From contig NC_017956.1 in NCBI RefSeq assembly GCF_000264455.2, forward strand, positions 1,781,501 through 1,845,500: a DNA stretch of 64,000 bases, read 5' to 3'. Every line of letters starts with the position of its first letter. Position 1 is the first letter of the stretch. A program made the translations under genes and the position numbers. The DNA comes from Tistrella mobilis KA081020-065 (GTDB lineage: Bacteria; Pseudomonadota; Alphaproteobacteria; Tistrellales; Tistrellaceae). Shown piece by piece: positions 1 through 64,000 of the stretch. The notes below the pieces were generated by a model, which saw nothing but the letters and a program-made list of their open reading frames with translations, was not told the origin of the DNA and did not search any database.

Positions 1-990
1 CTCGGCGGTGCTGATCACGCTGCGCTGGAAGCGCAGATCCATGAAGCCGGTCAGGACGAGGATGGCGATCAGCGCGGCGCCCGAAATGTAGATCGGGACG
101 GGGCTGCGATCCGGATCGCGGGCTGCACCCAGCATCAGCGAGCCGACCGCGCCGACCGCAGCTGCCTCCGTCGGCGTCGCCAGGCCGCCGAGGATCGACC
201 CCAGCACAGCGATGATCAGCACCAGTGGCGGAACCAGGGCGCTGAAGATGCGCTTGCCGAAACCAGGACCCCGACCCACTGCAACCTCTTCTTCAGAGAG
301 TGCGGGCGAGCCGGTCGGGTTGATGATGCCGGCGAAGACCTGATACAGGATGTAGATGCCGACCAGCATCAGGCCCGGGATCAGCGCGCCGGCAAAGAGG
401 TCGCCAACCGAGACGGTATCCGGCGAGAAGATGCCCATCTTGAGCTGCGCCTGCTGATAGGCGGAGCCCATGACGTCACCCAGCAAGACCAGCACGATCG
501 AGGGCGGGATGATCTGGCCGAGCGTGCCTGCCGCGGCGATACTGCCTGTGGCAAGACGCGGGTCGTAGCCGCGCTTCAGCATGGTCGGCAGCGCGATCAG
601 ACCCATGGTCACCACCGTCGCGCCGACTATGCCGGTCGATGCTGCAAGCAGGGCACCCACCACCGAGACCGAGATGCCGAGGCCGCCGCGCAGGCGGCCG
701 AACAGCAGACCCATCGTCTCCAGCAGTTCCTCAGCAACCTTGGATCGTTCCAGCACCACGCCCATGAACACGAACAGCGGCACGGCGACCAGCGTCTCGT
801 TGGTCATGGTGCCGAAGATGCGCTGGGGCAGGAAACTGAGGAACGACAGGTCGAAGACGCCGAGGGCGTTGCCGACAAAGGCGAAGATGATCGATACGCC
901 GCCGAGCGTAAAGGCGACCGGAAAGCCCATGAGCAACGCCCCGACCAGGACGAGGAACATGGCGATGTCGAGATAGTCCTTGATCAGCAT
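1..990 (-). CDS. dctM: TRAP transporter large permease (DctM), cut by left edge
   Basis: This is the multi-spanning subunit of a tripartite ATP-independent periplasmic transporter, which moves the substrate with an ion gradient. Translation from the ATG at 990 gives successive hydrophobic segments and DctM-type stretches such as GTLGQIIPPS and LATPTEAAA. The frame stays open to base 1, so the C-terminal part (about a quarter of the usual 430 residues) lies outside. It follows the small permease gene by four bases, and the three binding-protein genes upstream probably feed it. The family call is firm; the substrate is unknown, although the partner binding proteins look TakP-like (2-oxo acids). 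Confidence 0.93.
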   Translation of the reverse strand, partial: MLIKDYLDIAMFLVLVGALLMGFPVAFTLGGVSIIFAFVGNALGVFDLSFLSFLPQRIFGTMTNETLVAVPLFVFMGVVLERSKVAEELLETMGLLFGRLRGGLGISVSVVGALLAASTGIVGATVVTMGLIALPTMLKRGYDPRLATGSIAAAGTLGQIIPPSIVLVLLGDVMGSAYQQAQLKMGIFSPDTVSVGDLFAGALIPGLMLVGIYILYQVFAGIINPTGSPALSEEEVAVGRGPGFGKRIFSALVPPLVLIIAVLGSILGGLATPTEAAAVGAVGSLMLGAARDPDRSPVPIYISGAALIAILVLTGFMDLRFQRSVISTAE

Positions 991-994
991 GGCG

Positions 995-1536
995 TTACGC
1001 AGCCCCGCCCGTCCGAGACTTGTTGGTATCCGCCAGGCCGGCGATCACCAGGATCGAGCGTAGCGCCAGCGCCACGCCCTGAATGCCGACCAGGACCGTG
1101 AAGGCCAGGATGGTGGTTTTGAACAGATAGACGCCGGGCAGACCACTGGTCTCGTTGGATGCCTCCTTCACCGCCCAGGATGAGGCGACGTAAGGGTAGG
1201 CGACATCCCAGATGACGTAGATGAACGGAGCGAGGAAGACGATGCAACCGATCAGATCGACCATCGCCTTCTTGCGGGGTTTGCTTCGCCATAGAACACG
1301 TCGACCCGGACGTGCGCGTCGTAGAGCAGCGCATAGCCCGCAGCGACGAGGAACAGGACGCCGTGCATGATCAGGATCGATTCCTGAACCGCGATCGCGC
1401 CAACGCCATAGACGTAGCGCATCAGCACGATTCCGAACTGCACGACCACCAGCACGAGAGCAAGCCAGGAAACGACTCGTCCGATCCCTTCGTTCACCGC
1501 GTCCACGGCGCTTGCAAGCGCTCTGAGGGCGTTCAC
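995..1536 (-). pseudogene. dctQ: TRAP small permease (DctQ), frameshifted
   Basis: DctQ is the four-helix small membrane subunit that joins the binding protein to DctM. The GTG at 1536 has an AGGAGG Shine-Dalgarno six bases upstream and opens a frame with two membrane helices (VVSWLALVLVVVQFGIVLM; VLFLVAAGYALLY) and the family stretch DAHVRVDVFYGEANP. The frame then runs into a stop near 1252. The family sequence resumes in another frame as RKKAMVDLIGC and continues with two more helices to 995. The break falls at a run of four G on the plus strand (1276-1279); one extra G would restore a continuous protein of about 180 residues. It is either a real inactivating or phase-variable change or a sequencing error. 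Confidence 0.85.
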
Positions 1537-1955
1537 GGTGTTCCCTCCTAATGGGTTCTTTGTGCCTTCACAGGCGGCTGCTGGGGGAGCGATCGGCCAC
1601 AACCCGGCCGAAACGTGCTCCTTGTATAGAAGAAGCGCTCTGAAATTGCAGTCTTTTTGTCATTTTTTGACAGATCAGCGCGCGTTTTCGTTCCTGCGAA
1701 CGATCCGACTTAAAGTTCGCCAAGTCATCGACGCAAGATGTCTTGCAGTCGTCGATTTATGAAACGACGTTTCAAAGCTCATCCGCCACGGAGCGTAAAG
1801 GTTGATCAGTGATCCATCTTTGTGCCGCAATGTGGAACGCTGCCGCCCGTACAAAAAAACCCGTGTCTCCGCGGTGATGCAGGCGGTGACACGGGCTCGG
1901 CTTGTCTGCGGCACAACGGGATGGGTACGGGCCAAGGCCCATACCCTGCGCGACC
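1537..1955. other. Intergenic region upstream of dctQ
   Basis: There is no gene in this stretch of about 420 bases. It holds the terminator of the binding-protein gene on its right (1853-1895) and three inverted repeats: 1727-1756, 1761-1773 (GAAACGACGTTTC) and 1658-1672 (TGTCA-N5-TGACA). A possible minus-strand -10 (TATACA) lies at 1623-1628 with only a weak -35. It probably contains the dctQM promoter and its operator. Confidence 0.5.
1853..1895 (-). terminator. Rho-independent terminator after the first TRAP binding protein
   Basis: Read on the minus strand, this is an eight-base stem (CCCGTGTC/GACACGGG), extended by CCGC/GCGG beyond a T-T mismatch. Seven T follow directly (the plus-strand A run at 1853-1859). 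It lies about 60 bases after the stop codon at 1956, so it would separate expression of the binding protein from dctQM. Confidence 0.85.
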
Positions 1956-3065
1956 TCAGACCGCGAACTTCGGACCTGCGGCCCGGATGTTCAGATAGGG
2001 CTGCTCAGCATGCTGCTGCCAGGTCATGCTGTTGTTGCGGAAGGTGTAGTAGCTCTTGACGATCCGCTTGAGGATGTCGTCACCGCCGCCGCTGAGCTCG
2101 TTGATGAACGACTCGGCAGCGTCACCCAGGGCCTTGTAGACCGGGTCAGGGAAGGGGCGGACCTTCACGCCGTGCTCGTTGATCAGGGTTGCGACCGCAG
2201 CGGAGTTGCGGACGATGAACTGACCGACGCCCTCCTGGTAGTCGCTGTAGGCGGCCTGACGGACGATCGCCTTCAGATCATCCGGCAGTTCATCCCAGTG
2301 CTTCTTGCCGATGCCCATCTCGATGGTGGCCGAGGGCTCACCGATGCCGGGGGTGTAGTAGTTCTTCGCAACCCGATGCAGACCGAAGGCCAGATCGTTC
2401 CAGGGGCCGACCCAGTCTGCCGCATCGACGGTGCCCGACTGCATGGCCTGGAAGATTTCCCCACCGGGCAGCTGAACCACGTTGCAGCCAAGCCGGCGGA
2501 AGATTTCCGCGTTCAGGCCGGCGGTGCGGAACTTCAGGCCCTTCAGGTCGTCGGGAGTGTTGATCTCCTTGGCGAACCAGCCGACCGCCTGCGCACAGGT
2601 GTTGACCGCCGGGAAAGCCTTTACGCCGAAAGGTGCGTAGAGCTCGTCCTGGAGCTTCTCACCGTCGCCGATCGCCCACCAGGCAAACTGTTCGGCGGCA
2701 TAGAGACCATAAGGTGCCGTGGTGAAGAAATGGAAACCGGGATGCTTGCCGCCATAGTAATAAGCGGCCGAGTGATAGATTTCCGCAGCCCCCTGCTGCA
2801 CGGCATCGAAGGCACCGAAAGCCGGCACCAGTTCACCGGCGGCGAAGACCTTCACGGTCAGCCGTCCGCCGCTCATGGTGGTGATCTTCTGCGCGATGCT
2901 CTCCGCGGCCGTCCCGAGGCCGGGGAAGTTCTTCGGCCACGAGGTGACCATGCGCCACTCGATCTTGCCCTGCGCGATGGCCGGCGCCGGGAAGTTGGAA
3001 GCGGCGACGGCGGCGGCAGCGGCACCCGCGGCGGCCGATCCCTTGAGGAACGAACGACGATCCAT
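1956..3065 (-). CDS. TRAP transporter substrate-binding protein, TakP-like (copy 1)
   Basis: This is a 369-residue periplasmic solute receptor of the DctP family. The N-terminus carries a twin-arginine signal (RRSFLKG, residues 3-9) followed by an Ala-rich stretch and a likely cleavage site near residue 31 (AIAQ). The mature protein has SWPKNFPGLGT, the ligand-carboxylate Arg in KFRTAG (Arg180) and SGTVDAADWVGPWNDLAFG, all typical of the TakP branch that binds 2-oxo monocarboxylates with a cation. The ATG at 3065 was chosen over longer frames because it begins the Tat signal and has AGGGAGAG about eight bases upstream. It is the nearest of three paralogues to dctQM and has its own promoter and terminator. 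The substrate is inferred by family only. Confidence 0.92.
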   Translation of the reverse strand: MDRRSFLKGSAAAGAAAAAVAASNFPAPAIAQGKIEWRMVTSWPKNFPGLGTAAESIAQKITTMSGGRLTVKVFAAGELVPAFGAFDAVQQGAAEIYHSAAYYYGGKHPGFHFFTTAPYGLYAAEQFAWWAIGDGEKLQDELYAPFGVKAFPAVNTCAQAVGWFAKEINTPDDLKGLKFRTAGLNAEIFRRLGCNVVQLPGGEIFQAMQSGTVDAADWVGPWNDLAFGLHRVAKNYYTPGIGEPSATIEMGIGKKHWDELPDDLKAIVRQAAYSDYQEGVGQFIVRNSAAVATLINEHGVKVRPFPDPVYKALGDAAESFINELSGGGDDILKRIVKSYYTFRNNSMTWQQHAEQPYLNIRAAGPKFAV

Positions 3066-3256
3066 CGATCGGTCTCTCCCTGATGAATTTTTTGGCAGCT
3101 TTTCGTGCGTTTTGGTCGGTTGCCCGACGTCCCCGGATCCGGCGGGGGGCGGATCGCCGGCGAACGTAGAGATACCCCCGAAACCATCGCCGGTCCGGCC
3201 CCTCCCTGGCCGCGGGTCTCCGCCGCGATCAGGCCCCGGCCCGACGATCTGGGGGT

Positions 3257-3284
3257 AGTATAAGGGGTCATCGAGTGAACGCAA
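3257..3284 (-). promoter_or_regulatory. Candidate sigma-70 promoter for TRAP binding protein copy 1
   Basis: On the minus strand, TTGCGT at 3284-3279 and TATACT at 3262-3257 are separated by 16 bases. The -10 matches the consensus at five of six positions. The assignment rests on sequence match and position only. Confidence 0.45.
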
Positions 3285-3419
3285 GCTGACATGGTGAGAT
3301 TGGGTCAGTAATGTTCACCCAATCGGATCAAGGCTTCTGTTGTGTTGCGACGCAAAATACGATGATGCAATGCAATGCAAATCGGTGCCGAGCACCTGTC
3401 CGACGGGATAGAAATGATC

Positions 3420-3460
3420 TGGCCCTTGCGCCTTTACCAAAAGGAAACACGCAAGGGCCA
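3420..3460 (-). terminator. Hairpin after TRAP binding protein copy 2
   Basis: GGCCCTTGCG at 3421-3430 pairs with CGCAAGGGCC at 3450-3459, about 30 bases after the copy 2 stop codon. No T run follows on the minus strand, so it may stabilise the mRNA 3' end rather than terminate on its own. Confidence 0.5.
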
Positions 3461-3490
3461 TGACTGCCGTGCGAAGTTCGCGCGTAGGTA

Positions 3491-4591
3491 TCAGTCGGTA
3501 AAGGCGGGACCTTTCGCCCGCGCGTTCAGATAGGGCTGCTCGGCATGGCGAGTCCAGGTCATGCAGTCGTTCCGGAAGCCGTAATAGCTGGCCCAGACTT
3601 TCTTGAGCAGATCGTCGCCACCGTCGCGCAGACGCAACATGATGCTCTCGCCGGCTTTGGCGAGTGCGTCATTCACCGTATCGGGGAAGGGCTGCACTTT
3701 CACGCCGTGCTCGGTCTGTAGCGCCTTGAGCGCCGAGGCGTTGCGAATAAGGAACTCCGAAACATTGGCCTGATACTCGGAAATCGCTGCCTCGCGGACG
3801 ACCGCCTTCAGATCGTCGGGCAGGGCATCCCAATGTTTGCGGCCGATGCCGATCTCGACAGCACCCTGGCCCTCGCCGATACCGGGGGTGTAGTAGTTCT
3901 TCGCCAGACGATGCAGCCCGAAGGCCAGATCGTTCCAGGGCCCTACCCATTCCGCAGCATCGATCATGCCGCTCTGGAAGGCCTGAAACATCTCCCGTCC
4001 CGGCAGCTGGACGACGTTGCAGCCGGCTTCACGCCAGAGTTCGCCGTTCAGTCCCGCGGTGCGGAACTTCAACCCCTTCAGGTCATCCGGGCCGGTGATC
4101 TCGCGCGCAAACCAGCCCGCGGCCTGGGCGCTGGTGTTGGCGGCCGGGATGGCCTTGATGCCGAACGGGGCGTACAGTTCGTCCTGCAGCTTTTCACCGT
4201 CGCCATACAGCCACCAGGCCATGTGTTCGGGCGCGTACATGCCGAAAGGCACGCTGGTGTAAAAGTTGAGCGCGGGGTGCTTGCCGCCGTAATAATAGGC
4301 GGCTGAATGGTAGGCTTCGGCAGCCCCCTGCTGGACTGCGTCGAACACGCCGAAAGCCGGCACGAGTTCATCCGCGGCATACAGCTTCACGGTCAACCGG
4401 CCGCCGCTCATCCTGGTGATTTTCTGTGCGAGACGTTCGGCTGTGGTACCGAGGCCGGGAAAGTTCTTCGGCCAGGACGTGATCAACCGCCATTCGATGC
4501 GGCCCTCGGCGATGGCCGGGGCGGCGAAGGTGGTGGCAGCGGCTGCAGCGCCGGTGGCAACGCTGCGCTTGATGAATGAACGGCGGTCCAT
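3491..4591 (-). CDS. TRAP transporter substrate-binding protein, TakP-like (copy 2)
   Basis: This is a 366-residue periplasmic receptor paralogous to its two neighbours. It has a Tat-type N-terminus (MDRRSFIKR), the stretch SWPKNFPGLGT, the Arg of KFRTAG and the block MIDAAEWVGPWNDLAFG followed by KNYYTPGIGE. The start at 4591 is preceded by GGAAG and opens the signal peptide. It differs from copy 1 across the ligand region (for example GEGQGAVE against GEPSATIE), so the three copies may recognise different but related organic acids. A hairpin follows it, and the terminator of copy 3 precedes it, so it is probably a separate transcription unit. No dedicated permease genes accompany it within the window. 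Confidence 0.92.
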   Translation of the reverse strand: MDRRSFIKRSVATGAAAAATTFAAPAIAEGRIEWRLITSWPKNFPGLGTTAERLAQKITRMSGGRLTVKLYAADELVPAFGVFDAVQQGAAEAYHSAAYYYGGKHPALNFYTSVPFGMYAPEHMAWWLYGDGEKLQDELYAPFGIKAIPAANTSAQAAGWFAREITGPDDLKGLKFRTAGLNGELWREAGCNVVQLPGREMFQAFQSGMIDAAEWVGPWNDLAFGLHRLAKNYYTPGIGEGQGAVEIGIGRKHWDALPDDLKAVVREAAISEYQANVSEFLIRNASALKALQTEHGVKVQPFPDTVNDALAKAGESIMLRLRDGGDDLLKKVWASYYGFRNDCMTWTRHAEQPYLNARAKGPAFTD

Positions 4592-4703
4592 CGGCCGGTC
4601 TTCCTTGCACGGTTCCTGAAACCCGATGGACATACCCCCAACGGTATACCACCGGGGGACCTGTCTAGGCCCGGGCGCCGCTGCTGTCCAGGAGCATCTG
4701 CAG

Positions 4704-4741
4704 AAAAATGATGCGCCGCACCAGATGATGGTGCGGCGCAT
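4704..4741 (-). terminator. Rho-independent terminator after TRAP binding protein copy 3
   Basis: A perfect 12-base stem (ATGCGCCGCACC with GGTGCGGCGCAT) encloses a seven-base loop. On the minus strand it is followed closely by five T (plus-strand A at 4704-4708). It lies 36 bases after the copy 3 stop codon. Confidence 0.88.
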
Positions 4742-4776
4742 TCTTGCGTTTGGCAGACTTGAAGATCGGGTGCGGA

Positions 4777-5889
4777 TCAGCCGACCGGGATGGGGTCGAA
4801 CTTCGCCCGGAGTGCCAGGTAGCCGCCTTCGGCACTGTTGCCATAGGTGCGGGCATGGTCGAGATAGGTCATGTACGAGGTCCAGGCCCGCCGGGTCACG
4901 TCGTCGCCGCGATCGCGCAGTTCCAGGGCGACCGCACGGGCGGCATCGGCCAGTACCTTCTGGACCTCGTCAGGGAAGGTCCGGACCTGGACGCCATGCT
5001 CGTTCTTCAACACCACCATCGCCTCGGCGTTGCGGGTGAAGTACTCGGTGAAGGCGGTCTCGTATTCGGCCGCGCAGGCGCTGCGGATGATCGCCTGCAG
5101 ATCTTCGGGAAGTTCGTTCCAGTGCTTCTCGGAGACACCGAGCTCGGCCACGGCGCAGGGCTCGTTGGTGCCGGCGACGTAGTAGTTCTTGGTGATGCGA
5201 TGCAGGCCGAATGCCAGATCGTTCCAGGGGCCGATCCATTCGGCCGCGTCGACGGTGCCCGACTGCATGGCCTGGAAGATGTCTCCGGGCGGCAGGGTCA
5301 CGACATTGACGCCAAGCCGGCGCAGGATTTCGGCGTTGAGGCCGGCGGTCCGCATCTTGAGGCCCTTCAGGTCCTCGACCGTCTTGATTTCCTTGTTGAA
5401 CCAACCGGCGGCCTGGACGCCGGTGTTGATGCAGGGCAGGGCCTTGATGCCGAAAGGCCTGGTCATCTCGTCCTGCAGCGCTTCACCGCCACCATGCAGC
5501 CACCAGCCATGGGCTTCCCAGGCGGTCATGCCGAGCGGGATGGAGGTGAACAGGGTCAGGCCCGGATTCTTGCCGGCGAAATAGTAGCTGGGGCTGTGAT
5601 AGCACTCGGCAGCGCCCTGCTGGACCGCATCGAAGGTCCCGAAGGCCGGGGCGAGTTCGCCGGCACCGAACACCTTGATCACCAGACGGCCCGCGCTCAT
5701 CGCCGCGATGCGATCGGCCAGCCGCTGGGCAGAGGTGCCGACACCCGGGAAATTCTTCGGCCAGGATGTGACCATGCGCCATTCGGTGCGCGACTGGGCA
5801 AGCGCGGGTGCCGCAAGGCCGCTGGCGGCCACAGCTGTGGTTGCCGCGGCGGCGACGGCGCCACCGCGGAGGAAGGAACGGCGATTCAT
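4777..5889 (-). CDS. TRAP transporter substrate-binding protein, TakP-like (copy 3)
   Basis: This 370-residue receptor is the most divergent of the three paralogues. It starts with a Tat signal (NRRSFLRGG, then APALAQ as the likely cleavage region). It shares SWPKNFPGVGT, KMRTAGLNAEI and GTVDAAEWIGPWNDLAFG, but has NYYVAGTNEPC where copies 1 and 2 have NYYTPGIGE. The ATG at 5889 follows GGGAGG and begins the twin-arginine signal; the longer frame to 6003 has no support. It lies furthest from dctQM and is bounded by its own promoter (6051-6078) and terminator (4704-4741). Confidence 0.92.
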   Translation of the reverse strand: MNRRSFLRGGAVAAAATTAVAASGLAAPALAQSRTEWRMVTSWPKNFPGVGTSAQRLADRIAAMSAGRLVIKVFGAGELAPAFGTFDAVQQGAAECYHSPSYYFAGKNPGLTLFTSIPLGMTAWEAHGWWLHGGGEALQDEMTRPFGIKALPCINTGVQAAGWFNKEIKTVEDLKGLKMRTAGLNAEILRRLGVNVVTLPPGDIFQAMQSGTVDAAEWIGPWNDLAFGLHRITKNYYVAGTNEPCAVAELGVSEKHWNELPEDLQAIIRSACAAEYETAFTEYFTRNAEAMVVLKNEHGVQVRTFPDEVQKVLADAARAVALELRDRGDDVTRRAWTSYMTYLDHARTYGNSAEGGYLALRAKFDPIPVG

Positions 5890-6030
5890 TTTGGACGGGC
5901 CTCCCCACGTGGATGCTGTTCGGCCCGCTGCCGACGGCCACCGCCGCGCTCTCCCGATGCGGTGGGACCTGGATCTGCCGGTGCCGGGCCGATGGGCGCG
6001 CATACCCCGTCTGCGGGACGGACGAGCCGC

Positions 6031-6048
6031 GCGACCATTCTTGGTCGC
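6031..6048. promoter_or_regulatory. Inverted repeat at the transcription start of TRAP binding protein copy 3
   Basis: GCGACCA-TTCT-TGGTCGC is a perfect seven-base inverted repeat that begins two bases downstream of the TATAAT on the minus strand, so it would overlap the transcription start. That position suits a repressor operator; a 5'-end mRNA hairpin is the alternative. Confidence 0.45.
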
Positions 6049-6050
6049 CG

Positions 6051-6078
6051 ATTATAGGAGGCGTGCGCCGAAAGTGAA
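6051..6078 (-). promoter_or_regulatory. Candidate sigma-70 promoter for TRAP binding protein copy 3
   Basis: A consensus -10 (TATAAT, plus-strand ATTATA at 6051-6056) lies 16 bases from TTCACT (6073-6078) on the minus strand. A better -35 hexamer, TTGACC at 6081-6086, is too far away (24 bases) for normal spacing. Confidence 0.55.
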
Positions 6079-6194
6079 TAGGTCAACCATGCGTTCGCGA
6101 ATACGACCATGCACGCGGCATGCTTTCGCCACCGCTGCGTGCCGCGGTCATAGCGTGAAGGGCGAACAGTCTTCGATGGTGTCGAATACCGGCG

Positions 6195-6923
6195 TCATGC
6201 CTGACGGGGCAGGGGCACCCAGGCGCCATCGACCAGGGCTTCCATCGGGGCGAAGCGGGCCTTGTAGGCCATCTTCCGGCTCTCGGCGATCCAATAGCCG
6301 AGATAGACATAGGGCAATCCCAACTCGCGTGCGCGGTCTATGTGCCAGAGCACGATCCGCGTCCCGAGGCTGCGGCGTGCCGCGTCGGGATCGTAGAATT
6401 TGTAAACGGCCGAGAGCCCGTCGCGCACCCGGTCGGTCAGGCATACGGCGATCAACTGCCCCTCTTCGCCCCGGAATTCGACAACCTGGGTGTCGATGGG
6501 GCTTTCTTCCACCATCATGCGGTAATCATGGAAGGTCATGGTTGCCATCTCGCCATCGGCGTGACGGCTTTTCTGATAGCGCAGGAACAGCTGGTACTGC
6601 TCCTGCGTCGCCGTCAGGGGCACGATGGTATGGGCGAGATCGGCGTTCCGGCGCAATACGGTCCGCTGACTGCGGGTCGGCTCCATACCTGCCACCCGGA
6701 TGCGCACCGGCACGCAGGCCGAGCATCCGGGGCAGGCGGGCCGATAGGCCATGTGCTGCACGCGTCTGAAGCCGGAGCGCAGCAACCAGTCGTAGAAGGA
6801 CTGGGCGTTGGGCACATTCAGATCCGCCACGACGTCCCGCTCCAGCCGGCCTTCGATATAGGGGCACGGATGGGCGACGGTCATGGTGAACAGATGCTGC
6901 GCCCGATGCGGCCACTCCCTCAT
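6195..6923 (-). CDS. bpt: Aspartate/glutamate leucyltransferase (Bpt), bacterial N-end rule
   Basis: This enzyme transfers leucine from Leu-tRNA to proteins with N-terminal Asp or Glu, marking them for ClpS/ClpAP. The protein has the N-terminal Cys motif CPYIEGRLER, a second Cys cluster (CPGCSACVPVRI), the core RYQKSRHADG and the C-terminal block LGYWIAESRKMAYK. Two starts are possible. A GTG at 6971 has no Shine-Dalgarno and would sit almost on the predicted transcription start. The ATG at 6923 has GGAG six bases upstream and places the CPY motif about 19 residues in, as in relatives. I use 6923 (242 residues). The family assignment is strong. Confidence 0.9.
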   Translation of the reverse strand: MREWPHRAQHLFTMTVAHPCPYIEGRLERDVVADLNVPNAQSFYDWLLRSGFRRVQHMAYRPACPGCSACVPVRIRVAGMEPTRSQRTVLRRNADLAHTIVPLTATQEQYQLFLRYQKSRHADGEMATMTFHDYRMMVEESPIDTQVVEFRGEEGQLIAVCLTDRVRDGLSAVYKFYDPDAARRSLGTRIVLWHIDRARELGLPYVYLGYWIAESRKMAYKARFAPMEALVDGAWVPLPRQA

Positions 6924-6979
6924 GGCGATCTCCGAAGGCGGGAGCACGCGCGGCGTGTGACGCGCGTTCACTGACGATA

Positions 6980-7009
6980 ACTATAGCAGTCGCTTCCACC
7001 CCGGACCAA
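6980..7009 (-). promoter_or_regulatory. Candidate promoter for bpt
   Basis: On the minus strand, TTGGTC (plus 7004-7009) and TATAGT (plus 6980-6985) are 18 bases apart, placing +1 near 6973. This argues for the internal ATG at 6923 as the start of bpt, unless the GTG at 6971 is read from a leaderless mRNA. Confidence 0.5.
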
Positions 7010-7024
7010 GGCCCCGCGGGGGCC

Positions 7025-8281
7025 TTACATCTGAAGAGAGCCGCTCTCGCTGATGTCGTGATCCAGGCGCTGAACTTCCAGCCCTTCTTTTTCGAGCCGG
7101 GCGATCAGTTCACGAGCATGGTCCGGGCCGCGTGTCTCCACGACCAGGTCGACCTCCACCGCCTTGATCGGCACATGAGAGAAGGCGCGTTGATGATAAA
7201 CCTCGAGGATGTTGGCGCCGGCGTCCCCGATCAGCCGGGCGATCAGCGCCAGCTCTCCCGGCCGGTCATACGAAATCACCCTGAGCCGCATGACCTTGCC
7301 GTCCCGCACCAGGCCGCGGAGCAGGATGGAGGACAGGATCCGGGTATCGATATTGCCGCCCGAGACCACGAGGCCGACCGTGCGGCCCACGAAGCGCTCG
7401 TGATGCGCAGGGTCGAGCAGGGCCGCGAGGCCGACGGCCCCGGCACCCTCGACCACCGTCTTCTCGATCTCGACGAACAGCTGAACCGCGCGCTCGATGG
7501 CGGTTTCGCTCACCAGCAGCAGGTCGTCGACGCAGTCGGCGATCACCTGCCGGGTGAACTGTCCGGGGCTCTTGACTGCGATGCCTTCGGCAATGGTCAT
7601 GCCCTGGGCGGCCGGAACCTCGCGGCCCAGCGCCTGCACCATGAACGGATAGCGATCGGCCTGAATGCCGATCACCTCGATCTCCGGCTTGAGCGCCTTG
7701 GCGGCCGCGGCGCAACCGGCGATCAGCCCGCCGCCCCCCACCGGTACCAGCATCACGTCGATATCCGGTGCCTGTTCCAGCATTTCCAGCGCCACCGTAC
7801 CCTGACCGGCCGCGATCAACGGATCGTCATAGGGGTGGACGAAGGTGAGGCCCCGCTCGGCCGCAAGCGAATCCGCCCTGGCGCGGGCTTCTTCCAGCGT
7901 GTCGCCTTCAAGCACGACCTCTGCGCCCAGTGCGCGGGTGTGGCCGACCTTGGTGAAGGGCGTGAAGCGGGGCATCACGATGGTGGCGGGAATGCCGAGC
8001 CTGCGCGCCTGAAGGGCGACGCCCTGGGCATGGTTGCCGGCCGACATGGCGATCACACCCCGCGCCCGGGTCGCGTCATCCAGGGCGAGCATGCGGTTCA
8101 GCGCGCCTCGCTCCTTGAACGAGGCGGTGAACTGGAGGTTTTCATACTTGCAGACCACCTTCGCGCCGGTGAGGTCGCTGAGCGTTCGGGAGGCCTTGCA
8201 GGGGGTGCGCTCGATCGATCCGGCAAGGCGGGTGGCCGCCTCTCGGATCTGGTCGAGCGTCAGCAGGGTGGAGGCTGGCAC
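7025..8281 (-). CDS. ilvA: Threonine ammonia-lyase (threonine dehydratase) with ACT domain
   Basis: This 418-residue PLP enzyme deaminates threonine to 2-oxobutyrate in the cytoplasm. The PLP lysine sits in ASFKERGALN (Lys56), the substrate loop SAGNHAQG follows, and the phosphate-binding glycine loop VGGGGLIAG lies near residues 176-186. The C-terminal 80 residues (VISYDRPGELALIARLIGDAGANILEV and onward) form one ACT regulatory domain, so the layout matches the short, single-ACT form rather than the 510-residue E. coli IlvA. It could be biosynthetic or catabolic (tdcB-like); nothing nearby decides. It lies between bpt and a penicillin-acylase-family gene on the same strand. Confidence 0.93.
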   Translation of the reverse strand: MPASTLLTLDQIREAATRLAGSIERTPCKASRTLSDLTGAKVVCKYENLQFTASFKERGALNRMLALDDATRARGVIAMSAGNHAQGVALQARRLGIPATIVMPRFTPFTKVGHTRALGAEVVLEGDTLEEARARADSLAAERGLTFVHPYDDPLIAAGQGTVALEMLEQAPDIDVMLVPVGGGGLIAGCAAAAKALKPEIEVIGIQADRYPFMVQALGREVPAAQGMTIAEGIAVKSPGQFTRQVIADCVDDLLLVSETAIERAVQLFVEIEKTVVEGAGAVGLAALLDPAHHERFVGRTVGLVVSGGNIDTRILSSILLRGLVRDGKVMRLRVISYDRPGELALIARLIGDAGANILEVYHQRAFSHVPIKAVEVDLVVETRGPDHARELIARLEKEGLEVQRLDHDISESGSLQM

Positions 8282-8318
8282 GTCGGGGGCTCCGGTACAG
8301 GGCCCGTGCCGCGTCCGG

Positions 8319-10763
8319 TCAGTTGGCCGGTGCGGTCGCGGGCGCCAGGGTCAGTCGCTTCGTCCCGGCCGCGGCGTCGATCCGCGACCAGTCGGTGATC
8401 ATGGGGATGAAGCGGGTCTCGGTCCAGCGCGATGCGAAGGCATCATAGCCGGCGGAGAGCGGATTGCCGCTCTGTCCGGTGCTCTGGATGAACATAGAGC
8501 GCTGCGGGTCGGCAAGATCGTAGATCGCGCGATAGCCGGGGCCGTGGGTCGATCGGAACATCTGCGGCCCTTCCGGTGCATCGGCAGCCCAGCGTTGGGC
8601 GTTGACGGTGAACGGATCGCCGCCGATCGGATGCGAGATGGCGAGCACGTCCTTGAGCACCGGCACGGCCGACAGCACCCGGTTCTCTGAGACTGCCGGA
8701 TGCGCCTTGCCCCATGTCCAGGTTGAGATGTCTTCACCCTGGGTACGGATCAGCAGGGCTATCGCGTCATCGAGCGCGCGGGCGATCTGGACGGCGCAGC
8801 TCTCCGTTTCCGTGGTCCGCCGGTCGTCGCACCAGACCGGGTCGCGGGTCAGCGCGACCCGCAGGAATTCGGTGCGGTGGCCGCGATAGTCGCCGAACAG
8901 ATCGTCGCCCAGTTCGTCGGCTGCGATGCGCGGCAGCAGGGCGTCATACCAGGCCGAGAAGATCAGCGGTGCGGTCTGATCGGCCGCCATGTCGCCGTCC
9001 CAGCGCTTCAGGATATCGAGCGCCTCCGCGGCGGCCGGGTGCTCGGGGCTGGCATCGCGAATGCCGGCCATCATCAGCGGCATGAACTGGCGGGCCATCA
9101 GGGAGACGGTATCGCCCATCATCGAACGGAAGCTCTCGGTATCGTGCTTGTCCGTCTCGTCGAGCATCTGGTCGATGCGGTCGGCGCGATAGGGGGCCGT
9201 CCATTCCCGGCTGATGAAATAGGGATAGCCCTCGGGCGTGATCCGCTGATTGGCGGTGACGATCCGGCCATCTTCCGGGTTGGTCAGCTGCGGCAACTCG
9301 TCATAGGGAATCCACCCGGTCCAGTCTCCCTCGCCGGTCCAGCCGCGGCTGGGAAGAAAGCCGTCGCCCGAGGCCCGGATCGGCACGCGGGCCGGCGCCA
9401 GATAGGCGATCCGGCCGCCGGTGTCGGCGAAGACGATGTTCTGCTGCGGCCAGTAGAAGTCGCGCAGCCCCTCGCGGAAGCTGGGGAAATCGGTGGCGGT
9501 GTTGGCGGCGAAGGCCGCACGCAGGGTGGGATCGTCATCGGTCAGCGCCACCCAGCGGAAGGCCAGAACATGGCGTCGGTCGGTCAGTTCCCCGCCGCCA
9601 TTGACGACATCGGTCACGATCGGGCCATTGCGGCTTTCGCGCACGGTGAAGCTCTCGGGCTCCGCCCCCTTGATCTGGATGGTCTCGCTGCGGGTGGTGA
9701 AGGCCAGGGGGCCATCCGGTGTTTCGTAAGTGTCGGCGCCCGGCGCCGTCAGCTGTTCGATCACGAAATCCTGCGTGTCGGGACCGGTATTGGTGAAGCC
9801 CCAGGCGAAACTGTCGGTGCGGCCCAGCATGACGCTGGGCAGGCCGGGCAGGGTGGCGCCGATCACCTCCAGGCCGGGCGCCGAGAGATGGGCGAGGTAC
9901 CAGAGCGACGGCGCAGCGAGCCCCAGATGGGGGTCGTTGGCGAGCATCGGCTTGCCGGTTGCGGTGTGGGCGCCCGACAGCACCCAGTTGTTGGACCCGA
10001 TACCGTCGATCGGCGGCGTGGCCCCCTGGTCCAGCAGGGTTGCGAAGGGCGTTGCGGCATAGATCTTCGTCAACGCGTCCAGATCGGTACCGAGGCCGGC
10101 GATTTCCGGCAGGGCGACATTGCCGTCGGCATCGTAGTCCGGCCAGAGATCCGAGATCTGCTCCGGCGTGATGCCGGCTGCAAGCATGCGGGCGCGCAGC
10201 AGCTCGTCGCGCCAGTTCTTGGCCAGGTCCCAGGCCATCATCTTCAGCCACACCATCGAATCGGCGGGCTTCCAGGGCGTCGGCGTGATACCCGTCAGCA
10301 CGAATTCCAGCGGCCAGGCGCCGTCATGACTGGCGATATAGGCATTCACACCGGCGACATAGGCATCCAGCCGGCGACGGGTCTGATCGTCGAGCTTTTC
10401 ATAGGCCCGTTCGGCATGGCCGTAGACACCGATGGTTCGGATGAAGCGGTCGATCGACAGCGTCGACTTGCCGGCGAATTCAGACAGCCGCCCCGATCCG
10501 ACCCGGCGCTGAAACTCCATCTGCCAGAGCCGGTCCTGGGCGTGGAGGAAACCGAGGGCGAAGACCGCATCCTCGATGCTCCGGGCCTTGATATGGGGCA
10601 CGTCGTTCTCGTCACGGATGACCGTGACCTCGCCTGAAAGCCCTTGCAGGGCGAGCCGTCCCTCGGTCTCGGGCAGGCTGGTGCGCAGCCAGATCACGCC
10701 GATCACCACAGCGGCGATCACGATGAAGACGAGACCGCCCAGAATTCGACCGATCCAGCGCAT
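8319..10763 (-). CDS. Penicillin acylase family (Ntn-hydrolase) protein
   Basis: This 814-residue protein belongs to the penicillin G acylase/AHL acylase superfamily, whose precursors cleave themselves so that an internal Ser becomes the N-terminal nucleophile of the beta chain. An uncleaved-type signal anchor or signal peptide covers residues 5-26. The alpha-chain signature GFLHAQDRLWQMEFQRR lies near 71-87, and the cleavage site is GIG-SNNW with Ser257 as predicted nucleophile. Beta-chain features include NDPHLGL and the late block GGDPFTVNAQRW. The start has GAGGCGGGG upstream. The substrate cannot be read from sequence; quorum-signal acylation or amide hydrolysis in the periplasm are both possible. 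Confidence 0.9.
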   Translation of the reverse strand: MRWIGRILGGLVFIVIAAVVIGVIWLRTSLPETEGRLALQGLSGEVTVIRDENDVPHIKARSIEDAVFALGFLHAQDRLWQMEFQRRVGSGRLSEFAGKSTLSIDRFIRTIGVYGHAERAYEKLDDQTRRRLDAYVAGVNAYIASHDGAWPLEFVLTGITPTPWKPADSMVWLKMMAWDLAKNWRDELLRARMLAAGITPEQISDLWPDYDADGNVALPEIAGLGTDLDALTKIYAATPFATLLDQGATPPIDGIGSNNWVLSGAHTATGKPMLANDPHLGLAAPSLWYLAHLSAPGLEVIGATLPGLPSVMLGRTDSFAWGFTNTGPDTQDFVIEQLTAPGADTYETPDGPLAFTTRSETIQIKGAEPESFTVRESRNGPIVTDVVNGGGELTDRRHVLAFRWVALTDDDPTLRAAFAANTATDFPSFREGLRDFYWPQQNIVFADTGGRIAYLAPARVPIRASGDGFLPSRGWTGEGDWTGWIPYDELPQLTNPEDGRIVTANQRITPEGYPYFISREWTAPYRADRIDQMLDETDKHDTESFRSMMGDTVSLMARQFMPLMMAGIRDASPEHPAAAEALDILKRWDGDMAADQTAPLIFSAWYDALLPRIAADELGDDLFGDYRGHRTEFLRVALTRDPVWCDDRRTTETESCAVQIARALDDAIALLIRTQGEDISTWTWGKAHPAVSENRVLSAVPVLKDVLAISHPIGGDPFTVNAQRWAADAPEGPQMFRSTHGPGYRAIYDLADPQRSMFIQSTGQSGNPLSAGYDAFASRWTETRFIPMITDWSRIDAAAGTKRLTLAPATAPAN

Positions 10764-10934
10764 GAAGATCCCCGCCTCTTGCCGTCAGAACGCCGCGGAA
10801 TCCGTGCCGCGTCACGGCGGCAGTCTGATGGAGGCGGAGCTTTGGATCAACCTCTGCGTCACATGGACTGAGGAAGAAGAGTGGATCGATGGTCGCGGAT
10901 CCGCAACGTCATCCCCATATGATGCAGGAGAGCC

Positions 10935-12197
10935 ATGACCTTCGCCCCCCAGATCAACGAGGAGCAGAACCGGATGTCGGACCTCTTCCCCACCCGTCGA
11001 CGCAGTACCCCGGGCCGTTTTCCGGATGTCGATACGATGGTGACGCGGCTGAAGCCCAGCTATCCGGTCTATTGTTTGAAACCTTCGCGGCTGGCCGATG
11101 CCGCGCGCACCTTCATCGAAGGTTTTCCCGGCGAAGTCCTTTATGCGGTGAAGTGCAATCCCGAACGCGCTGTCATCTCAACGCTCTATGAAGCAGGGAT
11201 CGCCGGCTTCGACGTCGCCTCGCTCGCCGAGGTGGCGCTGGTTGCCGATCTCTTCGAAGAGGCGGAGCTGCACTTCCATCATCCGATCAAGAGCCGGGCG
11301 GCCATTGCCAATGCCTATCGGGTCTATGGCGTGGAACGCTTCGCCGTCGATCACGCCGACGAGCTGGCCAAGATCCATGCCGAGACCCGCGGCGGGCCGG
11401 TGGTGATGATGGTGCGGCTGACCACCGACAGCAGCCGCAGCACCTATGACCTGTCAGCCAAGTTCGGCGCCTCGGTGCCCGAGGCGGCGGCGATGATGCG
11501 CGAGGCCCATCGCCTGGGCCATCAGGTCGGGCTGTATTTCCACGTCGGATCGCAATGTCCGGATCCGCAGGCCTATGACGAGGCCATGGCGGTGGTGCGG
11601 GCGGCGATGGATCACGCGCCGGAAGTGCCCGTGGTGGCGCTGGATGTCGGCGGCGGCTTCCCGGGACGCTATGACATGGGTGTTGAGATGCCGCCGGTCG
11701 GCGACTATTTCGCCGCCGTCCGCCGGGCGCTCGATACCATCCCGCCGCTGCCCGGCCGGCGCATTCTGTGCGAGCCGGGGCGTGCGCTGGTGGCTGACGG
11801 GCTGTCCCTGGTGGTGCAGGTGCATCTGCGCAAGGGCGACCGGCTGTTCATCAATGACGGCATCTATGGCAGCCTGTCGGAGACCGTGACCGGCCAGCTG
11901 CGCTTCCCCGCCCGCGCCATCCGCCCGGCCGGGCCGCTGGATGCAGAGCGTCAGCCCTTCACCATCTTCGGGCCTACCTGCGATTCGACCGATGTGCTGC
12001 CGGCGCCGCTGCTGCTGCCGTCCGACATCCGCGAGGGCGACTGGATCGAGATCGATATGATCGGGGCCTATTCCAACGCGCTCGCCACCCGGTTCAACGG
12101 CTTCCTGCCCGAAGCCGTGGTCGAAATCGGCGAACCCGCCGCAAGGGCGGCGGGTTCGGTGTTGCGGCGGGCCGAGGCGGTGCTTCCGGTCACTTGA
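10935..12197 (+). CDS. Ornithine/lysine decarboxylase-type PLP enzyme (fold III, group IV)
   Basis: This 420-residue enzyme of the alanine-racemase-fold decarboxylases would convert ornithine (or lysine) to putrescine (or cadaverine). The PLP lysine is Lys73 in YAVKCNP, HVGSQC lies at 203-208, the glycine loop GGGFPG at 239-244, EPGR at 280-283, and the active-site Cys-Asp pair CDSTD starts at Cys349. The ATG at 10935 follows AGGAG. The frame converges with the next gene on the opposite strand and overlaps it by eight bases. SpeD and SpeE genes lie 4-5 kb away, so putrescine supply for spermidine is the natural role, although the genes are not in one operon. Confidence 0.9.
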   Translation: MTFAPQINEEQNRMSDLFPTRRRSTPGRFPDVDTMVTRLKPSYPVYCLKPSRLADAARTFIEGFPGEVLYAVKCNPERAVISTLYEAGIAGFDVASLAEVALVADLFEEAELHFHHPIKSRAAIANAYRVYGVERFAVDHADELAKIHAETRGGPVVMMVRLTTDSSRSTYDLSAKFGASVPEAAAMMREAHRLGHQVGLYFHVGSQCPDPQAYDEAMAVVRAAMDHAPEVPVVALDVGGGFPGRYDMGVEMPPVGDYFAAVRRALDTIPPLPGRRILCEPGRALVADGLSLVVQVHLRKGDRLFINDGIYGSLSETVTGQLRFPARAIRPAGPLDAERQPFTIFGPTCDSTDVLPAPLLLPSDIREGDWIEIDMIGAYSNALATRFNGFLPEAVVEIGEPAARAAGSVLRRAEAVLPVT

Positions 12198-13203
12198 CCG
12201 ACAGCTGCGCCTCCAGCGGCCCGCCCGGCAGGCCGGTATAGACCGCGCGCACGACCTGGCCTTCTTTCAGCGGCAGCGGCCGGCTGATGGCGCCCAGCGT
12301 GATCAGATCGCCCGGCTTCAGGCTTTCGCCGCGGGCCTTCAGATGGCCGATCAGCCAGACCAGGGCATTCAGGGGCTGGCCCATGATGGCCGAGGACCGG
12401 CTCTCGACGATCAGCCCGCCATGACCGTCGAGGACCTTGACCTGCATCTCGGCCATGGCGGCAACGAATTCCGGTGTGGGCTGAACCGGCACCGCCTTGC
12501 CGACCACGCCGGTACGCATGCCGGCATTGATCATCGCGAGCGTCTCGGCGTTCAGTGGCTCGCCTGAGGCCAGCAGCAGGTCGGGAACGTCGATATAGGC
12601 CGAGACCGTGGCGAGATGGGCGGCCACCTCCAGCGGGTTGGTCGCCTGCATGATGCCGGCATCCTTGACCGTAACCGCCAGATCGACCTCGACCGTCGGC
12701 CGCGCGCCGACGTCGCGCGGCACATCGGCACCGTTCTCCAGGATCTGGCCGGCGAAGATCCGCCCCACCACCGGGGCGCGGGCCCCGAACATCTCCTGCG
12801 TGGTGCGGGCCGTCAGCGTCAGCTTCCAGCCGAGCTGCGCCGGCCGCGACGGCATGGCGGCAGCCAGGAAGCGGTCCTGGGCGGCGTAGGCCTGCGCAAG
12901 ATCCGGCTTCACCTCAGGCGCCTTGGGCTGGATCCGCGCCAGCCAGGCCCGGCCGAGACGTTCCGCCTCTTCGGCGACCTTGGGTGGAAGGGCGACGGAG
13001 GCGGGCCGTGTCGCGGGCTGCGGCTCACCTGCCGGTTGCGACACCCCGGGTGGGGTTGGCGCCGCTGGGGTGGTGGGTGCCGCGGGTGCCTGCGGGACAA
13101 GAACCCGCGGTCCCGACTGCTGTGCCACGGCGGGCAGGGCGAGGAGGGCGGCCACAAGGCTGGTTGCGGCCGCCATGGCCGGAAGACGGAACGAGATCGG
13201 CAC
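12190..13203 (-). CDS. Exported 2-keto-4-pentenoate-hydratase-like protein
   Basis: This 337-residue protein has a signal peptide (residues 1-27, ending PAVAQ), then a Pro/Ala-rich linker (about 30-70), then a domain resembling the hydratase/decarboxylase branch of the FAH superfamily (MhpD, DmpE, DmpH). That domain includes LGWKLTLTA (Lys127), PVVGRIFAG, and the metal-ligand-like strand VEVDLAV (Glu172, Asp174), then VPDLLLASGEP and GQPLNALVWLIGHL. Known relatives are cytoplasmic enzymes of aromatic meta-cleavage, so a secretion signal plus linker is unusual. The GTG start at 13203 has GGAG seven bases upstream. No pathway partners lie nearby, and activity is unproven. Confidence 0.75.
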   Translation of the reverse strand: MPISFRLPAMAAATSLVAALLALPAVAQQSGPRVLVPQAPAAPTTPAAPTPPGVSQPAGEPQPATRPASVALPPKVAEEAERLGRAWLARIQPKAPEVKPDLAQAYAAQDRFLAAAMPSRPAQLGWKLTLTARTTQEMFGARAPVVGRIFAGQILENGADVPRDVGARPTVEVDLAVTVKDAGIMQATNPLEVAAHLATVSAYIDVPDLLLASGEPLNAETLAMINAGMRTGVVGKAVPVQPTPEFVAAMAEMQVKVLDGHGGLIVESRSSAIMGQPLNALVWLIGHLKARGESLKPGDLITLGAISRPLPLKEGQVVRAVYTGLPGGPLEAQLSVK

Positions 13204-13253
13204 CTGGAACTCCGGAAACCGTCAGGGAAAAGAGAAAGGCCGTGCGATACGGT

Positions 13254-14408
<1,155 letters not shown>

Positions 14409-14521
14409 TCACCCGGTGGCCTCTATGATGCCCGGCATATCATGGCCTTTGCCATGGCCGCGGGCCGATCCCGGTTGCCACGCCGCCGGCCTCGTCAACA
14501 CGAAGGATCAGAGGAAACCAG

Positions 14522-15601
14522 ATGAGCGACGCGCAGATCCTGTTCGACCGTGCCGGTTCGGCCGGTATCATCACCCTGAACCGGCCCAAGGCTCTGAACG
14601 CGCTGACCCTGCCGATGATCCGCCTGATGGCGCCGCAGATGAAAGACTGGGCTGCGGATGATGCGGTGGCCGTGGTGGTGGTGCGCGGTGCAGCGCGCCC
14701 CGATGGCCGGCCCGCCTTCTGCGCCGGTGGCGATGTTCGCGCGCTCTGGGACGAGCGTGAGGACCCGACCAGCACGCTGGCGGCTGAGTTCTTCGGCGAG
14801 GAATATACCCTCAATCGCGAGATCTTCCGCTATGCCAAGCCCTATGTGTCGCTGATCGATGGTGTGGTGATGGGCGGCGGCGTCGGCCTGTCGGCGCATG
14901 GCCGCTGGCGGATTGCGACCGAGAACACGCTCTTCGCCATGCCCGAGACCGCCATCGGCATGCTCCCGGATGTGGGCGGCACCTATATTCTGCCGCGCCT
15001 GCCCGGTCTGTCGGGCACCTATCTGGCGCTGACCGGGGCACGCCTGAAGGCGGCGGACTGCCTGGCGCTGGGCATCGCGACCCATTTCGTGCCCTCGGCG
15101 AAGCTGGGCGAGCTGACCGAGGCCCTGTCGCAGGTGACGGCCGGTGCCGGTGCCGACGCCGAGGTGGAGGCGGTGCTGAACCGCTTCTCGGATGCGGCTG
15201 CCGCCGGCACCCCGCAGATCACCCAGCATCTGCCCACGATCAACGCCTGCTTCGCGGGCGACGATATGGCCGGTATCCTCGCGCGGCTGCCGGTCGAGGG
15301 CGGAGAATGGGGTGCGGGCGTGGCGAAGGAGTTGTCGCACAAGTCGCCGACCAGCATGGTGATTGCGCTCCGCCAGATGCGCATCGGCGGCAACCTGTCC
15401 TTCGAGGACTGCATGATCACCGAATTCCGTGTGGCGACCCGCATCGTGCGGACCCATGATTTCGGCGAAGGAATCCGCTCGGTGCTGGTCGACAAGGATC
15501 ATGCCCCGGTCTGGTCGCCGGCACGTGTCGAGGATGTCGACCCGGCAGCCATCGACGCGCTGTTCGCGCCCCTCGGCCAGCGTGACCTGCATTTCGACTG
15601 A
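14522..15601 (+). CDS. Enoyl-CoA hydratase/isomerase family, 3-hydroxyisobutyryl-CoA hydrolase-like
   Basis: This 359-residue crotonase-fold protein has the oxyanion-hole stretches CAGGDVRAL and MGGGVGLSAHG. It also has the Glu...Asp pair in FAMPETAIGMLPDVGG that marks 3-hydroxyisobutyryl-CoA hydrolases of valine breakdown rather than plain hydratases. The C-terminal half (KSPTSMVIALRQMRIG...FREGIRS-like region, VLVDKDHAPVWSPARVEDV) also fits that group. The start has AGAGGAAA upstream. It stands alone between hemB (divergent) and a MarR gene. Exact substrate specificity is inferred from the family. Confidence 0.88.
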   Translation: MSDAQILFDRAGSAGIITLNRPKALNALTLPMIRLMAPQMKDWAADDAVAVVVVRGAARPDGRPAFCAGGDVRALWDEREDPTSTLAAEFFGEEYTLNREIFRYAKPYVSLIDGVVMGGGVGLSAHGRWRIATENTLFAMPETAIGMLPDVGGTYILPRLPGLSGTYLALTGARLKAADCLALGIATHFVPSAKLGELTEALSQVTAGAGADAEVEAVLNRFSDAAAAGTPQITQHLPTINACFAGDDMAGILARLPVEGGEWGAGVAKELSHKSPTSMVIALRQMRIGGNLSFEDCMITEFRVATRIVRTHDFGEGIRSVLVDKDHAPVWSPARVEDVDPAAIDALFAPLGQRDLHFD

Positions 15602-15842
15602 TTTTGCGTCGATTCTGCGTCAAAATGAATGGCCGCACCGGCGAGCCGGCGCGGCCATCTTGACTTCGGCGTCGTGGTCGAGATGATCGCCTATTGGACT
15701 GCAACGCCGGCAGAGAGACCGGCGAAAGCAGGACGTTCGTCAAAGTAAACGGCCCCGCTCATGGCGGCACGGGCAGCGGACCGGCGACACCCGCAGCCCC
15801 GACCCATGGCCTGAACTCCCGCCGGGCAACGCCGAGGACAAG

Positions 15843-16298
15843 GTGCGACAGTCTTATCTGGAGACAATTCGTCTGATCGAGCGGCTTCACCGCCGCTTTC
15901 TCGACGTGATCAAGGCCGAGCTGGATCGTCTCGGTATCAGCGACATCAACAACGTCCAGGCACTGATCCTGTCGAATATCGGCGAGGAACAGCTCACCAT
16001 CGGCGAGCTTACCGTCCGTGGCTATTACCTGGGCTCCAACGTGTCGTACAACGTGAAGAAACTGGTCGAGAATGAATATCTCGAACAGGAACGCTCCCCG
16101 CACGACAAGCGAGCGATGCGCATTCGCCTGACTCAGAAGGGGCGGGATCTTTGCGACCGCGTCAATGAACTCTACGAGCGCAACTGCACAGCCCTCGCCA
16201 AGGGCGTGCTGGAGGCCGATGATCTCACCGAGGTGAATGAGAGCCTGCGGACGCTGGAGCGGGTCTGGTCCGACTATATCAATTACGGCCGGTTCTGA
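15843..16298 (+). CDS. MarR-family winged-helix transcriptional regulator (LdtR-like)
   Basis: This 151-residue cytoplasmic DNA-binding protein has an N-terminal dimerisation helix, a winged helix-turn-helix (LTIGELTVRGYYLGSNVSYNVKKLVENEYLEQERSPHDKRAMR in pieces, residues 49-92) and a C-terminal dimerisation helix. The recognition-helix sequence YLGSNVSYNVKKL is the hallmark of the alphaproteobacterial LdtR-type subgroup, whose members control cell-wall L,D-transpeptidase and stress genes. The GTG start is preceded by GAGG. A strong bidirectional hairpin follows. Target genes cannot be inferred from the neighbours. Confidence 0.86.
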   Translation: MRQSYLETIRLIERLHRRFLDVIKAELDRLGISDINNVQALILSNIGEEQLTIGELTVRGYYLGSNVSYNVKKLVENEYLEQERSPHDKRAMRIRLTQKGRDLCDRVNELYERNCTALAKGVLEADDLTEVNESLRTLERVWSDYINYGRF

Positions 16299-16327
16299 GC
16301 CTGGCCGCATAAGCGACGACCGCCAAA

Positions 16328-16363
16328 GAGAAAAGGGCGCCCTGCGAAGCGGGCGCCCTTTCT
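16328..16363. terminator. Bidirectional terminator between the MarR gene and speE
   Basis: GAGAAAAGGGCGCCC pairs with GGGCGCCCTTTCTC around the loop TGCGAAGC. A run of A on one side and T on the other lets it act in both directions, as expected between convergent genes. Confidence 0.85.
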
Positions 16364-16388
16364 CGTGGTTCGGCCGAAGGTCCGGCGC

Positions 16389-17267
16389 TCAGAGGCCGTC
16401 GAGAGCCGGCGCCAGATAGCCCGACAGCGTCATCAGCGACACATGTACGCCACGATTGTAGTACCGGGTCGGGAAGGGGCGGCTCTCGATGTCATCCCAC
16501 CGCACGCCGTCATTCAACGGCCGGCCCTTGCGGGCGATCGAGGACGACCAGGTACCACCGCCATAGATGACGGTGGGATAGGTCATGGGGTGGCTGTCGG
16601 TGAAGCCGGCGCCGCGCAGGCAGCGATGGATCTCCTTCAGGCGGCCCTGATGGAAGAGCGGCGATTCGCTCTGGACCACCACCATGCCGCCATCGGTCAG
16701 GATCCGGTGGCAGTCGGCATAGAAGGCGGCACCGAACAGCCCCTCCGCCGGGCCGACCGGATCGGTGCTGTCGACGATGATCACGTCATAGCTGCCGGCG
16801 GCTGCGTTCCGCACCCAGGCGATGCCATCCTCGAAACGGATCGATGCTCGCGGATCATTGTTCGACGCCGTCAGCTCGGGGAAGAATTTCTCCGACACCC
16901 GGACGACGCGCTCGTCGATCTCGACCATGTCGACCTGCTCGATCCCGGGATGGCGCAAAACCTCGCGCAGGACCCCGCAATCGCCGCCACCGATGATCAG
17001 CACCCGCCGGGGCCGTTCATGAATGAACAGTGCCGGATGGGCCATGACCTCGTGATAGAAGAACTCGTCCTTGTCGGACACGTTCACGAAGCCGTCGAGC
17101 ACCATGGCCGTGCCAAAACCGGTGGTGCGGAACACCTCCAGGCGCTGGAACGGGGTCCGCTCGGCGTGGAGGACTTCGGCCACCTGCAGACTGTACTGGA
17201 AGCCGGTGCCGGCCATGCGTTCAGTGAACCACAGCTCGCTGTCCGCCGCTGCGATGATCTTTTCCAT
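16389..17267 (-). CDS. speE: Spermidine synthase (polyamine aminopropyltransferase)
   Basis: SpeE transfers the aminopropyl group of decarboxylated S-adenosylmethionine to putrescine. The protein (292 residues from the ATG at 17267) has the family signature VLIIGGGDCGVLREVLRHP, the acidic substrate site VDMVEIDERVV, and the catalytic Asp region VDSTDPVGPAEGLF. The start at 17267 gives MEKIIAAADSELWFTER, the usual N-terminus; the frame extends to 17366 but overlaps speD there. It follows speD by about 50 bases and forms an operon with it. Confidence 0.95.
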   Translation of the reverse strand: MEKIIAAADSELWFTERMAGTGFQYSLQVAEVLHAERTPFQRLEVFRTTGFGTAMVLDGFVNVSDKDEFFYHEVMAHPALFIHERPRRVLIIGGGDCGVLREVLRHPGIEQVDMVEIDERVVRVSEKFFPELTASNNDPRASIRFEDGIAWVRNAAAGSYDVIIVDSTDPVGPAEGLFGAAFYADCHRILTDGGMVVVQSESPLFHQGRLKEIHRCLRGAGFTDSHPMTYPTVIYGGGTWSSSIARKGRPLNDGVRWDDIESRPFPTRYYNRGVHVSLMTLSGYLAPALDGL

Positions 17268-17316
17268 CTTGTCCGATACCTGAGCTGGAACGTCGGAAAG
17301 GGCGGGTGACCGGGGG

Positions 17317-17718
17317 TCAGCCGTTGACGACCTTCTTGGGCGCTTCGACAGGCACGCGACCGGCAAGCATCGCCTGATGGCCGCGCTCCAGCGACATGGT
17401 CGAGAAGGTTCCCGACTTCAGCGCTTCGCGCAGATAGTGGAAGGCCTGTTCGGTGTGCAGGCTGTCGCCGCAGGTGAACAGGTCCACCGCCGCATAGCCG
17501 TATTCGGGCCAGGTGTGGATGGCCAGATGGCTTTCGGCGATGATGATCGCACCGCTGACACCCAGCGGCGAGAAATGATGGAAGGTATGGGTGACGATGG
17601 TCGCCTTGGCGCGCTTGGCTGCCTCGAGCATCGCATCGGTCACGTAGTCGACATTCGCCAGAAGATCGCCGTCGCAGTCGTAGAATTCAGCGATGATCTG
17701 ATGTCCGAGAGCCTTCAC
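17317..17718 (-). CDS. speD: S-adenosylmethionine decarboxylase proenzyme, class 1B
   Basis: SpeD makes decarboxylated SAM for SpeE. The 133-residue proenzyme cleaves itself between Glu62 and Ser63 (IIIAESHLAIHTWPEYGY), and Ser63 becomes the pyruvoyl cofactor. His68 and Cys83 (FTCGDSLHTEQ) are the other processing and catalytic residues, at the same numbering as the Thermotoga enzyme. The start is a GTG at 17718 with AGGGGGG about eight bases upstream. It heads the speD-speE operon; a promoter candidate with a perfect TTGACA lies at 17892-17920. Confidence 0.95.
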   Translation of the reverse strand: MKALGHQIIAEFYDCDGDLLANVDYVTDAMLEAAKRAKATIVTHTFHHFSPLGVSGAIIIAESHLAIHTWPEYGYAAVDLFTCGDSLHTEQAFHYLREALKSGTFSTMSLERGHQAMLAGRVPVEAPKKVVNG

Positions 17719-18075
17719 GGCACACCCCCCTTTTCAGAGAAGGTGGCGATCCACCCCAGGTCTCACGCCACAGTTCGTTACACACCCAAGAGGACGAAAG
17801 CCGGGCCGCCCGATCTTCACACGATCGGAACACGGTCCGGCCATCGGAACGGGTCACCGGCATTGCCTCGTGCCCGGATAAAGTGGCTGGAACCTAGGGA
17901 TGGGGGGAGGGGGTGTCAACCGAATTTCATGTGACGATCATTCCCGATCGTCGCGGATGCGACGGACGCACGGGCGGGCACGAGGTTATGCTGTCAGGCA
18001 GAGGTCCGCATGGCGGCGATGACGGACCTTTGCATGTCAGACACGATGCCGCGACAGGAGGAGACGACCGGCCCA
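17719..18075. other. Divergent intergenic region between speD and the dehalogenase gene
   Basis: There is no gene in these 357 bases. The speD promoter candidate (17892-17920) implies a leader of about 165 bases. A Shine-Dalgarno-like AGGAGGAG lies near 18056-18063 for the rightward gene. Confidence 0.5.
17892..17920 (-). promoter_or_regulatory. Candidate promoter of speD-speE
   Basis: On the minus strand there is a perfect -35 TTGACA (plus TGTCAA at 17915-17920), 17 bases, then TAGGTT (plus 17892-17897), a three-of-six match to TATAAT. Confidence 0.5.
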
Positions 18076-18966
18076 ATGTCTACAAGATTTTATGATGATC
18101 GCTTCACACGTCGTCGCATCACCGTCGACGACGGGACCGGCATCCATCTGGTCGAAGGCGGCGAGGGGCCGCCCCTGCTGTTGCTGCATGGCTACCCTGA
18201 AAGCCATGTGATGTGGCACAAGGTGGCGCCGGCGCTGGCGGCGCATTTCCGGCTGGTCATTCCGGATCTGCGCGGCTATGGCGACAGCGACAGACCGGCC
18301 GGCGACGCGGCCCATGCGACCTATTCCAAGCGGCGCATGGCGGCCGACATGGCACAGGTGATGACCGCCCTTGGCCATGAGCGGTTCTCGGTCGCGGGCC
18401 ATGATCGCGGTGCCCGGGTGACCCATCGGCTGCTGCGCGATCACCAGCAGCGGATCGTGAAAGCCTCGGTGATGGATGTGGTGCCGACGCTCGACGTCTA
18501 TGAGGCGACGGACATCACGGTGGCCACCAGCTATTTCCACTGGTTCTTTCTCATCCAGGAGGGCGGGCTGCCGGAGCGGCTGATTGCGGGCGATCCCGGC
18601 TTCCTGCTCGACTGGGCCTGCGACCGGCTGTGCGTCGACCCGGCGGCGATCGGCCCCGAAGAGCGGGAGGAATACAAGCGCTGGTTCGTTCTGCCCGAAA
18701 CCATTCATGCGACCTGCGAAGACTATCGGGCCGGGGCGACGATCGATCTGGAGCATGATCGGGCGGATCGGGATCTGAAACTGACCGTGCCGCTGCTGGT
18801 GTTGTGGGGCGCGCATCGCCTGGTCGGGAAACGTTTCGATCCGCTGGCGATCTGGCGGAGTTACGCCGAGACGGTGGAGGGCGAGGCGCTCGACTGCGGT
18901 CATTTTCTGCCGGAAGAGGCACCGGACGAGGTGGCCCGGCGGATGATCGCTTTCTTCACCACATAA
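18076..18966 (+). CDS. Alpha/beta hydrolase, fluoroacetate/haloacetate dehalogenase type
   Basis: This 296-residue enzyme carries every residue described for the Rhodopseudomonas fluoroacetate dehalogenase, at matching numbers. They are nucleophile Asp110 with Arg111 and Arg114 (GHDRGAR), Asp134, the halide pocket His155-Trp156 (YFHWFF), Tyr217 (CEDYRAG) and His276 (DCGHFLPEE). The expected reaction is hydrolysis of the C-F or C-Cl bond of a haloacetate to glycolate. I use the ATG at 18076 because the family begins here and AGGAGGAG lies about 13 bases upstream; an in-frame ATG at 18010 is possible. No glycolate or regulatory gene is adjacent. Epoxide hydrolase is the main alternative and is disfavoured by the halide pocket. 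Confidence 0.87.
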   Translation: MSTRFYDDRFTRRRITVDDGTGIHLVEGGEGPPLLLLHGYPESHVMWHKVAPALAAHFRLVIPDLRGYGDSDRPAGDAAHATYSKRRMAADMAQVMTALGHERFSVAGHDRGARVTHRLLRDHQQRIVKASVMDVVPTLDVYEATDITVATSYFHWFFLIQEGGLPERLIAGDPGFLLDWACDRLCVDPAAIGPEEREEYKRWFVLPETIHATCEDYRAGATIDLEHDRADRDLKLTVPLLVLWGAHRLVGKRFDPLAIWRSYAETVEGEALDCGHFLPEEAPDEVARRMIAFFTT

Positions 18967-19083
18967 AAACCAGCCGGACGCCATGTGTCCCAAGCTTGTC
19001 CCTTGAGCCCTGCCGCGGGCGATGCCCATGATGAGGCATTCGCCCGTGCAAAACATGCAGGGCATCAGGGGACCGGCCAGACC

Positions 19084-19788
19084 ATGAGCAGACGTGACCG
19101 ACACGCCGAGAGCGACACAGCCGAGCGACCGCATGGTGGCGGGCGGCTCAGGCGCTATTTCCTGGCCGGAATTGTGGTGACGGCGCCGATCGCCATCACC
19201 CTTTATGTCGCCTGGTGGTTTATCGCCTTTGTCGACGATCTGGTGCTGCGTTTCGTGCCGCCGGCTTACCACCCGGACCAGTACCTGCCGTTCAGCATTC
19301 CGGGTGCCGGTCTGATTGTGGTCGTGATCGGCATCACCCTGATCGGCGCCTTTGCCGCCGGTCTGGTCGGCCGCGAACTGGTCCGGCTGGGCGAGGGCAT
19401 CGTGGCCCGGATGCCGGTGTTGCGCAGCATCTATGCGGCCCTGAAGCAGATCTTCGAGACGGTGCTGACCCAGGGATCGCAGTCGTTTCGCGAGGTGGTC
19501 CTGATCGAATATCCCCGCCGCGGGCTCTGGTCGCTGGCCTTCATCACCGGCACCACCGGCGGGGAGATTCAGCGGCTGACCAAGGCGCGGATGGTGAACG
19601 TCTTCGTGCCGACCACCCCCAATCCGACCTCAGGCTTCCTGCTGTTCGTGCCCGAGACCGAGATCGTCCGCCTGGCGATGACCGTGGAGGAAGGCGTGAA
19701 GCTGGTCATTTCGGGCGGTCTGATCACGCCGCCGGATGCGGCAGATCCTGAAGCGCGGGCACCAGCTGTGCCGCGCGTGACCGAGTGA
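19084..19788 (+). CDS. DUF502 family membrane protein
   Basis: This 234-residue inner-membrane protein of unknown function is widespread in alphaproteobacteria. Two membrane segments are visible (LAGIVVTAPIAITLYVAWWF and GLIVVVIGITLIGAFAAGLV), then the conserved cytoplasmic or periplasmic block RMPVLRSIYAALKQIFETVL, VVLIEYPRRGLWSLAFITG and VFVPTTPNPTSGFLLFVP, which defines the family. The start at 19084 follows AGGGGA; longer frames start within unlikely sequence. In many alphaproteobacteria DUF502 genes lie next to recG and mfd, as here (about 1.3 kb away), but the functional link is unknown. Confidence 0.88.
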   Translation: MSRRDRHAESDTAERPHGGGRLRRYFLAGIVVTAPIAITLYVAWWFIAFVDDLVLRFVPPAYHPDQYLPFSIPGAGLIVVVIGITLIGAFAAGLVGRELVRLGEGIVARMPVLRSIYAALKQIFETVLTQGSQSFREVVLIEYPRRGLWSLAFITGTTGGEIQRLTKARMVNVFVPTTPNPTSGFLLFVPETEIVRLAMTVEEGVKLVISGGLITPPDAADPEARAPAVPRVTE

Positions 19789-20109
19789 CGCGAGGGACTT
19801 GATAAACCCGATGGGAATGCGCATGTTTAACGGATCATGATGCATTTCGGCGTTCATCATCGGTCCGCCTGCCTGTTGCGCGGCGGCAATCTCGTCACGG
19901 GCTGACCGCCCGGACCGTTCGCGTCCGTTGACCCGGCGCCCGGTCCGGGTGCCTGCGCCGTTGCGGCGCCGTGGCCATGTCCGCATTCGGGACATGGGCC
20001 ACATCCACAAACCGGAAACGTCGACCCGCCCAGGCAACCGAGGTCACAGTCTCGGGGCATGGGGCGCCGCCGCCCGGTCTACCTCCCTCGCGACGAGAGA
20101 GCCGTCAGG
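19789..20109. other. Intergenic region before the zinc-ribbon Rnk-like gene
   Basis: These 321 bases hold no convincing gene. A TTGATA lies at 19799-19804 without a well-spaced -10. The middle is GC-rich with short GGCGCC repeats (19935-19970). I see no terminator for the DUF502 gene. Confidence 0.4.
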
Positions 20110-20628
20110 ATGTCCGCCCGTCATGATCCGTCACGGGGCCCCGAAAACCGGGCCACCGTGATCTGCTTCGTTTGTCATCGTGCCGTGGGGGCCGATGACT
20201 TCCACAGCGATGGCTGCCCCGTTTGCGGGGCCGGCCGGCATCTGCCGCCGATCCGCTTGCTGCCGGACGATGCCCGCCGGCTTGCCGCGCTTGCCGGTCG
20301 GCTGGTGACACAAAACCCACCGCTTGTGGCGGCCCTGACCCGTGAACTGGCCCGTGCGGTGATCGTGCGCGATGCGCATGGCGCCTGGGGAACTGCACGG
20401 ATCGGCGCAGAACTGCGTTTCCGCCTTGATGGAAGCGCAGAACCCGTCCGCCGGCGTCTCCATCTGCCCGAGACGGCGGGGCAGGCCGCCCAGGGCTTCG
20501 ATCTCTCCCTCGCAACCCCCCTCGGCATCGCACTGGTCGGGCTGGCCGCGGGCGCGGTCATGCCCTTCACCGACCTCTGCGGCACTCGACGCCTCGTCCG
20601 GCTGGACGGGGTGCGTGACGCCGCCTGA
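20110..20628 (+). CDS. Zinc-ribbon protein with Rnk/GreA-C-like domain
   Basis: This is a 172-residue cytoplasmic protein. An N-terminal CxxC-N13-CxxC motif (Cys19, Cys22, Cys36, Cys39) predicts a small zinc ribbon. The C-terminal region ends FDLSLATPLGIALVGLAAGAV followed by LCGTRRLVRLDGV, which resembles the FKBP-like GreA/GreB C-terminal domain found in Rnk (compare the next gene's VSILTPVGAALIGLRTGASI). It lacks the GreA N-terminal coiled coil, so it would not cleave RNA. The start at 20110 follows GAGAG; the frame extends to 20059 without support. The next gene, 31 bases on, is a plain Rnk homologue, so the two look like a divergent duplication with a gained zinc ribbon. I know no characterised protein with this layout. 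Confidence 0.75.
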   Translation: MSARHDPSRGPENRATVICFVCHRAVGADDFHSDGCPVCGAGRHLPPIRLLPDDARRLAALAGRLVTQNPPLVAALTRELARAVIVRDAHGAWGTARIGAELRFRLDGSAEPVRRRLHLPETAGQAAQGFDLSLATPLGIALVGLAAGAVMPFTDLCGTRRLVRLDGVRDAA

Positions 20629-20659
20629 ACCATCATCCGAAAGAAACGGAGACAACATC

Positions 20660-21076
20660 ATGATGACCAATGAAAACCTTCAGCACGCACCGGCCATTCC
20701 CGCCCAGCCACCGCCGGTGATCCTGGGCGAAAGCGATTACGACCGGTTGAGCGCGCTGGCCGATATGGCCGCTGTGGAACCCGGCAGCGCCGTCGCCTTC
20801 CTTGCCGCCGAACTCGATCGGGCGACCATCGTTGCCGATGACGAACTGCCCGGCGACGTGATTGCGATGCACCGCCGCCTGGCCTATCGCGCCGATGACG
20901 GCGCCGAGCATCAGGCGATGCTGGTCTTCCCCCGCCAGGCCGACATCGCGGCCAACCGGGTGTCGATCCTGACCCCGGTGGGGGCCGCGCTGATCGGCCT
21001 CAGGACCGGGGCATCGATCGCCTGGCGCGACCGTATGGGGCGCGAGCGCCATCTGACCGTGACGGCGGTCGGCTGA
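20660..21076 (+). CDS. rnk: Rnk-type nucleoside diphosphate kinase regulator (GreA/GreB C-domain)
   Basis: This 138-residue protein has a short N-terminal helical part (ESDYDRLSALADMA) and the GreA/B C-terminal fold (VIAMHRRLAYRADDG, MLVFPRQADIAANRVSILTPVGAALIGLRTGASI). Rnk binds RNA polymerase near the secondary channel without cleavage activity and affects nucleoside diphosphate kinase levels. The ATG at 20660 (an ATGATG pair) has GGAG upstream. The stop abuts the recG stop on the other strand with no space between them. The family call is good; the regulatory role is inferred. Confidence 0.85.
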   Translation: MMTNENLQHAPAIPAQPPPVILGESDYDRLSALADMAAVEPGSAVAFLAAELDRATIVADDELPGDVIAMHRRLAYRADDGAEHQAMLVFPRQADIAANRVSILTPVGAALIGLRTGASIAWRDRMGRERHLTVTAVG

Positions 21077-23176
21077 TCAGCCGGAGCGGAGATAGCGCAC
21101 GGCCTGATCGCGCTCGAACAGGTAGAGCAGGGTTCTGAGCGCCTGGCCGCGCGGCCCGTCGAGTTCCGGCGTGCGCTCGATCTCCAGCCGGGCCTGTGCC
21201 TGGGCGGTCTCGATCAGGTCGGCATGCAGATCAAGATCGGCGAACCGCATTTCCGGTTCGCCGCTCTGCTTCGTCCCCAGCGCATCGCCGGCCCCGCGGA
21301 GCTTCAGATCCTCCTCGGCGATCACGAACCCGTCCTCCGTCGCCCGCATCACCTCCAGGCGCTTGCGGGCGATTTCGCCCAGCGGGGCGGCGTAGAGCAG
21401 CAGGCAGCTCGCCTGATCGTCGCCCCGGCCCACCCGGCCGCGCAGCTGGTGGAGCTGGGCGAGCCCGAAGCGCTCGGCGTGCTCGATGATGATCACCGTC
21501 GCATCCGGCACATCGACGCCGACCTCGATCACCGTCGTCGCCACCAGCACATCGGTCCGGTCATCGGCGTCCCTGGCGCGGAAGCGGGCGATGGCGGCGT
21601 CCTTGTCCGCGCCCTTCATCTTGCCATGGATCAGGCCGACCCGCGGCCCCAGCTGATCTACCAGATCCTCGGCACGGGCGCTCGCCGCCGACAGATCGGC
21701 TTTCTCAGAGACGTCGACCAGGGGGCACACCCAATAGACTTTGTGACCCTCGTCGATGGTCCGGCGCACGGCATCGATCACCTGATCCATGCGGTCCATC
21801 GGCAGCACCCGGGTCTGGATGGGCTTGCGGCCAGCGGGCTTCTGCCGGATCCGCGAGACATCCATATCACCATAGGTGGTGAGCGCCAGGGTCCGCGGGA
21901 TCGGCGTCGCCGTCATGACCAGGGTGTCCACCCCCCGGCCCTTGGATGAGAGCTGCAGGCGCTGATGGACGCCGAAGCGATGCTGTTCGTCGATGACCGC
22001 CAGGCCCAGATCGCGGAAAGCCACCCCCTCCTGGAACAGGGCGTGGGTACCGACCAGGATGTCGATCTCCCCGGCCTCCAGTGCCGCCAGCACATCCCGC
22101 CGCGCCTTGGCCCGCTCGCGCCCCGTCAGCAGGCCGAAGCGCAGCCCGGCCGGGGCGCCGAGCTTCGCCAGCGTTTCCATGTGCTGGCGCGCAAGCACGT
22201 CGGTGGGCGCCATCAGCGCCGCCTGCGCCCCCGCTTCGACTGCGATCGCCATGGCGATCAGCGCCACCACCGTCTTGCCGCTGCCGACATCGCCCTGAAG
22301 CAGCCGAAGCATGCGCAGGGGCCCTGCCATATCGCCGGCGATCTCCGACAGGACCTGACGCTGATCCTGGGTCAGACGGAAGGGCAGGCCGGCTTCGATC
22401 GGCCGGGTCAGCCGCCCGCTCCCGGCCAGATGGCGGCCGGCCGCCCGTCGCTGACGGTTGCGGACCAGGGCAATCGCCAGCTGATTGGCGAAGAGCTCGT
22501 CATAGGCCAGGCGGCGGCGGGCCGGATGAAGCGGTGACAGATCATCGGCATCGGTCGGGGCATGGGCTGTGGCGAGCGCGCCCCGCCAGCCGGCCCAGCC
22601 TTCACGGGCAAGCACGCCGCGATCGATCCATTCCGGCAGCTCGGGCAGGCGGGAAACCGCGAATTTCGCGGCCTTGCGCAGCAGCTTGGGCGACAGACCG
22701 TCGGTGCCGGGATAGATCGCCTCGACCGTCTCCACCTCGGCCCGCTTCTCGGGCGGGACGATATGGTCGGGATGGGGCATCTGCACCTCGCCGCCATAGC
22801 GTTCGACCTTGCCGCTGACGATACGAACCTCCCCGTCGGGCATGAGCCGCCGCCAGTCGGCCTCGCGGCCGTGGAAAAAGACCAGGGTCACGCCCGTGCC
22901 GTCGGGATCCGCGCACCGCACCCGGTGCGGCTGGCGCGGGCGTTCGGCCGGCTGATGTTCAAGGATGGTGAGCGTGAAGGTGACGATCCGTCCCGCTGGT
23001 GCGATCACGGCGGGCGGCGCGTAACGCCTGTCGACCACGGAGATCGGCAGCGTGTTGATCACGTCGATCACCCGGTTGCCGCGTGCGGCACGCTCCACCA
23101 GTTTAAGCACGCGCGGGCCGATGCCGGGCAGGCTGGTGGCTTCGGCAAATAGCGGGAAGAGGGCTTCGGGGCGCAT
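21077..23176 (-). CDS. recG: ATP-dependent DNA helicase RecG
   Basis: RecG reverses stalled forks and branch-migrates recombination intermediates. The 699-residue protein has the N-terminal wedge/OB region, Walker A GDVGSGKT at 295-302, DEQH at 396-399, the RecG/Mfd TRG-type C-terminal motifs (ATTVIEVGVDVPDATVIIIEHAERFGLAQLHQLRGRVGRG) in pieces, and LRGAGDALGTKQSGEPEMRFADL. The start at 23176 lacks a clear Shine-Dalgarno but gives the usual N-terminus. It is divergent from sdhE and mfd. Confidence 0.97.
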   Translation of the reverse strand: MRPEALFPLFAEATSLPGIGPRVLKLVERAARGNRVIDVINTLPISVVDRRYAPPAVIAPAGRIVTFTLTILEHQPAERPRQPHRVRCADPDGTGVTLVFFHGREADWRRLMPDGEVRIVSGKVERYGGEVQMPHPDHIVPPEKRAEVETVEAIYPGTDGLSPKLLRKAAKFAVSRLPELPEWIDRGVLAREGWAGWRGALATAHAPTDADDLSPLHPARRRLAYDELFANQLAIALVRNRQRRAAGRHLAGSGRLTRPIEAGLPFRLTQDQRQVLSEIAGDMAGPLRMLRLLQGDVGSGKTVVALIAMAIAVEAGAQAALMAPTDVLARQHMETLAKLGAPAGLRFGLLTGRERAKARRDVLAALEAGEIDILVGTHALFQEGVAFRDLGLAVIDEQHRFGVHQRLQLSSKGRGVDTLVMTATPIPRTLALTTYGDMDVSRIRQKPAGRKPIQTRVLPMDRMDQVIDAVRRTIDEGHKVYWVCPLVDVSEKADLSAASARAEDLVDQLGPRVGLIHGKMKGADKDAAIARFRARDADDRTDVLVATTVIEVGVDVPDATVIIIEHAERFGLAQLHQLRGRVGRGDDQASCLLLYAAPLGEIARKRLEVMRATEDGFVIAEEDLKLRGAGDALGTKQSGEPEMRFADLDLHADLIETAQAQARLEIERTPELDGPRGQALRTLLYLFERDQAVRYLRSG

Positions 23177-23360
23177 CTGGTCCGGTCAACAGGCACGGTC
23201 GGGCGTGGTGGGCGCATCGGGCGCCAACGATAGGGGCGGGGCCGGGCCGTGACAAGCTGCATGGCCGCAAGGCCCCGAAGCCGCGCCGGGGGGTGACAGC
23301 GAAGGGCGCGCGGGCTATATCACGGGACGCAGACGACAAGCAGGAAGGGCACCAGCTCTC

Positions 23361-23669
23361 ATGGCCGAAGACCTCGAAATCCGTCGCCGCCGGCTGCGCT
23401 ATCAGAGCTGGTATCGCGGGTGCAAGGAAACCGACATCCTGTTCGGCAAATTCGCCGATGCCTGGATCGACCGTTTCGATGCCGACCAGCTCGATGCCTT
23501 CGAAGCGCTGCTCGACGAAAGCGATGTCGACCTCTACAACTGGTTGAGCGGCCGCGAGCCTCTGCCCGAAGATCTGGCGGACAACCCGGTCATGAAGATG
23601 ATGATGCAGTTCGACGTGGCAACCGCGCCCGATCGCGGTCTGGCCGAGGGTGGCCTCGGCGGCGCTTGA
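23361..23669 (+). CDS. sdhE: FAD assembly factor SdhE
   Basis: SdhE promotes covalent FAD attachment to succinate dehydrogenase SdhA. The 102-residue protein has the defining RGxxE motif (RGCKETD, within YQSWYRGCKETDILFG) and the helical bundle sequence FEALLDESDVDLYNWLSGREPLP. GGAAGGG lies upstream of the ATG. It precedes mfd by 90 bases on the same strand, an arrangement common in alphaproteobacteria. Confidence 0.93.
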   Translation: MAEDLEIRRRRLRYQSWYRGCKETDILFGKFADAWIDRFDADQLDAFEALLDESDVDLYNWLSGREPLPEDLADNPVMKMMMQFDVATAPDRGLAEGGLGGA

Positions 23670-23759
23670 GAACTGACCTCTGAGATCGGGCCTCCAAGAC
23701 CGGGGCCCCGCCGGAACCTCTCCATTCCCGCCAACCTTTCACGCCCCAGACCGTTTCGA

Positions 23760-26700
23760 ATGAACGACGTCGCCGCCTCGCTCTGGTCCTTTTCGGGGCC
23801 GGTCCTTCGGGGACGGAGGACGCGCTTGAAGGATGCGACGCCCGTGCTGATCGATCCCACGCTTTTCGACCGCCCCGGACGCATCCTGCTGACCGAGGCG
23901 CCCGACGGTCTGGTCTGGCAGCTGGCGGCAGAGTTCGCAGCCGGCAGACCAAAGCGTGATCTGGTTCTGGTGATGCGTGACGACGCCCGGATGGCGGCCG
24001 CGGCCGACGCGCTGAAAGTTCATCTGCCCGAAGCGGAGGTGCTGCGCCTGCCGGCCTGGGACTGCCTGCCCTACGACCGGGCGTCCCCCAACGGCATGAT
24101 CGCCGCCGAGCGGATGGATACGCTGACCAGGCTGGCCGGCGGCCCGGCGGCGGACGACCCGAAGGCGGGGACGGGAAGCCGGCCGCGCGCGATCGTCGTC
24201 ACCACGGTCAATGCGCTGGCCCAGCGCGTGCCGCCGCGCGAGAGCCTGGCACTGGCCAGGCTTCGGCTGGAGCCGGGACACCGGCTGTCGACAGAGCGTC
24301 TGGTCGACTATCTGACGCATAACGGTTATGTCCGCGCCGGCACCGTGATGGAGCCGGGTGAGTTTGCCGTGCGCGGCGGCATCGTCGACCTGTTTCCGGC
24401 CGGTGAGCCGGACCCGGTCCGCCTGGACTTTTTCGGCGACGAGGTGGAGGCGATCCGGAATTTCGACCCCGTCACCCAGCGGTCCAATGCCCGCATCCGC
24501 CGGCTGGATCTGAAGCCGGTGAGCGAGATCCTGCTGACCGAAGGGGTGATCCAGCGCTTCCGACAGGGATATCGCCAGGCTTTCGGCGCGGTCGGTACCG
24601 GCGACCCGCTCTACGAGGCGATCAGCGCCGGGCGGCGCCATGCCGGTATGGAGCACTGGCTGCCGCTGTTCCACACCCATCTGGAGCCGGTGACCGCCTA
24701 TTTCGACCGTCCGGTGATGGTGTTCGATCATCTGGCCGATCAGGCCTTCACCGAACGGCGCGTGCTGATCGAGGACTATTACGAGGCGCGGCGCACGGGG
24801 CCGGTGTCGATCATCGGCGGCGAGCGCGAGGCCCCTTACCGGGCGCTGCCACCCGATCAGCTGTACCTGACCGCGAAGGAATGGGCCGAAATCGGCCGCA
24901 GCGAAACCCTGGTCGCCGTGCAGCCCGGTGCTGCGGAGCGGCCGCTCGAGCAGGGCTGGCAGGCGGCGCGGCTTGCCGGGCGGGCTGCCCGCGACTTCGC
25001 ACCCGAGCGCAAGGACGAGGACGTCAACCTCTTCGAGGCGCTGAAGGCCCATGTCGATGCCGAGCGGTCGGCCGGGCGGCGGGTGGTGGTCTGCTGTTAC
25101 AGCGCCGGCTCGCTCGACCGTATCCGGACGGTCTTTGAAGATCATGGTCTGAAGCAGCTGGAGCAGGTGGAGACCTGGGCCGATATCGCCAAGGCGAAGC
25201 CGGGCGCGCTGGTGCTGATCGTGCTGCCGCTCGACCACGGCTATGTTGCGGGCGATCTTTCGGTCCTGACCGAGCAGGACATTCTGGGCGACCGTCTGCA
25301 CCGCAAGACCCGCCGCAAGCGCCGGGCGGAGAATTTTCTGCGCGATGCCGACAGCCTGACCGTCGGCGATCTGGTGGTTCACGTCGATCATGGCATCGGC
25401 CGCTATGAGGGGCTTGAGACCATCACCGCCGGCGGCGCACCGCATGACTGCGTGCTGGTGGTCTATGAAGGCGGCGACCGGCTGTTCGTGCCGGTCGAGC
25501 ATATCGACATGCTGTCGCGCTATGGCACCGCCGACGGGCCGGCGCCGCTGGATCGGCTGGGCGGCAGCCAGTGGCAGCAGCGCAAGGAGCGCACCAAGCG
25601 GCGGCTGAAGGACATGGCCGACGCGCTGATCGCGGTCGCGGCCGAGCGGCAGCTGAAGGGCGCTGCCCGGATCGAGCGGCCACAGGGGCTGTATGACGAG
25701 TTCTGCGCCCGTTTCCCGTACACGGAAACCGAAGATCAGTTGCACGCGATCGAGGATGTGATCGACGATCTGGCATCGGGCCGGCCGATGGACCGGCTGA
25801 TCTGCGGTGATGTCGGCTTCGGCAAGACCGAGGTGGCGCTACGGGCGGCCTTCATTGCCGCGATGAGTGGGGTCCAGGTCGCCGTGGTCGCGCCCACGAC
25901 CCTGCTCTGTCATCAGCATTTCCTGGGCTTTACCAAGCGCTTCCAGGGATTTCCGATCAAGATCGTCGAAGTGTCGCGGCTGGTTGCAGGCAAGCGCGCC
26001 ACCGAGGCGAAGAAGGCGATCGCCGATGGTACGGCCGATATCGTCATCGGCACGCATGCCCTGCTTTCAAAGGGCATCTCGTTCCGCGATCTCGGCCTGA
26101 TGATCATCGACGAGGAACAGCATTTTGGCGTGAAGCACAAGGAACGGCTGAAGGAGCTGAAGGCCGATGTCCATGTGCTGACCCTGACGGCAACACCGAT
26201 CCCGCGCACCCTGCAGCTGGCGCTGGCCGGTGTGAAGGAATTGTCGATCATCGCCACACCGCCGGTCGACCGGCTGGCGCTGCGCACCTTCACCATGCCC
26301 TATGACAGCGTCATCGTCCGCGAAGCGATCCTGCGCGAGCATTATCGCGGCGGCCAGACCTTCTTCGTCTGCCCGCGGATCGAGCAGGTCAAAGAGGTGG
26401 AGGAACGGCTGCGCAGCCTGGTGCCCGAGGTCAAGATCGCGGTCGCCCATGGCCGGCTGGCGGCGGGCGAGCTGGAAGACGTGATGGGCGGCTTCTATGG
26501 CGGCGAATACGATGTGCTGCTCTCCACCAGCATCGTGGAAAGCGGGCTCGACATTCCGCGGGCCAATACGATCATCATCTATCGTGCCGATCTTTTCGGC
26601 CTGGCCCAGCTCTATCAGCTGCGCGGACGGGTGGGGCGCGGCAAGCTGCGCGGCTATGCCTATCTGATGCTGCCTGCCAATCACGGTGTCACCCGCACCG

Positions 26701-27389
26701 CCGAGAAGCGGCTGGATGTGATGCAGACCCTCGACAGCCTGGGCGCTGGCTTCACCCTGGCCAGCCACGATCTCGACATCCGTGGTGCCGGCAATCTTCT
26801 GGGTGAAGAGCAGTCGGGTCATATCCGCGAAGTCGGGCTCGAACTGTTCCAGCAGATGCTCGACGACGCGATCGAGGCGGCAAAGACCGGAGGCGGCGAC
26901 GCCCCCGCACGGGCGCCGGTGCGCGACTGGTCGCCGCAGATCAATCTCGGCGCCGCCGTGCTGATCCCCGAGACCTATGTCTCGGATCTGGATGTGCGCA
27001 TGTCGCTCTACCGCCGTCTGGCCGATCTGGACGAGGGCGACGAGCTGGATGCGTTTGCCGCCGAACTGGTCGACCGCTTCGGGCCGCTGCCCGACGAGGT
27101 TCGCCAGCTGCTTCAGATTGTCGCGATCAAGCGGCTGTGCATCGCCGCCGGTGTGGAAAAGGTCGAGGCGGGACCCAAAGGTGCCACCATCGCCTTCCAT
27201 CTCGACCAGTTCGCCCGGCCGGAGGGGCTGATCCAGTTCATTGCCGGCCAGTCGGGCACGATCCGGCTGCGGCCGGATCATAAGCTGGTGGTGATCAGGG
27301 CCTGGGCGACCGTCGACGACCGGCTGAAGGGGGCGCGCGACCTGATCGCGACCCTGGCCCGGATCGCCCGGACCGGGAAGGCGGCATAG
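23760..27389 (+). CDS. mfd: Transcription-repair coupling factor Mfd
   Basis: Mfd removes RNA polymerase stalled at DNA lesions and recruits UvrA. The 1209-residue protein has the UvrB-like N-terminal module (residues about 30-350), the RNA-polymerase-interacting domain ([21 protein letters not shown], about 540-560), the translocase Walker A GDVGFGKT (about 683-690), DEEQ (about 784-787), the TRG-type motif shared with RecG ([40 protein letters not shown], in pieces) and a C-terminal autoinhibitory domain. The exact start is uncertain because no clear ribosome-binding site precedes 23760. Confidence 0.97.
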   Translation: [1209 protein letters not shown]

Positions 27390-27502
27390 ACCCTGCCGGA
27401 GCAGGTCGCGTCCCTGTCACGTCTGCACCTCAAAACGGTCACACGCCACGGGTTACGCCAGGCCGACATCCTTCCCATATGTGTGATGCCTTGAGTTTCA
27501 TG

Positions 27503-27525
27503 GCCTGCAGACACGATGTCTGCAG
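27503..27525. promoter_or_regulatory. Perfect palindrome upstream of the ElaB-like gene
   Basis: CCTGCAGACA-CGA-TGTCTGCAGG is a perfect ten-base inverted repeat 35 bases before the ATG at 27561 and 114 bases after the mfd stop. It has no T run, so an operator or leader hairpin is as likely as a terminator. Confidence 0.5.
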
Positions 27526-27560
27526 GTGCACCCCCATCGCGACAGGAAAGGACGTCAGCC

Positions 27561-27893
27561 ATGGCGAACGCCGATACCGCTGCCGGGAAGGCCGTCGACA
27601 CCGAGATGGAAACCCTGAAGGCCGACCTGGCCGCCCTGAAGGCCGATCTGGCGAAGGTGACCAGACAGGCGGGACGCACGGCCGGCGTCGGCGCCGAGGA
27701 GTTGGGCGACAAGGCCAATGAAGAGATCAGCCGACTGAAGGCAGAGGTCGATCGCCTGATGCATCTGGCGAGCGAGCGGAGCCGCGGTGCAGTAGCCGCC
27801 GCCGAGCACAAGATCGAAGAGCGGCCGCTGACCAGCGTTCTGGTGGCCTTTGGCGTTGGCCTGGTGATCGGCAAGCTGATCGATCGCCGGTGA
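27561..27893 (+). CDS. ElaB/YqjD/DUF883-type C-tail-anchored protein
   Basis: This 110-residue protein has a long amphipathic or coiled-coil N-terminal part with heptads (TEMETLKADLAALKADLAKV, then NEEISRLKAEVDRLMHLA). A single C-terminal hydrophobic segment (LTSVLVAFGVGLVIGKLI) precedes a basic tail (DRR). This matches the ElaB/YqjD inner-membrane ribosome-tethering family of stationary phase. The ATG at 27561 has AGGAAAGG upstream. It sits directly before a small two-helix membrane protein, as yqjD sits before yqjE in enteric bacteria. The family is likely; the role is inferred. Confidence 0.8.
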   Translation: MANADTAAGKAVDTEMETLKADLAALKADLAKVTRQAGRTAGVGAEELGDKANEEISRLKAEVDRLMHLASERSRGAVAAAEHKIEERPLTSVLVAFGVGLVIGKLIDRR

Positions 27894-27946
27894 GGGGGGA
27901 TCATCCGATCCCTTCCGACCTCCCAACGACACCGGAGCCTGCAGCC

Positions 27947-28429
27947 ATGCTGATGAGACGTATCGAAGCGGCACTGGCGAGAGCCGGTGCCGCTGCAGGC
28001 CTCTACGGTTTGGCCGGCCTCGTCCTTCTGGGCGCGGCCGGCTTTGGTGTGGCGGCCTTCTACATCTGGATCGACGGCATCACCTGGCATCCGGCCTCGC
28101 CTGCGCTGTGGACGGGGCTGCTTCTGGCCGTGATCGGCCTGCTGATGATGGGGGCGGGCCGCGTGGTTCTGCGCGCACCGAGGCTGCCAGCGCGTCAACA
28201 GCCTTCTGCCGCCGGATCTTCAGGCCCCCCGGGTGCGGCCGATGTTGCCGCCATGACCGGCGTGGTCTCGGAACTGATCCGCCGCAATCCGGCCGAAGGC
28301 GTCACCATGGCAGCGCTTGCGGGCGTCGCCATCGGCGCGTCACCGGAAATCCGCCGGCTTCTGGCCGATGCCGCGCGCGCGGCGCTCGCGCCCAAGCCGC
28401 CCTCGGATGATCGTCAGAGCAGGACCTGA
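27947..28429 (+). CDS. Small membrane protein, YqjE/holin-superfamily-like
   Basis: This is a 160-residue protein with two hydrophobic helices, LYGLAGLVLLGAAGFGVAAFYIWI (about 19-42) and WTGLLLAVIGLLMMGAGRVVL (about 55-75). A Pro/Ala linker and a soluble helical tail (VSELIRRNPAEGVTMAALAGVAIGASPEIRRLL) follow. It comes 53 bases after the ElaB-like gene, so the two form a membrane pair. The stop overlaps the convergent PleD-like gene by 16 bases. I cannot name a biochemical function. Confidence 0.7.
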   Translation: MLMRRIEAALARAGAAAGLYGLAGLVLLGAAGFGVAAFYIWIDGITWHPASPALWTGLLLAVIGLLMMGAGRVVLRAPRLPARQQPSAAGSSGPPGAADVAAMTGVVSELIRRNPAEGVTMAALAGVAIGASPEIRRLLADAARAALAPKPPSDDRQSRT

Positions 28430-29742
28430 CGCGCCCTGAGCAACAGGGAATCGGCCGTGTCCGACGGCTCCAGCGTCGCATGGCCCATCTGCATCCAGAT
28501 CGGCGTCGTCGGCAGCCCGCCCAGCCCGTAGTCGGTGGTGGCGAGGCTGCCGGCGATCTTGTGCAGCGCTTTCATCGACCGGTCCCCGGGGGTGTCGGGC
28601 AGAACCACCACCAGAGTGGCATCATCAGCCCGCGCCACCATGTCCTCGACCCGGACAAGCCGTTTCAGGGTCTCGGTGGCACGGCTCATCACCGACCGGG
28701 CTGCGGCGGGACCGCGGCGTTCGATCAGCAGTGAGAGATTGCGGTACGAGACCGTGGCGATGCTGAGCGGTTTTTCCCACTTCGCCGCCTCGAAAACCAG
28801 GCGCGACAGATGGACGCGCAGGAATTCGGGCCGATAGGCGCCGGTTTCGGCATCGATTGTCGAGGGTGCCTCGAGCGAGGTGAAGAGATCGGTCAGACGT
28901 CGCCGGATGCGCCGACGGCGCAGGGCGGACAGTACCCGACCGTGAAGTTCGTCGGGCGGGTAGGGACGCTGGATCAGGTCGTCGATGCCGGTCTTGAGCA
29001 GGGTAGCCGCATCGGGTGCGACTGTGGCATGACCGACAGCCAGAACCGGCACGTCGTAAAGGGCCGGCGTGTCGCGTACATGCAGCGCCAGCCCCAGCCA
29101 GTCTTCGCTGTTGCCACCGTCGAAGGACAGGATCAGGGTGTCCACCGATTGTTCGTGCAGAAGCTGGGCCGCTTCGGCTGCGCCTGCCGTTCTGAGCAGG
29201 CGATAGCGCGATTGCAGCAGCTCCGCCACATCATCGAGATCCTCGCCCATCTGGGCTGCCAGAAGCAGGGTCGGCGGCCCGTCATTAGCGGTCGGGCGGC
29301 GCTTGTCCAGTTCGACCCGGAAGCTGCGCGCGGTGGCGGTGCGGCGGCGCAGTTCCGCCTGCATGATGCCGAGACGCACCAGCTTGGCCATGCGGGCAGC
29401 CAGGAAGCCGAGATTGATGCCACCGGACAGCAGCTCGTCGACACCGACCGAGAGCGACCGCCGCCTCAGGGCCGATGACGCCTGGGTCCCGATCATCAGC
29501 ACCGGAATGTGCTGGGTGTCGGGATCGTTGCGCATCATGTCGACGAAATCGCAGCCATCGCCATCCGGAAGGCGGTCGTCGATGATGATAACGTCGGTCA
29601 GAAGCTGTCGGGAAAGACGAAGGCCCTCGGCGCCGGTTCGCGCGCTGAACAGAAACATGTTTTGCGCGCGCAGGCCGTCCATCACCTGCTGCGCGGCGCG
29701 AGGATCTTGCATGACGACCAGGACGCGCGCGATATGAGCCAT
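28414..29742 (-). CDS. PleD-like response regulator with degenerate GGDEF domain
   Basis: This 442-residue cytoplasmic signalling protein has the layout REC-REC-GGDEF. The first receiver has the phospho-acceptor region VIIIDDRLPDGDG. The second receiver (LLLAAQMGEDLDDV to IDDLIQRPYPPDELH) has LSFDGGN where an acceptor Asp is expected and is probably not phosphorylated. The last domain contains TGAYRPEFLRVHL and SIATVSYRNLSLL. At the position of GGDEF it reads ARADDATLVVVLPDT, so it should not make cyclic-di-GMP, although nucleotide or protein binding remains possible. The ATG at 29742 gives the receiver N-terminus MAHIARVLVV. A CoA-ligase gene ends 50 bases upstream on the same strand. Confidence 0.82.
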   Translation of the reverse strand: MAHIARVLVVMQDPRAAQQVMDGLRAQNMFLFSARTGAEGLRLSRQLLTDVIIIDDRLPDGDGCDFVDMMRNDPDTQHIPVLMIGTQASSALRRRSLSVGVDELLSGGINLGFLAARMAKLVRLGIMQAELRRRTATARSFRVELDKRRPTANDGPPTLLLAAQMGEDLDDVAELLQSRYRLLRTAGAAEAAQLLHEQSVDTLILSFDGGNSEDWLGLALHVRDTPALYDVPVLAVGHATVAPDAATLLKTGIDDLIQRPYPPDELHGRVLSALRRRRIRRRLTDLFTSLEAPSTIDAETGAYRPEFLRVHLSRLVFEAAKWEKPLSIATVSYRNLSLLIERRGPAAARSVMSRATETLKRLVRVEDMVARADDATLVVVLPDTPGDRSMKALHKIAGSLATTDYGLGGLPTTPIWMQMGHATLEPSDTADSLLLRARQVLL

Positions 29743-29792
29743 GGGCGCCGGAGTCTCCCGTCGCGAAGGATGCCTCTGCCGTTCCCCTGCGA

Positions 29793-31457
29793 TCATCCGG
29801 CGCCGAGAGCCCGCCGGAGTATCTTGCCGTTCACGCCGCGCGGCAGACTGTCGACCAGAACGAGGTCGCGGGGCCATTTGTAGCGGGCGAGGTGCTTGCC
29901 GACCCAGGCATTCACGCCGTCGAGATCCAGTTCCCCGGCACGGCCGGGTTTGGGGACCACATAGGCTGCGATGATGGTCAGCGCATCATCGACCTTCCTG
30001 GGGCCGACGGCCACTTCGGCGATCGCCGGATGGGCGCTCAACGCCGCCTCCACTTCGATCGGAGAGACCCGATAGCCCAGCACGGTCATCACTTCGTCCG
30101 AGCGGCCATCGTACCAGTAGTAGCCGTCGCTGTCGACGCGCGCGAGATCACCGGTGAGGAACCAGTCACCCCGCCAGGCGGCTGCGGTATCTTCGGGCCG
30201 GTTCCAGTAGCTGATCATCAATCCGGGCTCGTCGCGATGCACCGCGATCACGCCCACCTCATCCGGTCCTACCGGATCGGTCCCCCCGTCCAGCGGCAGC
30301 ACCTGGATCCGCCGGCCCGGTTGCGGCCGGCCGGGGCTGCCCAGACGGAGCGGCGTCTCCGGGCCACTGGAGATGTAGGTCGACACCTCGCTCATCCCCA
30401 GCGCCTCGTAGAGCGGCAGGGACGCGGCATCGAACCAGCGATGGGTCAGGGGGGGCGGCAGGGCTTCGCCGGCGGTCAGACCGTGGCGGAGCGTCCGCAG
30501 GCGTTCGGGGGTCAGCGTGCCGTATTTCAGCATCTGTCGATAGACCGAGGGGACGGCAGCGAAAATCGTCGCCTCCGCCCGCTCGATCAACAGCGGCCAG
30601 ACCGACGGATCACGCGGCCCGGCATAAAGAACTGCCGTCGCCCCATGTGCCCAGGGGTCCATCAGGCCGACGCCCAGGGTATAGGTCCAGTTCAACTGGC
30701 CGGCATGCAGCACGCGATCCTCAGGTCCCATGCCATGCCAGCCCGGCCCCATCGGCCGGCGGCCCCAGACGGCGCGATGGGCGTGGAGCACGCCCTTGGG
30801 GCGGCCACTGGTGCCGGAGGTGTAGATCATCAGTGCGGGATCATGGGCCGGCAGATGCATCGGCGCCATGTCCCGGCGCCCTCGTATGGCGGCTTCCAGC
30901 CAGTCGAGGCCGAGCAGGCGCATACCGCCCGGATGCGGAGGTGCGATCTCCAGCCCGTCGGCGACGAAGGCCACGGCAGCGCCGCAGTCGCGGGCGATGA
31001 AACCAGCTTCTGCCGGGGTCAACTGGGCCGAGGTCGGTACGGCGATCAGCCCGGCGGCCGCTACGGCGAAATAAACCAGGGCGAATTCCAGACGATTGCC
31101 CATCCGGATCATGATCCGCGAGCCCGGGGCCAGATCCAGCGCGTGAAGCGCTGCCGTCACCCGGCGGACCTGATCATACATCTGTCCGAAGCTGATCTCG
31201 CCGCGAATACCAGTATCGTCCAGCAGGATCAGTGCCGCCTTGTCGGGCTGCCGTTCGGCATTCCAGGCCAGACAGTATTCCGTGAGGTTGAACCGCTCGG
31301 TGTCGAACACATGCTGCGCCGCAGGCATGGCCGGCAGGGCGGCGGATGCGACGACAGGCGAAGCGGCGACCAGCCCGTCGGACTGGCCGGCAGGGGCAGA
31401 GGCGGCGGGGGCTGCTGCGGGCACCGGGGCACCCTTTACGGAAGCGTCACTGATCAT
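29793..31457 (-). CDS. AMP-forming acyl/aryl-CoA synthetase
   Basis: This adenylate-forming ligase (about 554 residues) activates a carboxylic acid with ATP and CoA. It has the P-loop-like motif YTSGTSGRPKGVLHAH, the A5 region YEALGMSEVSTYI, the A7-A8 hinge FLTGDLARVDSDGYYWYDGRSDEVMTVLGYRVSP and the C-terminal catalytic lysine in PRGVNGKILRR. Overall it resembles benzoate-CoA or medium-chain acid ligases. The first 60 residues are an Ala/Pro-rich extension, and neither the ATG at 31457 nor the one at 31328 has a good Shine-Dalgarno, so the true start may be 31328. No pathway genes adjoin it. Confidence 0.87.
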   Translation of the reverse strand: MISDASVKGAPVPAAAPAASAPAGQSDGLVAASPVVASAALPAMPAAQHVFDTERFNLTEYCLAWNAERQPDKAALILLDDTGIRGEISFGQMYDQVRRVTAALHALDLAPGSRIMIRMGNRLEFALVYFAVAAAGLIAVPTSAQLTPAEAGFIARDCGAAVAFVADGLEIAPPHPGGMRLLGLDWLEAAIRGRRDMAPMHLPAHDPALMIYTSGTSGRPKGVLHAHRAVWGRRPMGPGWHGMGPEDRVLHAGQLNWTYTLGVGLMDPWAHGATAVLYAGPRDPSVWPLLIERAEATIFAAVPSVYRQMLKYGTLTPERLRTLRHGLTAGEALPPPLTHRWFDAASLPLYEALGMSEVSTYISSGPETPLRLGSPGRPQPGRRIQVLPLDGGTDPVGPDEVGVIAVHRDEPGLMISYWNRPEDTAAAWRGDWFLTGDLARVDSDGYYWYDGRSDEVMTVLGYRVSPIEVEAALSAHPAIAEVAVGPRKVDDALTIIAAYVVPKPGRAGELDLDGVNAWVGKHLARYKWPRDLVLVDSLPRGVNGKILRRALGAG

Positions 31458-31554
31458 GGCGCTGAGGGTAAGCCCGGACGCGCGGTTTCGGAAGTGCCAA
31501 AAAACGGCCATCGAAACGTCGCGGAACCGGATGGGTACCGGTCACGAACGACAA

Positions 31555-31579
31555 CCCCCCGCTCCGGGGGAGCGGGGGG
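31555..31579 (-). terminator. Hairpin after the first chemoreceptor gene
   Basis: CCCCCCGCTCC pairs with GGAGCGGGGGG around a three-base loop, 25 bases beyond the chemoreceptor stop at 31604. The minus strand continues with TTGTCGTT, a weak T tract. Confidence 0.65.
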
Positions 31580-31603
31580 CGAAGGACATTGATGATGTGA
31601 GGA

Positions 31604-33715
31604 TCAGAGGCCGAGGCGCTCGCCGGTTTCGCGGGCCTCGCGGCGGAGCGAATCGACCACATTCTCGACCGACCGGCGCAGGGCTTCCGAGTTGTGGGCG
31701 AGATGGGCGGTCGCATCTGCAACCGAAGTCGCAGCTTCGGCCGTGCGCCCGGCGCCGCCCGCCACCTCTCCGATGGCGGACGAGATGGTACGGGTGCCGT
31801 CGGCGGCCTGATTGACGTTGTGCGCAATCTCGCCGATCGCGGCGATCTGCTCTTCCACCGCACTCGCGATGGTGGTGGAGGCCTCCCGCACACGGCCGAT
31901 GGTCTCGACGATTCGGGCAATCGCGCCGACCGCCTGCTCGGTGTCGCCCTGGGTGGCTGCGATGCGGGCGGTGATCTCTTCCGTTGCTTTTGCGGTCTGT
32001 GTGGCCAGGGTTTTGACTTCAGAGGCGACCACGGCGAAGCCCTTGCCGGCCTCGCCTGCGCGGGCCGCCTCGATCGTGGCGTTGAGCGCCAGAAGATTGG
32101 TCTGCGATGCGATGTCGTTGATCAGCTGCACCACATCGCCGATCTGCCGGGCCGATCCGGCAAGCCTGCGGACGATCCCGTCGGTGTCCGCCGCGCGGCT
32201 CGAAGCTTCGGCGATGATGTCCGAGGCGGTGGTGACCTGCCGGCCGATTTCGTGAGCCGACGCGGTCAGTTCTTCGGTCGCCGTGGCAACGGTCTGGACG
32301 TTGACATTGGTCTCTTCGCCGGCCGCGGCGACGGTCGCCGAATTGGCCGAGGTCGTGTCGGCGATGCCGCGCATTTCGGCCGCGCCGCGCTCCAGATCCT
32401 GGGCGAGGCCGGTCATCTCGTCGGCAATGCCCCGCACTTCGCGCTCCAGGGTGTCGGCAAGACCCAGTGTCGACTCCCGACGGGCTTCCTCCGCGCGGCG
32501 TTCGGCGGCAGCCTGGGCAAGGCGCAGACGCTCGGTCTCGGCAAGCGTGTCGCGGAAATTCACCAGGGCGCGATTGAGCCCGCCGATCTCGTCGCGGCGG
32601 TCCGTGCCGGGAATGTCGATGCCGGTATGACCTTCGGTCAGCCGCCCGATGACGCCCATCGACGCCGTCAGCGGCCGCTTGATCAGCATGATGACGGTGA
32701 TGGCGAGCGCGACGACGACCAGGATGACGAGAACGATGCCGCCGAGGATCATGCTGTCACGCACATCCACCGATGCTGCGCGCATCGAGTCTTCCGGAAT
32801 GTTGATGAACAGGCTCCAGGGCTTGTCGTAGCCGGTGATCTTCACCGGCACCACCATGCGGAAGACGTTCTTTTCCAGACTGGGAGACCAGGCCACACGC
32901 TCCATGCCGCGTCCTTCGACCACGGCGCGGGCATAGTCGGTGATGTCCTCGGTGGTCAGATCCTTCATCGGCCGGCCGCGCAGTTCCGGCTTGGGGTGGT
33001 TGACCACCAGCCCCGCATCGGTGAACAGCAGCACATTGCCGGTGCCGAAGGGCTTGGTTTCGTTCAGCCGCTTGTTCCAGCCGTCGAGTTCGATATCGAC
33101 GCCGGCAACGCCGATCGGCTTGTCAGCGACCAGGATCGGCACCGATGCCGACAGCGTCATGACCTTCTGACCGGCAATGTCATAGATGGTGGGGGGCGTC
33201 AGATAGGTGTTCCCGGTGCTCATCGGGATCTGATAATACTCGGAACCGGGGCCGGTATAGACGGTCAGGTGGCTGGTATTTTCAGTGCCGCCGATCCGGT
33301 TGACATAGCTGATGAAGCGACCGGTATCGTCCGAACGGGGCGTGTTGCGGAAGGCGGCATCGTTCCCGTCGAGCGCATTTGGCTCGAAGCCTGCCCAGAC
33401 ACCGAGCAGATGGGTCTTGTCCGCAAAAGTCCGGTCGATGATCGCGTCATAGGCACCGCGATCGGTCGTGCCATTGGCCTTAAGTGCGCTCAGTGAGCTG
33501 GCGAGAGATGCAGCGGTGCCCACATCAAGGGCAAGATCGCGCCCGACCTCTGCCGCCAGCTGCTTCGACAGGGTACGCCCCGTCTCAAGCGAGGATTCAA
33601 GAACCCTGTTCTCCGCGATCCGGGTGACCGCCGTAATCCCGACAGTCAGCAATACGGCGAGCGCTCCGCCGCCGATGAGGATGATCTTCGATGAAAGCCC
33701 GAGCGTGAGACGCAT
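31604..33715 (-). CDS. Methyl-accepting chemotaxis protein with periplasmic Cache sensor (copy 1)
   Basis: This transmembrane chemoreceptor (703 residues from the ATG at 33715) has a first membrane helix near the N-terminus ([23 protein letters not shown]). A periplasmic Cache-type domain follows, with [12 protein letters not shown] and ITLSASVPI-like ligand strands ([25 protein letters not shown], in pieces). A second helix ([24 protein letters not shown]), a HAMP segment and the signalling hairpin with tip [30 protein letters not shown] complete it. It lacks a C-terminal NWETF-type tether. The frame extends six codons to 33733 with another possible start; 33715 aligns with the paralogue at 36815. 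Its signalling half is nearly identical to that paralogue. Confidence 0.92.
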
Positions 33716-34082
33716 ACGGTACCCCGCGTTCATGTCCTGCCTGTCCCGGCCACACGGATACTTGGCTGCAGCCGGCCTGCACAGCGTTCTCGTCCATTGC
33801 GAGGTACTTTAGACGAAATGTGTTAATCAACTCCTTCAGTTATCAATGAATCTAGACCTATATAGTCGAAGTTTATTCTGAAATACAAAACCGGAAAGAG
33901 AGTTTTGTATTTTGTGGCGGGCGGAATGTGCCCTCATGGAAGCCACGGCATCTCCGTATTGTTCAAGACTGTGTGAATATCATTGGTTTGCATCGATCTT
34001 TGGGACGATCACGGATTGCCGGTCCCGTCGGCGGGCGGTTATACCTGCCGCGCGGATGACAGGCCCGACGGAGAAAGCACCG
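33716..34082. other. AT-rich divergent region between chemoreceptor copy 1 and the SpoU gene
   Basis: No gene is seen. The stretch 33815-33915 is far richer in A/T than the surroundings and should hold the promoters. It contains TTGATTAAC on the minus strand (plus GTTAATCAA at 33822-33830), also present upstream of the second chemoreceptor, and a perfect 11-base inverted repeat (33881-33912). Confidence 0.5.
33881..33912. repeat. Perfect AT-rich inverted repeat
   Basis: AAATACAAAAC (33881-33891) and GTTTTGTATTT (33902-33912) flank a ten-base purine-rich spacer. It lies between divergent genes, so it is better placed as a regulatory site than as a terminator. Confidence 0.7.
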
Positions 34083-34682
34083 ATGTCGACACCCATTGAG
34101 GATCCTGTGGCCGGTGGCTGTTTTGCGATCGGCCTCGACCGGTCCAGCAAGCCCTTCAACGCCGGTACGCTCAACCGGCTGGCGGCGGCGCATGGCGGAT
34201 CCTACACCTTCACGGCCGGGGCGGACTGGCAGGCGAGCCGGCATTGGCGATTCTGGGAAGAGGCCGCCGCCGCCGAGGCCGCGGCGCCACGGCCGACGGT
34301 ACCGCACCTTGCCTTCGAAACACCGGCCGCCACGGTTTTCCCCGAGGGCTTCACCCTGGTGGCCGTTGAACTGACCCCGGATGCCGTCGATCTGCCGTCG
34401 TTCCGACACCCGTCGCGGGCGATCTATGTGCTGGGCCCTGAGCGCGGGATGCTGGCGCCGGAGTTCCTGGACCGGGCGGCCCATGTCGTGAAGATCCCGA
34501 TGCGCTTCTCGTTGAACGTCGCCATGGCTGCAAGTCTGGTGCTGTTCGACCGGCTGCGCTCACGCGAACGGCCGGGGCCGGTGCAGAAGCTGAACCGTCG
34601 CCGGGCGGAGGCGACCATGGCGGCCTTCCTGGACGCCCATCGCAGCCTGATGGAGCCGCCGCCGCCGCCTTATGCCGATTGA
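34083..34682 (+). CDS. SpoU/TrmH-family RNA 2'-O-methyltransferase
   Basis: This 199-residue SPOUT methyltransferase would methylate a ribose in tRNA or rRNA with SAM. Motif 1 is NAGTLNRLAAAHG (N..G...R), motif 2 is IYVLGPERGML, and motif 3 is IPMRFSLNVAMAASLVLFDR; the last two form the trefoil-knot cofactor site. There is no N-terminal substrate-binding extension, as in short TrmL-like forms. The ATG at 34083 has GGAGAA upstream. It lies between two chemoreceptor genes with no evident functional link. The RNA target is unknown. Confidence 0.87.
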   Translation: MSTPIEDPVAGGCFAIGLDRSSKPFNAGTLNRLAAAHGGSYTFTAGADWQASRHWRFWEEAAAAEAAAPRPTVPHLAFETPAATVFPEGFTLVAVELTPDAVDLPSFRHPSRAIYVLGPERGMLAPEFLDRAAHVVKIPMRFSLNVAMAASLVLFDRLRSRERPGPVQKLNRRRAEATMAAFLDAHRSLMEPPPPPYAD

Positions 34683-34697
34683 AGCGGGACCACGGGA

Positions 34698-36815
34698 TCA
34701 GGGCTGCATACCCAGACGCTCCGCCGTCTCCCGGGCTTCGCGACGGAGCGAATCGACCACGTTTTCAACGGCACGCCGCAGCGTGGTCGCCGCGCCGGAC
34801 AGATGGCCGGTCGCGTCGGCGACCGAAGTGGCGGCTTCCGCCGTACGTCCGGCACTGCCCGCCACCTCTCCGATGGCCGACGAGATGGTACGGGTGCCGT
34901 CGGCGGCCTGATTGACGTTGTGCGCGATCTCGCCGATCGCGGCGATCTGCTCTTCCACCGCGCTCGCGATGGTGGTGGAGGCTTCCCGGACGCGGCCGAT
35001 GGTCTCGACGATCCGGGCGATGGCGGTCACCGCCTGCTCGGTATCGCCCTGGGTGGCGGAGATCCTGGCGGTGATCTCTTCGGTGGCCCTGGCGGTCTGG
35101 GTCGCCAGCGTTTTGACCTCCGAGGCGACGACCGCGAAGCCCTTGCCGGCCTCACCGGCGCGGGCCGCCTCGATCGTGGCGTTGAGCGCCAGCAGATTGG
35201 TCTGCGCGGCGATATCGTTGATCAACTGCACCACATCGCCGATCTGGCGGGCCGAACCGGCAAGCCTGCGGACGATTCCGTCGGTGTCGGCCGCGCGGCT
35301 CGATGCCTCGGCGATGATGTCAGAGGCGGTGGTGACCTGCCGGCCGATTTCGTGAGCCGACGCGGTCAGTTCTTCGGTCGCCGTGGCAACGGTCTGGACG
35401 TTGACATTGGTCTCTTCGCCGGCCGCGGCGACGGTCGCCGAATTGGCCGAGGTTGTGTCGGCGATGCCCCGCATCTCGGCCGCGCCGCGCTCCAGCTCCT
35501 GGGCAAGTTCGGTCATTTCGTCGGCGATGCCCCGCACCTCGCGTTCCAGCGTATCGGCGAGGCCGAGCGTCGATTCCCGCCGCGCCTCTTCCGCCCGGCG
35601 TTCCGCCGCTGCCTGGGCAAGACGCAGGCGCTCCGCCTCGGCCAGCGTGTCCCGGAAATGCACCAGGGCGCGGTTGAGCCCGCCAATCTCGTCGCGACGA
35701 TGGGTGCCGGACACGTCGATCGCGGTCTCGCCATCGGTCAGCCGGCCGATCGTGGTCATCGATGCCTTGAGCGGCCGCTGCACCAGCAGCCAGACCGTGA
35801 CTGCAAGCGCTGCGACGATCAGGACCACGAGCACGATGCCGCCGATCACCATCGCATCGCGGATCTCCCAGGATGCCGCGCGCATGGCGTCTTCGCGGAT
35901 GTTGACCAGGACGCTCCACGGCCTCTCCAGACCCGTGATGGCGACCGGCACGGCGTTCCGGAAAACCATGGCCTCGACACTGGGCGACCAGGCGGTGCGC
36001 TCCAGCGCCTCGCCCCGGCGAACGGCATCGGCGAAATCTGCAGCATCGGCCGACAGATCGGTCAGCGGCGCCCCGATTTTGGACGGATCGGGGTGGGTCA
36101 CCGTCAGGGCGCCGTCGGTGAACAGCACGGCGTTGCCCGCATCCAGCGGATGGATCGCGTTCAGGCGATCATTCCAGACCTTCAGATTGAGATCGACGCC
36201 GGCGACGCCGATCACCTTGCCGTCGAGGCGGATCGGGGCAGAGAGCGAGATGGTCTGCACATCAATGCCCGCGATCCGCCGGATCACCGGCGGGCTGGCA
36301 TAGGGCTTGCCGGTCTCGACCGGCGACCGGTAGAAGCCGGCATCCGGTCCGTCGGCATAGCCCGTGACGGCGCCGAGTTCGCGGGCCCCCTTGACCCGGC
36401 TGAACCGGGTGAGGTAGCGCCCGCTGTCGTCGGTGTTCTCCTCGCCCTGGAAGAGGATGTCCTGGCCGTCGACGGCATTGGGCTCGAAAGCCGCCCAGAC
36501 GGCGAGCAGGTCCGGGTGCTCGGTGAAATTCCGTTCCAGGACGGCATCATAGGTTGCCCTGCTGCTGACCCCCTGCGCCTTCAGCGTCTCCATCGTGCTG
36601 GCGATGCCGCGGGCGATCGAAAGATCGAGGGAGAGGCTTCGCGCGGCTTCCTGTGCGATCTCACGCGAGAGGGTGCGACCCGACTCGCGGGAGAGGTCGA
36701 GCACACGATCTTCGGCCACCCGGCTGACCGCCAGGATGCCGATCGCCAGAAGGGCTGCGAGCGCCCCGCCGCCGATGAGGATGATCTTGGCGGAGAGCCC
36801 GAGTGAGATACGCAT
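34698..36815 (-). CDS. Methyl-accepting chemotaxis protein with periplasmic Cache sensor (copy 2)
   Basis: This 705-residue paralogue of the receptor at 31604-33715 has the same layout. The first helix is [23 protein letters not shown], then a Cache-type periplasmic domain with [12 protein letters not shown], a second helix ([24 protein letters not shown]), HAMP, and the signalling hairpin with tip [26 protein letters not shown]. The periplasmic part is clearly diverged while the signalling part is almost the same, as expected for duplication followed by change of ligand. AAAGGG lies before the start. No C-terminal methyltransferase tether is present. Confidence 0.92.
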
Positions 36816-36930
36816 GCGAAACCCTTTGGGCGAAGTGGCCGACGAACACCGAGATTCCGAAGGTATGCCGAGCTTGGTTAATCAATCATTACTAGAATCA
36901 AGTTTACATGATTTGCGTAAAAGTGCTGCA

Positions 36931-37842
36931 TCATGCAAACCGGTTGGAAGATCCCGGATCGTGTTTCCGGAGGGGCAGGATAAGAAGTCCGGGTAGCGAT
37001 GCCCGCCCGGCCGGGTCGTCCTGAAGGCCGATGTTCATCGCGTCATGCCCCCCTGCCGGCGCCGTCCGGGCCAGCCCCGACAGCCGGTCCCAGAGGGTCA
37101 GCAGAAAGGCGTAATTGCTGTCGGTCTCGGCCGGAACCGTCGAATGATGGATGCGATGCCAGTCCGGTGTGGCAATGACACTGGAGAGTGGCCGGTCTGC
37201 CTGGCCGAGATCGAGATCGGCATGGTTGAACAGCGCCGCCAGGCTCAGGGCCGCTTCGAAGGCGAGAACTGCCGTGGCCGGTATGCCGAGCACCAGAATG
37301 ACCAGGATCTTCCAGCCGGCAGAGAGCAGGATTTCGGCGGGGTGAAAGCGCAGGGCCGTCGTCGTGTCGAGGGCGGTATCGAGATGGTGGATGCGGTGCA
37401 GCCGCCAGAGCAGTGGCACACGGTGCATCGCCACGTGCTGCGCCCAGATCGCGAGATCGAGCGCCAGGAAACCGACCACGGCGGCCAGCCAGCCGGGCAG
37501 ACCCAGCATCGGGAAGGCGCCCAGACCCTGCGCTTCGAAGCCGAGAGCGGCGCCCACCGCGGCTGCCGGCAGAACAAGACGCAGGACCAGGGTATCGATG
37601 ACCGCAAGACCCAGATTGGTGGTCCACCGCCGGCGACGGTCGAGCCTGTGATGCCGGCCGCGCCGCGGCCGCCACCGCTCCGCCAGGGCCAGCAGCAGGA
37701 ACCCGCCGAGGAACAGCAGGCCGCGGACAAGGCCTTCCACCGCCGCGATGCCGGCGGGATCGGATGTGGCGGGCATCTGCGGCAACCTCGACGCGTGATG
37801 GGGTGTCATCGTCGATATGGGGCGCAGCCGCCCTGCCGTCAC
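36931..37842 (-). CDS. Sterol desaturase / fatty acid hydroxylase superfamily membrane protein
   Basis: This 303-residue integral membrane di-iron protein has the three histidine boxes: HVAMH with HRIHHLD after WRL, and the late DWHRIHHS. Hydrophobic segments cover much of residues 35-130 and 170-200. Members hydroxylate or desaturate lipids, sphingoid bases, hopanoids or carotenoids. The GTG at 37842 overlaps the TGA of the glycosyltransferase gene (GTGA), which supports translational coupling; an ATG at 37809 is an alternative. With the glycosyltransferase and LpxH-like phosphoesterase it forms a three-gene lipid-related operon. The substrate is unknown. Confidence 0.86.
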   Translation of the reverse strand: MTAGRLRPISTMTPHHASRLPQMPATSDPAGIAAVEGLVRGLLFLGGFLLLALAERWRPRRGRHHRLDRRRRWTTNLGLAVIDTLVLRLVLPAAAVGAALGFEAQGLGAFPMLGLPGWLAAVVGFLALDLAIWAQHVAMHRVPLLWRLHRIHHLDTALDTTTALRFHPAEILLSAGWKILVILVLGIPATAVLAFEAALSLAALFNHADLDLGQADRPLSSVIATPDWHRIHHSTVPAETDSNYAFLLTLWDRLSGLARTAPAGGHDAMNIGLQDDPAGRASLPGLLILPLRKHDPGSSNRFA

Positions 37843-38951
37843 CCTGCCAGCGCAGCCTTTCCGGCGGGCGCCGGCAGACGGGCTGGGGAAAACGGTGCGA
37901 GCAGCGCCTGAAAACGGCTTGCGCAGGCGTCCCAGGTAAAACGCTCCGCATGGCTGCGTGCCGCGCTGCCGCCCAGAGGCAGTGCCCGGCGGATTGCGGC
38001 GCCCAGGTCTGCATCGAGCGCGCCGGTACCGCCGGCCTCGTCGACCACGTCGATCGGGCCGGTAACCGGATAGCCGGCAACCGGCACGCCACTCGCCATC
38101 GCCTCCAGCATGACCAGACCGAAAGTATCGGTGCGGCTGGGAAAGACGAAGACATCGGCCTGAGCATAGGCCCAGGCAAGGGCGGCACCGCGGCGCAGCC
38201 CCGGGAAGACGGCATCCGGGTGTCGCCGCATCAACTCCGGCCGGGCCGGACCGTCGCCGATCACCACCCGGGTGCCGGGCAGATCCGGCGTGCTGAGAAA
38301 GGCCTGGATATTCTTTTCCACCGCCACCCGGCCGACATAGAGCATCAGGGGGCGAGGCAGGTCGGGAAGCCGCGCGAGTTCATCATCGCCCTGAGGGGGC
38401 GGTGTCCCGCGGAGGGTGGGCGAAAAACCGTCGAGGTCGACGCCGCGGCACCACATGGCGACCTGCGAAAACCCCCGCTGCCTGAGGTCCTCGGCAAGCG
38501 AGGGGGTCGCAACCATGGTCCGCACCCCGGCATTGTGAAACCGGCGCATGAAGCCATAGGAGAGGCTGAGCGGCAGGCCGGTGCGGGCGGCGACATATTC
38601 CGGAAAGCGGGTGTGAAAGGCGGTGGTGAAGGGGATGCCATGGCGCAAAGCCCAGCGCCGTGCGGCGCTGCCGAGGGGGCCCTCGGTCGCAATGTGCAGG
38701 GCATCAGGGCGGTGGGCCAGGATCCGCCGCCCGACCATGGCCGGGGTGGCGAGTGCGAGCCGGATTTCCGGATAGGTGGGGCAGGGCAGGGTGCGGAAGT
38801 CGGCAGGCGCGATCACCCTGACTGCGGCACCACCTGCCGTCATGGCATCGACCATGCGTCCCAGCGTGCGGACCACACCATTGACCTGTGGCGCCCAGGC
38901 ATCGGTGACCAGGGCGAGGCGCGTGACGGGGGGCGTGATGTCCTGGGTCAT
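37839..38951 (-). CDS. GT4-family glycosyltransferase (MgtA/PimB-like)
   Basis: This 370-residue cytoplasmic or membrane-associated enzyme has a GT-B fold. The N-terminal donor/acceptor loop is TDAWAPQVNGVVRTLG, then HIATEGPLGSAARRWA, and the C-terminal donor-site motif VFPSRTDTFGLVMLEAMASGVPVAGYPV includes the Glu-rich E-x7-E-type stretch. This fits alpha-mannosyl or glucosyl transferases acting on lipid acceptors. It follows the LpxH-like gene by three bases and overlaps the next gene by four. Such phosphoesterase-glycosyltransferase pairs recur in alphaproteobacteria and probably build a glycolipid; the exact product is not known. Confidence 0.88.
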   Translation of the reverse strand: MTQDITPPVTRLALVTDAWAPQVNGVVRTLGRMVDAMTAGGAAVRVIAPADFRTLPCPTYPEIRLALATPAMVGRRILAHRPDALHIATEGPLGSAARRWALRHGIPFTTAFHTRFPEYVAARTGLPLSLSYGFMRRFHNAGVRTMVATPSLAEDLRQRGFSQVAMWCRGVDLDGFSPTLRGTPPPQGDDELARLPDLPRPLMLYVGRVAVEKNIQAFLSTPDLPGTRVVIGDGPARPELMRRHPDAVFPGLRRGAALAWAYAQADVFVFPSRTDTFGLVMLEAMASGVPVAGYPVTGPIDVVDEAGGTGALDADLGAAIRRALPLGGSAARSHAERFTWDACASRFQALLAPFSPARLPAPAGKAALAG

Positions 38952-38954
38952 CGA

Positions 38955-39947
38955 TCAGGCCGCCGGCTCACGCGCAGGGCGACGGGCATCGGCCGGCGCC
39001 GGCAGCAGCCCACCGGTGGTCTGGGACCGGCGGGCACGGGCCAGGGCCACGAGTTCGCGGCGGCGGGCGCGGGCGCCCCAGTCGAGGATCTGCAGACGGC
39101 CATCGCGGGTTTCGGCGATGGCCGTGCAGCTTTCGACCCAGTCGCCGTCATTGGCATAGACGATGCCATCGGTTTCGCGGATGTCGGCATGGTGAATATG
39201 ACCGCAGACCACGCCGTCATAACCGCGGCGCCGGGCCTCGTCGGTCACGGCATGCTCGAAGCGGTTGATGAAGTCGACCGCTTCCTTGACCCGCTGTTTC
39301 AGATAGGCCGAAAGCGACCAGTAGGGCAGGCCAAGCCGTCTGCGCGCGATGTTCAGCCAGCGATTCACCCGAAGCGCCAGGTTGTAGGCAACGTCGCCCA
39401 GCAGGGCGACGCCCTTCGCATAGCGCACCACCATGTCGAAGGCATCGCCATGGACGATCAGGAAGCGTCGGCCGTCGGCCAGCTCGTGCTCGCTTTCGCG
39501 GACCAGTTCGATTCCGCCGAAGGCGAGGCCGGCATAGGCCATCAGGCACTCGTCGTGATTGCCGATCACCCAGGTGACCCGGGTGCCCGCCGCGGCCTTG
39601 GCGAGGATCGCCTGCACGACCTGATTATGGGGCCCATCCCAGAACCAGGACCGGCGCAGCCGCCAGCCGTCGACGATATCACCGACCAGAAACAAGTGAT
39701 CGCAGTCGACGGTGTCGAGAAAATCGAGCAGCAGATCGGTGCGACAGAAGCGCGTACCCAAATGAAGATCGGAAATGAACACCGTCCGATACTGCCGGCG
39801 TTCGCCCTCCGTACGGCTGTCGACCGTTCGCCGGTCCTGGCCTGCCGGCGGCCGTCGGTGGGGATGGCCGGCATGGTCGTGATCGCCTGATGCCGTGGTA
39901 CCCGGGCGAAAGGAGAGCGGCGGCTGAACTCGTGCGACCGTGGTCAT
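38955..39947 (-). CDS. LpxH-like UDP-2,3-diacylglucosamine diphosphatase family phosphoesterase
   Basis: This calcineurin-type metallophosphoesterase (330 residues) has the metal motifs in order: ISDLHLG, VGDIVDGW, IGNHDE, HGDAFD and GHIHHAD. LpxH removes UMP from UDP-2,3-diacylglucosamine in lipid A synthesis. This longer form, with a C-terminal basic tail and a glycosyltransferase partner, belongs to a related branch that may act on another lipid pyrophosphate. The ATG at 39947 has GGAGGG upstream; the frame extends to 39992. The first 45 residues look disordered and are weakly supported as coding. Confidence 0.86.
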   Translation of the reverse strand: MTTVARVQPPLSFRPGTTASGDHDHAGHPHRRPPAGQDRRTVDSRTEGERRQYRTVFISDLHLGTRFCRTDLLLDFLDTVDCDHLFLVGDIVDGWRLRRSWFWDGPHNQVVQAILAKAAAGTRVTWVIGNHDECLMAYAGLAFGGIELVRESEHELADGRRFLIVHGDAFDMVVRYAKGVALLGDVAYNLALRVNRWLNIARRRLGLPYWSLSAYLKQRVKEAVDFINRFEHAVTDEARRRGYDGVVCGHIHHADIRETDGIVYANDGDWVESCTAIAETRDGRLQILDWGARARRRELVALARARRSQTTGGLLPAPADARRPAREPAA

Positions 39948-40133
39948 CGGCAAGGGCCCTCCGGGCGACTGGCGCCTGAAGCGGCGGAGCACCGCTCCCT
40001 CGGCACGTGTCGCTTTCTCGGAGCGAAGTCTTAACCCGTTCGACCGTCAGGTTTTATGGCGTGGCAATGACGTTCCGGTGACGATGGTTCCGGGAAAGAA
40101 GAGGTTCCGGGAAAGAAGGGTAATCCCGCAACG

Positions 40134-40167
40134 AAAACGGGCGACAGCCTGCGCTGCCGCCCGTTTT
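40134..40167 (-). terminator. Terminator after the first csp gene
   Basis: AAAACGGGCGACAGC pairs with GCTGCCGCCCGTTTT (one mismatch) around a four-base loop, about 28 bases after the csp stop. The minus strand ends the stem in TTTT. Confidence 0.8.
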
Positions 40168-40194
40168 CTCGAAACCCGGGAGTCCGGCTCCGCC

Positions 40195-40401
40195 TCAGTC
40201 GGCGGGAACCAGATCCACGGCCTTGTCACCCTTGCGCTCGGTGAGCAGGCTGTACTCGAGACGCTGTCCCTCGTTCAGCGTCGAGAGGCCCGCGCGCTCA
40301 ACGGCGCTGATATGCACGAAGACGTCCTTTCCGCCCTCGTCGGGGGTGATGAAGCCGTAGCCCTTGGTGCTGTTGAACCACTTAACGGTGCCGGTCGCCA
40401 T
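40195..40401 (-). CDS. Cold shock protein, CspA family (copy 1)
   Basis: This 68-residue single-domain RNA chaperone has both nucleic-acid-binding motifs: KGYGFI (RNP1) and VFVHISAVE (RNP2). It differs from its tandem neighbour at five of 68 residues. AGGAAGAG precedes the ATG, and a strong terminator follows the stop. The surrounding leader is long, as is usual for csp mRNAs. Confidence 0.96.
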
Positions 40402-40773
40402 GTCTGGTCGCTCTTCCTGGTCTTGGTGATCCGACGGCCGCGTCTCCACACGCGATCGGTCCGCCGGACGTGATGATGGAGGCGGAAAGTGACCGGACAC
40501 TGTTCAGCGTCGATGCGGATCGCCGGTTCCTCCCCGCCGTCCGGCATCTTCCGGTACGCGCACTCCTGGTCCTGCGGCGGTCCGGCCCCGCATCCGTCCC
40601 GATCTGGTGCAAACCTGATCCGGTACGGATGGCCGGCCTGACAGCCACCCGTCACGGCGCTTGTGGAAGCGCCATGCGTCGTGCAGGGTCTCCGTCGCCG
40701 GAGACCCGACCGGATACCACCCGCTGCCCCGCCTCCCTGCGGGGCCTGCGACCGGGATCCGGAAGCCGGGTTG
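40402..40773. other. Region between the two csp genes
   Basis: These 372 bases have no gene. They should hold the 3' end of csp copy 2 and the promoter and leader of copy 1. Hairpins are seen at 40686-40708 (GGGTCTCCG/CGGAGACCC) and 40726-40745. No promoter stands out. Confidence 0.45.
40726..40745 (-). terminator. Weak hairpin after csp copy 2
   Basis: GCCCCGC and GCGGGGC form a seven-base stem with a six-base loop 28 bases after the csp copy 2 stop, at the same distance as the copy 1 terminator. No T run follows. Confidence 0.4.
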
Positions 40774-40980
40774 TCAGTCGGCCGGAACGAGATCGACGGC
40801 CTTCTCGCCCTTGCGCTCGGTCAACACGTTGTACTCCAGCCGCTGACCCTCGTTCAGGGTCGTCAGGCCGGCCCGCTCAACCGCGCTGATGTGCACGAAA
40901 ACATCCTTGCCGCCGGTATCAGGCGTGATGAAGCCGTAGCCCTTGGTGCTGTTGAACCACTTGACGGTGCCGGTCGCCAT
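40774..40980 (-). CDS. Cold shock protein, CspA family (copy 2)
   Basis: This 68-residue cold shock domain has KGYGFI and VFVHISAVE and is 63/68 identical to copy 1. The two genes have the same length and orientation with about 370 bases between them, a recent tandem duplication with separate control regions. Substitutions are conservative (for example SL to NV near residue 51). It may act as an RNA chaperone or transcription antiterminator. Confidence 0.96.
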
Positions 40981-41551
40981 GGCGCGTCGCCCTTCCCTTC
41001 CGACTGCGGAGCCCGCCGTTCCCCGCGGCGGACGTCACGATACAAGGAGGCGTGGAAACCGGTGAGACGCCGAAAGGTTCCATGTCCCGGACCAAGGCAG
41101 GACACACCACTCCAGGTAGCGCAATCCTCCAGCCTTTTCGGCCGCCGGTTTGGTTTTTACTTTCGGAGAAACTGAGCGGCGATGGCGCCGTGCCGTTGCC
41201 TGAACGGGTAGGTCTGGAACCGCGCTGACGGGATCCGTAAGACTTGGCCGGACGGGGGCTGGGGGCGAAATCGCCTGCCGGTACGCGCGCGCTCCTGATT
41301 CCAGAGGTTCCGCCGGAACCCACCCGGAAAACGACACCCCGAGCGCTCGAACGAAGACCGGGGTATGGTCGGAGAACGAGGCACGGAACCGTCCTGCGGG
41401 CGGGATCGCCTGCGGGTCATCGTCTGATTCGAAACGATGACTTCAACCACTATAGGCAGGTTCCAGGCCGGATGCGACAGCAAAATGGCGCGCAACCCCC
41501 TGTACGGCCTGGAATCGCGCGCGTGGCGGCACGGGGCGAAAGCCGTGCCGA
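40981..41551. other. Gene-free region upstream of csp copy 2
   Basis: These 571 bases hold no frame I trust; the short predicted proteins are Arg/Pro-rich and resemble nothing. The left part should be the csp leader. The right part has an inverted repeat with ten-base arms (TTCCAGGCCG 41461-41470, CGGCCTGGAA 41505-41514) and a hairpin just after the iclR stop (41527-41550). Confidence 0.45.
41527..41550 (-). terminator. Hairpin after the IclR gene
   Basis: CGGCACGG pairs with CCGTGCCG around an eight-base loop, two bases beyond the iclR stop codon. There is no T run; it marks the likely end of the catabolic operon. Confidence 0.45.
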
Positions 41552-42433
41552 TCAGCCCACGCTCTGGCTGATCCGGCGTGCGGCATCGAGCAATGCCGCC
41601 AGATTTGCGGCCGCACGGCTGCCTGCGATATGCGGGGTGAGGCCGGCGAGGGAAACGGCCGCGATCACCCGGCCGTCGCGATCGCGCACCGGTGCCGCCA
41701 TGGCCGCCAGGCCTTCGACCACGTCATCGACGGCGATGACGTGCCCCTGCGTGCGGATCCGGCCGAGTTCCTCCCGGAAGGTATCGGCATCGGTGATGCT
41801 GTGCGGGGTAAGCCGGCTCAATCCCTGGCCGATCGCGCGCTCGATCTCTGCCAATGGCTGGAAGGCGAGCAGCAGCTTGGGGGCACCGCCGACATTGGCG
41901 GGCAGGGCACCGCCCACTGCCCACCAGCGCACCTGAATCGATCGGTCATGGTGGAACTTCTCAAGGCAAAGCGCTGAATGTTCGCGGTAAATTGACAGAA
42001 AGGTCGTCCCGTCGATCTCGCGCGCCAGATCGGTGAGGATCGGGGCCGCAGCCTTGCGCAGCCCCAGATTGTCGGGTACGGCGCTGGACAGCTCGATCAT
42101 CGCCAGGCTGAGGGCGTAGCGATGGGTCTCGCGGTCCTGGACCACGAGACCCGCTTCGATCAGTGTCACCAGCAGCCGCCGCGTCGTGGCCTTGTCGAGG
42201 CCGGTCCGGGCGACGACTTCGGTCAGGGTCGCCCAGGGTTCGACGACGGTGAAGGCGCGCAGCACCTGGACCGCGCGCAGCACGGCACGCACCGTGGTCG
42301 GGCCGCTGTCGCTCCCTACGGTCTCGCCGCCTGCGGCTGTCGTCTCGGGCTCGTCACCCATCCGTCCGTTCGCCTTCATGCCTGCCACTTTCACCCATAC
42401 CGGCCGCTCGGCCGGGATCGCGTCTGCCGTCAT
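41552..42433 (-). CDS. IclR-family transcriptional regulator
   Basis: This is a 293-residue regulator. A winged helix-turn-helix (AVLRAVQVLRAF, ATLTEVVARTGLDKATTRRLLVTLIEAGLV; about residues 48-95) precedes an IclR ligand domain (REIDGTTFLSIYREHSALCL to RDRDGRVIAAVSLAGL). The ATG at 42433 overlaps the TGA of the lyase gene (ATGA), so it is the last gene of the catabolic operon and probably senses its substrate. The first 45 residues look flexible. A perfect 17-base palindrome upstream of the operon (50055-50071) is a candidate binding site. Confidence 0.9.
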   Translation of the reverse strand: MTADAIPAERPVWVKVAGMKANGRMGDEPETTAAGGETVGSDSGPTTVRAVLRAVQVLRAFTVVEPWATLTEVVARTGLDKATTRRLLVTLIEAGLVVQDRETHRYALSLAMIELSSAVPDNLGLRKAAAPILTDLAREIDGTTFLSIYREHSALCLEKFHHDRSIQVRWWAVGGALPANVGGAPKLLLAFQPLAEIERAIGQGLSRLTPHSITDADTFREELGRIRTQGHVIAVDDVVEGLAAMAAPVRDRDGRVIAAVSLAGLTPHIAGSRAAANLAALLDAARRISQSVG

Positions 42434-43293
42434 CTGCCGCGGATATACTTATCCTGCAACTCTTCAATGCGCGAGTAGCCGATCAGGCTCTTGAACAGCT
42501 GCGGCTGGGTGCGGGCGCGGGGCAGGTTGCGGGTGCTGCGATCGCGCGCCAGCACGGACAGATTGTCGACCAGCGCCTGGGTCGCCGTCATCAGCGGCAC
42601 CAGCGGGAAGGTGGCAAAGCCTGCGACATCGGCAATTTCCTCGGGCGACAGTTCATCTTCCAGCCAGCCCAGGATCTGCAGCGACAGCGGCTTGCCCACC
42701 GCATGCCGGAGCGCGACGAGATCGGTTTTCGACTTCACGCAGCGTGAAATCGGCTGGATGAGGTCGGCGCCGGCCTCGGCATAGGCCTGGCCGCGGCGGA
42801 TGCACTCTTCCATGGTCTCGGCATCGGTGCGGGCGACGATGATGGTGTCCGGATCGCGGCGGGCATCGACGGCCGCCCGGATCTTGGCCGTGGCTTCGTC
42901 GATGGGCAGGATCTCAAGCGCGCCAGCGACCACCGGGCAGCGCTTGGGCACGACCTGGTCCTCGAAGATCATCGCGGCGGCACCGGCCTTCTCGAAGGCG
43001 CGCACGGTGCGCACGATGTTGACCACATTGCCGTAGCCGGTATCGGCATCGGCAACCAGTGGCATGTCGATCACGTCGCCGATAGCGCGGACCACACCCA
43101 CATTCTCGGTCATGGTGTAAAGCTCGACATCCGGCTCTCCCAGCAGGCTGGCCGAGACGCCGAAGCCGGTGGTGAAGACGGCGTCGAAGCCGGCATCGGC
43201 GACCAGCCGGGCCGACAACACGTCATAGGCACCGGCCATCCAGACGGTCTGGCCGGCCTCGATCCGGTCGCGGAGCATGCGGGCATGGGACAT
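42430..43293 (-). CDS. PEP mutase/isocitrate lyase superfamily lyase
   Basis: This 287-residue TIM-barrel enzyme has the superfamily core: AGAYDVLSARL, DADTGYGNVVN (82-92; Mg ligands), FEDQVVPKRCPVV (110-122, with the catalytic-loop K-R-C) and IVARTDA. Relatives include 2-methylisocitrate lyase, oxaloacetate decarboxylase and 2,3-dimethylmalate lyase. It cleaves or decarboxylates a 2-hydroxy- or 2-oxo-diacid, but sequence alone does not fix which. Its operon also has an aconitase-family dehydratase pair and a Liv-type transporter, which favours a dimethylmalate-lyase-like role. The ATG at 43293 was chosen for the family N-terminus. Confidence 0.86.
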   Translation of the reverse strand: MSHARMLRDRIEAGQTVWMAGAYDVLSARLVADAGFDAVFTTGFGVSASLLGEPDVELYTMTENVGVVRAIGDVIDMPLVADADTGYGNVVNIVRTVRAFEKAGAAAMIFEDQVVPKRCPVVAGALEILPIDEATAKIRAAVDARRDPDTIIVARTDAETMEECIRRGQAYAEAGADLIQPISRCVKSKTDLVALRHAVGKPLSLQILGWLEDELSPEEIADVAGFATFPLVPLMTATQALVDNLSVLARDRSTRNLPRARTQPQLFKSLIGYSRIEELQDKYIRGR

Positions 43294-43340
43294 CGATTGG
43301 ATTCTCTTTCGTGGAAAGGAGCGCATCTGTCGTGCGGCGC

Positions 43341-43369
43341 GGCCGGCCGGGTGCGCCACCCGGCCGGCC
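43341..43369 (-). repeat. Very strong hairpin between the binding-protein and lyase genes
   Basis: A perfect 13-base stem (GGCCGGCCGGGTG with CACCCGGCCGGCC) with a three-base loop lies 11 bases after the binding-protein stop. It has no T run. It likely protects the mRNA end of the highly needed binding protein or partly terminates, lowering the two downstream genes. Confidence 0.75.
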
Positions 43370-43379
43370 TCAGGCACGG

Positions 43380-44612
43380 TTACTTGCCACCGCGAACCGG
43401 GTCGATCACGGCGCCGAGTGAGCGGAAGCCGCCATCCTTGAGCTGCATCAGCACCACGCCGGTCTGGCCGCGGCGCGAATAGGGATCGTCCGACAGCGGC
43501 GCGAAGGTGATCGCGGGGCCGATCTTCTGATCGAAGCCCTTCATGCCTTCGAGCGCGCCGACCAGCTTTTCGCGGGTGGGGTCGTCGCCCGCCTGCTTCA
43601 GGGCTTCGGCGAAAGTCGCCGCCGCCGAATAGCCCATCAGCGCCAGGCTGGACGGGGTCGATTTCGGGAAGCGCTTGCCGTATTCCGCGACAAAGGCCTT
43701 GATCGCCGGGTTCTCGCCATCGACCGGGTCGTAATAGGAGGCGACATAGAGGGTCTTGCCGGCACCGCCGCCCAGCAGCTCGACGAATTTGGGATCATTC
43801 AGGCCACCCGCGCCGAACACGGTCGGGTTCCAGCCCAGCTTCTCGGCATTCTTGAAGAAGATCGCCGCCTGCTGGCCCAGGGCGTAGAGGATGACCACAT
43901 CCGGCTCGGCCGCCTTCAGCCGCGCCACCTGGCTGGTGAGATCGGTGGCCAGGCGCTCGAAATTCTGGACCTCGACCAGCTTCATGCCATGAGTGGCGAG
44001 CTGCTTCTCGGTATACTCCTGCGCCGGTTTACCCCAGGCGTCGTTCTGAACCAGCATCGCGATCTTTCGGGCGCCCAACTCGTTCACGGCATAGTCGACA
44101 TAGGCCGGGGCCTCGGTCGACTGCGGCGAGGGCAGGGCGAAGAGCAGCTTCCGCGGCGGGTTGGTCACCGCATCCGAAATGCTGAGCGCGCCCACGATCG
44201 GCACGCCCTTCGGTTCCAGATATTCGTAGGCCGCGAGTACCGTAGCAGTGCCGACCGGGCCGACCAGGGCCAGCACGTCGTCGCGCTCCACCAGCAGCTT
44301 GGCGTTGGCGACGGCCTTTGGCGGCTTGAATTCATCGTCATAGGAGACGAGTTCGATCTTGCGGCCGTTGACGCCGCCCTGATCGTTCAGCATGCCGAAA
44401 TAGGTTTCCATACCCTCCTGCACGGCCTTGCCCATATAGGCGAGCGTGCCCGAGAGGGCGAGGGTGCTGCCGACCTTGACGGCGTCGTCGGAAACGCCGG
44501 GATCTGCGGCGAAAGCCGGGTGCGACAGCCCCGCCGGCAGGGCGGATGCAAGGGCGATGGCGGCGGCAGCCGTCAGCAGACGGCGGCGCAGCCGGTCGAA
44601 GCGCAGGGTCAT
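43380..44612 (-). CDS. Liv-type ABC transporter periplasmic binding protein
   Basis: This is a 410-residue periplasmic receptor (type I fold, LivK/UrtA superfamily). The signal peptide spans residues 1-35 with a cleavage region SHPAFAADP. The core has VKVGSTLALSGTLAYMGKAVQEGMETYF in pieces, VNGRKIELVSYDDEF, VLALVGPVGTATV and the later VFGAGGLNDPKFVELLGG. GGAGGAGAG precedes the ATG at 44612. It is the fifth transporter gene of the operon and is followed by a strong hairpin. Such receptors bind amino acids, amides or aromatic and dicarboxylic acids; the operon suggests a branched diacid. Confidence 0.92.
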   Translation of the reverse strand: MTLRFDRLRRRLLTAAAAIALASALPAGLSHPAFAADPGVSDDAVKVGSTLALSGTLAYMGKAVQEGMETYFGMLNDQGGVNGRKIELVSYDDEFKPPKAVANAKLLVERDDVLALVGPVGTATVLAAYEYLEPKGVPIVGALSISDAVTNPPRKLLFALPSPQSTEAPAYVDYAVNELGARKIAMLVQNDAWGKPAQEYTEKQLATHGMKLVEVQNFERLATDLTSQVARLKAAEPDVVILYALGQQAAIFFKNAEKLGWNPTVFGAGGLNDPKFVELLGGGAGKTLYVASYYDPVDGENPAIKAFVAEYGKRFPKSTPSSLALMGYSAAATFAEALKQAGDDPTREKLVGALEGMKGFDQKIGPAITFAPLSDDPYSRRGQTGVVLMQLKDGGFRSLGAVIDPVRGGK

Positions 44613-44700
44613 CCGGTCTCTCCTCCCTGTGGTGCCGGGGATCTCTTGATGCGGGCGGATCCGCCGGCGGTGCGGATGCGAAGTCTTCAAGGGGGGCGGA

Positions 44701-45420
44701 TCAGCCGCCCAGATAGGCACGGCGCAGGGCATCATCGACGAGCAGCGCTTCGGCCGGGCCCTGGACCGCCAGACTGCCGGTTTCCAGCACATAGCCGCGG
44801 TCGGCGAGGTCGAGCGCCAGTTCGGCATCCTGTTCGACGATCAGCATGGTGACGCCCTCATCGCGGGCGATGTCGGCGAGCGCGTCGAAGATCACGGCCT
44901 TGATCACCGGCGCGACACCCATCGAGGGTTCGTCGAGCATCAGCAGGCGGGGCTGCGACATCAGCCCGCGGGCGACGGCGAGCATCTGTTGCTCGCCACC
45001 CGACAGCGTGCCGGCCTGCTGGTCCATGCGCTCGGCAAGCCGGGGGAAATAGGTGCAGGCGCGATCGATGCCCTGCGCCGTGGCGGCACGGTCGCGGGTC
45101 CAGCCGCCGACGATCAGGTTCTCGCGCACGCTCAATCCCGGAAACACCATCCGGCCCTGGGGAACATGCGAGATGCCGCGGGCGACCAGCCCTTCGGCCG
45201 GCTTTCCTGCAATGTCGTCGCCGTCGAAGACGATCCGGCCGTCGACCGGCTTCAGCAGCCCCGACAGGCAGCGCAGCAGGGTGGTCTTGCCGGCGCCGTT
45301 GGCCCCCAGCACGGCCACAACCTCGCCCGGCATGAGCGACAGATCGATCCCGTGCAGGGCACGGATCGCCCCATAGGCGGCGACGAGGCCCGAGACCTCC
45401 AGAATGGGCGTATCAGGCAT
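44701..45420 (-). CDS. livF: Liv-type ABC transporter ATPase (LivF)
   Basis: This 239-residue ATPase has Walker A GANGAGKT, the ABC signature LSGGEQQML and Walker B RLLMLDEPS. GMGVAPVI-type sequence (SMGVAPVIKAVIFDAL) is characteristic of LivF. The ATG at 45420 overlaps the end of livG by eight bases. It energises import with LivG. The gene symbol reflects family, not proven leucine transport. Confidence 0.93.
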   Translation of the reverse strand: MPDTPILEVSGLVAAYGAIRALHGIDLSLMPGEVVAVLGANGAGKTTLLRCLSGLLKPVDGRIVFDGDDIAGKPAEGLVARGISHVPQGRMVFPGLSVRENLIVGGWTRDRAATAQGIDRACTYFPRLAERMDQQAGTLSGGEQQMLAVARGLMSQPRLLMLDEPSMGVAPVIKAVIFDALADIARDEGVTMLIVEQDAELALDLADRGYVLETGSLAVQGPAEALLVDDALRRAYLGG

Positions 45421-46252
45421 GGGCCATCTCCTTCGTCGGGCCCAGGCGGCGCCGGTCGCGCCGGGGGATGGCATCCGCATCGCGATTGCCCAGATAGGCG
45501 GCAATCACGGCTTCGTGGCGCTCGATCTCGGGCGGGGTGCCGGCGGCAAGGAAGCGGCCCTGCTCCATGACCGTGATCCGGTCCGACACCCGCATCACCA
45601 GCGACATGTTGTGCTCGATCAGCAGGATGGTCAGGCCGTGACGATCGCGCAGCCGTAGCAGCAGGTCGCCGAGGGTGCGCGCTTCGGTCTGGTTCATGCC
45701 AGCGGCCGGTTCGTCCAGCAGCAGCAGTCTGGGATCCAGTGCCAGAGCGCGGGCGAGTTCGGCGAGCTTCTGACGGCCATAGGGGAGATCCGCGACGATG
45801 GCGTCGGCATCGCCGCCAAGCCCCACCTCGTCGATCAGACCAAGGGCATGGTCGCGTTCGCGGATCGCTTCGCGCCGTTCCGACGGCAGGCGCAGCATGG
45901 CCGGCAGAATGCCCGCCGACATCGCCCGGTCGCGGCCGATCAGCACGTTGTCGAGCACGCTCAGTTCCGGGAACAGCTCAAGGTTCTGGAAGGTGCGCGC
46001 AATGCCGAGCCGGGCGACCCGGTGGGGCTTGAGGCCCAGAAGCTCCTGGCCGCCGAAGCGGATGCTGCCGCGCGCGGCGTCGTAGAACCGGCTGACACAG
46101 TTGAGCACGGTGGTCTTGCCGGCACCGTTGGGGCCGATCAGGGCATGGACGTCCCCCTGCCCGACGGTCACATCGATGCCGTCCACGGCCTTCAGGCCGC
46201 CGAAAGAGATGGCGAGGTCGCGAATGGTCAGCAGTTCGGGTGCAGCGGTCAC
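45413..46252 (-). CDS. livG: Liv-type ABC transporter ATPase (LivG)
   Basis: This 279-residue ATPase has Walker A GPNGAGKTT, the LivG-specific insert around RTFQNLELFPELSVLDNVLIG, a degenerate signature (LPYGRQKLAELARAL) and Walker B LLLLDEPAAGMNQTE. The GTG at 46252 overlaps the livM TGA (GTGA), which decides the start against the longer upstream frame. It pairs with LivF at the membrane. Confidence 0.93.
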   Translation of the reverse strand: MTAAPELLTIRDLAISFGGLKAVDGIDVTVGQGDVHALIGPNGAGKTTVLNCVSRFYDAARGSIRFGGQELLGLKPHRVARLGIARTFQNLELFPELSVLDNVLIGRDRAMSAGILPAMLRLPSERREAIRERDHALGLIDEVGLGGDADAIVADLPYGRQKLAELARALALDPRLLLLDEPAAGMNQTEARTLGDLLLRLRDRHGLTILLIEHNMSLVMRVSDRITVMEQGRFLAAGTPPEIERHEAVIAAYLGNRDADAIPRRDRRRLGPTKEMAHA

Positions 46253-47217
46253 GGGCGATGCCTCCGGAACAGCGTGTGGCCAAGGCCCGAAAGGCCGCCC
46301 GGCAGGAACATCAGCGACAGGATCATGGCGAGGCCATAGACCGACCGCTGGACCTGATCGAGCCCCAGATAGGTGAGGCATTGCGGCACCGCGATCACGA
46401 AGGCGGCGCCCAGGATCGAGCCGCGGATCGAGCCCAGCCCACCCACGATCACCATGGACACGAAGCTGATCGAGACCATCAGATCGAAGGTGGACGGGTC
46501 GATGAAGCGGATCAGCGGGCCGTAGAGCGCACCGGCGACGCCGCAATAGAAGGAGGACAGCGCGAAGGCGACGATCTTGAGGCGGGCGGTGTCGAGCCCC
46601 ATGATCCGGGCGGCGGATTCGCTGCCCTTCACCGCCTTGAGCGCACGCCCCCATCGGCTGGCCCCGAAATTGGCCCCCATCCACATCAGCACCGCGACCA
46701 CCGCAAGCAGCATCCAGTAGGTGCCGGCGCCACCGAGTTCCATGCCGAAGAGATCCGGCGCGGCGACACCCATGCCGTTCTCGCCGCCGGTCAGTTCGCC
46801 GCCCGATTTGGCGATCTCGGCGAAGATCATCACGAAGCCGAGCGTCGCCATGGCAAGAAAGACCTCTTCCAGGCGCAGCAGCGGGATGGCGAGCAGCAGG
46901 CCGACGACCATGGCGACAAGGCCTGCGGCAAGCGCCGCGACCAGCAGAGTGACACCGTATTCCCCGGTCAGGATGGCGGCGCCATAGGCGCCGATGCCGA
47001 AGAACACGGCCCCTGCCAGCGAGATGAGATTGGTGTAGCCGGTGAGCAGATTGGTGCCGAAGGCCGCCAGTACATAGACCAGCACCAGGCTGGCGATGAA
47101 CAGGAAATAGCCGCCGAGGATGAAGGGCAGGGCCAGCAGGATGGCGACGCCGAGGCCCGTGAGGGCCAGACGGCCGGGGCGGCTGCGCGCGGCGGGCAGA
47201 TCGAGGCTCATGGTCAT
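46249..47217 (-). CDS. livM: Liv-type ABC transporter permease (LivM)
   Basis: This 322-residue inner-membrane permease has about eight to ten hydrophobic helices and the LivM motifs GYTNLISLAGAVFFGIGAYGAA and the coupling-loop region ALKAVKGSESAARIMGLDTARLK. GGAGGGAGA lies five bases before the ATG at 47217. It forms the membrane channel with LivH. Confidence 0.93.
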   Translation of the reverse strand: MTMSLDLPAARSRPGRLALTGLGVAILLALPFILGGYFLFIASLVLVYVLAAFGTNLLTGYTNLISLAGAVFFGIGAYGAAILTGEYGVTLLVAALAAGLVAMVVGLLLAIPLLRLEEVFLAMATLGFVMIFAEIAKSGGELTGGENGMGVAAPDLFGMELGGAGTYWMLLAVVAVLMWMGANFGASRWGRALKAVKGSESAARIMGLDTARLKIVAFALSSFYCGVAGALYGPLIRFIDPSTFDLMVSISFVSMVIVGGLGSIRGSILGAAFVIAVPQCLTYLGLDQVQRSVYGLAMILSLMFLPGGLSGLGHTLFRRHRP

Positions 47218-47232
47218 AGGTCTCCCTCCGCC

Positions 47233-48099
47233 TCAGATCTTCTTGGTCGCGTGGCGGCCGAGCAGGCCGGCGGGCTTGACGATCAGGATCGCGAGCATGA
47301 CCAGGAAGGGCATGAATTCCTTGAACGCCGAGTCGACATAAGCGCCGGTGAGGTTCGCTGTCAGCCCGACGATGGCGCCGCCGACGAGCGCGCCCGGCAT
47401 CGAGGTCAACCCGCCCAGAACCGCGGCGGCAAAGGCGAAGTGCAGGGCCTGCTGCATCATGGTGAAATGAAGGAAGGTCAGCGGTGCGATCAGCAGGCCG
47501 GCCACAGCACCCACCATGTAGGAAAGCATCCAGGCGAGGCCGTGCATGCGGGCCACTGGCACGCCCTGCAGCCGGGCCGCGGTTTCGTTGCTCATGGCCG
47601 CCTGCATGGCGATACCGGTCCGGGCATAGCGGAAGAAGGCGAAGAGCGCCGCCGACAGCACCAGACAGGTCGCGATGATGCCGAGATCGGCGAGACTGAC
47701 CGCCACGCCGCCGATCAGGATCGGCGCCTGCGAGAACGGCCCGGCCATGTCGTGGGGATCCTTGCCCCAGATCCAGACCGCGACGTCGCCCAGGATGAGA
47801 TACAGGCCGAGGGTGGCGATCGCATTGGCGAGCAGTGGCTTGCCGATGAAACGGCCGATCAGCACCACTTCGATCGCAAGGCCGATCAGGGCGGCGGCGG
47901 CGATGGTCAGGATGGCCGCCAGCCAGTAGGGGACGCCGGCTTCGAGCAGGGTCCAGGCGATGAAGGCCGAGATCATGACGCCTTCGCCATGGGCGAAATT
48001 GATCACCCCCGTCGCCCGATAGACCAGCACGATGCCGAGCGCGACGAGACCGTAGATGGCACCGAGCGCGATGCCGCTGACCGCCATTTGCGCAAGCAT
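47233..48099 (-). CDS. livH: Liv-type ABC transporter permease (LivH)
   Basis: This 288-residue permease has the LivH N-terminus LAQMAVSGIALGAIYGLVALGIVLVYRATGVINFAHG, seen in pieces, and the loop MSNETAARLQGVPVARMHGLAW. The ATG at 48099 has GGAGG seven bases upstream and begins five bases after the leuD-like stop. It is translated together with the dehydratase genes, which ties transport to catabolism. Confidence 0.93.
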   Translation of the reverse strand: MLAQMAVSGIALGAIYGLVALGIVLVYRATGVINFAHGEGVMISAFIAWTLLEAGVPYWLAAILTIAAAALIGLAIEVVLIGRFIGKPLLANAIATLGLYLILGDVAVWIWGKDPHDMAGPFSQAPILIGGVAVSLADLGIIATCLVLSAALFAFFRYARTGIAMQAAMSNETAARLQGVPVARMHGLAWMLSYMVGAVAGLLIAPLTFLHFTMMQQALHFAFAAAVLGGLTSMPGALVGGAIVGLTANLTGAYVDSAFKEFMPFLVMLAILIVKPAGLLGRHATKKI

Positions 48100-48103
48100 G
48101 GGA

Positions 48104-48634
48104 TCAGCCTCCGGTGCGGGCGCGATCGGCATCGACCGCGCGCTTGAGATAGGGCACCAGTCCGCCCGCTTCGAGCATCGCCCGGTCGGCGACCGACAGC
48201 GGTTCGAACGGCTTTTCCCAGCCCCTGGTCAGGTTGCGGACGCAGCCTGCCTGCCAGTCGACCTCCAGGCTGTCGAAGCGGTCGGTGGCGGCCGCGACGC
48301 CGGGGCAGGGGATCAGCGGAAAGCCCATGCTGATTTCACCCCGCCAGAAGCCGGGCGAGAAACCGTCGGCGATCACGCCCGCGACACCCAGATGGCGCAT
48401 GGCGCGCATCGCCGGATAATGCGGATGGCCGTAGCCGAAATTGTCGGCGCCGACCAGCAGGTCGCCGGGCCGGACCTTCTGCGGAAAGCCGGGCTCGTCA
48501 TCCTTCATCACCAGCGCGGCCAGCGCGTCGATGTCGGTGATCTTGATGTTCTCGACACCGATGATGCGGTCGATGTCGTAGTCGTCCTCGCGGAACACCC
48601 AGACGGCGCGACCGCGGAGATCGGGCAGCGACAT
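48104..48634 (-). CDS. Aconitase-family dehydratase small subunit (LeuD/DmdB-like)
   Basis: This 176-residue swivel-domain subunit is homologous to LeuD. It begins LRGRAVWVFREDDYDIDRIIG and contains VGADNFGYGHPHYPAMRAMRHLGVAGVIADGF. In LeuD and aconitases the corresponding loop reads GSSREH, with a catalytic Ser and a carboxylate-binding Arg. Here it reads GHPHYP (69-74), so both residues are replaced, and substrate or mechanism should differ. It follows the large subunit by about 58 bases and precedes livH. Leucine biosynthesis is unlikely given the operon. The family is clear; the substrate is inferred to be a branched diacid. Confidence 0.82.
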   Translation of the reverse strand: MSLPDLRGRAVWVFREDDYDIDRIIGVENIKITDIDALAALVMKDDEPGFPQKVRPGDLLVGADNFGYGHPHYPAMRAMRHLGVAGVIADGFSPGFWRGEISMGFPLIPCPGVAAATDRFDSLEVDWQAGCVRNLTRGWEKPFEPLSVADRAMLEAGGLVPYLKRAVDADRARTGG

Positions 48635-48692
48635 GGGCTGCACTCCTGGATGGGGAAAGATGGCGGCAACGGGCCGACGACAGGCGCTGCCG

Positions 48693-49949
48693 TCAGAGAT
48701 AGCGGCGGGGATCTGCGATCCGGCCTTCGATGGCGGCTGCGGCCACGGCTGCGGCATTGCACAGGAAGATTTCGGACTTCGGATGCCCCATGCGGCCAGG
48801 CACGTTGAGCGTGCCGGTAGAGACCGCCCGCTGGCCCTCGGCCATGGTCGCGATCCGGCCGAAGCAATAGTCGCAGGACGGGCTGCTGACGAAGGCGCCC
48901 GCCTCGACCAGAGTGGTGATCAAGCCCTCCGCCGCGGCCCGGGCCATCAGCGCCCGGCTGGTCGGCACGACATGAAGCGCGAAGCCGGGGGCGATCTGAC
49001 GGCCTTTCAGCACCTGGGCCGCGGCGCGCAGATCCTCGATCCGGCCGCTGGCGCAGCTGCCGAGATAGCCGGCCTGGACCTCGGTGCCGATCACCTCCGA
49101 GAGATCGCGGGTATTGGAGGGCGTGGGCGGCAGGACGACCACCGGCTCCAGCGCCGACAGGTCGACGGTGTGGCGGGCGGCATAGACGGCATCGGTGTCG
49201 CTGAATACCGGGTCGAGGGCGAGCTTCGGCCGGTCTCCCAGCCAGTCCGCGGTTTTGTCGTCGGGCATCATGACAGCGGTGGTGGCGCCGGTGAACATCG
49301 CAAGGCCGCAGATCGTCTGCCGGCTTTCGATGCTCATCTCCGTAACCGCCGGCCCGCCCAGCTCCAGCACTTTGAAGGCGGCGAATTTGGGGCCGAGCGC
49401 CCGGACCAGATGGTGGAAGACATCCCGCGCCATCACCCCCGGCCGGAGAGAGCCCGTCAGATTGATCCGCACCGTCTCTGGCACCCGGATCGAGATGGCG
49501 GGGCGGACGAAGGCCTCAAGAAGGTTGCGGCGCAGCCCGATCGCCAGCGAACCGAAGGCGCCGAGCTGGCTGACATGACCGTCGAAATGGACCGCGAAGC
49601 CGCCGGGCACCGCATAGCCGACCTCGGCCGAGACCTGATGACCGATGCCATGGCGCTCGTAAAGGGCTGCGCCCTGTTCGGCGCACCAGGCCCGGGTCAT
49701 CTGGTGAAGCTCTTCTTCCTTCGGCGTGGCCGTCGGAACCATGTGGTCGATGAAGATGGCAAACCGGGATGGATCATCGACACGCTCTATACCGAAATCA
49801 TCCCGCATCTGACGGAAGATCACATCGGTATAACCGGGAAAATCATACGCGATAACGAAATCGGGGCGAGCCTCGATTTCGTCTCCGGCCCGAACATGAT
49901 CGCGACCCGAGGTCCGCGCGAGAACCTTCTCCGCGAGCGTGTAGCCCAT
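48693..49949 (-). CDS. Aconitase-family dehydratase large subunit (LeuC/DmdA-like)
   Basis: This 418-residue Fe-S hydro-lyase subunit has the three cluster cysteines at expected places: Cys299 (GYLGSCASGRIEDL) and Cys359/Cys362 (SPSCDYCFGR). It also has FDGHVSQLGAFGSLAIG and LRPGVMARDVFHHLVRALG. Its length suits the short LeuC/DmdA type. The ATG at 49949 follows GGGAGGA. It heads the operon; a promoter with perfect TTGACA lies at 50014-50042. With the small subunit it should add or remove water from a methylated C4-C6 diacid, but the exact compound is unproven. Confidence 0.87.
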   Translation of the reverse strand: MGYTLAEKVLARTSGRDHVRAGDEIEARPDFVIAYDFPGYTDVIFRQMRDDFGIERVDDPSRFAIFIDHMVPTATPKEEELHQMTRAWCAEQGAALYERHGIGHQVSAEVGYAVPGGFAVHFDGHVSQLGAFGSLAIGLRRNLLEAFVRPAISIRVPETVRINLTGSLRPGVMARDVFHHLVRALGPKFAAFKVLELGGPAVTEMSIESRQTICGLAMFTGATTAVMMPDDKTADWLGDRPKLALDPVFSDTDAVYAARHTVDLSALEPVVVLPPTPSNTRDLSEVIGTEVQAGYLGSCASGRIEDLRAAAQVLKGRQIAPGFALHVVPTSRALMARAAAEGLITTLVEAGAFVSSPSCDYCFGRIATMAEGQRAVSTGTLNVPGRMGHPKSEIFLCNAAAVAAAAIEGRIADPRRYL

Positions 49950-50013
49950 GACTTGTTGTCCTCCCGTCACGCCACCAGATTTCATGCACCGGTGATCATC
50001 TTGACTTGAGTGG

Positions 50014-50042
50014 ATCCTGCGCGGCCTGCTTGTTGGTGTCAA
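50014..50042 (-). promoter_or_regulatory. Candidate promoter of the LeuCD-like/Liv/lyase operon
   Basis: On the minus strand there is a perfect -35 TTGACA (plus TGTCAA 50037-50042), then 17 bases, then CAGGAT (plus 50014-50019), a three-of-six -10. Confidence 0.5.
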
Positions 50043-50054
50043 TATGCAAATCAT

Positions 50055-50071
50055 GGTTCATTGAATGAACC
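50055..50071. promoter_or_regulatory. 17-base palindromic operator candidate
   Basis: GGTTCATT-G-AATGAACC is a perfect palindrome 12 bases upstream of the -35 of the catabolic operon. The IclR regulator encoded by that operon is the obvious candidate ligand; it could also affect the N-ATPase promoter. Confidence 0.6.
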
Positions 50072-50114
50072 AAATGAGGGTCGGTGTATGAACCGCGGCC
50101 GAATCCTGAATTGC

Positions 50115-50128
50115 TTGATCCTGATCAA
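50115..50128. promoter_or_regulatory. FNR/FixK/Anr box upstream of the N-ATPase operon
   Basis: TTGATCCTGATCAA matches the TTGAT-N4-ATCAA consensus at all ten fixed positions and is extended to a 16-base palindrome. Its centre is about 96 bases before the atpD start codon. If it sits at -41.5, transcription would begin near 50163, with a loose -10 (GAGATT) at 50151-50156. Confidence 0.8.
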
Positions 50129-50184
50129 GGTCGGAGGGAGCATCGGGGTGGAGATTGTGCGTAGCAGCAATGAAGGGCCCGTGA

Positions 50185-52070
<1,886 letters not shown>

Positions 52071-52086
52071 CCGGGGAGGCGACGCC

Positions 52087-52377
52087 ATGACCCCGCCGCG
52101 CGACCGCCGTCAGGACCGGCGGATGGAGCAGGCCGCCGATCGCCAGGCCGCCCGCGAGGCGGCGAAACGCAAGGATCATGAGCCCGGGATCGGTCACCGG
52201 TTGGGGCAGATCGGTGTGCTCGGCTGGATGATCGTGACGCCGATGTTGCTCGGCCTGTTCCTCGGCCGCTGGTTCGACCGGCTGGCCGGCACCGGCATCA
52301 CCTTCGCTGCCGCCCTGCTGATGGCGGGCGTGGCACTCGGTTTCTGGTCGGCCTGGAAATGGATGCATCGCCCATGA
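52087..52377 (+). CDS. atpQ: N-ATPase membrane protein AtpQ (AtpI-like)
   Basis: This 96-residue protein has a charged N-terminus and two membrane helices (IGVLGWMIVTPMLLGLFLG and ITFAAALLMAGVALGFWSAWKWM) with the AtpI-like motif RWFDRLAGTG between them. In N-ATPase operons AtpQ replaces AtpI, probably as an assembly factor of the membrane sector. GGGGAGG precedes the ATG, and its stop overlaps atpR. Confidence 0.87.
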   Translation: MTPPRDRRQDRRMEQAADRQAAREAAKRKDHEPGIGHRLGQIGVLGWMIVTPMLLGLFLGRWFDRLAGTGITFAAALLMAGVALGFWSAWKWMHRP

Positions 52378-52694
52378 ACGCCCTCTCGACCCTGACGGTG
52401 GATCCGACGGCGCTGGCGCTGGCATTTGTCGCGGGGCTTGCCGCCGGGGCCGGGTTTTTTCTGGTGCTGCGACGGAACACGGATCTGTTTGCCGGCGGCC
52501 GCATCGGTCTCGCCATAGCGATGCAGGTGGCGCGCTTCGCCGTTCTGGTGCCGGTTCTGGTGCTGGCGGCCCGCCAGGGGGCGGGACCACTGCTGGCGGC
52601 AGCCTTGGGTGTTCTGATCGCGCGGCGGGTGGTGGTCGGCCGGGTACGCCGTCGATCCGCCGCCATGCTGCCCGACGGGGGGCGGTCGTCGTGA
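52374..52694 (+). CDS. atpR: N-ATPase-specific membrane protein AtpR
   Basis: This 106-residue protein has about three membrane helices (ALALAFVAGLAAGAGFFLVL; IGLAIAMQVARFAVLVPVLVLAA; GPLLAAALGVLIARRVVV) and Arg residues near the membrane (QVARF, IARRV). AtpR is found only in N-ATPase operons and is the best marker for them; its function is not established. The ATG at 52374 overlaps the atpQ stop, and its own stop overlaps the atpB GTG. Confidence 0.87.
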   Translation: MNALSTLTVDPTALALAFVAGLAAGAGFFLVLRRNTDLFAGGRIGLAIAMQVARFAVLVPVLVLAARQGAGPLLAAALGVLIARRVVVGRVRRRSAAMLPDGGRSS

Positions 52695-53425
52695 TCGGAT
52701 CACCGCTCGAAACCCCGATCGCCTTTCATCTGGGGCCGGTGCCGATCGCAACGCCGGTGCTGGTGACCTGGGGCATCATGATCCTGCTTGCCGGCGGTTC
52801 CTGGATGCTGACCCGGCGGCTGGAGTTGATGCCGGGCCGGGTGCAGGCCGTGCTGGAACTGGTGGTCGAGGCCATCGACGGCCAGATCCGCGAGACCATG
52901 CGGGTGGAGCCTGCGCGGTTTCGCGCCCTGATCGGCACGCTGCTGGTGTTCATCCTGACCGCCAACTGGTCCTCGCTGGTGCCGGGTATCGAACCGCCGA
53001 CCGCCCATATCGAAACCGACGCGGCACTGGCCGCCATCGTCGCCGTCTCGGTGATCGTCTTCGGCATCCAGGCGCAGGGGCTCGGCGGCTATCTGAAGAC
53101 CTTTGCCGAGCCCAGCCTGGTGATGGTGCCGCTCAACCTCGTCGAGCAGATCACCCGGACCTTCTCTCTGGTCATCCGCCTGTTCGGCAATGTGATGAGC
53201 GGCGTGTTCGTGATCGGCATCGTGCTGTCGCTGGCGGGGCTTCTGGTGCCCATCCCGCTGATGGCGCTCGACCTGCTGACCGGGGCGGTGCAGGCCTACA
53301 TCTTCGCCGTGCTCGCCATGGTGTTCATCGCCTCCGGGCTGGAAGGCGAGGGCGGCTCACCGCCCGCGTCCGGCCATACGTCCACATCTTCTTCCTCCCC
53401 TACCTCCTCCGGGACTGAGTCATGA
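52691..53425 (+). CDS. atpB: N-ATPase subunit a
   Basis: This 244-residue stator channel subunit has about five membrane helices. The essential Arg that faces the c-ring is Arg163 in SLVIRLFGNVMSG, preceded by PLNLVEQITRTF, and ALDLLTGAVQAYIFAVLAMVFIASGL forms the last helix pair. The C-terminus is a Ser/Thr-rich tail of about 20 residues. The GTG start overlaps the atpR stop. Confidence 0.94.
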   Translation: MIGSPLETPIAFHLGPVPIATPVLVTWGIMILLAGGSWMLTRRLELMPGRVQAVLELVVEAIDGQIRETMRVEPARFRALIGTLLVFILTANWSSLVPGIEPPTAHIETDAALAAIVAVSVIVFGIQAQGLGGYLKTFAEPSLVMVPLNLVEQITRTFSLVIRLFGNVMSGVFVIGIVLSLAGLLVPIPLMALDLLTGAVQAYIFAVLAMVFIASGLEGEGGSPPASGHTSTSSSSPTSSGTES

Positions 53426-53670
53426 CCAACTGGATCGAGATCGTCAGCATCCTCGCCGCCGCGATGGCGGTGTCTTTCGGCGCCATCGGCCCCGCGCTCG
53501 GCGAAGGCCGGGCAGTGGCCGCCGCGATGGATGCCATCGCCCGCCAGCCCGAGGCGGCGCCCACCCTGTCGCGCACCCTGTTCGTCGGCCTCGCCATGAT
53601 CGAGACCATGGCGATCTACTGTCTGGTGATCGCGCTGCTGGTGCTGTTCGCCAATCCTTTCGTCGGCTGA
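53422..53670 (+). CDS. atpE: N-ATPase subunit c (rotor ring)
   Basis: This 82-residue two-helix hairpin has the loop motif ARQPEA (40-45). Ion-site residues are Glu28 in helix 1 (GPALGEGRA, where Na-type Ilyobacter c has Gln32) and Glu61-Thr62...Tyr66 in helix 2 (MIETMAIYCLVI). Two glutamates per protomer are typical of N-type c subunits. The ion could be Na+ or H+; the Burkholderia N-type c-ring was reported to be H+ specific with 17 subunits. The start overlaps the atpB stop. Confidence 0.95.
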   Translation: MTNWIEIVSILAAAMAVSFGAIGPALGEGRAVAAAMDAIARQPEAAPTLSRTLFVGLAMIETMAIYCLVIALLVLFANPFVG

Positions 53671-53683
53671 TCGGCCCCTCGCC

Positions 53684-54427
53684 ATGCATATCGACTGGTG
53701 GACGCTGGGCATCCAGGCGGTCAACGTCCTGGTTCTGATCTGGCTGCTCGGCCGCTTTCTGTTCAAGCCGGTGACGGCGATGATCGACCGGCGCCAGCAG
53801 GCGGCGCGGGCGATCCTCGGCGAAGCCGAGGCCGCGCGGCAGGCAGCCCTTGCCGAACGGGCGACCGCTGCCTCTGAACATGCGGCCCTGAAGGCCGGCC
53901 ATGCCGCTGCCGAGGCCGCGGCGGTTGCGGCGGCAGATCGGGCGGCGGCCGCCGTGATCGATGCGGCACAGGCCGAAGCTCTGCGGATCACGGCGCGGGC
54001 TACGGAAGCGGCCGATCGCGCGGCGGCGGCGCGCACCACGGAAGTCGAGGCCGCAGCCAGGACCCTCGCAGCAAGGATCGCTGCGCGCCTGCTGGATCGC
54101 CTGCCGGTCGGAGCGCGCCTCGACGGCTTCATCGACGGGTTCGCTCAAGCCCTGGACGGCCTGCCCGATGCGGTCAAACGACGCTTCACCGATGGCGGTG
54201 AAACGCTGGTCCTGCTTGCCGCCACCGAGGTGAGCGCGGCCACCCGTGCAACGCTCGAGGCGGCCATCGGCCGGGTGCTCGGTTCCGTCCCCCCGCTGGA
54301 GATCAGGGTCGAGCCCGCCCTGATCGCGGGCTTCGAGGCCGCAGCCGATCATGCCGTGGTCACCAACAGTTTCCGCGCCGATCTGGCGCAGATTGCCCGG
54401 GAGTTCGCGCGCGATGACCGCCAGTGA
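53684..54427 (+). CDS. atpF: N-ATPase subunit b with delta-like C-terminal domain
   Basis: This 247-residue peripheral-stalk protein has a membrane helix at residues 7-25 ([19 protein letters not shown]), [11 protein letters not shown], and a long Ala-rich coiled coil (about 40-140). Residues 173-243 ([20 protein letters not shown], then [15 protein letters not shown] and [16 protein letters not shown]) follow the pattern of the C-terminal domain of subunit delta. Ordinary b subunits are about 160 residues, and the operon has no atpH, so this domain probably replaces delta at the crown. It overlaps atpA by 14 bases. Confidence 0.9.
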
Positions 54428-55976
54428 TCCGATCGAGGAGGCAGCCAGGGCCGAGGCCGGCGTCTGGCTGGCCGATGGCGAGGCCCGGCTCGATCGCGCC
54501 CGGGTGGGGGCTGCCGCCGAAGCGGTCGGCCGGGTGGAGCGTATGGGTGACGGCATCGCCCTGGTCTCGGGCCTGCCCGATATCCGGCTGATGGAGCTGC
54601 TGGATATGGGCGAGGGCCGCCGCGCCTTCGCGCTCACCCTCGACACCGGACGGATCGGCGCGGTGATGATGGATGACGGCGCCGGCATCGCAGCCGGCAG
54701 CCCTGTGCGCGGCACCGGCCAGGTGGTGACGGTGCCGGTGGGCCCGGGCCTGCTGGGCCGGGTCGTCGATCCGCTGGGCAGGCCGCTGGACGGGGGCGGG
54801 GCGGTGAAGGCGACGGAAACCCTGCCGGTCGAACGCCCTGCACCGGCGATCATGGATCGCGATCTGGTCACCGAGCCGGTGGAGACCGGCCTGCTGGTGG
54901 TGGACGCCCTCTTCGCCCTGGGCCGCGGCCAGCGGGAGCTGATCGTGGGCGACCGTGCCACCGGCAAGACGGCGGTGGCGGTCGACACGATCATCAACCA
55001 GGCCCATAGCGACATGATCTGCGTCTATGTCGCGGTCGGCCAGCGTGCGTCGGCCGTGCGCCGGGTGATCGATGCGGTGAAGCGTTTCGGGGCGCCGGAA
55101 CGCACGGTGTTCGTGGTTGCCGGCGCAGGCGCGCCGGCCGGGCTGCAATGGATGGCACCCTTCGCCGGCATGACCATTGCCGAAGCGGTACGCGATGCCG
55201 GCGGCCATGCGCTGATCGTGATCGACGATCTGACCCGCCATGCCGCAACCCACCGCGAACTCGCTCTGCTCACACATGAGCCGCCGGGCCGTGAGGCCTA
55301 TCCGGGTGACGTCTTCTATCTGCATTCCCGCCTGTTGGAACGGGCCGCCAAGCTGTCACCGGAACTGGGCGGCGGCTCGCTGACCGCGCTGCCGATCGCG
55401 GAGACCGATGCCGGCAATCTTTCGGCCTATATCCCCACCAATCTGATCTCAATCACCGATGGCCAGATTGTTCTGGACCGCGGGTTGTTTGCGGCCGATC
55501 AGCGGCCGGCGGTGGATGTCGGCCTGTCGGTCAGCCGGGTGGGCGGCAAGACCCAGACCGCAGCCCTTCGCGGCGCGGTGGGCCGGCTGCGGCTGGACTA
55601 TGCCCAGTTCCTGGAACTGGAGATGTTCACCCGCTTCGGCCGCATGACCGACACCCGCGTGCGCGACCGCATTCGCCGCGGCGAGGCGATCCGGGCCTGG
55701 CTGCGCCAGCCGCGCTATGCGGCACTCCGCCCGATCGACGAGATCGCCGTGCTGGTGGGGCTGTCGGAAGGCGTCTTCGATGGTCTGTCGAAGGATCAGG
55801 TGGAGACCGTCCGGCCGCGGCTGGCGGCACATCTGGACGCGCATGCACCCGGTGCTGCCCGGGTCGTGGCGGCTGGCGGCAAGCTGGATGATGCCGCGCG
55901 GGCCGAACTGGTCGCGGCCCTGAAGGAGCTGACGGGTCATCTGCCGGCACTCGCTGCCACGGGGACAAACGGATGA
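54414..55976 (+). CDS. atpA: N-ATPase subunit alpha
   Basis: This 520-residue non-catalytic nucleotide-binding subunit has the P-loop GDRATGKT at 179-186, [15 protein letters not shown], and the alpha-type signature [15 protein letters not shown]. The start at 54414 ([10 protein letters not shown]) overlaps the atpF end and begins the usual N-terminal helix that would contact the delta-like domain. Its stop overlaps atpG (ATGA). Confidence 0.95.
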
Positions 55977-56854
55977 GCGGCCGCCTCCACGACGTCGAAG
56001 CGCGGATCGGTACGGTCCGTCAGCTGGAGGCGATCGTGACCGCCATGCGCGGCATCGCGTCCGTCCGGGCGCGGGAGGCGCGCGAGCGTATACAGGCGGT
56101 CCGGGCCCATGCCGGCATCGTCGGGCGCGCAATCGGCGACGCGCTGGCGATGCAGGCGGGTGATGACCGGGGCGGGGCGCCACGGCGGGTGGTGCCGACG
56201 CGCACCGCTCTTCTGGTCGTCACACCCGATCAGGGCTTTGTTGGTGGTCTGCCCGACCGGCTGCTCGACCGGGCGATGGAGGTGGCCGGGTCGGCTCCGG
56301 TGGATCTGCTGATCGTGGGCGACCGCGGGCTGATGCTGGCCGGCGTGCGCGGGCTGGATGTGGCCTGGTCGGTGCCGATGTCGGCCCATGTGGATGACGT
56401 GCCGGCCCTTGCCGATCATGTTGCAGGCGCCGTCTATGACCGGCTCGACACCGGGCGGGTGCGGCAGCTGGCGGTGGTGCACGGTACGCCCTCGTCCGGC
56501 GGGGAGGGCAACACCGTCGAGATCATCCATCGCCAGCTGGTGCCGTTCGATTTCTCGCGTTTCCCGGTGTCGGGCCGGCGCGTGGCGCCGCTCATCACGC
56601 TGCCGCCTGCCGACCTGCTGGACGGGCTGGCCGCGGAATACGTCTTTGCCGAACTCTGCGAGGTGCTGCTGCTCGCCTATGCGGCCGAGAACACCGCCCG
56701 CATGACCGCGATGATCGCCGCCAAGACGGGGATCGAACGGCGGCGCGAGGATCTGACCAATCTCGCCCGCCGGATCCATCAGGACGAGATCACCGACGAG
56801 ATCATCGAACTCGCGACGGGCGGCATGGCTGTCGGACGCAACGGCGCCGGCTAG
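55973..56854 (+). CDS. atpG: N-ATPase subunit gamma
   Basis: This 293-residue shaft subunit has the N-terminal helix [33 protein letters not shown] and the C-terminal helix [42 protein letters not shown], seen in pieces. Between them lies a Rossmann-like middle that is more diverged than in F-type gamma. It is the last gene of the operon, completing the order atpDCQRBEFAG. Confidence 0.93.
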
Positions 56855-56866
56855 GATCGGGACGGG

Positions 56867-57154
56867 TCAGGATCGTGAGGGGCGGCTTGCCGGCCTGGTT
56901 TCGACCTGCCCCATCCAGGCGGTGACCCGCTCTTCCAGCCGGTCGACTTCGCGATCGAAGGCGGCGAGATCACGAACGCCGTCTTCGAGCCGCGTCTTGA
57001 GGGCCCGATAGGCATCGTGCAGCTCCTGCTGATCGCGCGACAGCGCTCCACCCTCATTGCCGTCGTCATGCAGTTTGCGGGTCTGCATTTCGAGCATCGC
57101 GCCCATATCCTGAAGCTTCTTGGCGATCTGGTCGTGGCTGCTGCTGGTATCCAT
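56867..57154 (-). CDS. Hypothetical small coiled-coil protein
   Basis: This 95-residue hydrophilic protein is rich in heptads (HDQIAKKLQDMGAMLEMQ; LHDAYRALKTRLEDGVRDLAAF; REVDRLEERVTAWM). I do not recognise a family. GGAGGA lies eight bases before the ATG at 57154, which supports it as a real gene. It converges with atpG across 12 bases and is divergent from nothing; the MFS gene behind it is on the same strand. No membrane segment or signal peptide is seen. Confidence 0.7.
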   Translation of the reverse strand: MDTSSSHDQIAKKLQDMGAMLEMQTRKLHDDGNEGGALSRDQQELHDAYRALKTRLEDGVRDLAAFDREVDRLEERVTAWMGQVETRPASRPSRS

Positions 57155-57268
57155 GGCGGTGGATCCTCCGACTGTGGCCATTGGCATCAGGACATCGGAC
57201 CGCATCTTTCGGGATGCCAGAGGGGGGCGCCGATGTCGCGCGGAAGACGCAGGACCGCCACGCTGCGC

Positions 57269-58492
57269 TCACTGCCCGCGCCGCATGCCCAGCGCCATCA
57301 CTCCGGCGGCCGTGAAGTTTCCCGTCATCGCCACCAGAATCGGCAGCAGATAGCTGCCCGAGGCGTCGTAGATATAGCCGGCGGCCGTGGGGCCAACCAG
57401 CGTGCCCACCGCCACGCAGGTATAGAGAATGCCGATGATGCCGCTGACATTGCGGCTGCCGAAGGCATCCATGACCACTGACGGAAGCACGGCGACCCAG
57501 CCGCCATAGAACACGCCATAGAGGAAGGCAAAAAGGCCGAGCGCCCAAAGGCTGGAGAACCCGGCCCAGATGATCAGCGATGCGCCCATGCCCACATACA
57601 TGCAGACCAGAGTCGTCCGCCGGCCCAGGCGGTCGGCGATTCCGCCGAGCATAAAGCGGCCGGCAGTGCTGCCGATACCGATCACCCCCAGAAGCAGGGC
57701 TGCGGTCGCCGGTGCCGTGCCGCGATCCGTGGCGTAGGGGACGAGATGGACGAAGGGCACGAAAACGCCGAAGGCCGAGATGGTGCCCGACAGATAGAGC
57801 TGAAAGAAGGCACGCGAGCGCAGGGCCTCGGCAACCGACATGCCTGGCGCCGGACCGGTTCCCTGAACCGCGACGGCAGCGCCGCCATCCGGTGCAAGCC
57901 CGCGATGGCGTGGATCCGCCTCCAGGAGCAGAGCCATCCCGGCGCCGAGGACAATCGCCGCCACACCCATCACCACCCAGGCTGTTCGCCAGCCCAGTGC
58001 CTCGATCGCCAGAGACGCCGCCGGTGGAACCACCAGGGTACCGACGCCGATGCCAGCCACGGCGAGGCCCGATGCGAAGGCGCGTTTGCGGGTGAACCAG
58101 CGCTGGACACAGGCGATCGCAGGAACATAGGAACAGCCGACGCCCAGGCCGACACCCAGCCCGTAAGCGATATAGACCTGGTTCATGGATGTCGCCTGTG
58201 CCGCCAGAATCATGCCCAGACCGACGAAGACCATGCCGGCAAGGGTGATCGGTCGTGCCCCCCAACGATCCGCAATCGGTCCGGTGATGAGGCCAAGGGC
58301 GAAATACAGAAAACCCGCCAGGGAGAAGATCAGCGAGACCTCCCCGCGAGAGGCACCGAACGTGCCCTGCAGCGGGTCGACGAAGGCACTGAAACTGTAG
58401 GCAGCTCCAAAGCCGATAAACATCACGGCAAAGGCTGCAGCAACCACGAACCAGCCGTGGAAGACCGGAGATGCGGGGGATGTGGTGGTCAT
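57269..58492 (-). CDS. MFS transporter, oxalate/formate antiporter or monocarboxylate-porter type
   Basis: This 407-residue carrier has twelve predicted helices. The N-terminus reads FHGWFVVAAAFAVMFIGFGAAYSFSAFVDPL and the loop 2-3 motif is GPIADRWGARP, both typical of the OFA/monocarboxylate porter branch. A second copy of the motif, GGIADRLGRR, starts the C-terminal half. The ATG at 58492 was chosen because the helix pattern starts 10 residues later; the longer frame is unlikely. The substrate is probably a small carboxylate, unproven. It is divergent from the TfoX-like gene across about 290 bases. Confidence 0.88.
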   Translation of the reverse strand: MTTTSPASPVFHGWFVVAAAFAVMFIGFGAAYSFSAFVDPLQGTFGASRGEVSLIFSLAGFLYFALGLITGPIADRWGARPITLAGMVFVGLGMILAAQATSMNQVYIAYGLGVGLGVGCSYVPAIACVQRWFTRKRAFASGLAVAGIGVGTLVVPPAASLAIEALGWRTAWVVMGVAAIVLGAGMALLLEADPRHRGLAPDGGAAVAVQGTGPAPGMSVAEALRSRAFFQLYLSGTISAFGVFVPFVHLVPYATDRGTAPATAALLLGVIGIGSTAGRFMLGGIADRLGRRTTLVCMYVGMGASLIIWAGFSSLWALGLFAFLYGVFYGGWVAVLPSVVMDAFGSRNVSGIIGILYTCVAVGTLVGPTAAGYIYDASGSYLLPILVAMTGNFTAAGVMALGMRRGQ

Positions 58493-58782
58493 GGGGAGCC
58501 CGGACGCCTTGATCTTGTTCTTCTGAGGAGGGGACGAGGGGTCATCCGACCCGAAGGTCTTCTGCATACCCTGCGGTAGATTCCCACCGAAGTCATCTTC
58601 TTCCGTCAGCGGCCACATGCTGCAACAATTATCGGCCTTTGAAAAAGAAAAATTATCTGACCGCGTAATCCAGAGAGACGAGGACAAAATAAGAACATCC
58701 TCAGATACAATACGTCACCCAATCTGCCCCCAAAAGAAGAGCTTAAGCGTCTGCGGGGCAGCCATAACGCAGGAGACCGGTC
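58493..58782. other. Divergent promoter region between the MFS and TfoX-like genes
   Basis: No gene is seen in these 290 bases. The stretch 58620-58740 is notably AT-richer than its surroundings and should contain both promoters; I could not fix hexamers with good spacing. Confidence 0.4.
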
Positions 58783-59175
58783 ATGAGCAGCAGTGCGGAA
58801 GCCCGCGAACAGGCGCTGGAGGTGGCGGAACGGTTGGGCACGCTGGGCCCGGTGGTCGTGAAGCGCATGTTCAGCGGGGCAGGGCTGTCCATCGACGGTG
58901 TGAACTTTGCGTTCGTGATCGGTGGTACCCTCTATTTGAGGGTCGACGACCAGAGTCGGCCCGAATACGAGGCCATGGGGCTGGAGCCGTTCCGCTATGA
59001 CCGGCCGGGACGAACGGTCACCGTCGGGTCGTATTACGAGGCGCCCGACGAGGTCTTCGACGATGACGAGGCGCTTTGCAGCCGCGCAAGGGCAGCCTGG
59101 CAGGCGGCGCTGACGGCATCGCGTGCCCGTCCTCCTAAAAAGCCCCGCACGCCCCGACGCAGGAAACCCGGATGA
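58783..59175 (+). CDS. TfoX/Sxy N-terminal domain protein
   Basis: This 130-residue protein has the TfoX N-terminal domain (VVVKRMFSGAGLSIDGVNFAFVIGGTLYLRVDD, in pieces, then EPFRYDRPGRTVTVGSYYEAPDEVFDDDE). It ends in a basic, Pro/Arg/Lys-rich tail. It lacks the TfoX C-terminal helix-hairpin domain. In gammaproteobacteria TfoX controls competence; in alphaproteobacteria these single-domain proteins are of unknown role. AGGAGA precedes the ATG. Confidence 0.87.
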   Translation: MSSSAEAREQALEVAERLGTLGPVVVKRMFSGAGLSIDGVNFAFVIGGTLYLRVDDQSRPEYEAMGLEPFRYDRPGRTVTVGSYYEAPDEVFDDDEALCSRARAAWQAALTASRARPPKKPRTPRRRKPG

Positions 59176-59278
59176 GGGCCGGAAAGCTGCGACCACTAGA
59201 CGCGCCCCGCTGCCATGAAGCTGCCACATGGCCGGGCTAGCATCCTGCAGATGCCCATTCGTGCAGGAGCTGAACGGT

Positions 59279-61225
59279 ATGGAGAAGACCGGGGTCGTCG
59301 ATGCGCTCGGCCAGGTGCAGCTGTTGCTGCCGGCCTGGATCACCACCGCCCTTGCGGCAAATGACCGGCTGAAGCTGTATCTGAGCATCCTGCAGGCCGC
59401 GCGACATCGGTCGACCGGGCCCGGCGCTGTCCCCGTAGACCTGACGCGGGAGGCGGCCGCGGCCGGCGTCGACGGCGCCTGGGCCAGCGAAGCCGTCGCA
59501 ACTGCAACGCCCGATGCCGACGGCGTACATCTGTCGGATCTGCCCCGGCTCCGGCAGTTGCTGGCCCAGGACCTGAAGCTGATGGCCCGGCCGCTGATCG
59601 ATGGCGGCCATGATGAGGCAGGCACCTGGACCAGGCGGGTTGCGGCCTGGATGGCCCGGCTTGACGGGATGGAGGGCAACCGGCTGGAGGATATTGTGTT
59701 GACGGCGCTGACCGCCGGTCGCGATATCGCCCCCGACGGCTTCCATCCGCTGGTGATGGACCTGCACAAGAGCCTGAACCGGCTGGCAACGGAGCTGGCC
59801 GACGAGCAGATCGACGGCGCCCATGTCTGGGCCATTGCCGATGCTGACCGGCCGAGGATTGCCGCTTTCATGCGCGGGCTCAATCGCACCCGGCCGCTCA
59901 AATTTGATCATCCGGGCCTTGAGACGGCCGCGACCCGCGACGGGGAGCGGCTGCTGATCCAGAACGACATCGGCACCAATGACGCCCATGTGCTGGTCGT
60001 CCAGGTACAGGCCCTGCGCATCACCCTGACCTATTCCGACCTCCACCGGCAGCGCTTCGCCTTCTTTCAGGGACTGCTGGGCGCGATTGGCGCCGTCTGG
60101 TCGGACAGCGAGAGCCGCCGGACCCGCGGGCTGAATGCCGGCGAGGCCTATCACGTCGGCACGGCGATCTTCGACTGTGCCGACGAGACGGCATTGCACG
60201 GCACACTGGAAGGGCTGGGCGCACGGATCGTCTTCCTGATCGACTGGAACCGGGCCCGCAAACGACTGGCCCCCTTCGTGTCGAAGCTCGACGCGATCGC
60301 CGTCCTCACCGACGCGGCAACGCGTGAGGCGGGGCACATGGCCTGGCTGGTGGCCGGCGGGCCCGATCTGGTCCATGGCGCGATGCAGGCGGTGGGGCCT
60401 GAATATTTCCGCATCGGCGACCGGCTGGACGAGGTCATGGGCCGTACCGCCGCGATGGCCTTTCTGGTCGAGTTGATGGTGCGGGCGAAAGAGGCCCTGC
60501 TGCGCAATCAGCCGGCCGGGGTGGTGGCAGATGATGCCCGGGTGATGCTGCTGGCGCATCTGCGCCACCAGGTCAGCGAGTTCGAGGCGCTGGCCGACCA
60601 TGCCGGCTTCTGCCATGCCCTCGCCGAAGGTGTGCGGGACGGGCTGATCCATGGCCTTGAGCACGATGTTGCCGCCGCAACCGCTTTTGCCGACCGCGCC
60701 AAGACCTGGGAACGTCAGGCAGACGAACTGGTCATGCGGTTGCGCGAACAGGCAGATCGCCAGCCCCATCGTCTGCCGATGCTGCGGCTGATCGAACGGG
60801 CCGATGATGTCGCCGATGCGCTGGAAGAGGCAGCTTTCCTGCTGTCGGTGATCGCCGAGGGCCACGACCTGGGCTGGACGTCCGAGGTCCGCGAGGTGCT
60901 GCGACGCCTGGCTGAGACCACGTTCACCGCGGCCGAGGATCATGTCCGCGCTCTGGCGATTGCACGCAGCCTTGGGCCTGATGGTACGGCAGACGATCAT
61001 GAAGAGCTGGTGGCGGTCCTCTGGCGGATCGTCGGGGCCGAACGCGCCGCCGATCAGCTGTTGCGCGACGTCCGCCGCGTGCTTGCCCGGCACCTGACCG
61101 ATGCGGCGTCTCTCAATCTCGCCACCGATTTCGCTGCCGCATTGGAACTGGCGACCGACGCCCTGCTGGTCACCGGCTACGGGCTGCGCGACCTCGCCTT
61201 CAGCCGCATGGGAGCCGGAGCATGA
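59279..61225 (+). CDS. Uncharacterised protein with C-terminal PhoU/DUF47-like helical region
   Basis: This 648-residue soluble protein contains no signal peptide or membrane helix. The first 430 residues match no family I recognise; they include RPLKFDHPGLETAATRDG, LLIQNDIGTNDAHVLV and FFQGLLGAIGAVW. The last 220 residues are helical with charged repeats typical of PhoU/DUF47 bundles (KTWERQADELVMRLREQADRQ, MLRLIERADDVADALEEAAFLLSVI). The ATG at 59279 has AGGAGC upstream. Its stop overlaps the start of the PPDK-like gene (ATGA), so the two proteins are made together and probably act together. Function is unknown; phosphate or phosphotransfer control is inferred. Confidence 0.75.
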   Translation: MEKTGVVDALGQVQLLLPAWITTALAANDRLKLYLSILQAARHRSTGPGAVPVDLTREAAAAGVDGAWASEAVATATPDADGVHLSDLPRLRQLLAQDLKLMARPLIDGGHDEAGTWTRRVAAWMARLDGMEGNRLEDIVLTALTAGRDIAPDGFHPLVMDLHKSLNRLATELADEQIDGAHVWAIADADRPRIAAFMRGLNRTRPLKFDHPGLETAATRDGERLLIQNDIGTNDAHVLVVQVQALRITLTYSDLHRQRFAFFQGLLGAIGAVWSDSESRRTRGLNAGEAYHVGTAIFDCADETALHGTLEGLGARIVFLIDWNRARKRLAPFVSKLDAIAVLTDAATREAGHMAWLVAGGPDLVHGAMQAVGPEYFRIGDRLDEVMGRTAAMAFLVELMVRAKEALLRNQPAGVVADDARVMLLAHLRHQVSEFEALADHAGFCHALAEGVRDGLIHGLEHDVAAATAFADRAKTWERQADELVMRLREQADRQPHRLPMLRLIERADDVADALEEAAFLLSVIAEGHDLGWTSEVREVLRRLAETTFTAAEDHVRALAIARSLGPDGTADDHEELVAVLWRIVGAERAADQLLRDVRRVLARHLTDAASLNLATDFAAALELATDALLVTGYGLRDLAFSRMGAGA

Positions 61226-62835
61226 CGCGCCAGAATGTGAAGAGCGAGGGCATGGCAGGGCTTGCGACCACCATCCCCGTCATCCTGCCGGGGGCCGCCC
61301 TGGCCGAAAATACGAGCGCCGCGAGCCTCGGCAACAAGGCCTTTAATCTGGCCCGGATGGCGGCGCTGGGCCTGCCGGTTCCGCCGGGTTTCGTGATCGG
61401 TACGGCCTGGTGCGCGCGGGCGGAAGAGGTCGGCCCGGCCCTGTGGCGCCCCGCGCTTGAGCGCCTGGAGGAAGCGACGGGCCGCAGGCTTGGGGATCCC
61501 CGCCGGCCTTTGCTGCTGTCGGTGCGCTCCGGTGCACCGGTCTCTATGCCGGGCATGATGGAGACCCTGCTCAATATCGGGCTCTCCGACGCAACCGTTG
61601 ACGGCATGCTTCGGCTGACCGGCCATCCGCGGCTCGTCTGGGATGCCTATCGCCGGCTGGTGGCGGGGTTCGGTGAAGTGGTGGCGGGTATCGATCCCGC
61701 CGCCTTCGATGCCGATCTGGATGCGATCCGCGGCTCGGTGCCCGAGCGGGCGCTGGATTTCGATGCGCTGCGCAGGCTGACCCGCCGCCATCTGGACACC
61801 TATGCCCGCACCGCCGGCACGGCCTTCCCGCAGGATCCTGCCGACCAGCTTCAGGCCGCAATCCAGGCCGTGTTCCGGTCCTGGCAGGCGCCCAAGGCAC
61901 GGTCCTGGCGGGCACTGCATGCGATCGCCGACAGCATGGGCACAGCGGTCACCGTGCAACAGATGGTGTTCGGCAATGCCGGCGGACTCTCGGGCGCCGG
62001 CGTCGGGTTCACTCGCGATCCCACCACCGGCGTGCCCGGTCTCTGGGTGGATTTCCTGTTCAATGCCCAGGGCGAGGATGTCGTCGCCGGTCGCCGCTCG
62101 GCCGAGGGACATGAGGCGTTGTCTGCTGCGGCGCCGCATCTTTGGGCGGAACTGGTGGCGTCGGCGGCCCGGTTGGAACAGACTTTCGGCGACATGCAGG
62201 ACATCGAATTCACGATCGAGAACGGCCGCCTGTTCCTGCTCCAGACTCGCGACGGCAAGCGCACACCGCTCGCCGCCGCACGCATCGCGCTCGATCTGCT
62301 GGACGAAGGGCTGATCGATGCCCGCACCGCCCGCGACCGCCTGCGGTCCCTCGACCGGGCGAGCCTCGCCGAGCGGGTGATCGCCACGGCCGACGGAACT
62401 GTGGCCGAACCGCTTGCCCGCGCGGCCAGCGCATCCGCCGGGGTGGCGAGCGGGCCCATCGCCCTCGACGAAGCCCAGGTCGAGGCAGCGCGCGCCCGCG
62501 GCGAGACACCCATTCTGGTTCGCCGGGACGCGGAAACCCGGGATGTGGCCGCACTCGACCGCGCCGCCGGGCTGCTCACCATGCGCGGCGCCCGAACATC
62601 CCATGCGGCCGTGGTAGCCCGGCAGCTCGGCAAGGTCTGTCTGGTCGGTTGTGGAGAGCTGACGATTGACGAGGCCGCCGGGCGGGTGATGATCGGTGGT
62701 CGGATCTTCGGGACCGGCAGCCGGATCACGCTGGACGGCAATACCGGCGCGGTTCATGCCGGTGCGCTGGAGGTGGTGACCCGCGAGCCCCAGGATCTCC
62801 TGACCCGCATGGCGACGGTGCTAGCCCCGGACTGA
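61222..62835 (+). CDS. Pyruvate-phosphate-dikinase-like protein lacking the PEP/pyruvate domain
   Basis: This 537-residue protein has the PPDK ATP-grasp domain: SLGNKAFNLARMAALGLPVPPGF (35-57), SVRSGAPVSMPGMMETLLNIGL (100-121), GVGFTRDPTTG (260-270) and DIEFTIENGRLFLLQTRDGKRT (327-348), in pieces. It also has the phosphohistidine swivel domain with GARTSHAAVVARQLGK (catalytic His461). Full PPDK continues for another 350 residues with the PEP/pyruvate barrel, which is absent here; the frame ends at a normal stop. It could autophosphorylate from ATP and pass phosphate to another acceptor, perhaps the upstream PhoU-like partner. It converges with the ABC permease gene and overlaps it by 15 bases. 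Confidence 0.88.
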   Translation: MTRQNVKSEGMAGLATTIPVILPGAALAENTSAASLGNKAFNLARMAALGLPVPPGFVIGTAWCARAEEVGPALWRPALERLEEATGRRLGDPRRPLLLSVRSGAPVSMPGMMETLLNIGLSDATVDGMLRLTGHPRLVWDAYRRLVAGFGEVVAGIDPAAFDADLDAIRGSVPERALDFDALRRLTRRHLDTYARTAGTAFPQDPADQLQAAIQAVFRSWQAPKARSWRALHAIADSMGTAVTVQQMVFGNAGGLSGAGVGFTRDPTTGVPGLWVDFLFNAQGEDVVAGRRSAEGHEALSAAAPHLWAELVASAARLEQTFGDMQDIEFTIENGRLFLLQTRDGKRTPLAAARIALDLLDEGLIDARTARDRLRSLDRASLAERVIATADGTVAEPLARAASASAGVASGPIALDEAQVEAARARGETPILVRRDAETRDVAALDRAAGLLTMRGARTSHAAVVARQLGKVCLVGCGELTIDEAAGRVMIGGRIFGTGSRITLDGNTGAVHAGALEVVTREPQDLLTRMATVLAPD

Positions 62836-63588
62836 CCCCAGGCGGGCGAGACGTTCGAAACAAAGGTCGGTGGTGATGGCAAGCAGTCCGACCAGGATGG
62901 CACCCTGAACCACATAGGCCGGGTTGGAGCCCGACAGCCCCTCGATGATCGGTGAGCCCAGGCTGACGGCGCCGACCGTGGAGCCGATCGTGGCCGTGCC
63001 GATATTGATGATCACCGCCGTCCGGATACCCGCCAGCATCACCGGAAAGGCAAGCGGCAGTTCGATGCGGAGCAGACGGCCCGTTGGCCCGAAACCGGCA
63101 CCGTCCGCCGCTTCCTTCAATGCCGGTGGCAGGGCACGGAGACCGGCTGCCGTGGTCTCGACCACCGGCAGCACGCCATAGCAGGCGAGCGCGATCAGTG
63201 TCGGCAACGGACCATAGCCCACGGCCGGTACCGCCAGGGCAAGCACGGCAACCGGCGGGAAGGTCTGCCCGACCGCCGTCGCCATATCGACCATGCGCGC
63301 GAAGTCACGACCGGCCGGCCGGGTCACGAAAATGCCGACCGTGATGCCGACCAGGCAGATGATCACGCTCGAAGCGGCCACCAGCCCGACATGCGACAGC
63401 ATCAGGGTCAGGAAATTGGTACGGGTGTAGATCGGTCGGGGCAGGTCCGGATAGAGCGTCCGGAACAGGGGCTCCGCTGCCGGCATGGCGAGCGTCGCGA
63501 TCACCAGCGCCGCGGCGGCCCAGGGCAGCGGATCGCGCCAGAGCGGACGGCCTGGGCGATGCAAGGGCGGGGTGCCGGCAAGGCTCAT
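62821..63588 (-). CDS. ABC transporter permease, osmoprotectant (OpuCB/YehW-like) type
   Basis: This 255-residue inner-membrane permease has about six helices and the binding-protein-dependent transport motif EAADGAGFGPTGRLLRIELPLAFPVMLAGIRTA, in pieces. The region IGTATIGSTVGAVSLGSPIIEGL is typical of glycine-betaine/choline permeases. Its ATG overlaps the stop of the ATPase gene (ATGA), so the two form one operon that runs in from the right edge. Substrate is inferred from the family. Confidence 0.88.
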   Translation of the reverse strand: MSLAGTPPLHRPGRPLWRDPLPWAAAALVIATLAMPAAEPLFRTLYPDLPRPIYTRTNFLTLMLSHVGLVAASSVIICLVGITVGIFVTRPAGRDFARMVDMATAVGQTFPPVAVLALAVPAVGYGPLPTLIALACYGVLPVVETTAAGLRALPPALKEAADGAGFGPTGRLLRIELPLAFPVMLAGIRTAVIINIGTATIGSTVGAVSLGSPIIEGLSGSNPAYVVQGAILVGLLAITTDLCFERLARLGSVRG

Positions 63589-64000
63589 CTTGCAACCAGC
63601 CCGCCCAGGGTCACCACCCCGAGCTTTCGACCAGAGGCATCGGCCACCGCCAGCCGATCGGCCCGGGCGGCCACCATGGCGCCGAGGGCCAGATCCAACG
63701 GCATGTCCGGATGCAGCACCGGCCCCCCGGCCACGTCGCCTCCGGCCTCGATCCGCTCGGCCACCGTGCGGGTGCGAAGCATACGCAGGCCGGCGAGCGG
63801 CCCGCCGACGAATTCCCGCACGAAATCATCCGCCGGTCGGGCAAGCAGGGCGGCCGGGCGATCGATCTGTACCAGCCGGCCATCGCGCAGAATGGCGATA
63901 CGATCAGCGAGGCGAATGGCCTCGTCGACGTCATGGGTGACGATCACGATCGTCTTGCCCGTGGCCGTCTGGATGCGCTGCAATTCGGTCTGGATCTCGT
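63585..64000 (-). CDS. ABC transporter ATPase, glycine-betaine/osmoprotectant type, cut by right edge
   Basis: Only the C-terminal 137 codons are present. They begin after Walker B with the helical stretch EIQTELQRIQTATGKTIVIVTHDVDEA (in pieces), which contains the H-loop His, then LADRIAILRDGRLVQIDRPAALLARPADDFVREFVG. The end (HPDMPLDLALGAMVAARADRLAVADASGRKLGVVTL) looks like a CBS half-repeat, as in OpuCA-type ATPases that sense ionic strength. The frame is open to base 64000; the Walker motifs lie outside. Confidence 0.9.
   Translation of the reverse strand, partial: EIQTELQRIQTATGKTIVIVTHDVDEAIRLADRIAILRDGRLVQIDRPAALLARPADDFVREFVGGPLAGLRMLRTRTVAERIEAGGDVAGGPVLHPDMPLDLALGAMVAARADRLAVADASGRKLGVVTLGGLVAR

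Follow-up and report, generated by a model that had tools for sequence, protein, structure and literature searches.

The window, i.e. the whole stretch of 64,000 nucleotides of Tistrella mobilis KA081020-065 that was analysed, contains nine genes on the minus strand at 41552-49949, transcribed in the order AcnL, AcnS, LivH, LivM, LivG, LivF, receptor, lyase and IclR (Table 1). The intergenic gaps from AcnL to IclR are, in order, 58, 16, 15, -4, -8, 88, 101 and -4 bases, and the nine genes probably form one transcription unit. A preliminary description had presented them as one overlapping operon; all the genes it named are present on that strand and over that extent, but the overlap is partial, with gaps of up to 101 bases.

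Table 1. Genes and promoter feature of the operon, in window positions
Feature	Position	Strand	Remarks
19-bp perfect palindrome	50054..50072	.	105-123 bases upstream of AcnL start; core GTTCATTCAATGAAC at 50056-50070
AcnL, aconitase-family large subunit	48693..49949	-	418 aa; Pfam Aconitase PF00330, 222 bits vs 28.7
AcnS, small subunit	48104..48634	-	176 aa; NCBIfam LeuD/DmdB-type, 99.9 bits, below 108.95 cut-off
LivH-type permease	47233..48087	-	longest ORF start 48132
LivM-type permease	46249..47217	-	
LivG-type ATPase	45413..46252	-	
LivF-type ATPase	44701..45420	-	
Periplasmic substrate-binding protein (receptor)	43380..44612	-	Peripla_BP_6, 243.5 bits
PEP-mutase/ICL superfamily lyase	42430..43278	-	PEP_mutase/ICL, 146.8 bits; loop EDQVVPKRCPV
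IclR-family regulator	41552..42433	-	

The statement that no methylcitrate synthase or leucine gene belongs to the operon was borne out; these genes were found elsewhere in the genome above the NCBIfam cut-offs. PrpB (411.6 against 354.4 bits) adjoins 2-methylcitrate synthase (658 against 550), and LeuC (774.3 against 560.25 bits) lies beside LeuD and LeuB, the latter two identified by eye. AcnLS have neither the scores nor the leu linkage of the LeuCD isopropylmalate isomerase, and a housekeeping IPMI or PrpB identity was rejected since the true copies are located elsewhere. In the three annotated relatives examined, public annotation names the small subunit 3-isopropylmalate dehydratase, which would suit a redundant isopropylmalate isomerase and methylisocitrate lyase in a housekeeping role. 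Such a role is extremely unlikely given the separate LeuC-LeuD-LeuB and PrpB-PrpC genes, the departing active-site motifs and the linkage of the cassette to transporters and an IclR regulator.

The Aconitase domain in AcnL and the matches of AcnS to IPMI small-subunit sequences and structures place the pair in the two-subunit, IPMI-type aconitase superfamily; a Pfam search with AcnS gave no match, and its LEUD_arch score stays below the cut-off. The AcnS model has TM-scores (by query length) of 0.80-0.86 to 3vba and 2pkp, with identity up to 37%, and AcnL lies below the large-subunit cut-offs of leuC (155.2 against 560.25 bits), LEU2 (289.4 against 610.65) and IPMI_arch (326.9 against 410.15). 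With IPMI/citramalate isomerase and homoaconitase (4kp1, 3vba, 4kp2, 2pkp, 1v7l) AcnLS have in common the domain split, the fold, the three cluster Cys and the DH and HQ motifs, but the SSR loop, the Ser of DSH and the Arg of NRNF are replaced. AcnL reads DGH for DSH, TLNVxGR for NRNFxGR and SCASGR for SCTNGR, while the AcnS loop NFGYGHPHYP stands in the place of NFGxGSSREH, GHPH aligning without gaps to the GSSR of IPMI and homoaconitase. AcnS accordingly lacks the catalytic Ser-Ser-Arg loop of the superfamily.

Across the family, the motifs of the IPMI and homoaconitase structures are replaced. The cluster-ligand Cys were found in all 71 large subunits of a mixed alignment and, among the loci from the best 80 of 258 relatives, in 81/81 of the window family. 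GTLNxxGR and DGH were present in 81/81 large subunits from these best 80 of 258 relatives, with loss of the Arg of NRNF and of the Ser of DSH, and GHPH in 79/79 small subunits, where IPMI and homoaconitase have GSSR with the catalytic Ser. The replaced Arg and Ser presumably correspond to R447 and S166 of mAcn, and PDB titles name S642A and R644Q mutants of the mAcn loop residues. In aconitase Ser642 is the general base and Cys358, Cys421 and Cys424 are the cluster ligands; outside aconitase X, 20 active-site residues are completely conserved in the superfamily according to a figure legend, the text giving more than 15 of 20 sites as identical (PMC8184944, accessible part). Judged by its family, AcnLS is predicted to be a hydro-lyase. 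One His of GHPH may stand in for the catalytic Ser, and AcnLS without the Ser base could carry out no isomerisation at all.

Aconitase X (cis-3-hydroxyproline and mevalonate-5-phosphate dehydratases) is likewise a branch of the superfamily whose active site deviates from the conserved one; in bacterial AcnX a Ser put forward as the base is retained, the cluster site is different, and sequence similarity to the others is insignificant (accessible part of PMC8184944). The window family, in contrast, is IPMI-like and retains the usual cluster Cys, AcnL having the IPMI-type pattern, and Pfam and NCBIfam searches (E up to 0.001) gave no match to AcnX models and only Aconitase/IPMI-type matches.

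In its K[KR]C loop the lyase has the Cys that marks C-C lyases of the PEPM/ICL superfamily, and the fold and the EDQ...KRC loop are common to it and PrpB. Besides this Cys it keeps acidic residues at the positions of the metal site. From PrpB it differs in its score (171.3 against the prpB cut-off of 354.4 bits), in reading CP for CGH after KR, and in having QPIS and SLQILGW around FPEA and ANITEF, stretches with a carboxylate-binding role. PKRC occurs in 75/75 lyases and CP in 74/75, with CM in the remaining one (best 80 of 258 relatives). PrpB C123S mutants served for ligand complexes, as seen from PDB titles. The lyase model has a pLDDT of 91.6 and its nearest solved structures are methylisocitrate lyases with 30-32% identity. 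In the profile search against structures, methylisocitrate lyase (E = 5.8e-54), PEP mutase (2.1e-50), petal death protein (3.5e-48) and also phosphonopyruvate hydrolase outscored the structure named 2,3-dimethylmalate lyase (1.5e-42).

The DmdA/DmdB dimethylmaleate hydratase and the 2,3-dimethylmalate lyase act in anaerobic nicotinate breakdown, and the preliminary description had proposed a dimethylmalate-like substrate for the operon. The families and the module plan agree with this. As in a DmdAB/2,3-dimethylmalate lyase module, a two-subunit aconitase-family hydratase and a PEPM/ICL lyase lie within one operon, and conversion of a diacid to a 2-oxo acid and a carboxylate would be expected in both. 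In a true Dmd-type module AcnLS would hydrate dimethylmaleate (or citraconate/mesaconate), and the lyase would split 2,3-dimethylmalate (or citramalate) to pyruvate and propionate (or acetate), which would also fit the complete importer and the retained Cys and acidic residues of the lyase. The specific assignment to dimethylmaleate/dimethylmalate was not supported, however: AcnS fails to reach the cut-off of TIGR02087, the family that carries the LeuD/DmdB name (99.9 against 108.95 bits), and AcnL that of the IPMI/homoaconitase family TIGR02086 (326.9 against 410.15), to which DmdA presumably belongs; the SSR loop and the NRNF Arg are replaced; the lyase profile ranks other enzymes higher; and cassettes with canonical motifs sit in separate clades. 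The window also differs from the Dmd system, compared via family profiles and the named lyase structure, in its own importer and IclR and in GHPH, TLN and KRCP. We consider a Dmd-type module improbable. In the accessible parts of PMC9804861 and PMC8471276, a gene assigned to the methylcitrate pathway goes by the name 2,3-dimethylmalate lyase.

Conservation of the cassette was investigated in 81 loci, comprising the window, a second copy in the same genome (L021) and 79 of the best 80 of 258 relatives, L095 being left out as its AcnL gene call is absent. A gene was counted as present if it was no more than ten gene calls away from AcnL and belonged to the respective blastp cluster at 38% identity. 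Gene calls for AcnL, AcnS and lyase occur together in 75/81 of these loci from the best 80 of 258 relatives, and are directly consecutive in 59/81. Among the 6/81 loci without a lyase gene call (best 80 of 258 relatives), L085 and L088 have the lyase motif in a frame that the gene caller missed, the stretches of L092 and L112 stop at most 0.8 kb from AcnL, and the motif was looked for and not found in the stretches of L129 and L131. The first eight genes recur in exactly this order in 15/81 loci (window counted; best 80 of 258 relatives), which argues that the grouping is more than chance. Pairwise distances of AcnL, AcnS and lyase correlate at 0.70-0.80, a value reached in 0/300 permutations, with shared ancestry also contributing. 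The cassette occurs in alpha- and betaproteobacteria, in one gammaproteobacterial MAG and on a Rhodococcus megaplasmid; on the Rhodococcus opacus plasmid IclR, lyase, AcnL, AcnS and MFS are tightly ordered, and AcnL is 47.7% identical and has the same motifs. The cassette is thus conserved and portable. The plasmid context gave no hint of the substrate, its annotations being generic, the neighbours varying by host and the Rhodococcus record being unannotated.

The transporter is exchanged around this constant enzyme core: three Liv types, TctC, TRAP, a Dpp-type importer (the second copy, L021) and MFS (Rhodococcus) were found. In the window no importer protein reaches a Liv equivalog cut-off, and the solved structures nearest to the receptor are generic Liv-type receptors which point to no specific ligand; prediction of the substrate from the receptor was rejected on these grounds. 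That receptor and permeases belong to the Liv/HAAT family would also agree with an importer for branched-chain amino acids with the enzymes as unrelated passengers. This is very improbable in view of the unreached cut-offs, the unchanged order of the importer genes, which separate AcnS from the lyase in 15/81 loci (best 80 of 258 relatives), and the TctC, TRAP, Dpp or MFS genes which occupy their place elsewhere.

Motif types were compared, and trees built by a quick method, for 15 of the 81 loci (the window, L021 and 13 others), the stretches L152-L204 and own-genome outgroups from L022-L029. The rows L072_1 (duplicate call), L191 (partial) and L190_1 (lyase tree only) were left out, L166, whose small subunit is absent from the stretch, was typed A via its large subunit, and the long branches of L189, L022, L024, L025, L027, L190 and L196 were flagged. 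The Alphaproteobacteria loci fetched contain at least five motif types of the hydratase-lyase pair, and sister cassettes with canonical motifs form their own clades in the large-subunit tree. In types A and F (e.g. L152, L197) the three genes likewise lie side by side, but with a GSSRE or GSSRP loop, the Arg of ARNF/NRNF/TRNF and a KRCGH lyase, in contrast to GHPH, TLN and KRCP in the window family. These canonical cassettes of the same class would be better candidates for Dmd-like activity. The AcnS and lyase motifs agree in all 52 pairs (32 canonical, 20 altered, 0 mixed). Their linked change was not accepted as proving statistically that the two enzymes share a metabolite, since it maps to one change only on the large-subunit tree and the linkage is not independent evidence.

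In some relatives further genes accompany the core. Among the loci from the best 80 of 258 relatives, a lactonase-like MBL gene lies near it in 29/81 and an FAD oxidase gene in 27/81, often in the same operon; the nearest structures are organophosphate-hydrolase/lactonase for the former and D-lactate dehydrogenase for the latter. Together with the loss of Ser-Ser-Arg in 79/79 small subunits (best 80 of 258 relatives), this could mean that AcnLS is no hydro-lyase for malate-type acids but works on something else, e.g. a hydroxy acid that derives from a lactone or is a monocarboxylate, and the lyase on its product, with MBL and FAD oxidase supplying the substrate in some relatives. The aconitase X enzymes demonstrate that the fold accepts other substrates (PMC8184944, accessible part). 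However, neither accessory gene lies near the core in the window, neither was found in the stretch examined of any of the 15 loci with the window gene order, matches elsewhere in the own genome are distant (29-34% identity), and AcnL and AcnS are IPMI-like by sequence. Such a substrate therefore seems unlikely, though worth bearing in mind. Hydroxycitrate lactone and paraconic-type lactones, and likewise benzyl- or alkyl-malates, were considered as substrates and not adopted.

The palindrome upstream of AcnL is a candidate IclR operator. Its form, xxTCA-N5-TGAxx, is present in 17/81 promoters of the family (best 80 of 258 relatives), but was picked after pattern enumeration, which makes the shuffle test of this form partly circular; in the enumeration the top pattern occurred in 10 loci, compared with no more than 3 across 20 shuffles.

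Overall, our data make it rather likely that the operon is a portable, IclR-switched catabolic cassette for a substituted malate/maleate-type diacid. The Liv-type importer would take up an external organic acid, which the two-subunit iron-sulfur AcnLS would dehydrate and/or rehydrate to a 2-hydroxy-3-carboxy acid, and the lyase would then split the C2-C3 bond to give a 2-oxo acid (pyruvate or glyoxylate) and a carboxylic acid, with IclR switching the operon via the palindrome. The earlier proposal of a self-contained catabolic module that carries its own transporter is supported, the constant core being the hydro-lyase pair and the PEPM/ICL lyase. With neither the Ser-Ser-Arg loop nor the NRNF Arg in AcnLS, and no CGH in the lyase, the substrate is probably a substituted C4 hydroxy-diacid, less polar than citrate-type acids. 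Going by these residues it would probably differ from isopropylmalate and methylisocitrate, and very likely from 2,3-dimethylmalate.

Since its enzymes, which are related to aconitase and isocitrate lyase, deviate at the active site from the characterised relatives, the operon likely feeds on a compound outside those assigned so far. A full-text literature search, with most subscription papers beyond reach, found no paper recognisable as treating the AcnL-AcnS-lyase cassette. The chances are about even that we are dealing with an undescribed branch of the aconitase superfamily, with the iron-sulfur site kept and His-Pro-His for Ser-Ser-Arg, an altered PEPM/ICL partner lyase and exchangeable transporters, for which substrate and pathway would be new. 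For the window family and the sister cassettes, automatic naming, e.g. as 3-isopropylmalate dehydratase, is unsafe. Retention of the cluster together with loss of the catalytic Ser and of substrate-pocket residues, in a conserved family nearly always found beside a C-C lyase, offers testable new chemistry. In Alphaproteobacteria the pairing of hydratase and lyase appears to be a general plan, and the cassette probably offers a new carbon source.

The operon in the window runs in the order AcnL and AcnS (large and small subunits of the aconitase-family enzyme), LivH, LivM, LivG, LivF, a Peripla_BP_6 receptor, a PEP_mutase/ICL-family lyase and an IclR regulator, with successive spacings of 58, 16, 15, -4, -8, 88, 101 and -4 bases, in agreement with the preliminary description. 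None of the nine proteins reached a curated NCBIfam cut-off among the matches listed (for the two ATPases, the best 25 families). The genome (6.5 Mb, five contigs) holds eight PEP_mutase-family matches, including those of the window and of a second cassette. The operon genes are not the housekeeping PrpB or LeuC, since the PrpB above its cut-off adjoins 2-methylcitrate synthase elsewhere in the genome, and the LeuC above its cut-off is grouped elsewhere with LeuD- and LeuB-like genes (both assigned by eye). Divergent from the operon lies a second-type F1F0 ATPase operon, whose beta subunit is over the atpD cut-off and best matches the alternate-type model TIGR03305, below the cut-off of that model; its other genes encode epsilon, a putative F0F1-ATPase subunit (TIGR02230) and F0 subunit a.

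Locations of the features in the window and in other stretches of the same genome
Feature	Stretch	Positions	Strand
AcnL to IclR operon	window	49949-41552	minus
Perfect 19-bp palindrome	window	50054-50072	
Second-type F1F0 ATPase operon	window	50218-53422	plus
Hydratase-lyase module	L022 (C4)	6906-14810	
Organic-acid module	L028 (C2)	1-11644	
Phosphonopyruvate-hydrolase/PEP-mutase-like gene	L025 (C3)	6834-7691	

Scanning named genomes yielded 258 relatives, of which the best 80 were analysed with flanks of up to 10 kb. Judged by their titles, these belong to alpha- and betaproteobacteria, except for one gammaproteobacterial MAG and some MAGs without placement; the host's own order is represented in the searched set by three genomes of one genus. 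Once the window and the second copy are added to this best 80 of 258, AcnL is called in 81 loci. Within 10 genes of AcnL the small subunit is found in 79/81, the lyase in 75/81 and both in 75/81, and the three are directly consecutive in 59. Among the six loci without a lyase call, two (L085, L088) have the lyase motif in a frame that the gene caller missed, two (L092, L112) stop less than 0.8 kb from AcnL, and in L129 and L131 the motif is absent from the stretch searched. Pairwise distances of the two subunits and the lyase correlate at 0.70-0.80, part of which is expected from common descent alone.

The transporters around this core are exchangeable. The exact eight-gene order of the window is present in 15 of the same 81 loci (the window itself, Variovorax, Pseudacidovorax and Xenophilus included), and the transporters within 10 genes are Liv type b (22), Liv type c (16), window-type Liv (14), TctC (11), TRAP (8), mixed (4) or none of these (6, including the Dpp-type copy). 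Regulators near the core are IclR type a (34) and type b (26), and accessory genes encode an MBL protein (29), an FAD oxidase (27), a tandem alpha/beta hydrolase (17) and a GlcD-like oxidase (9). The closest structures to the MBL protein are of organophosphate-hydrolase/lactonase type and the closest to the FAD oxidase is D-lactate dehydrogenase; therefore, in some hosts, a lactone or a hydroxy acid may be what feeds the core. Three loci (L072, L075, L094) carry near the cassette a single-chain aconitase-like gene, presumably YbhJ-like (661 aa in L072, with canonical GSSRE).

The second cassette of the same genome has a large subunit 63% identical to AcnL, with a small subunit, lyase and IclR gene. 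In place of Liv genes it has an ABC importer of the dipeptide type (SBP_bac_5, oligo_HPY), which together with a MarR-like gene (by eye) precedes the other genes. Elsewhere in this genome, the L022 module combines a GntR-like gene, a KRCGH lyase, LeuC-like and LeuD-like genes (the latter with canonical GSSRE), TRAP-like genes (GntR and TRAP by eye) and a gene nearest to 4-oxalomesaconate tautomerase/PrpF, under both cut-offs. In the L028 module a Liv-like importer is accompanied by a KRCGH lyase that matches the prpB model below its cut-off, by a flavocytochrome-c/TcuA-like FAD protein and by two MmgE/PrpD-like proteins (by eye; the one searched had no NCBIfam match). The L025 gene is below cut-offs and has aminotransferase-like and ABC-transporter-like neighbours (by eye).

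The AcnS model (AlphaFold, pLDDT 94.6) is closest to the small subunit of isopropylmalate isomerase (IPMI), and the alignment with IPMI and homoaconitase small subunits is gapless over the loop, where GSSR is replaced by GHPH in 79/79 family members. According to PMC8184944, Ser642 (mAcn numbering) is the general base and three Cys bind the cluster. PDB titles with S642A and R644Q are consistent with the aconitase SSR. The large subunits retain all cluster cysteines. In 81/81 they read DGH and GTLNxxGR at the places where DSH and NRNFxGR stand in the M. jannaschii IPMI structure; the Ser and Arg of these two motifs are S166 and R447 in mAcn numbering. The lyase model (pLDDT 91.6) is closest to methylisocitrate lyase, with PEP mutase and phosphonopyruvate hydrolase scoring almost equally. 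Its Cys is retained in 75/75, but the CGH of PrpB is CP in 74 and CM in one, and it departs from PrpB in two further stretches, which in PrpB hold carboxylates.

Of 385 alphaproteobacterial genomes screened with a profile, 55 have AcnL-like proteins at E <=1e-60. The 53 stretches taken for comparison exclude near-copies from the host's genus as well as the weaker matches of this screen. They gave 53 scored rows: 29 of type A (GSSREQA or a close variant, with KRCGH; L189, which lies apart on the tree, is counted here), 10 of type F (GSSRP or a variant of it, with KRCGH in most), 4 of the window type, 3 with GNPHIQG, 3 with PKMNG, 2 with GS[IV]HSHP and KKCGA, and 2 with HHNHPQ and ETCP. Four more aconitase-like families have non-canonical loops, GSxHSHP (L164, L188), GNPHIQG (L157, L159, L185), HHNHPQ (L193, L200) and GPKMNG (L192, L194, L199); a lyase was not found in the fetched GNPHIQG and PKMNG stretches. 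Both motifs could be scored in 52/76 rows, 32 canonical in both, 20 altered in both and none mixed, a pairing that amounts to one change on the tree. The window type forms one clade in the large-subunit and lyase trees (starred branch).

The palindrome upstream of the operon is probably an IclR-type operator; its core form xxTCA-N5-TGAxx occurs in 17/81 family promoters (block shuffles: mean 0.225, maximum 2 in 200). A different palindrome, CCACA-N-TGTGG, occurs in 9 of the same 81 loci.

Because of the enzyme families, we infer a hydro-lyase step followed by a C-C lyase step. The proposed dimethylmalate assignment is reasonable as an analogy, but membership is not supported, as a defining feature open to testing was lacking in the comparison with family models and solved structures. 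Replacement of the base and carboxylate-binding residues, with Leu for Arg, suggests that the cassette substrate is less charged.

The small-subunit family is rare and sharply bounded, found at E <1e-80 in 4/398 sampled Pseudomonadota genomes with the next match at 3.6e-27. The large subunit was detected at E <=1e-100 in 8/72,556 plasmid records; a Rhodococcus opacus megaplasmid has a tight group of IclR gene, lyase, AcnL (47.7% identical), AcnS and MFS transporter, with motifs DGH, GSCASGR, VLNISGR, GYGHPHYP and PKSCP. The idea of a stand-alone module is confirmed; the cassette is conserved and, from its occurrence in several classes and on plasmids, probably moves between genomes.
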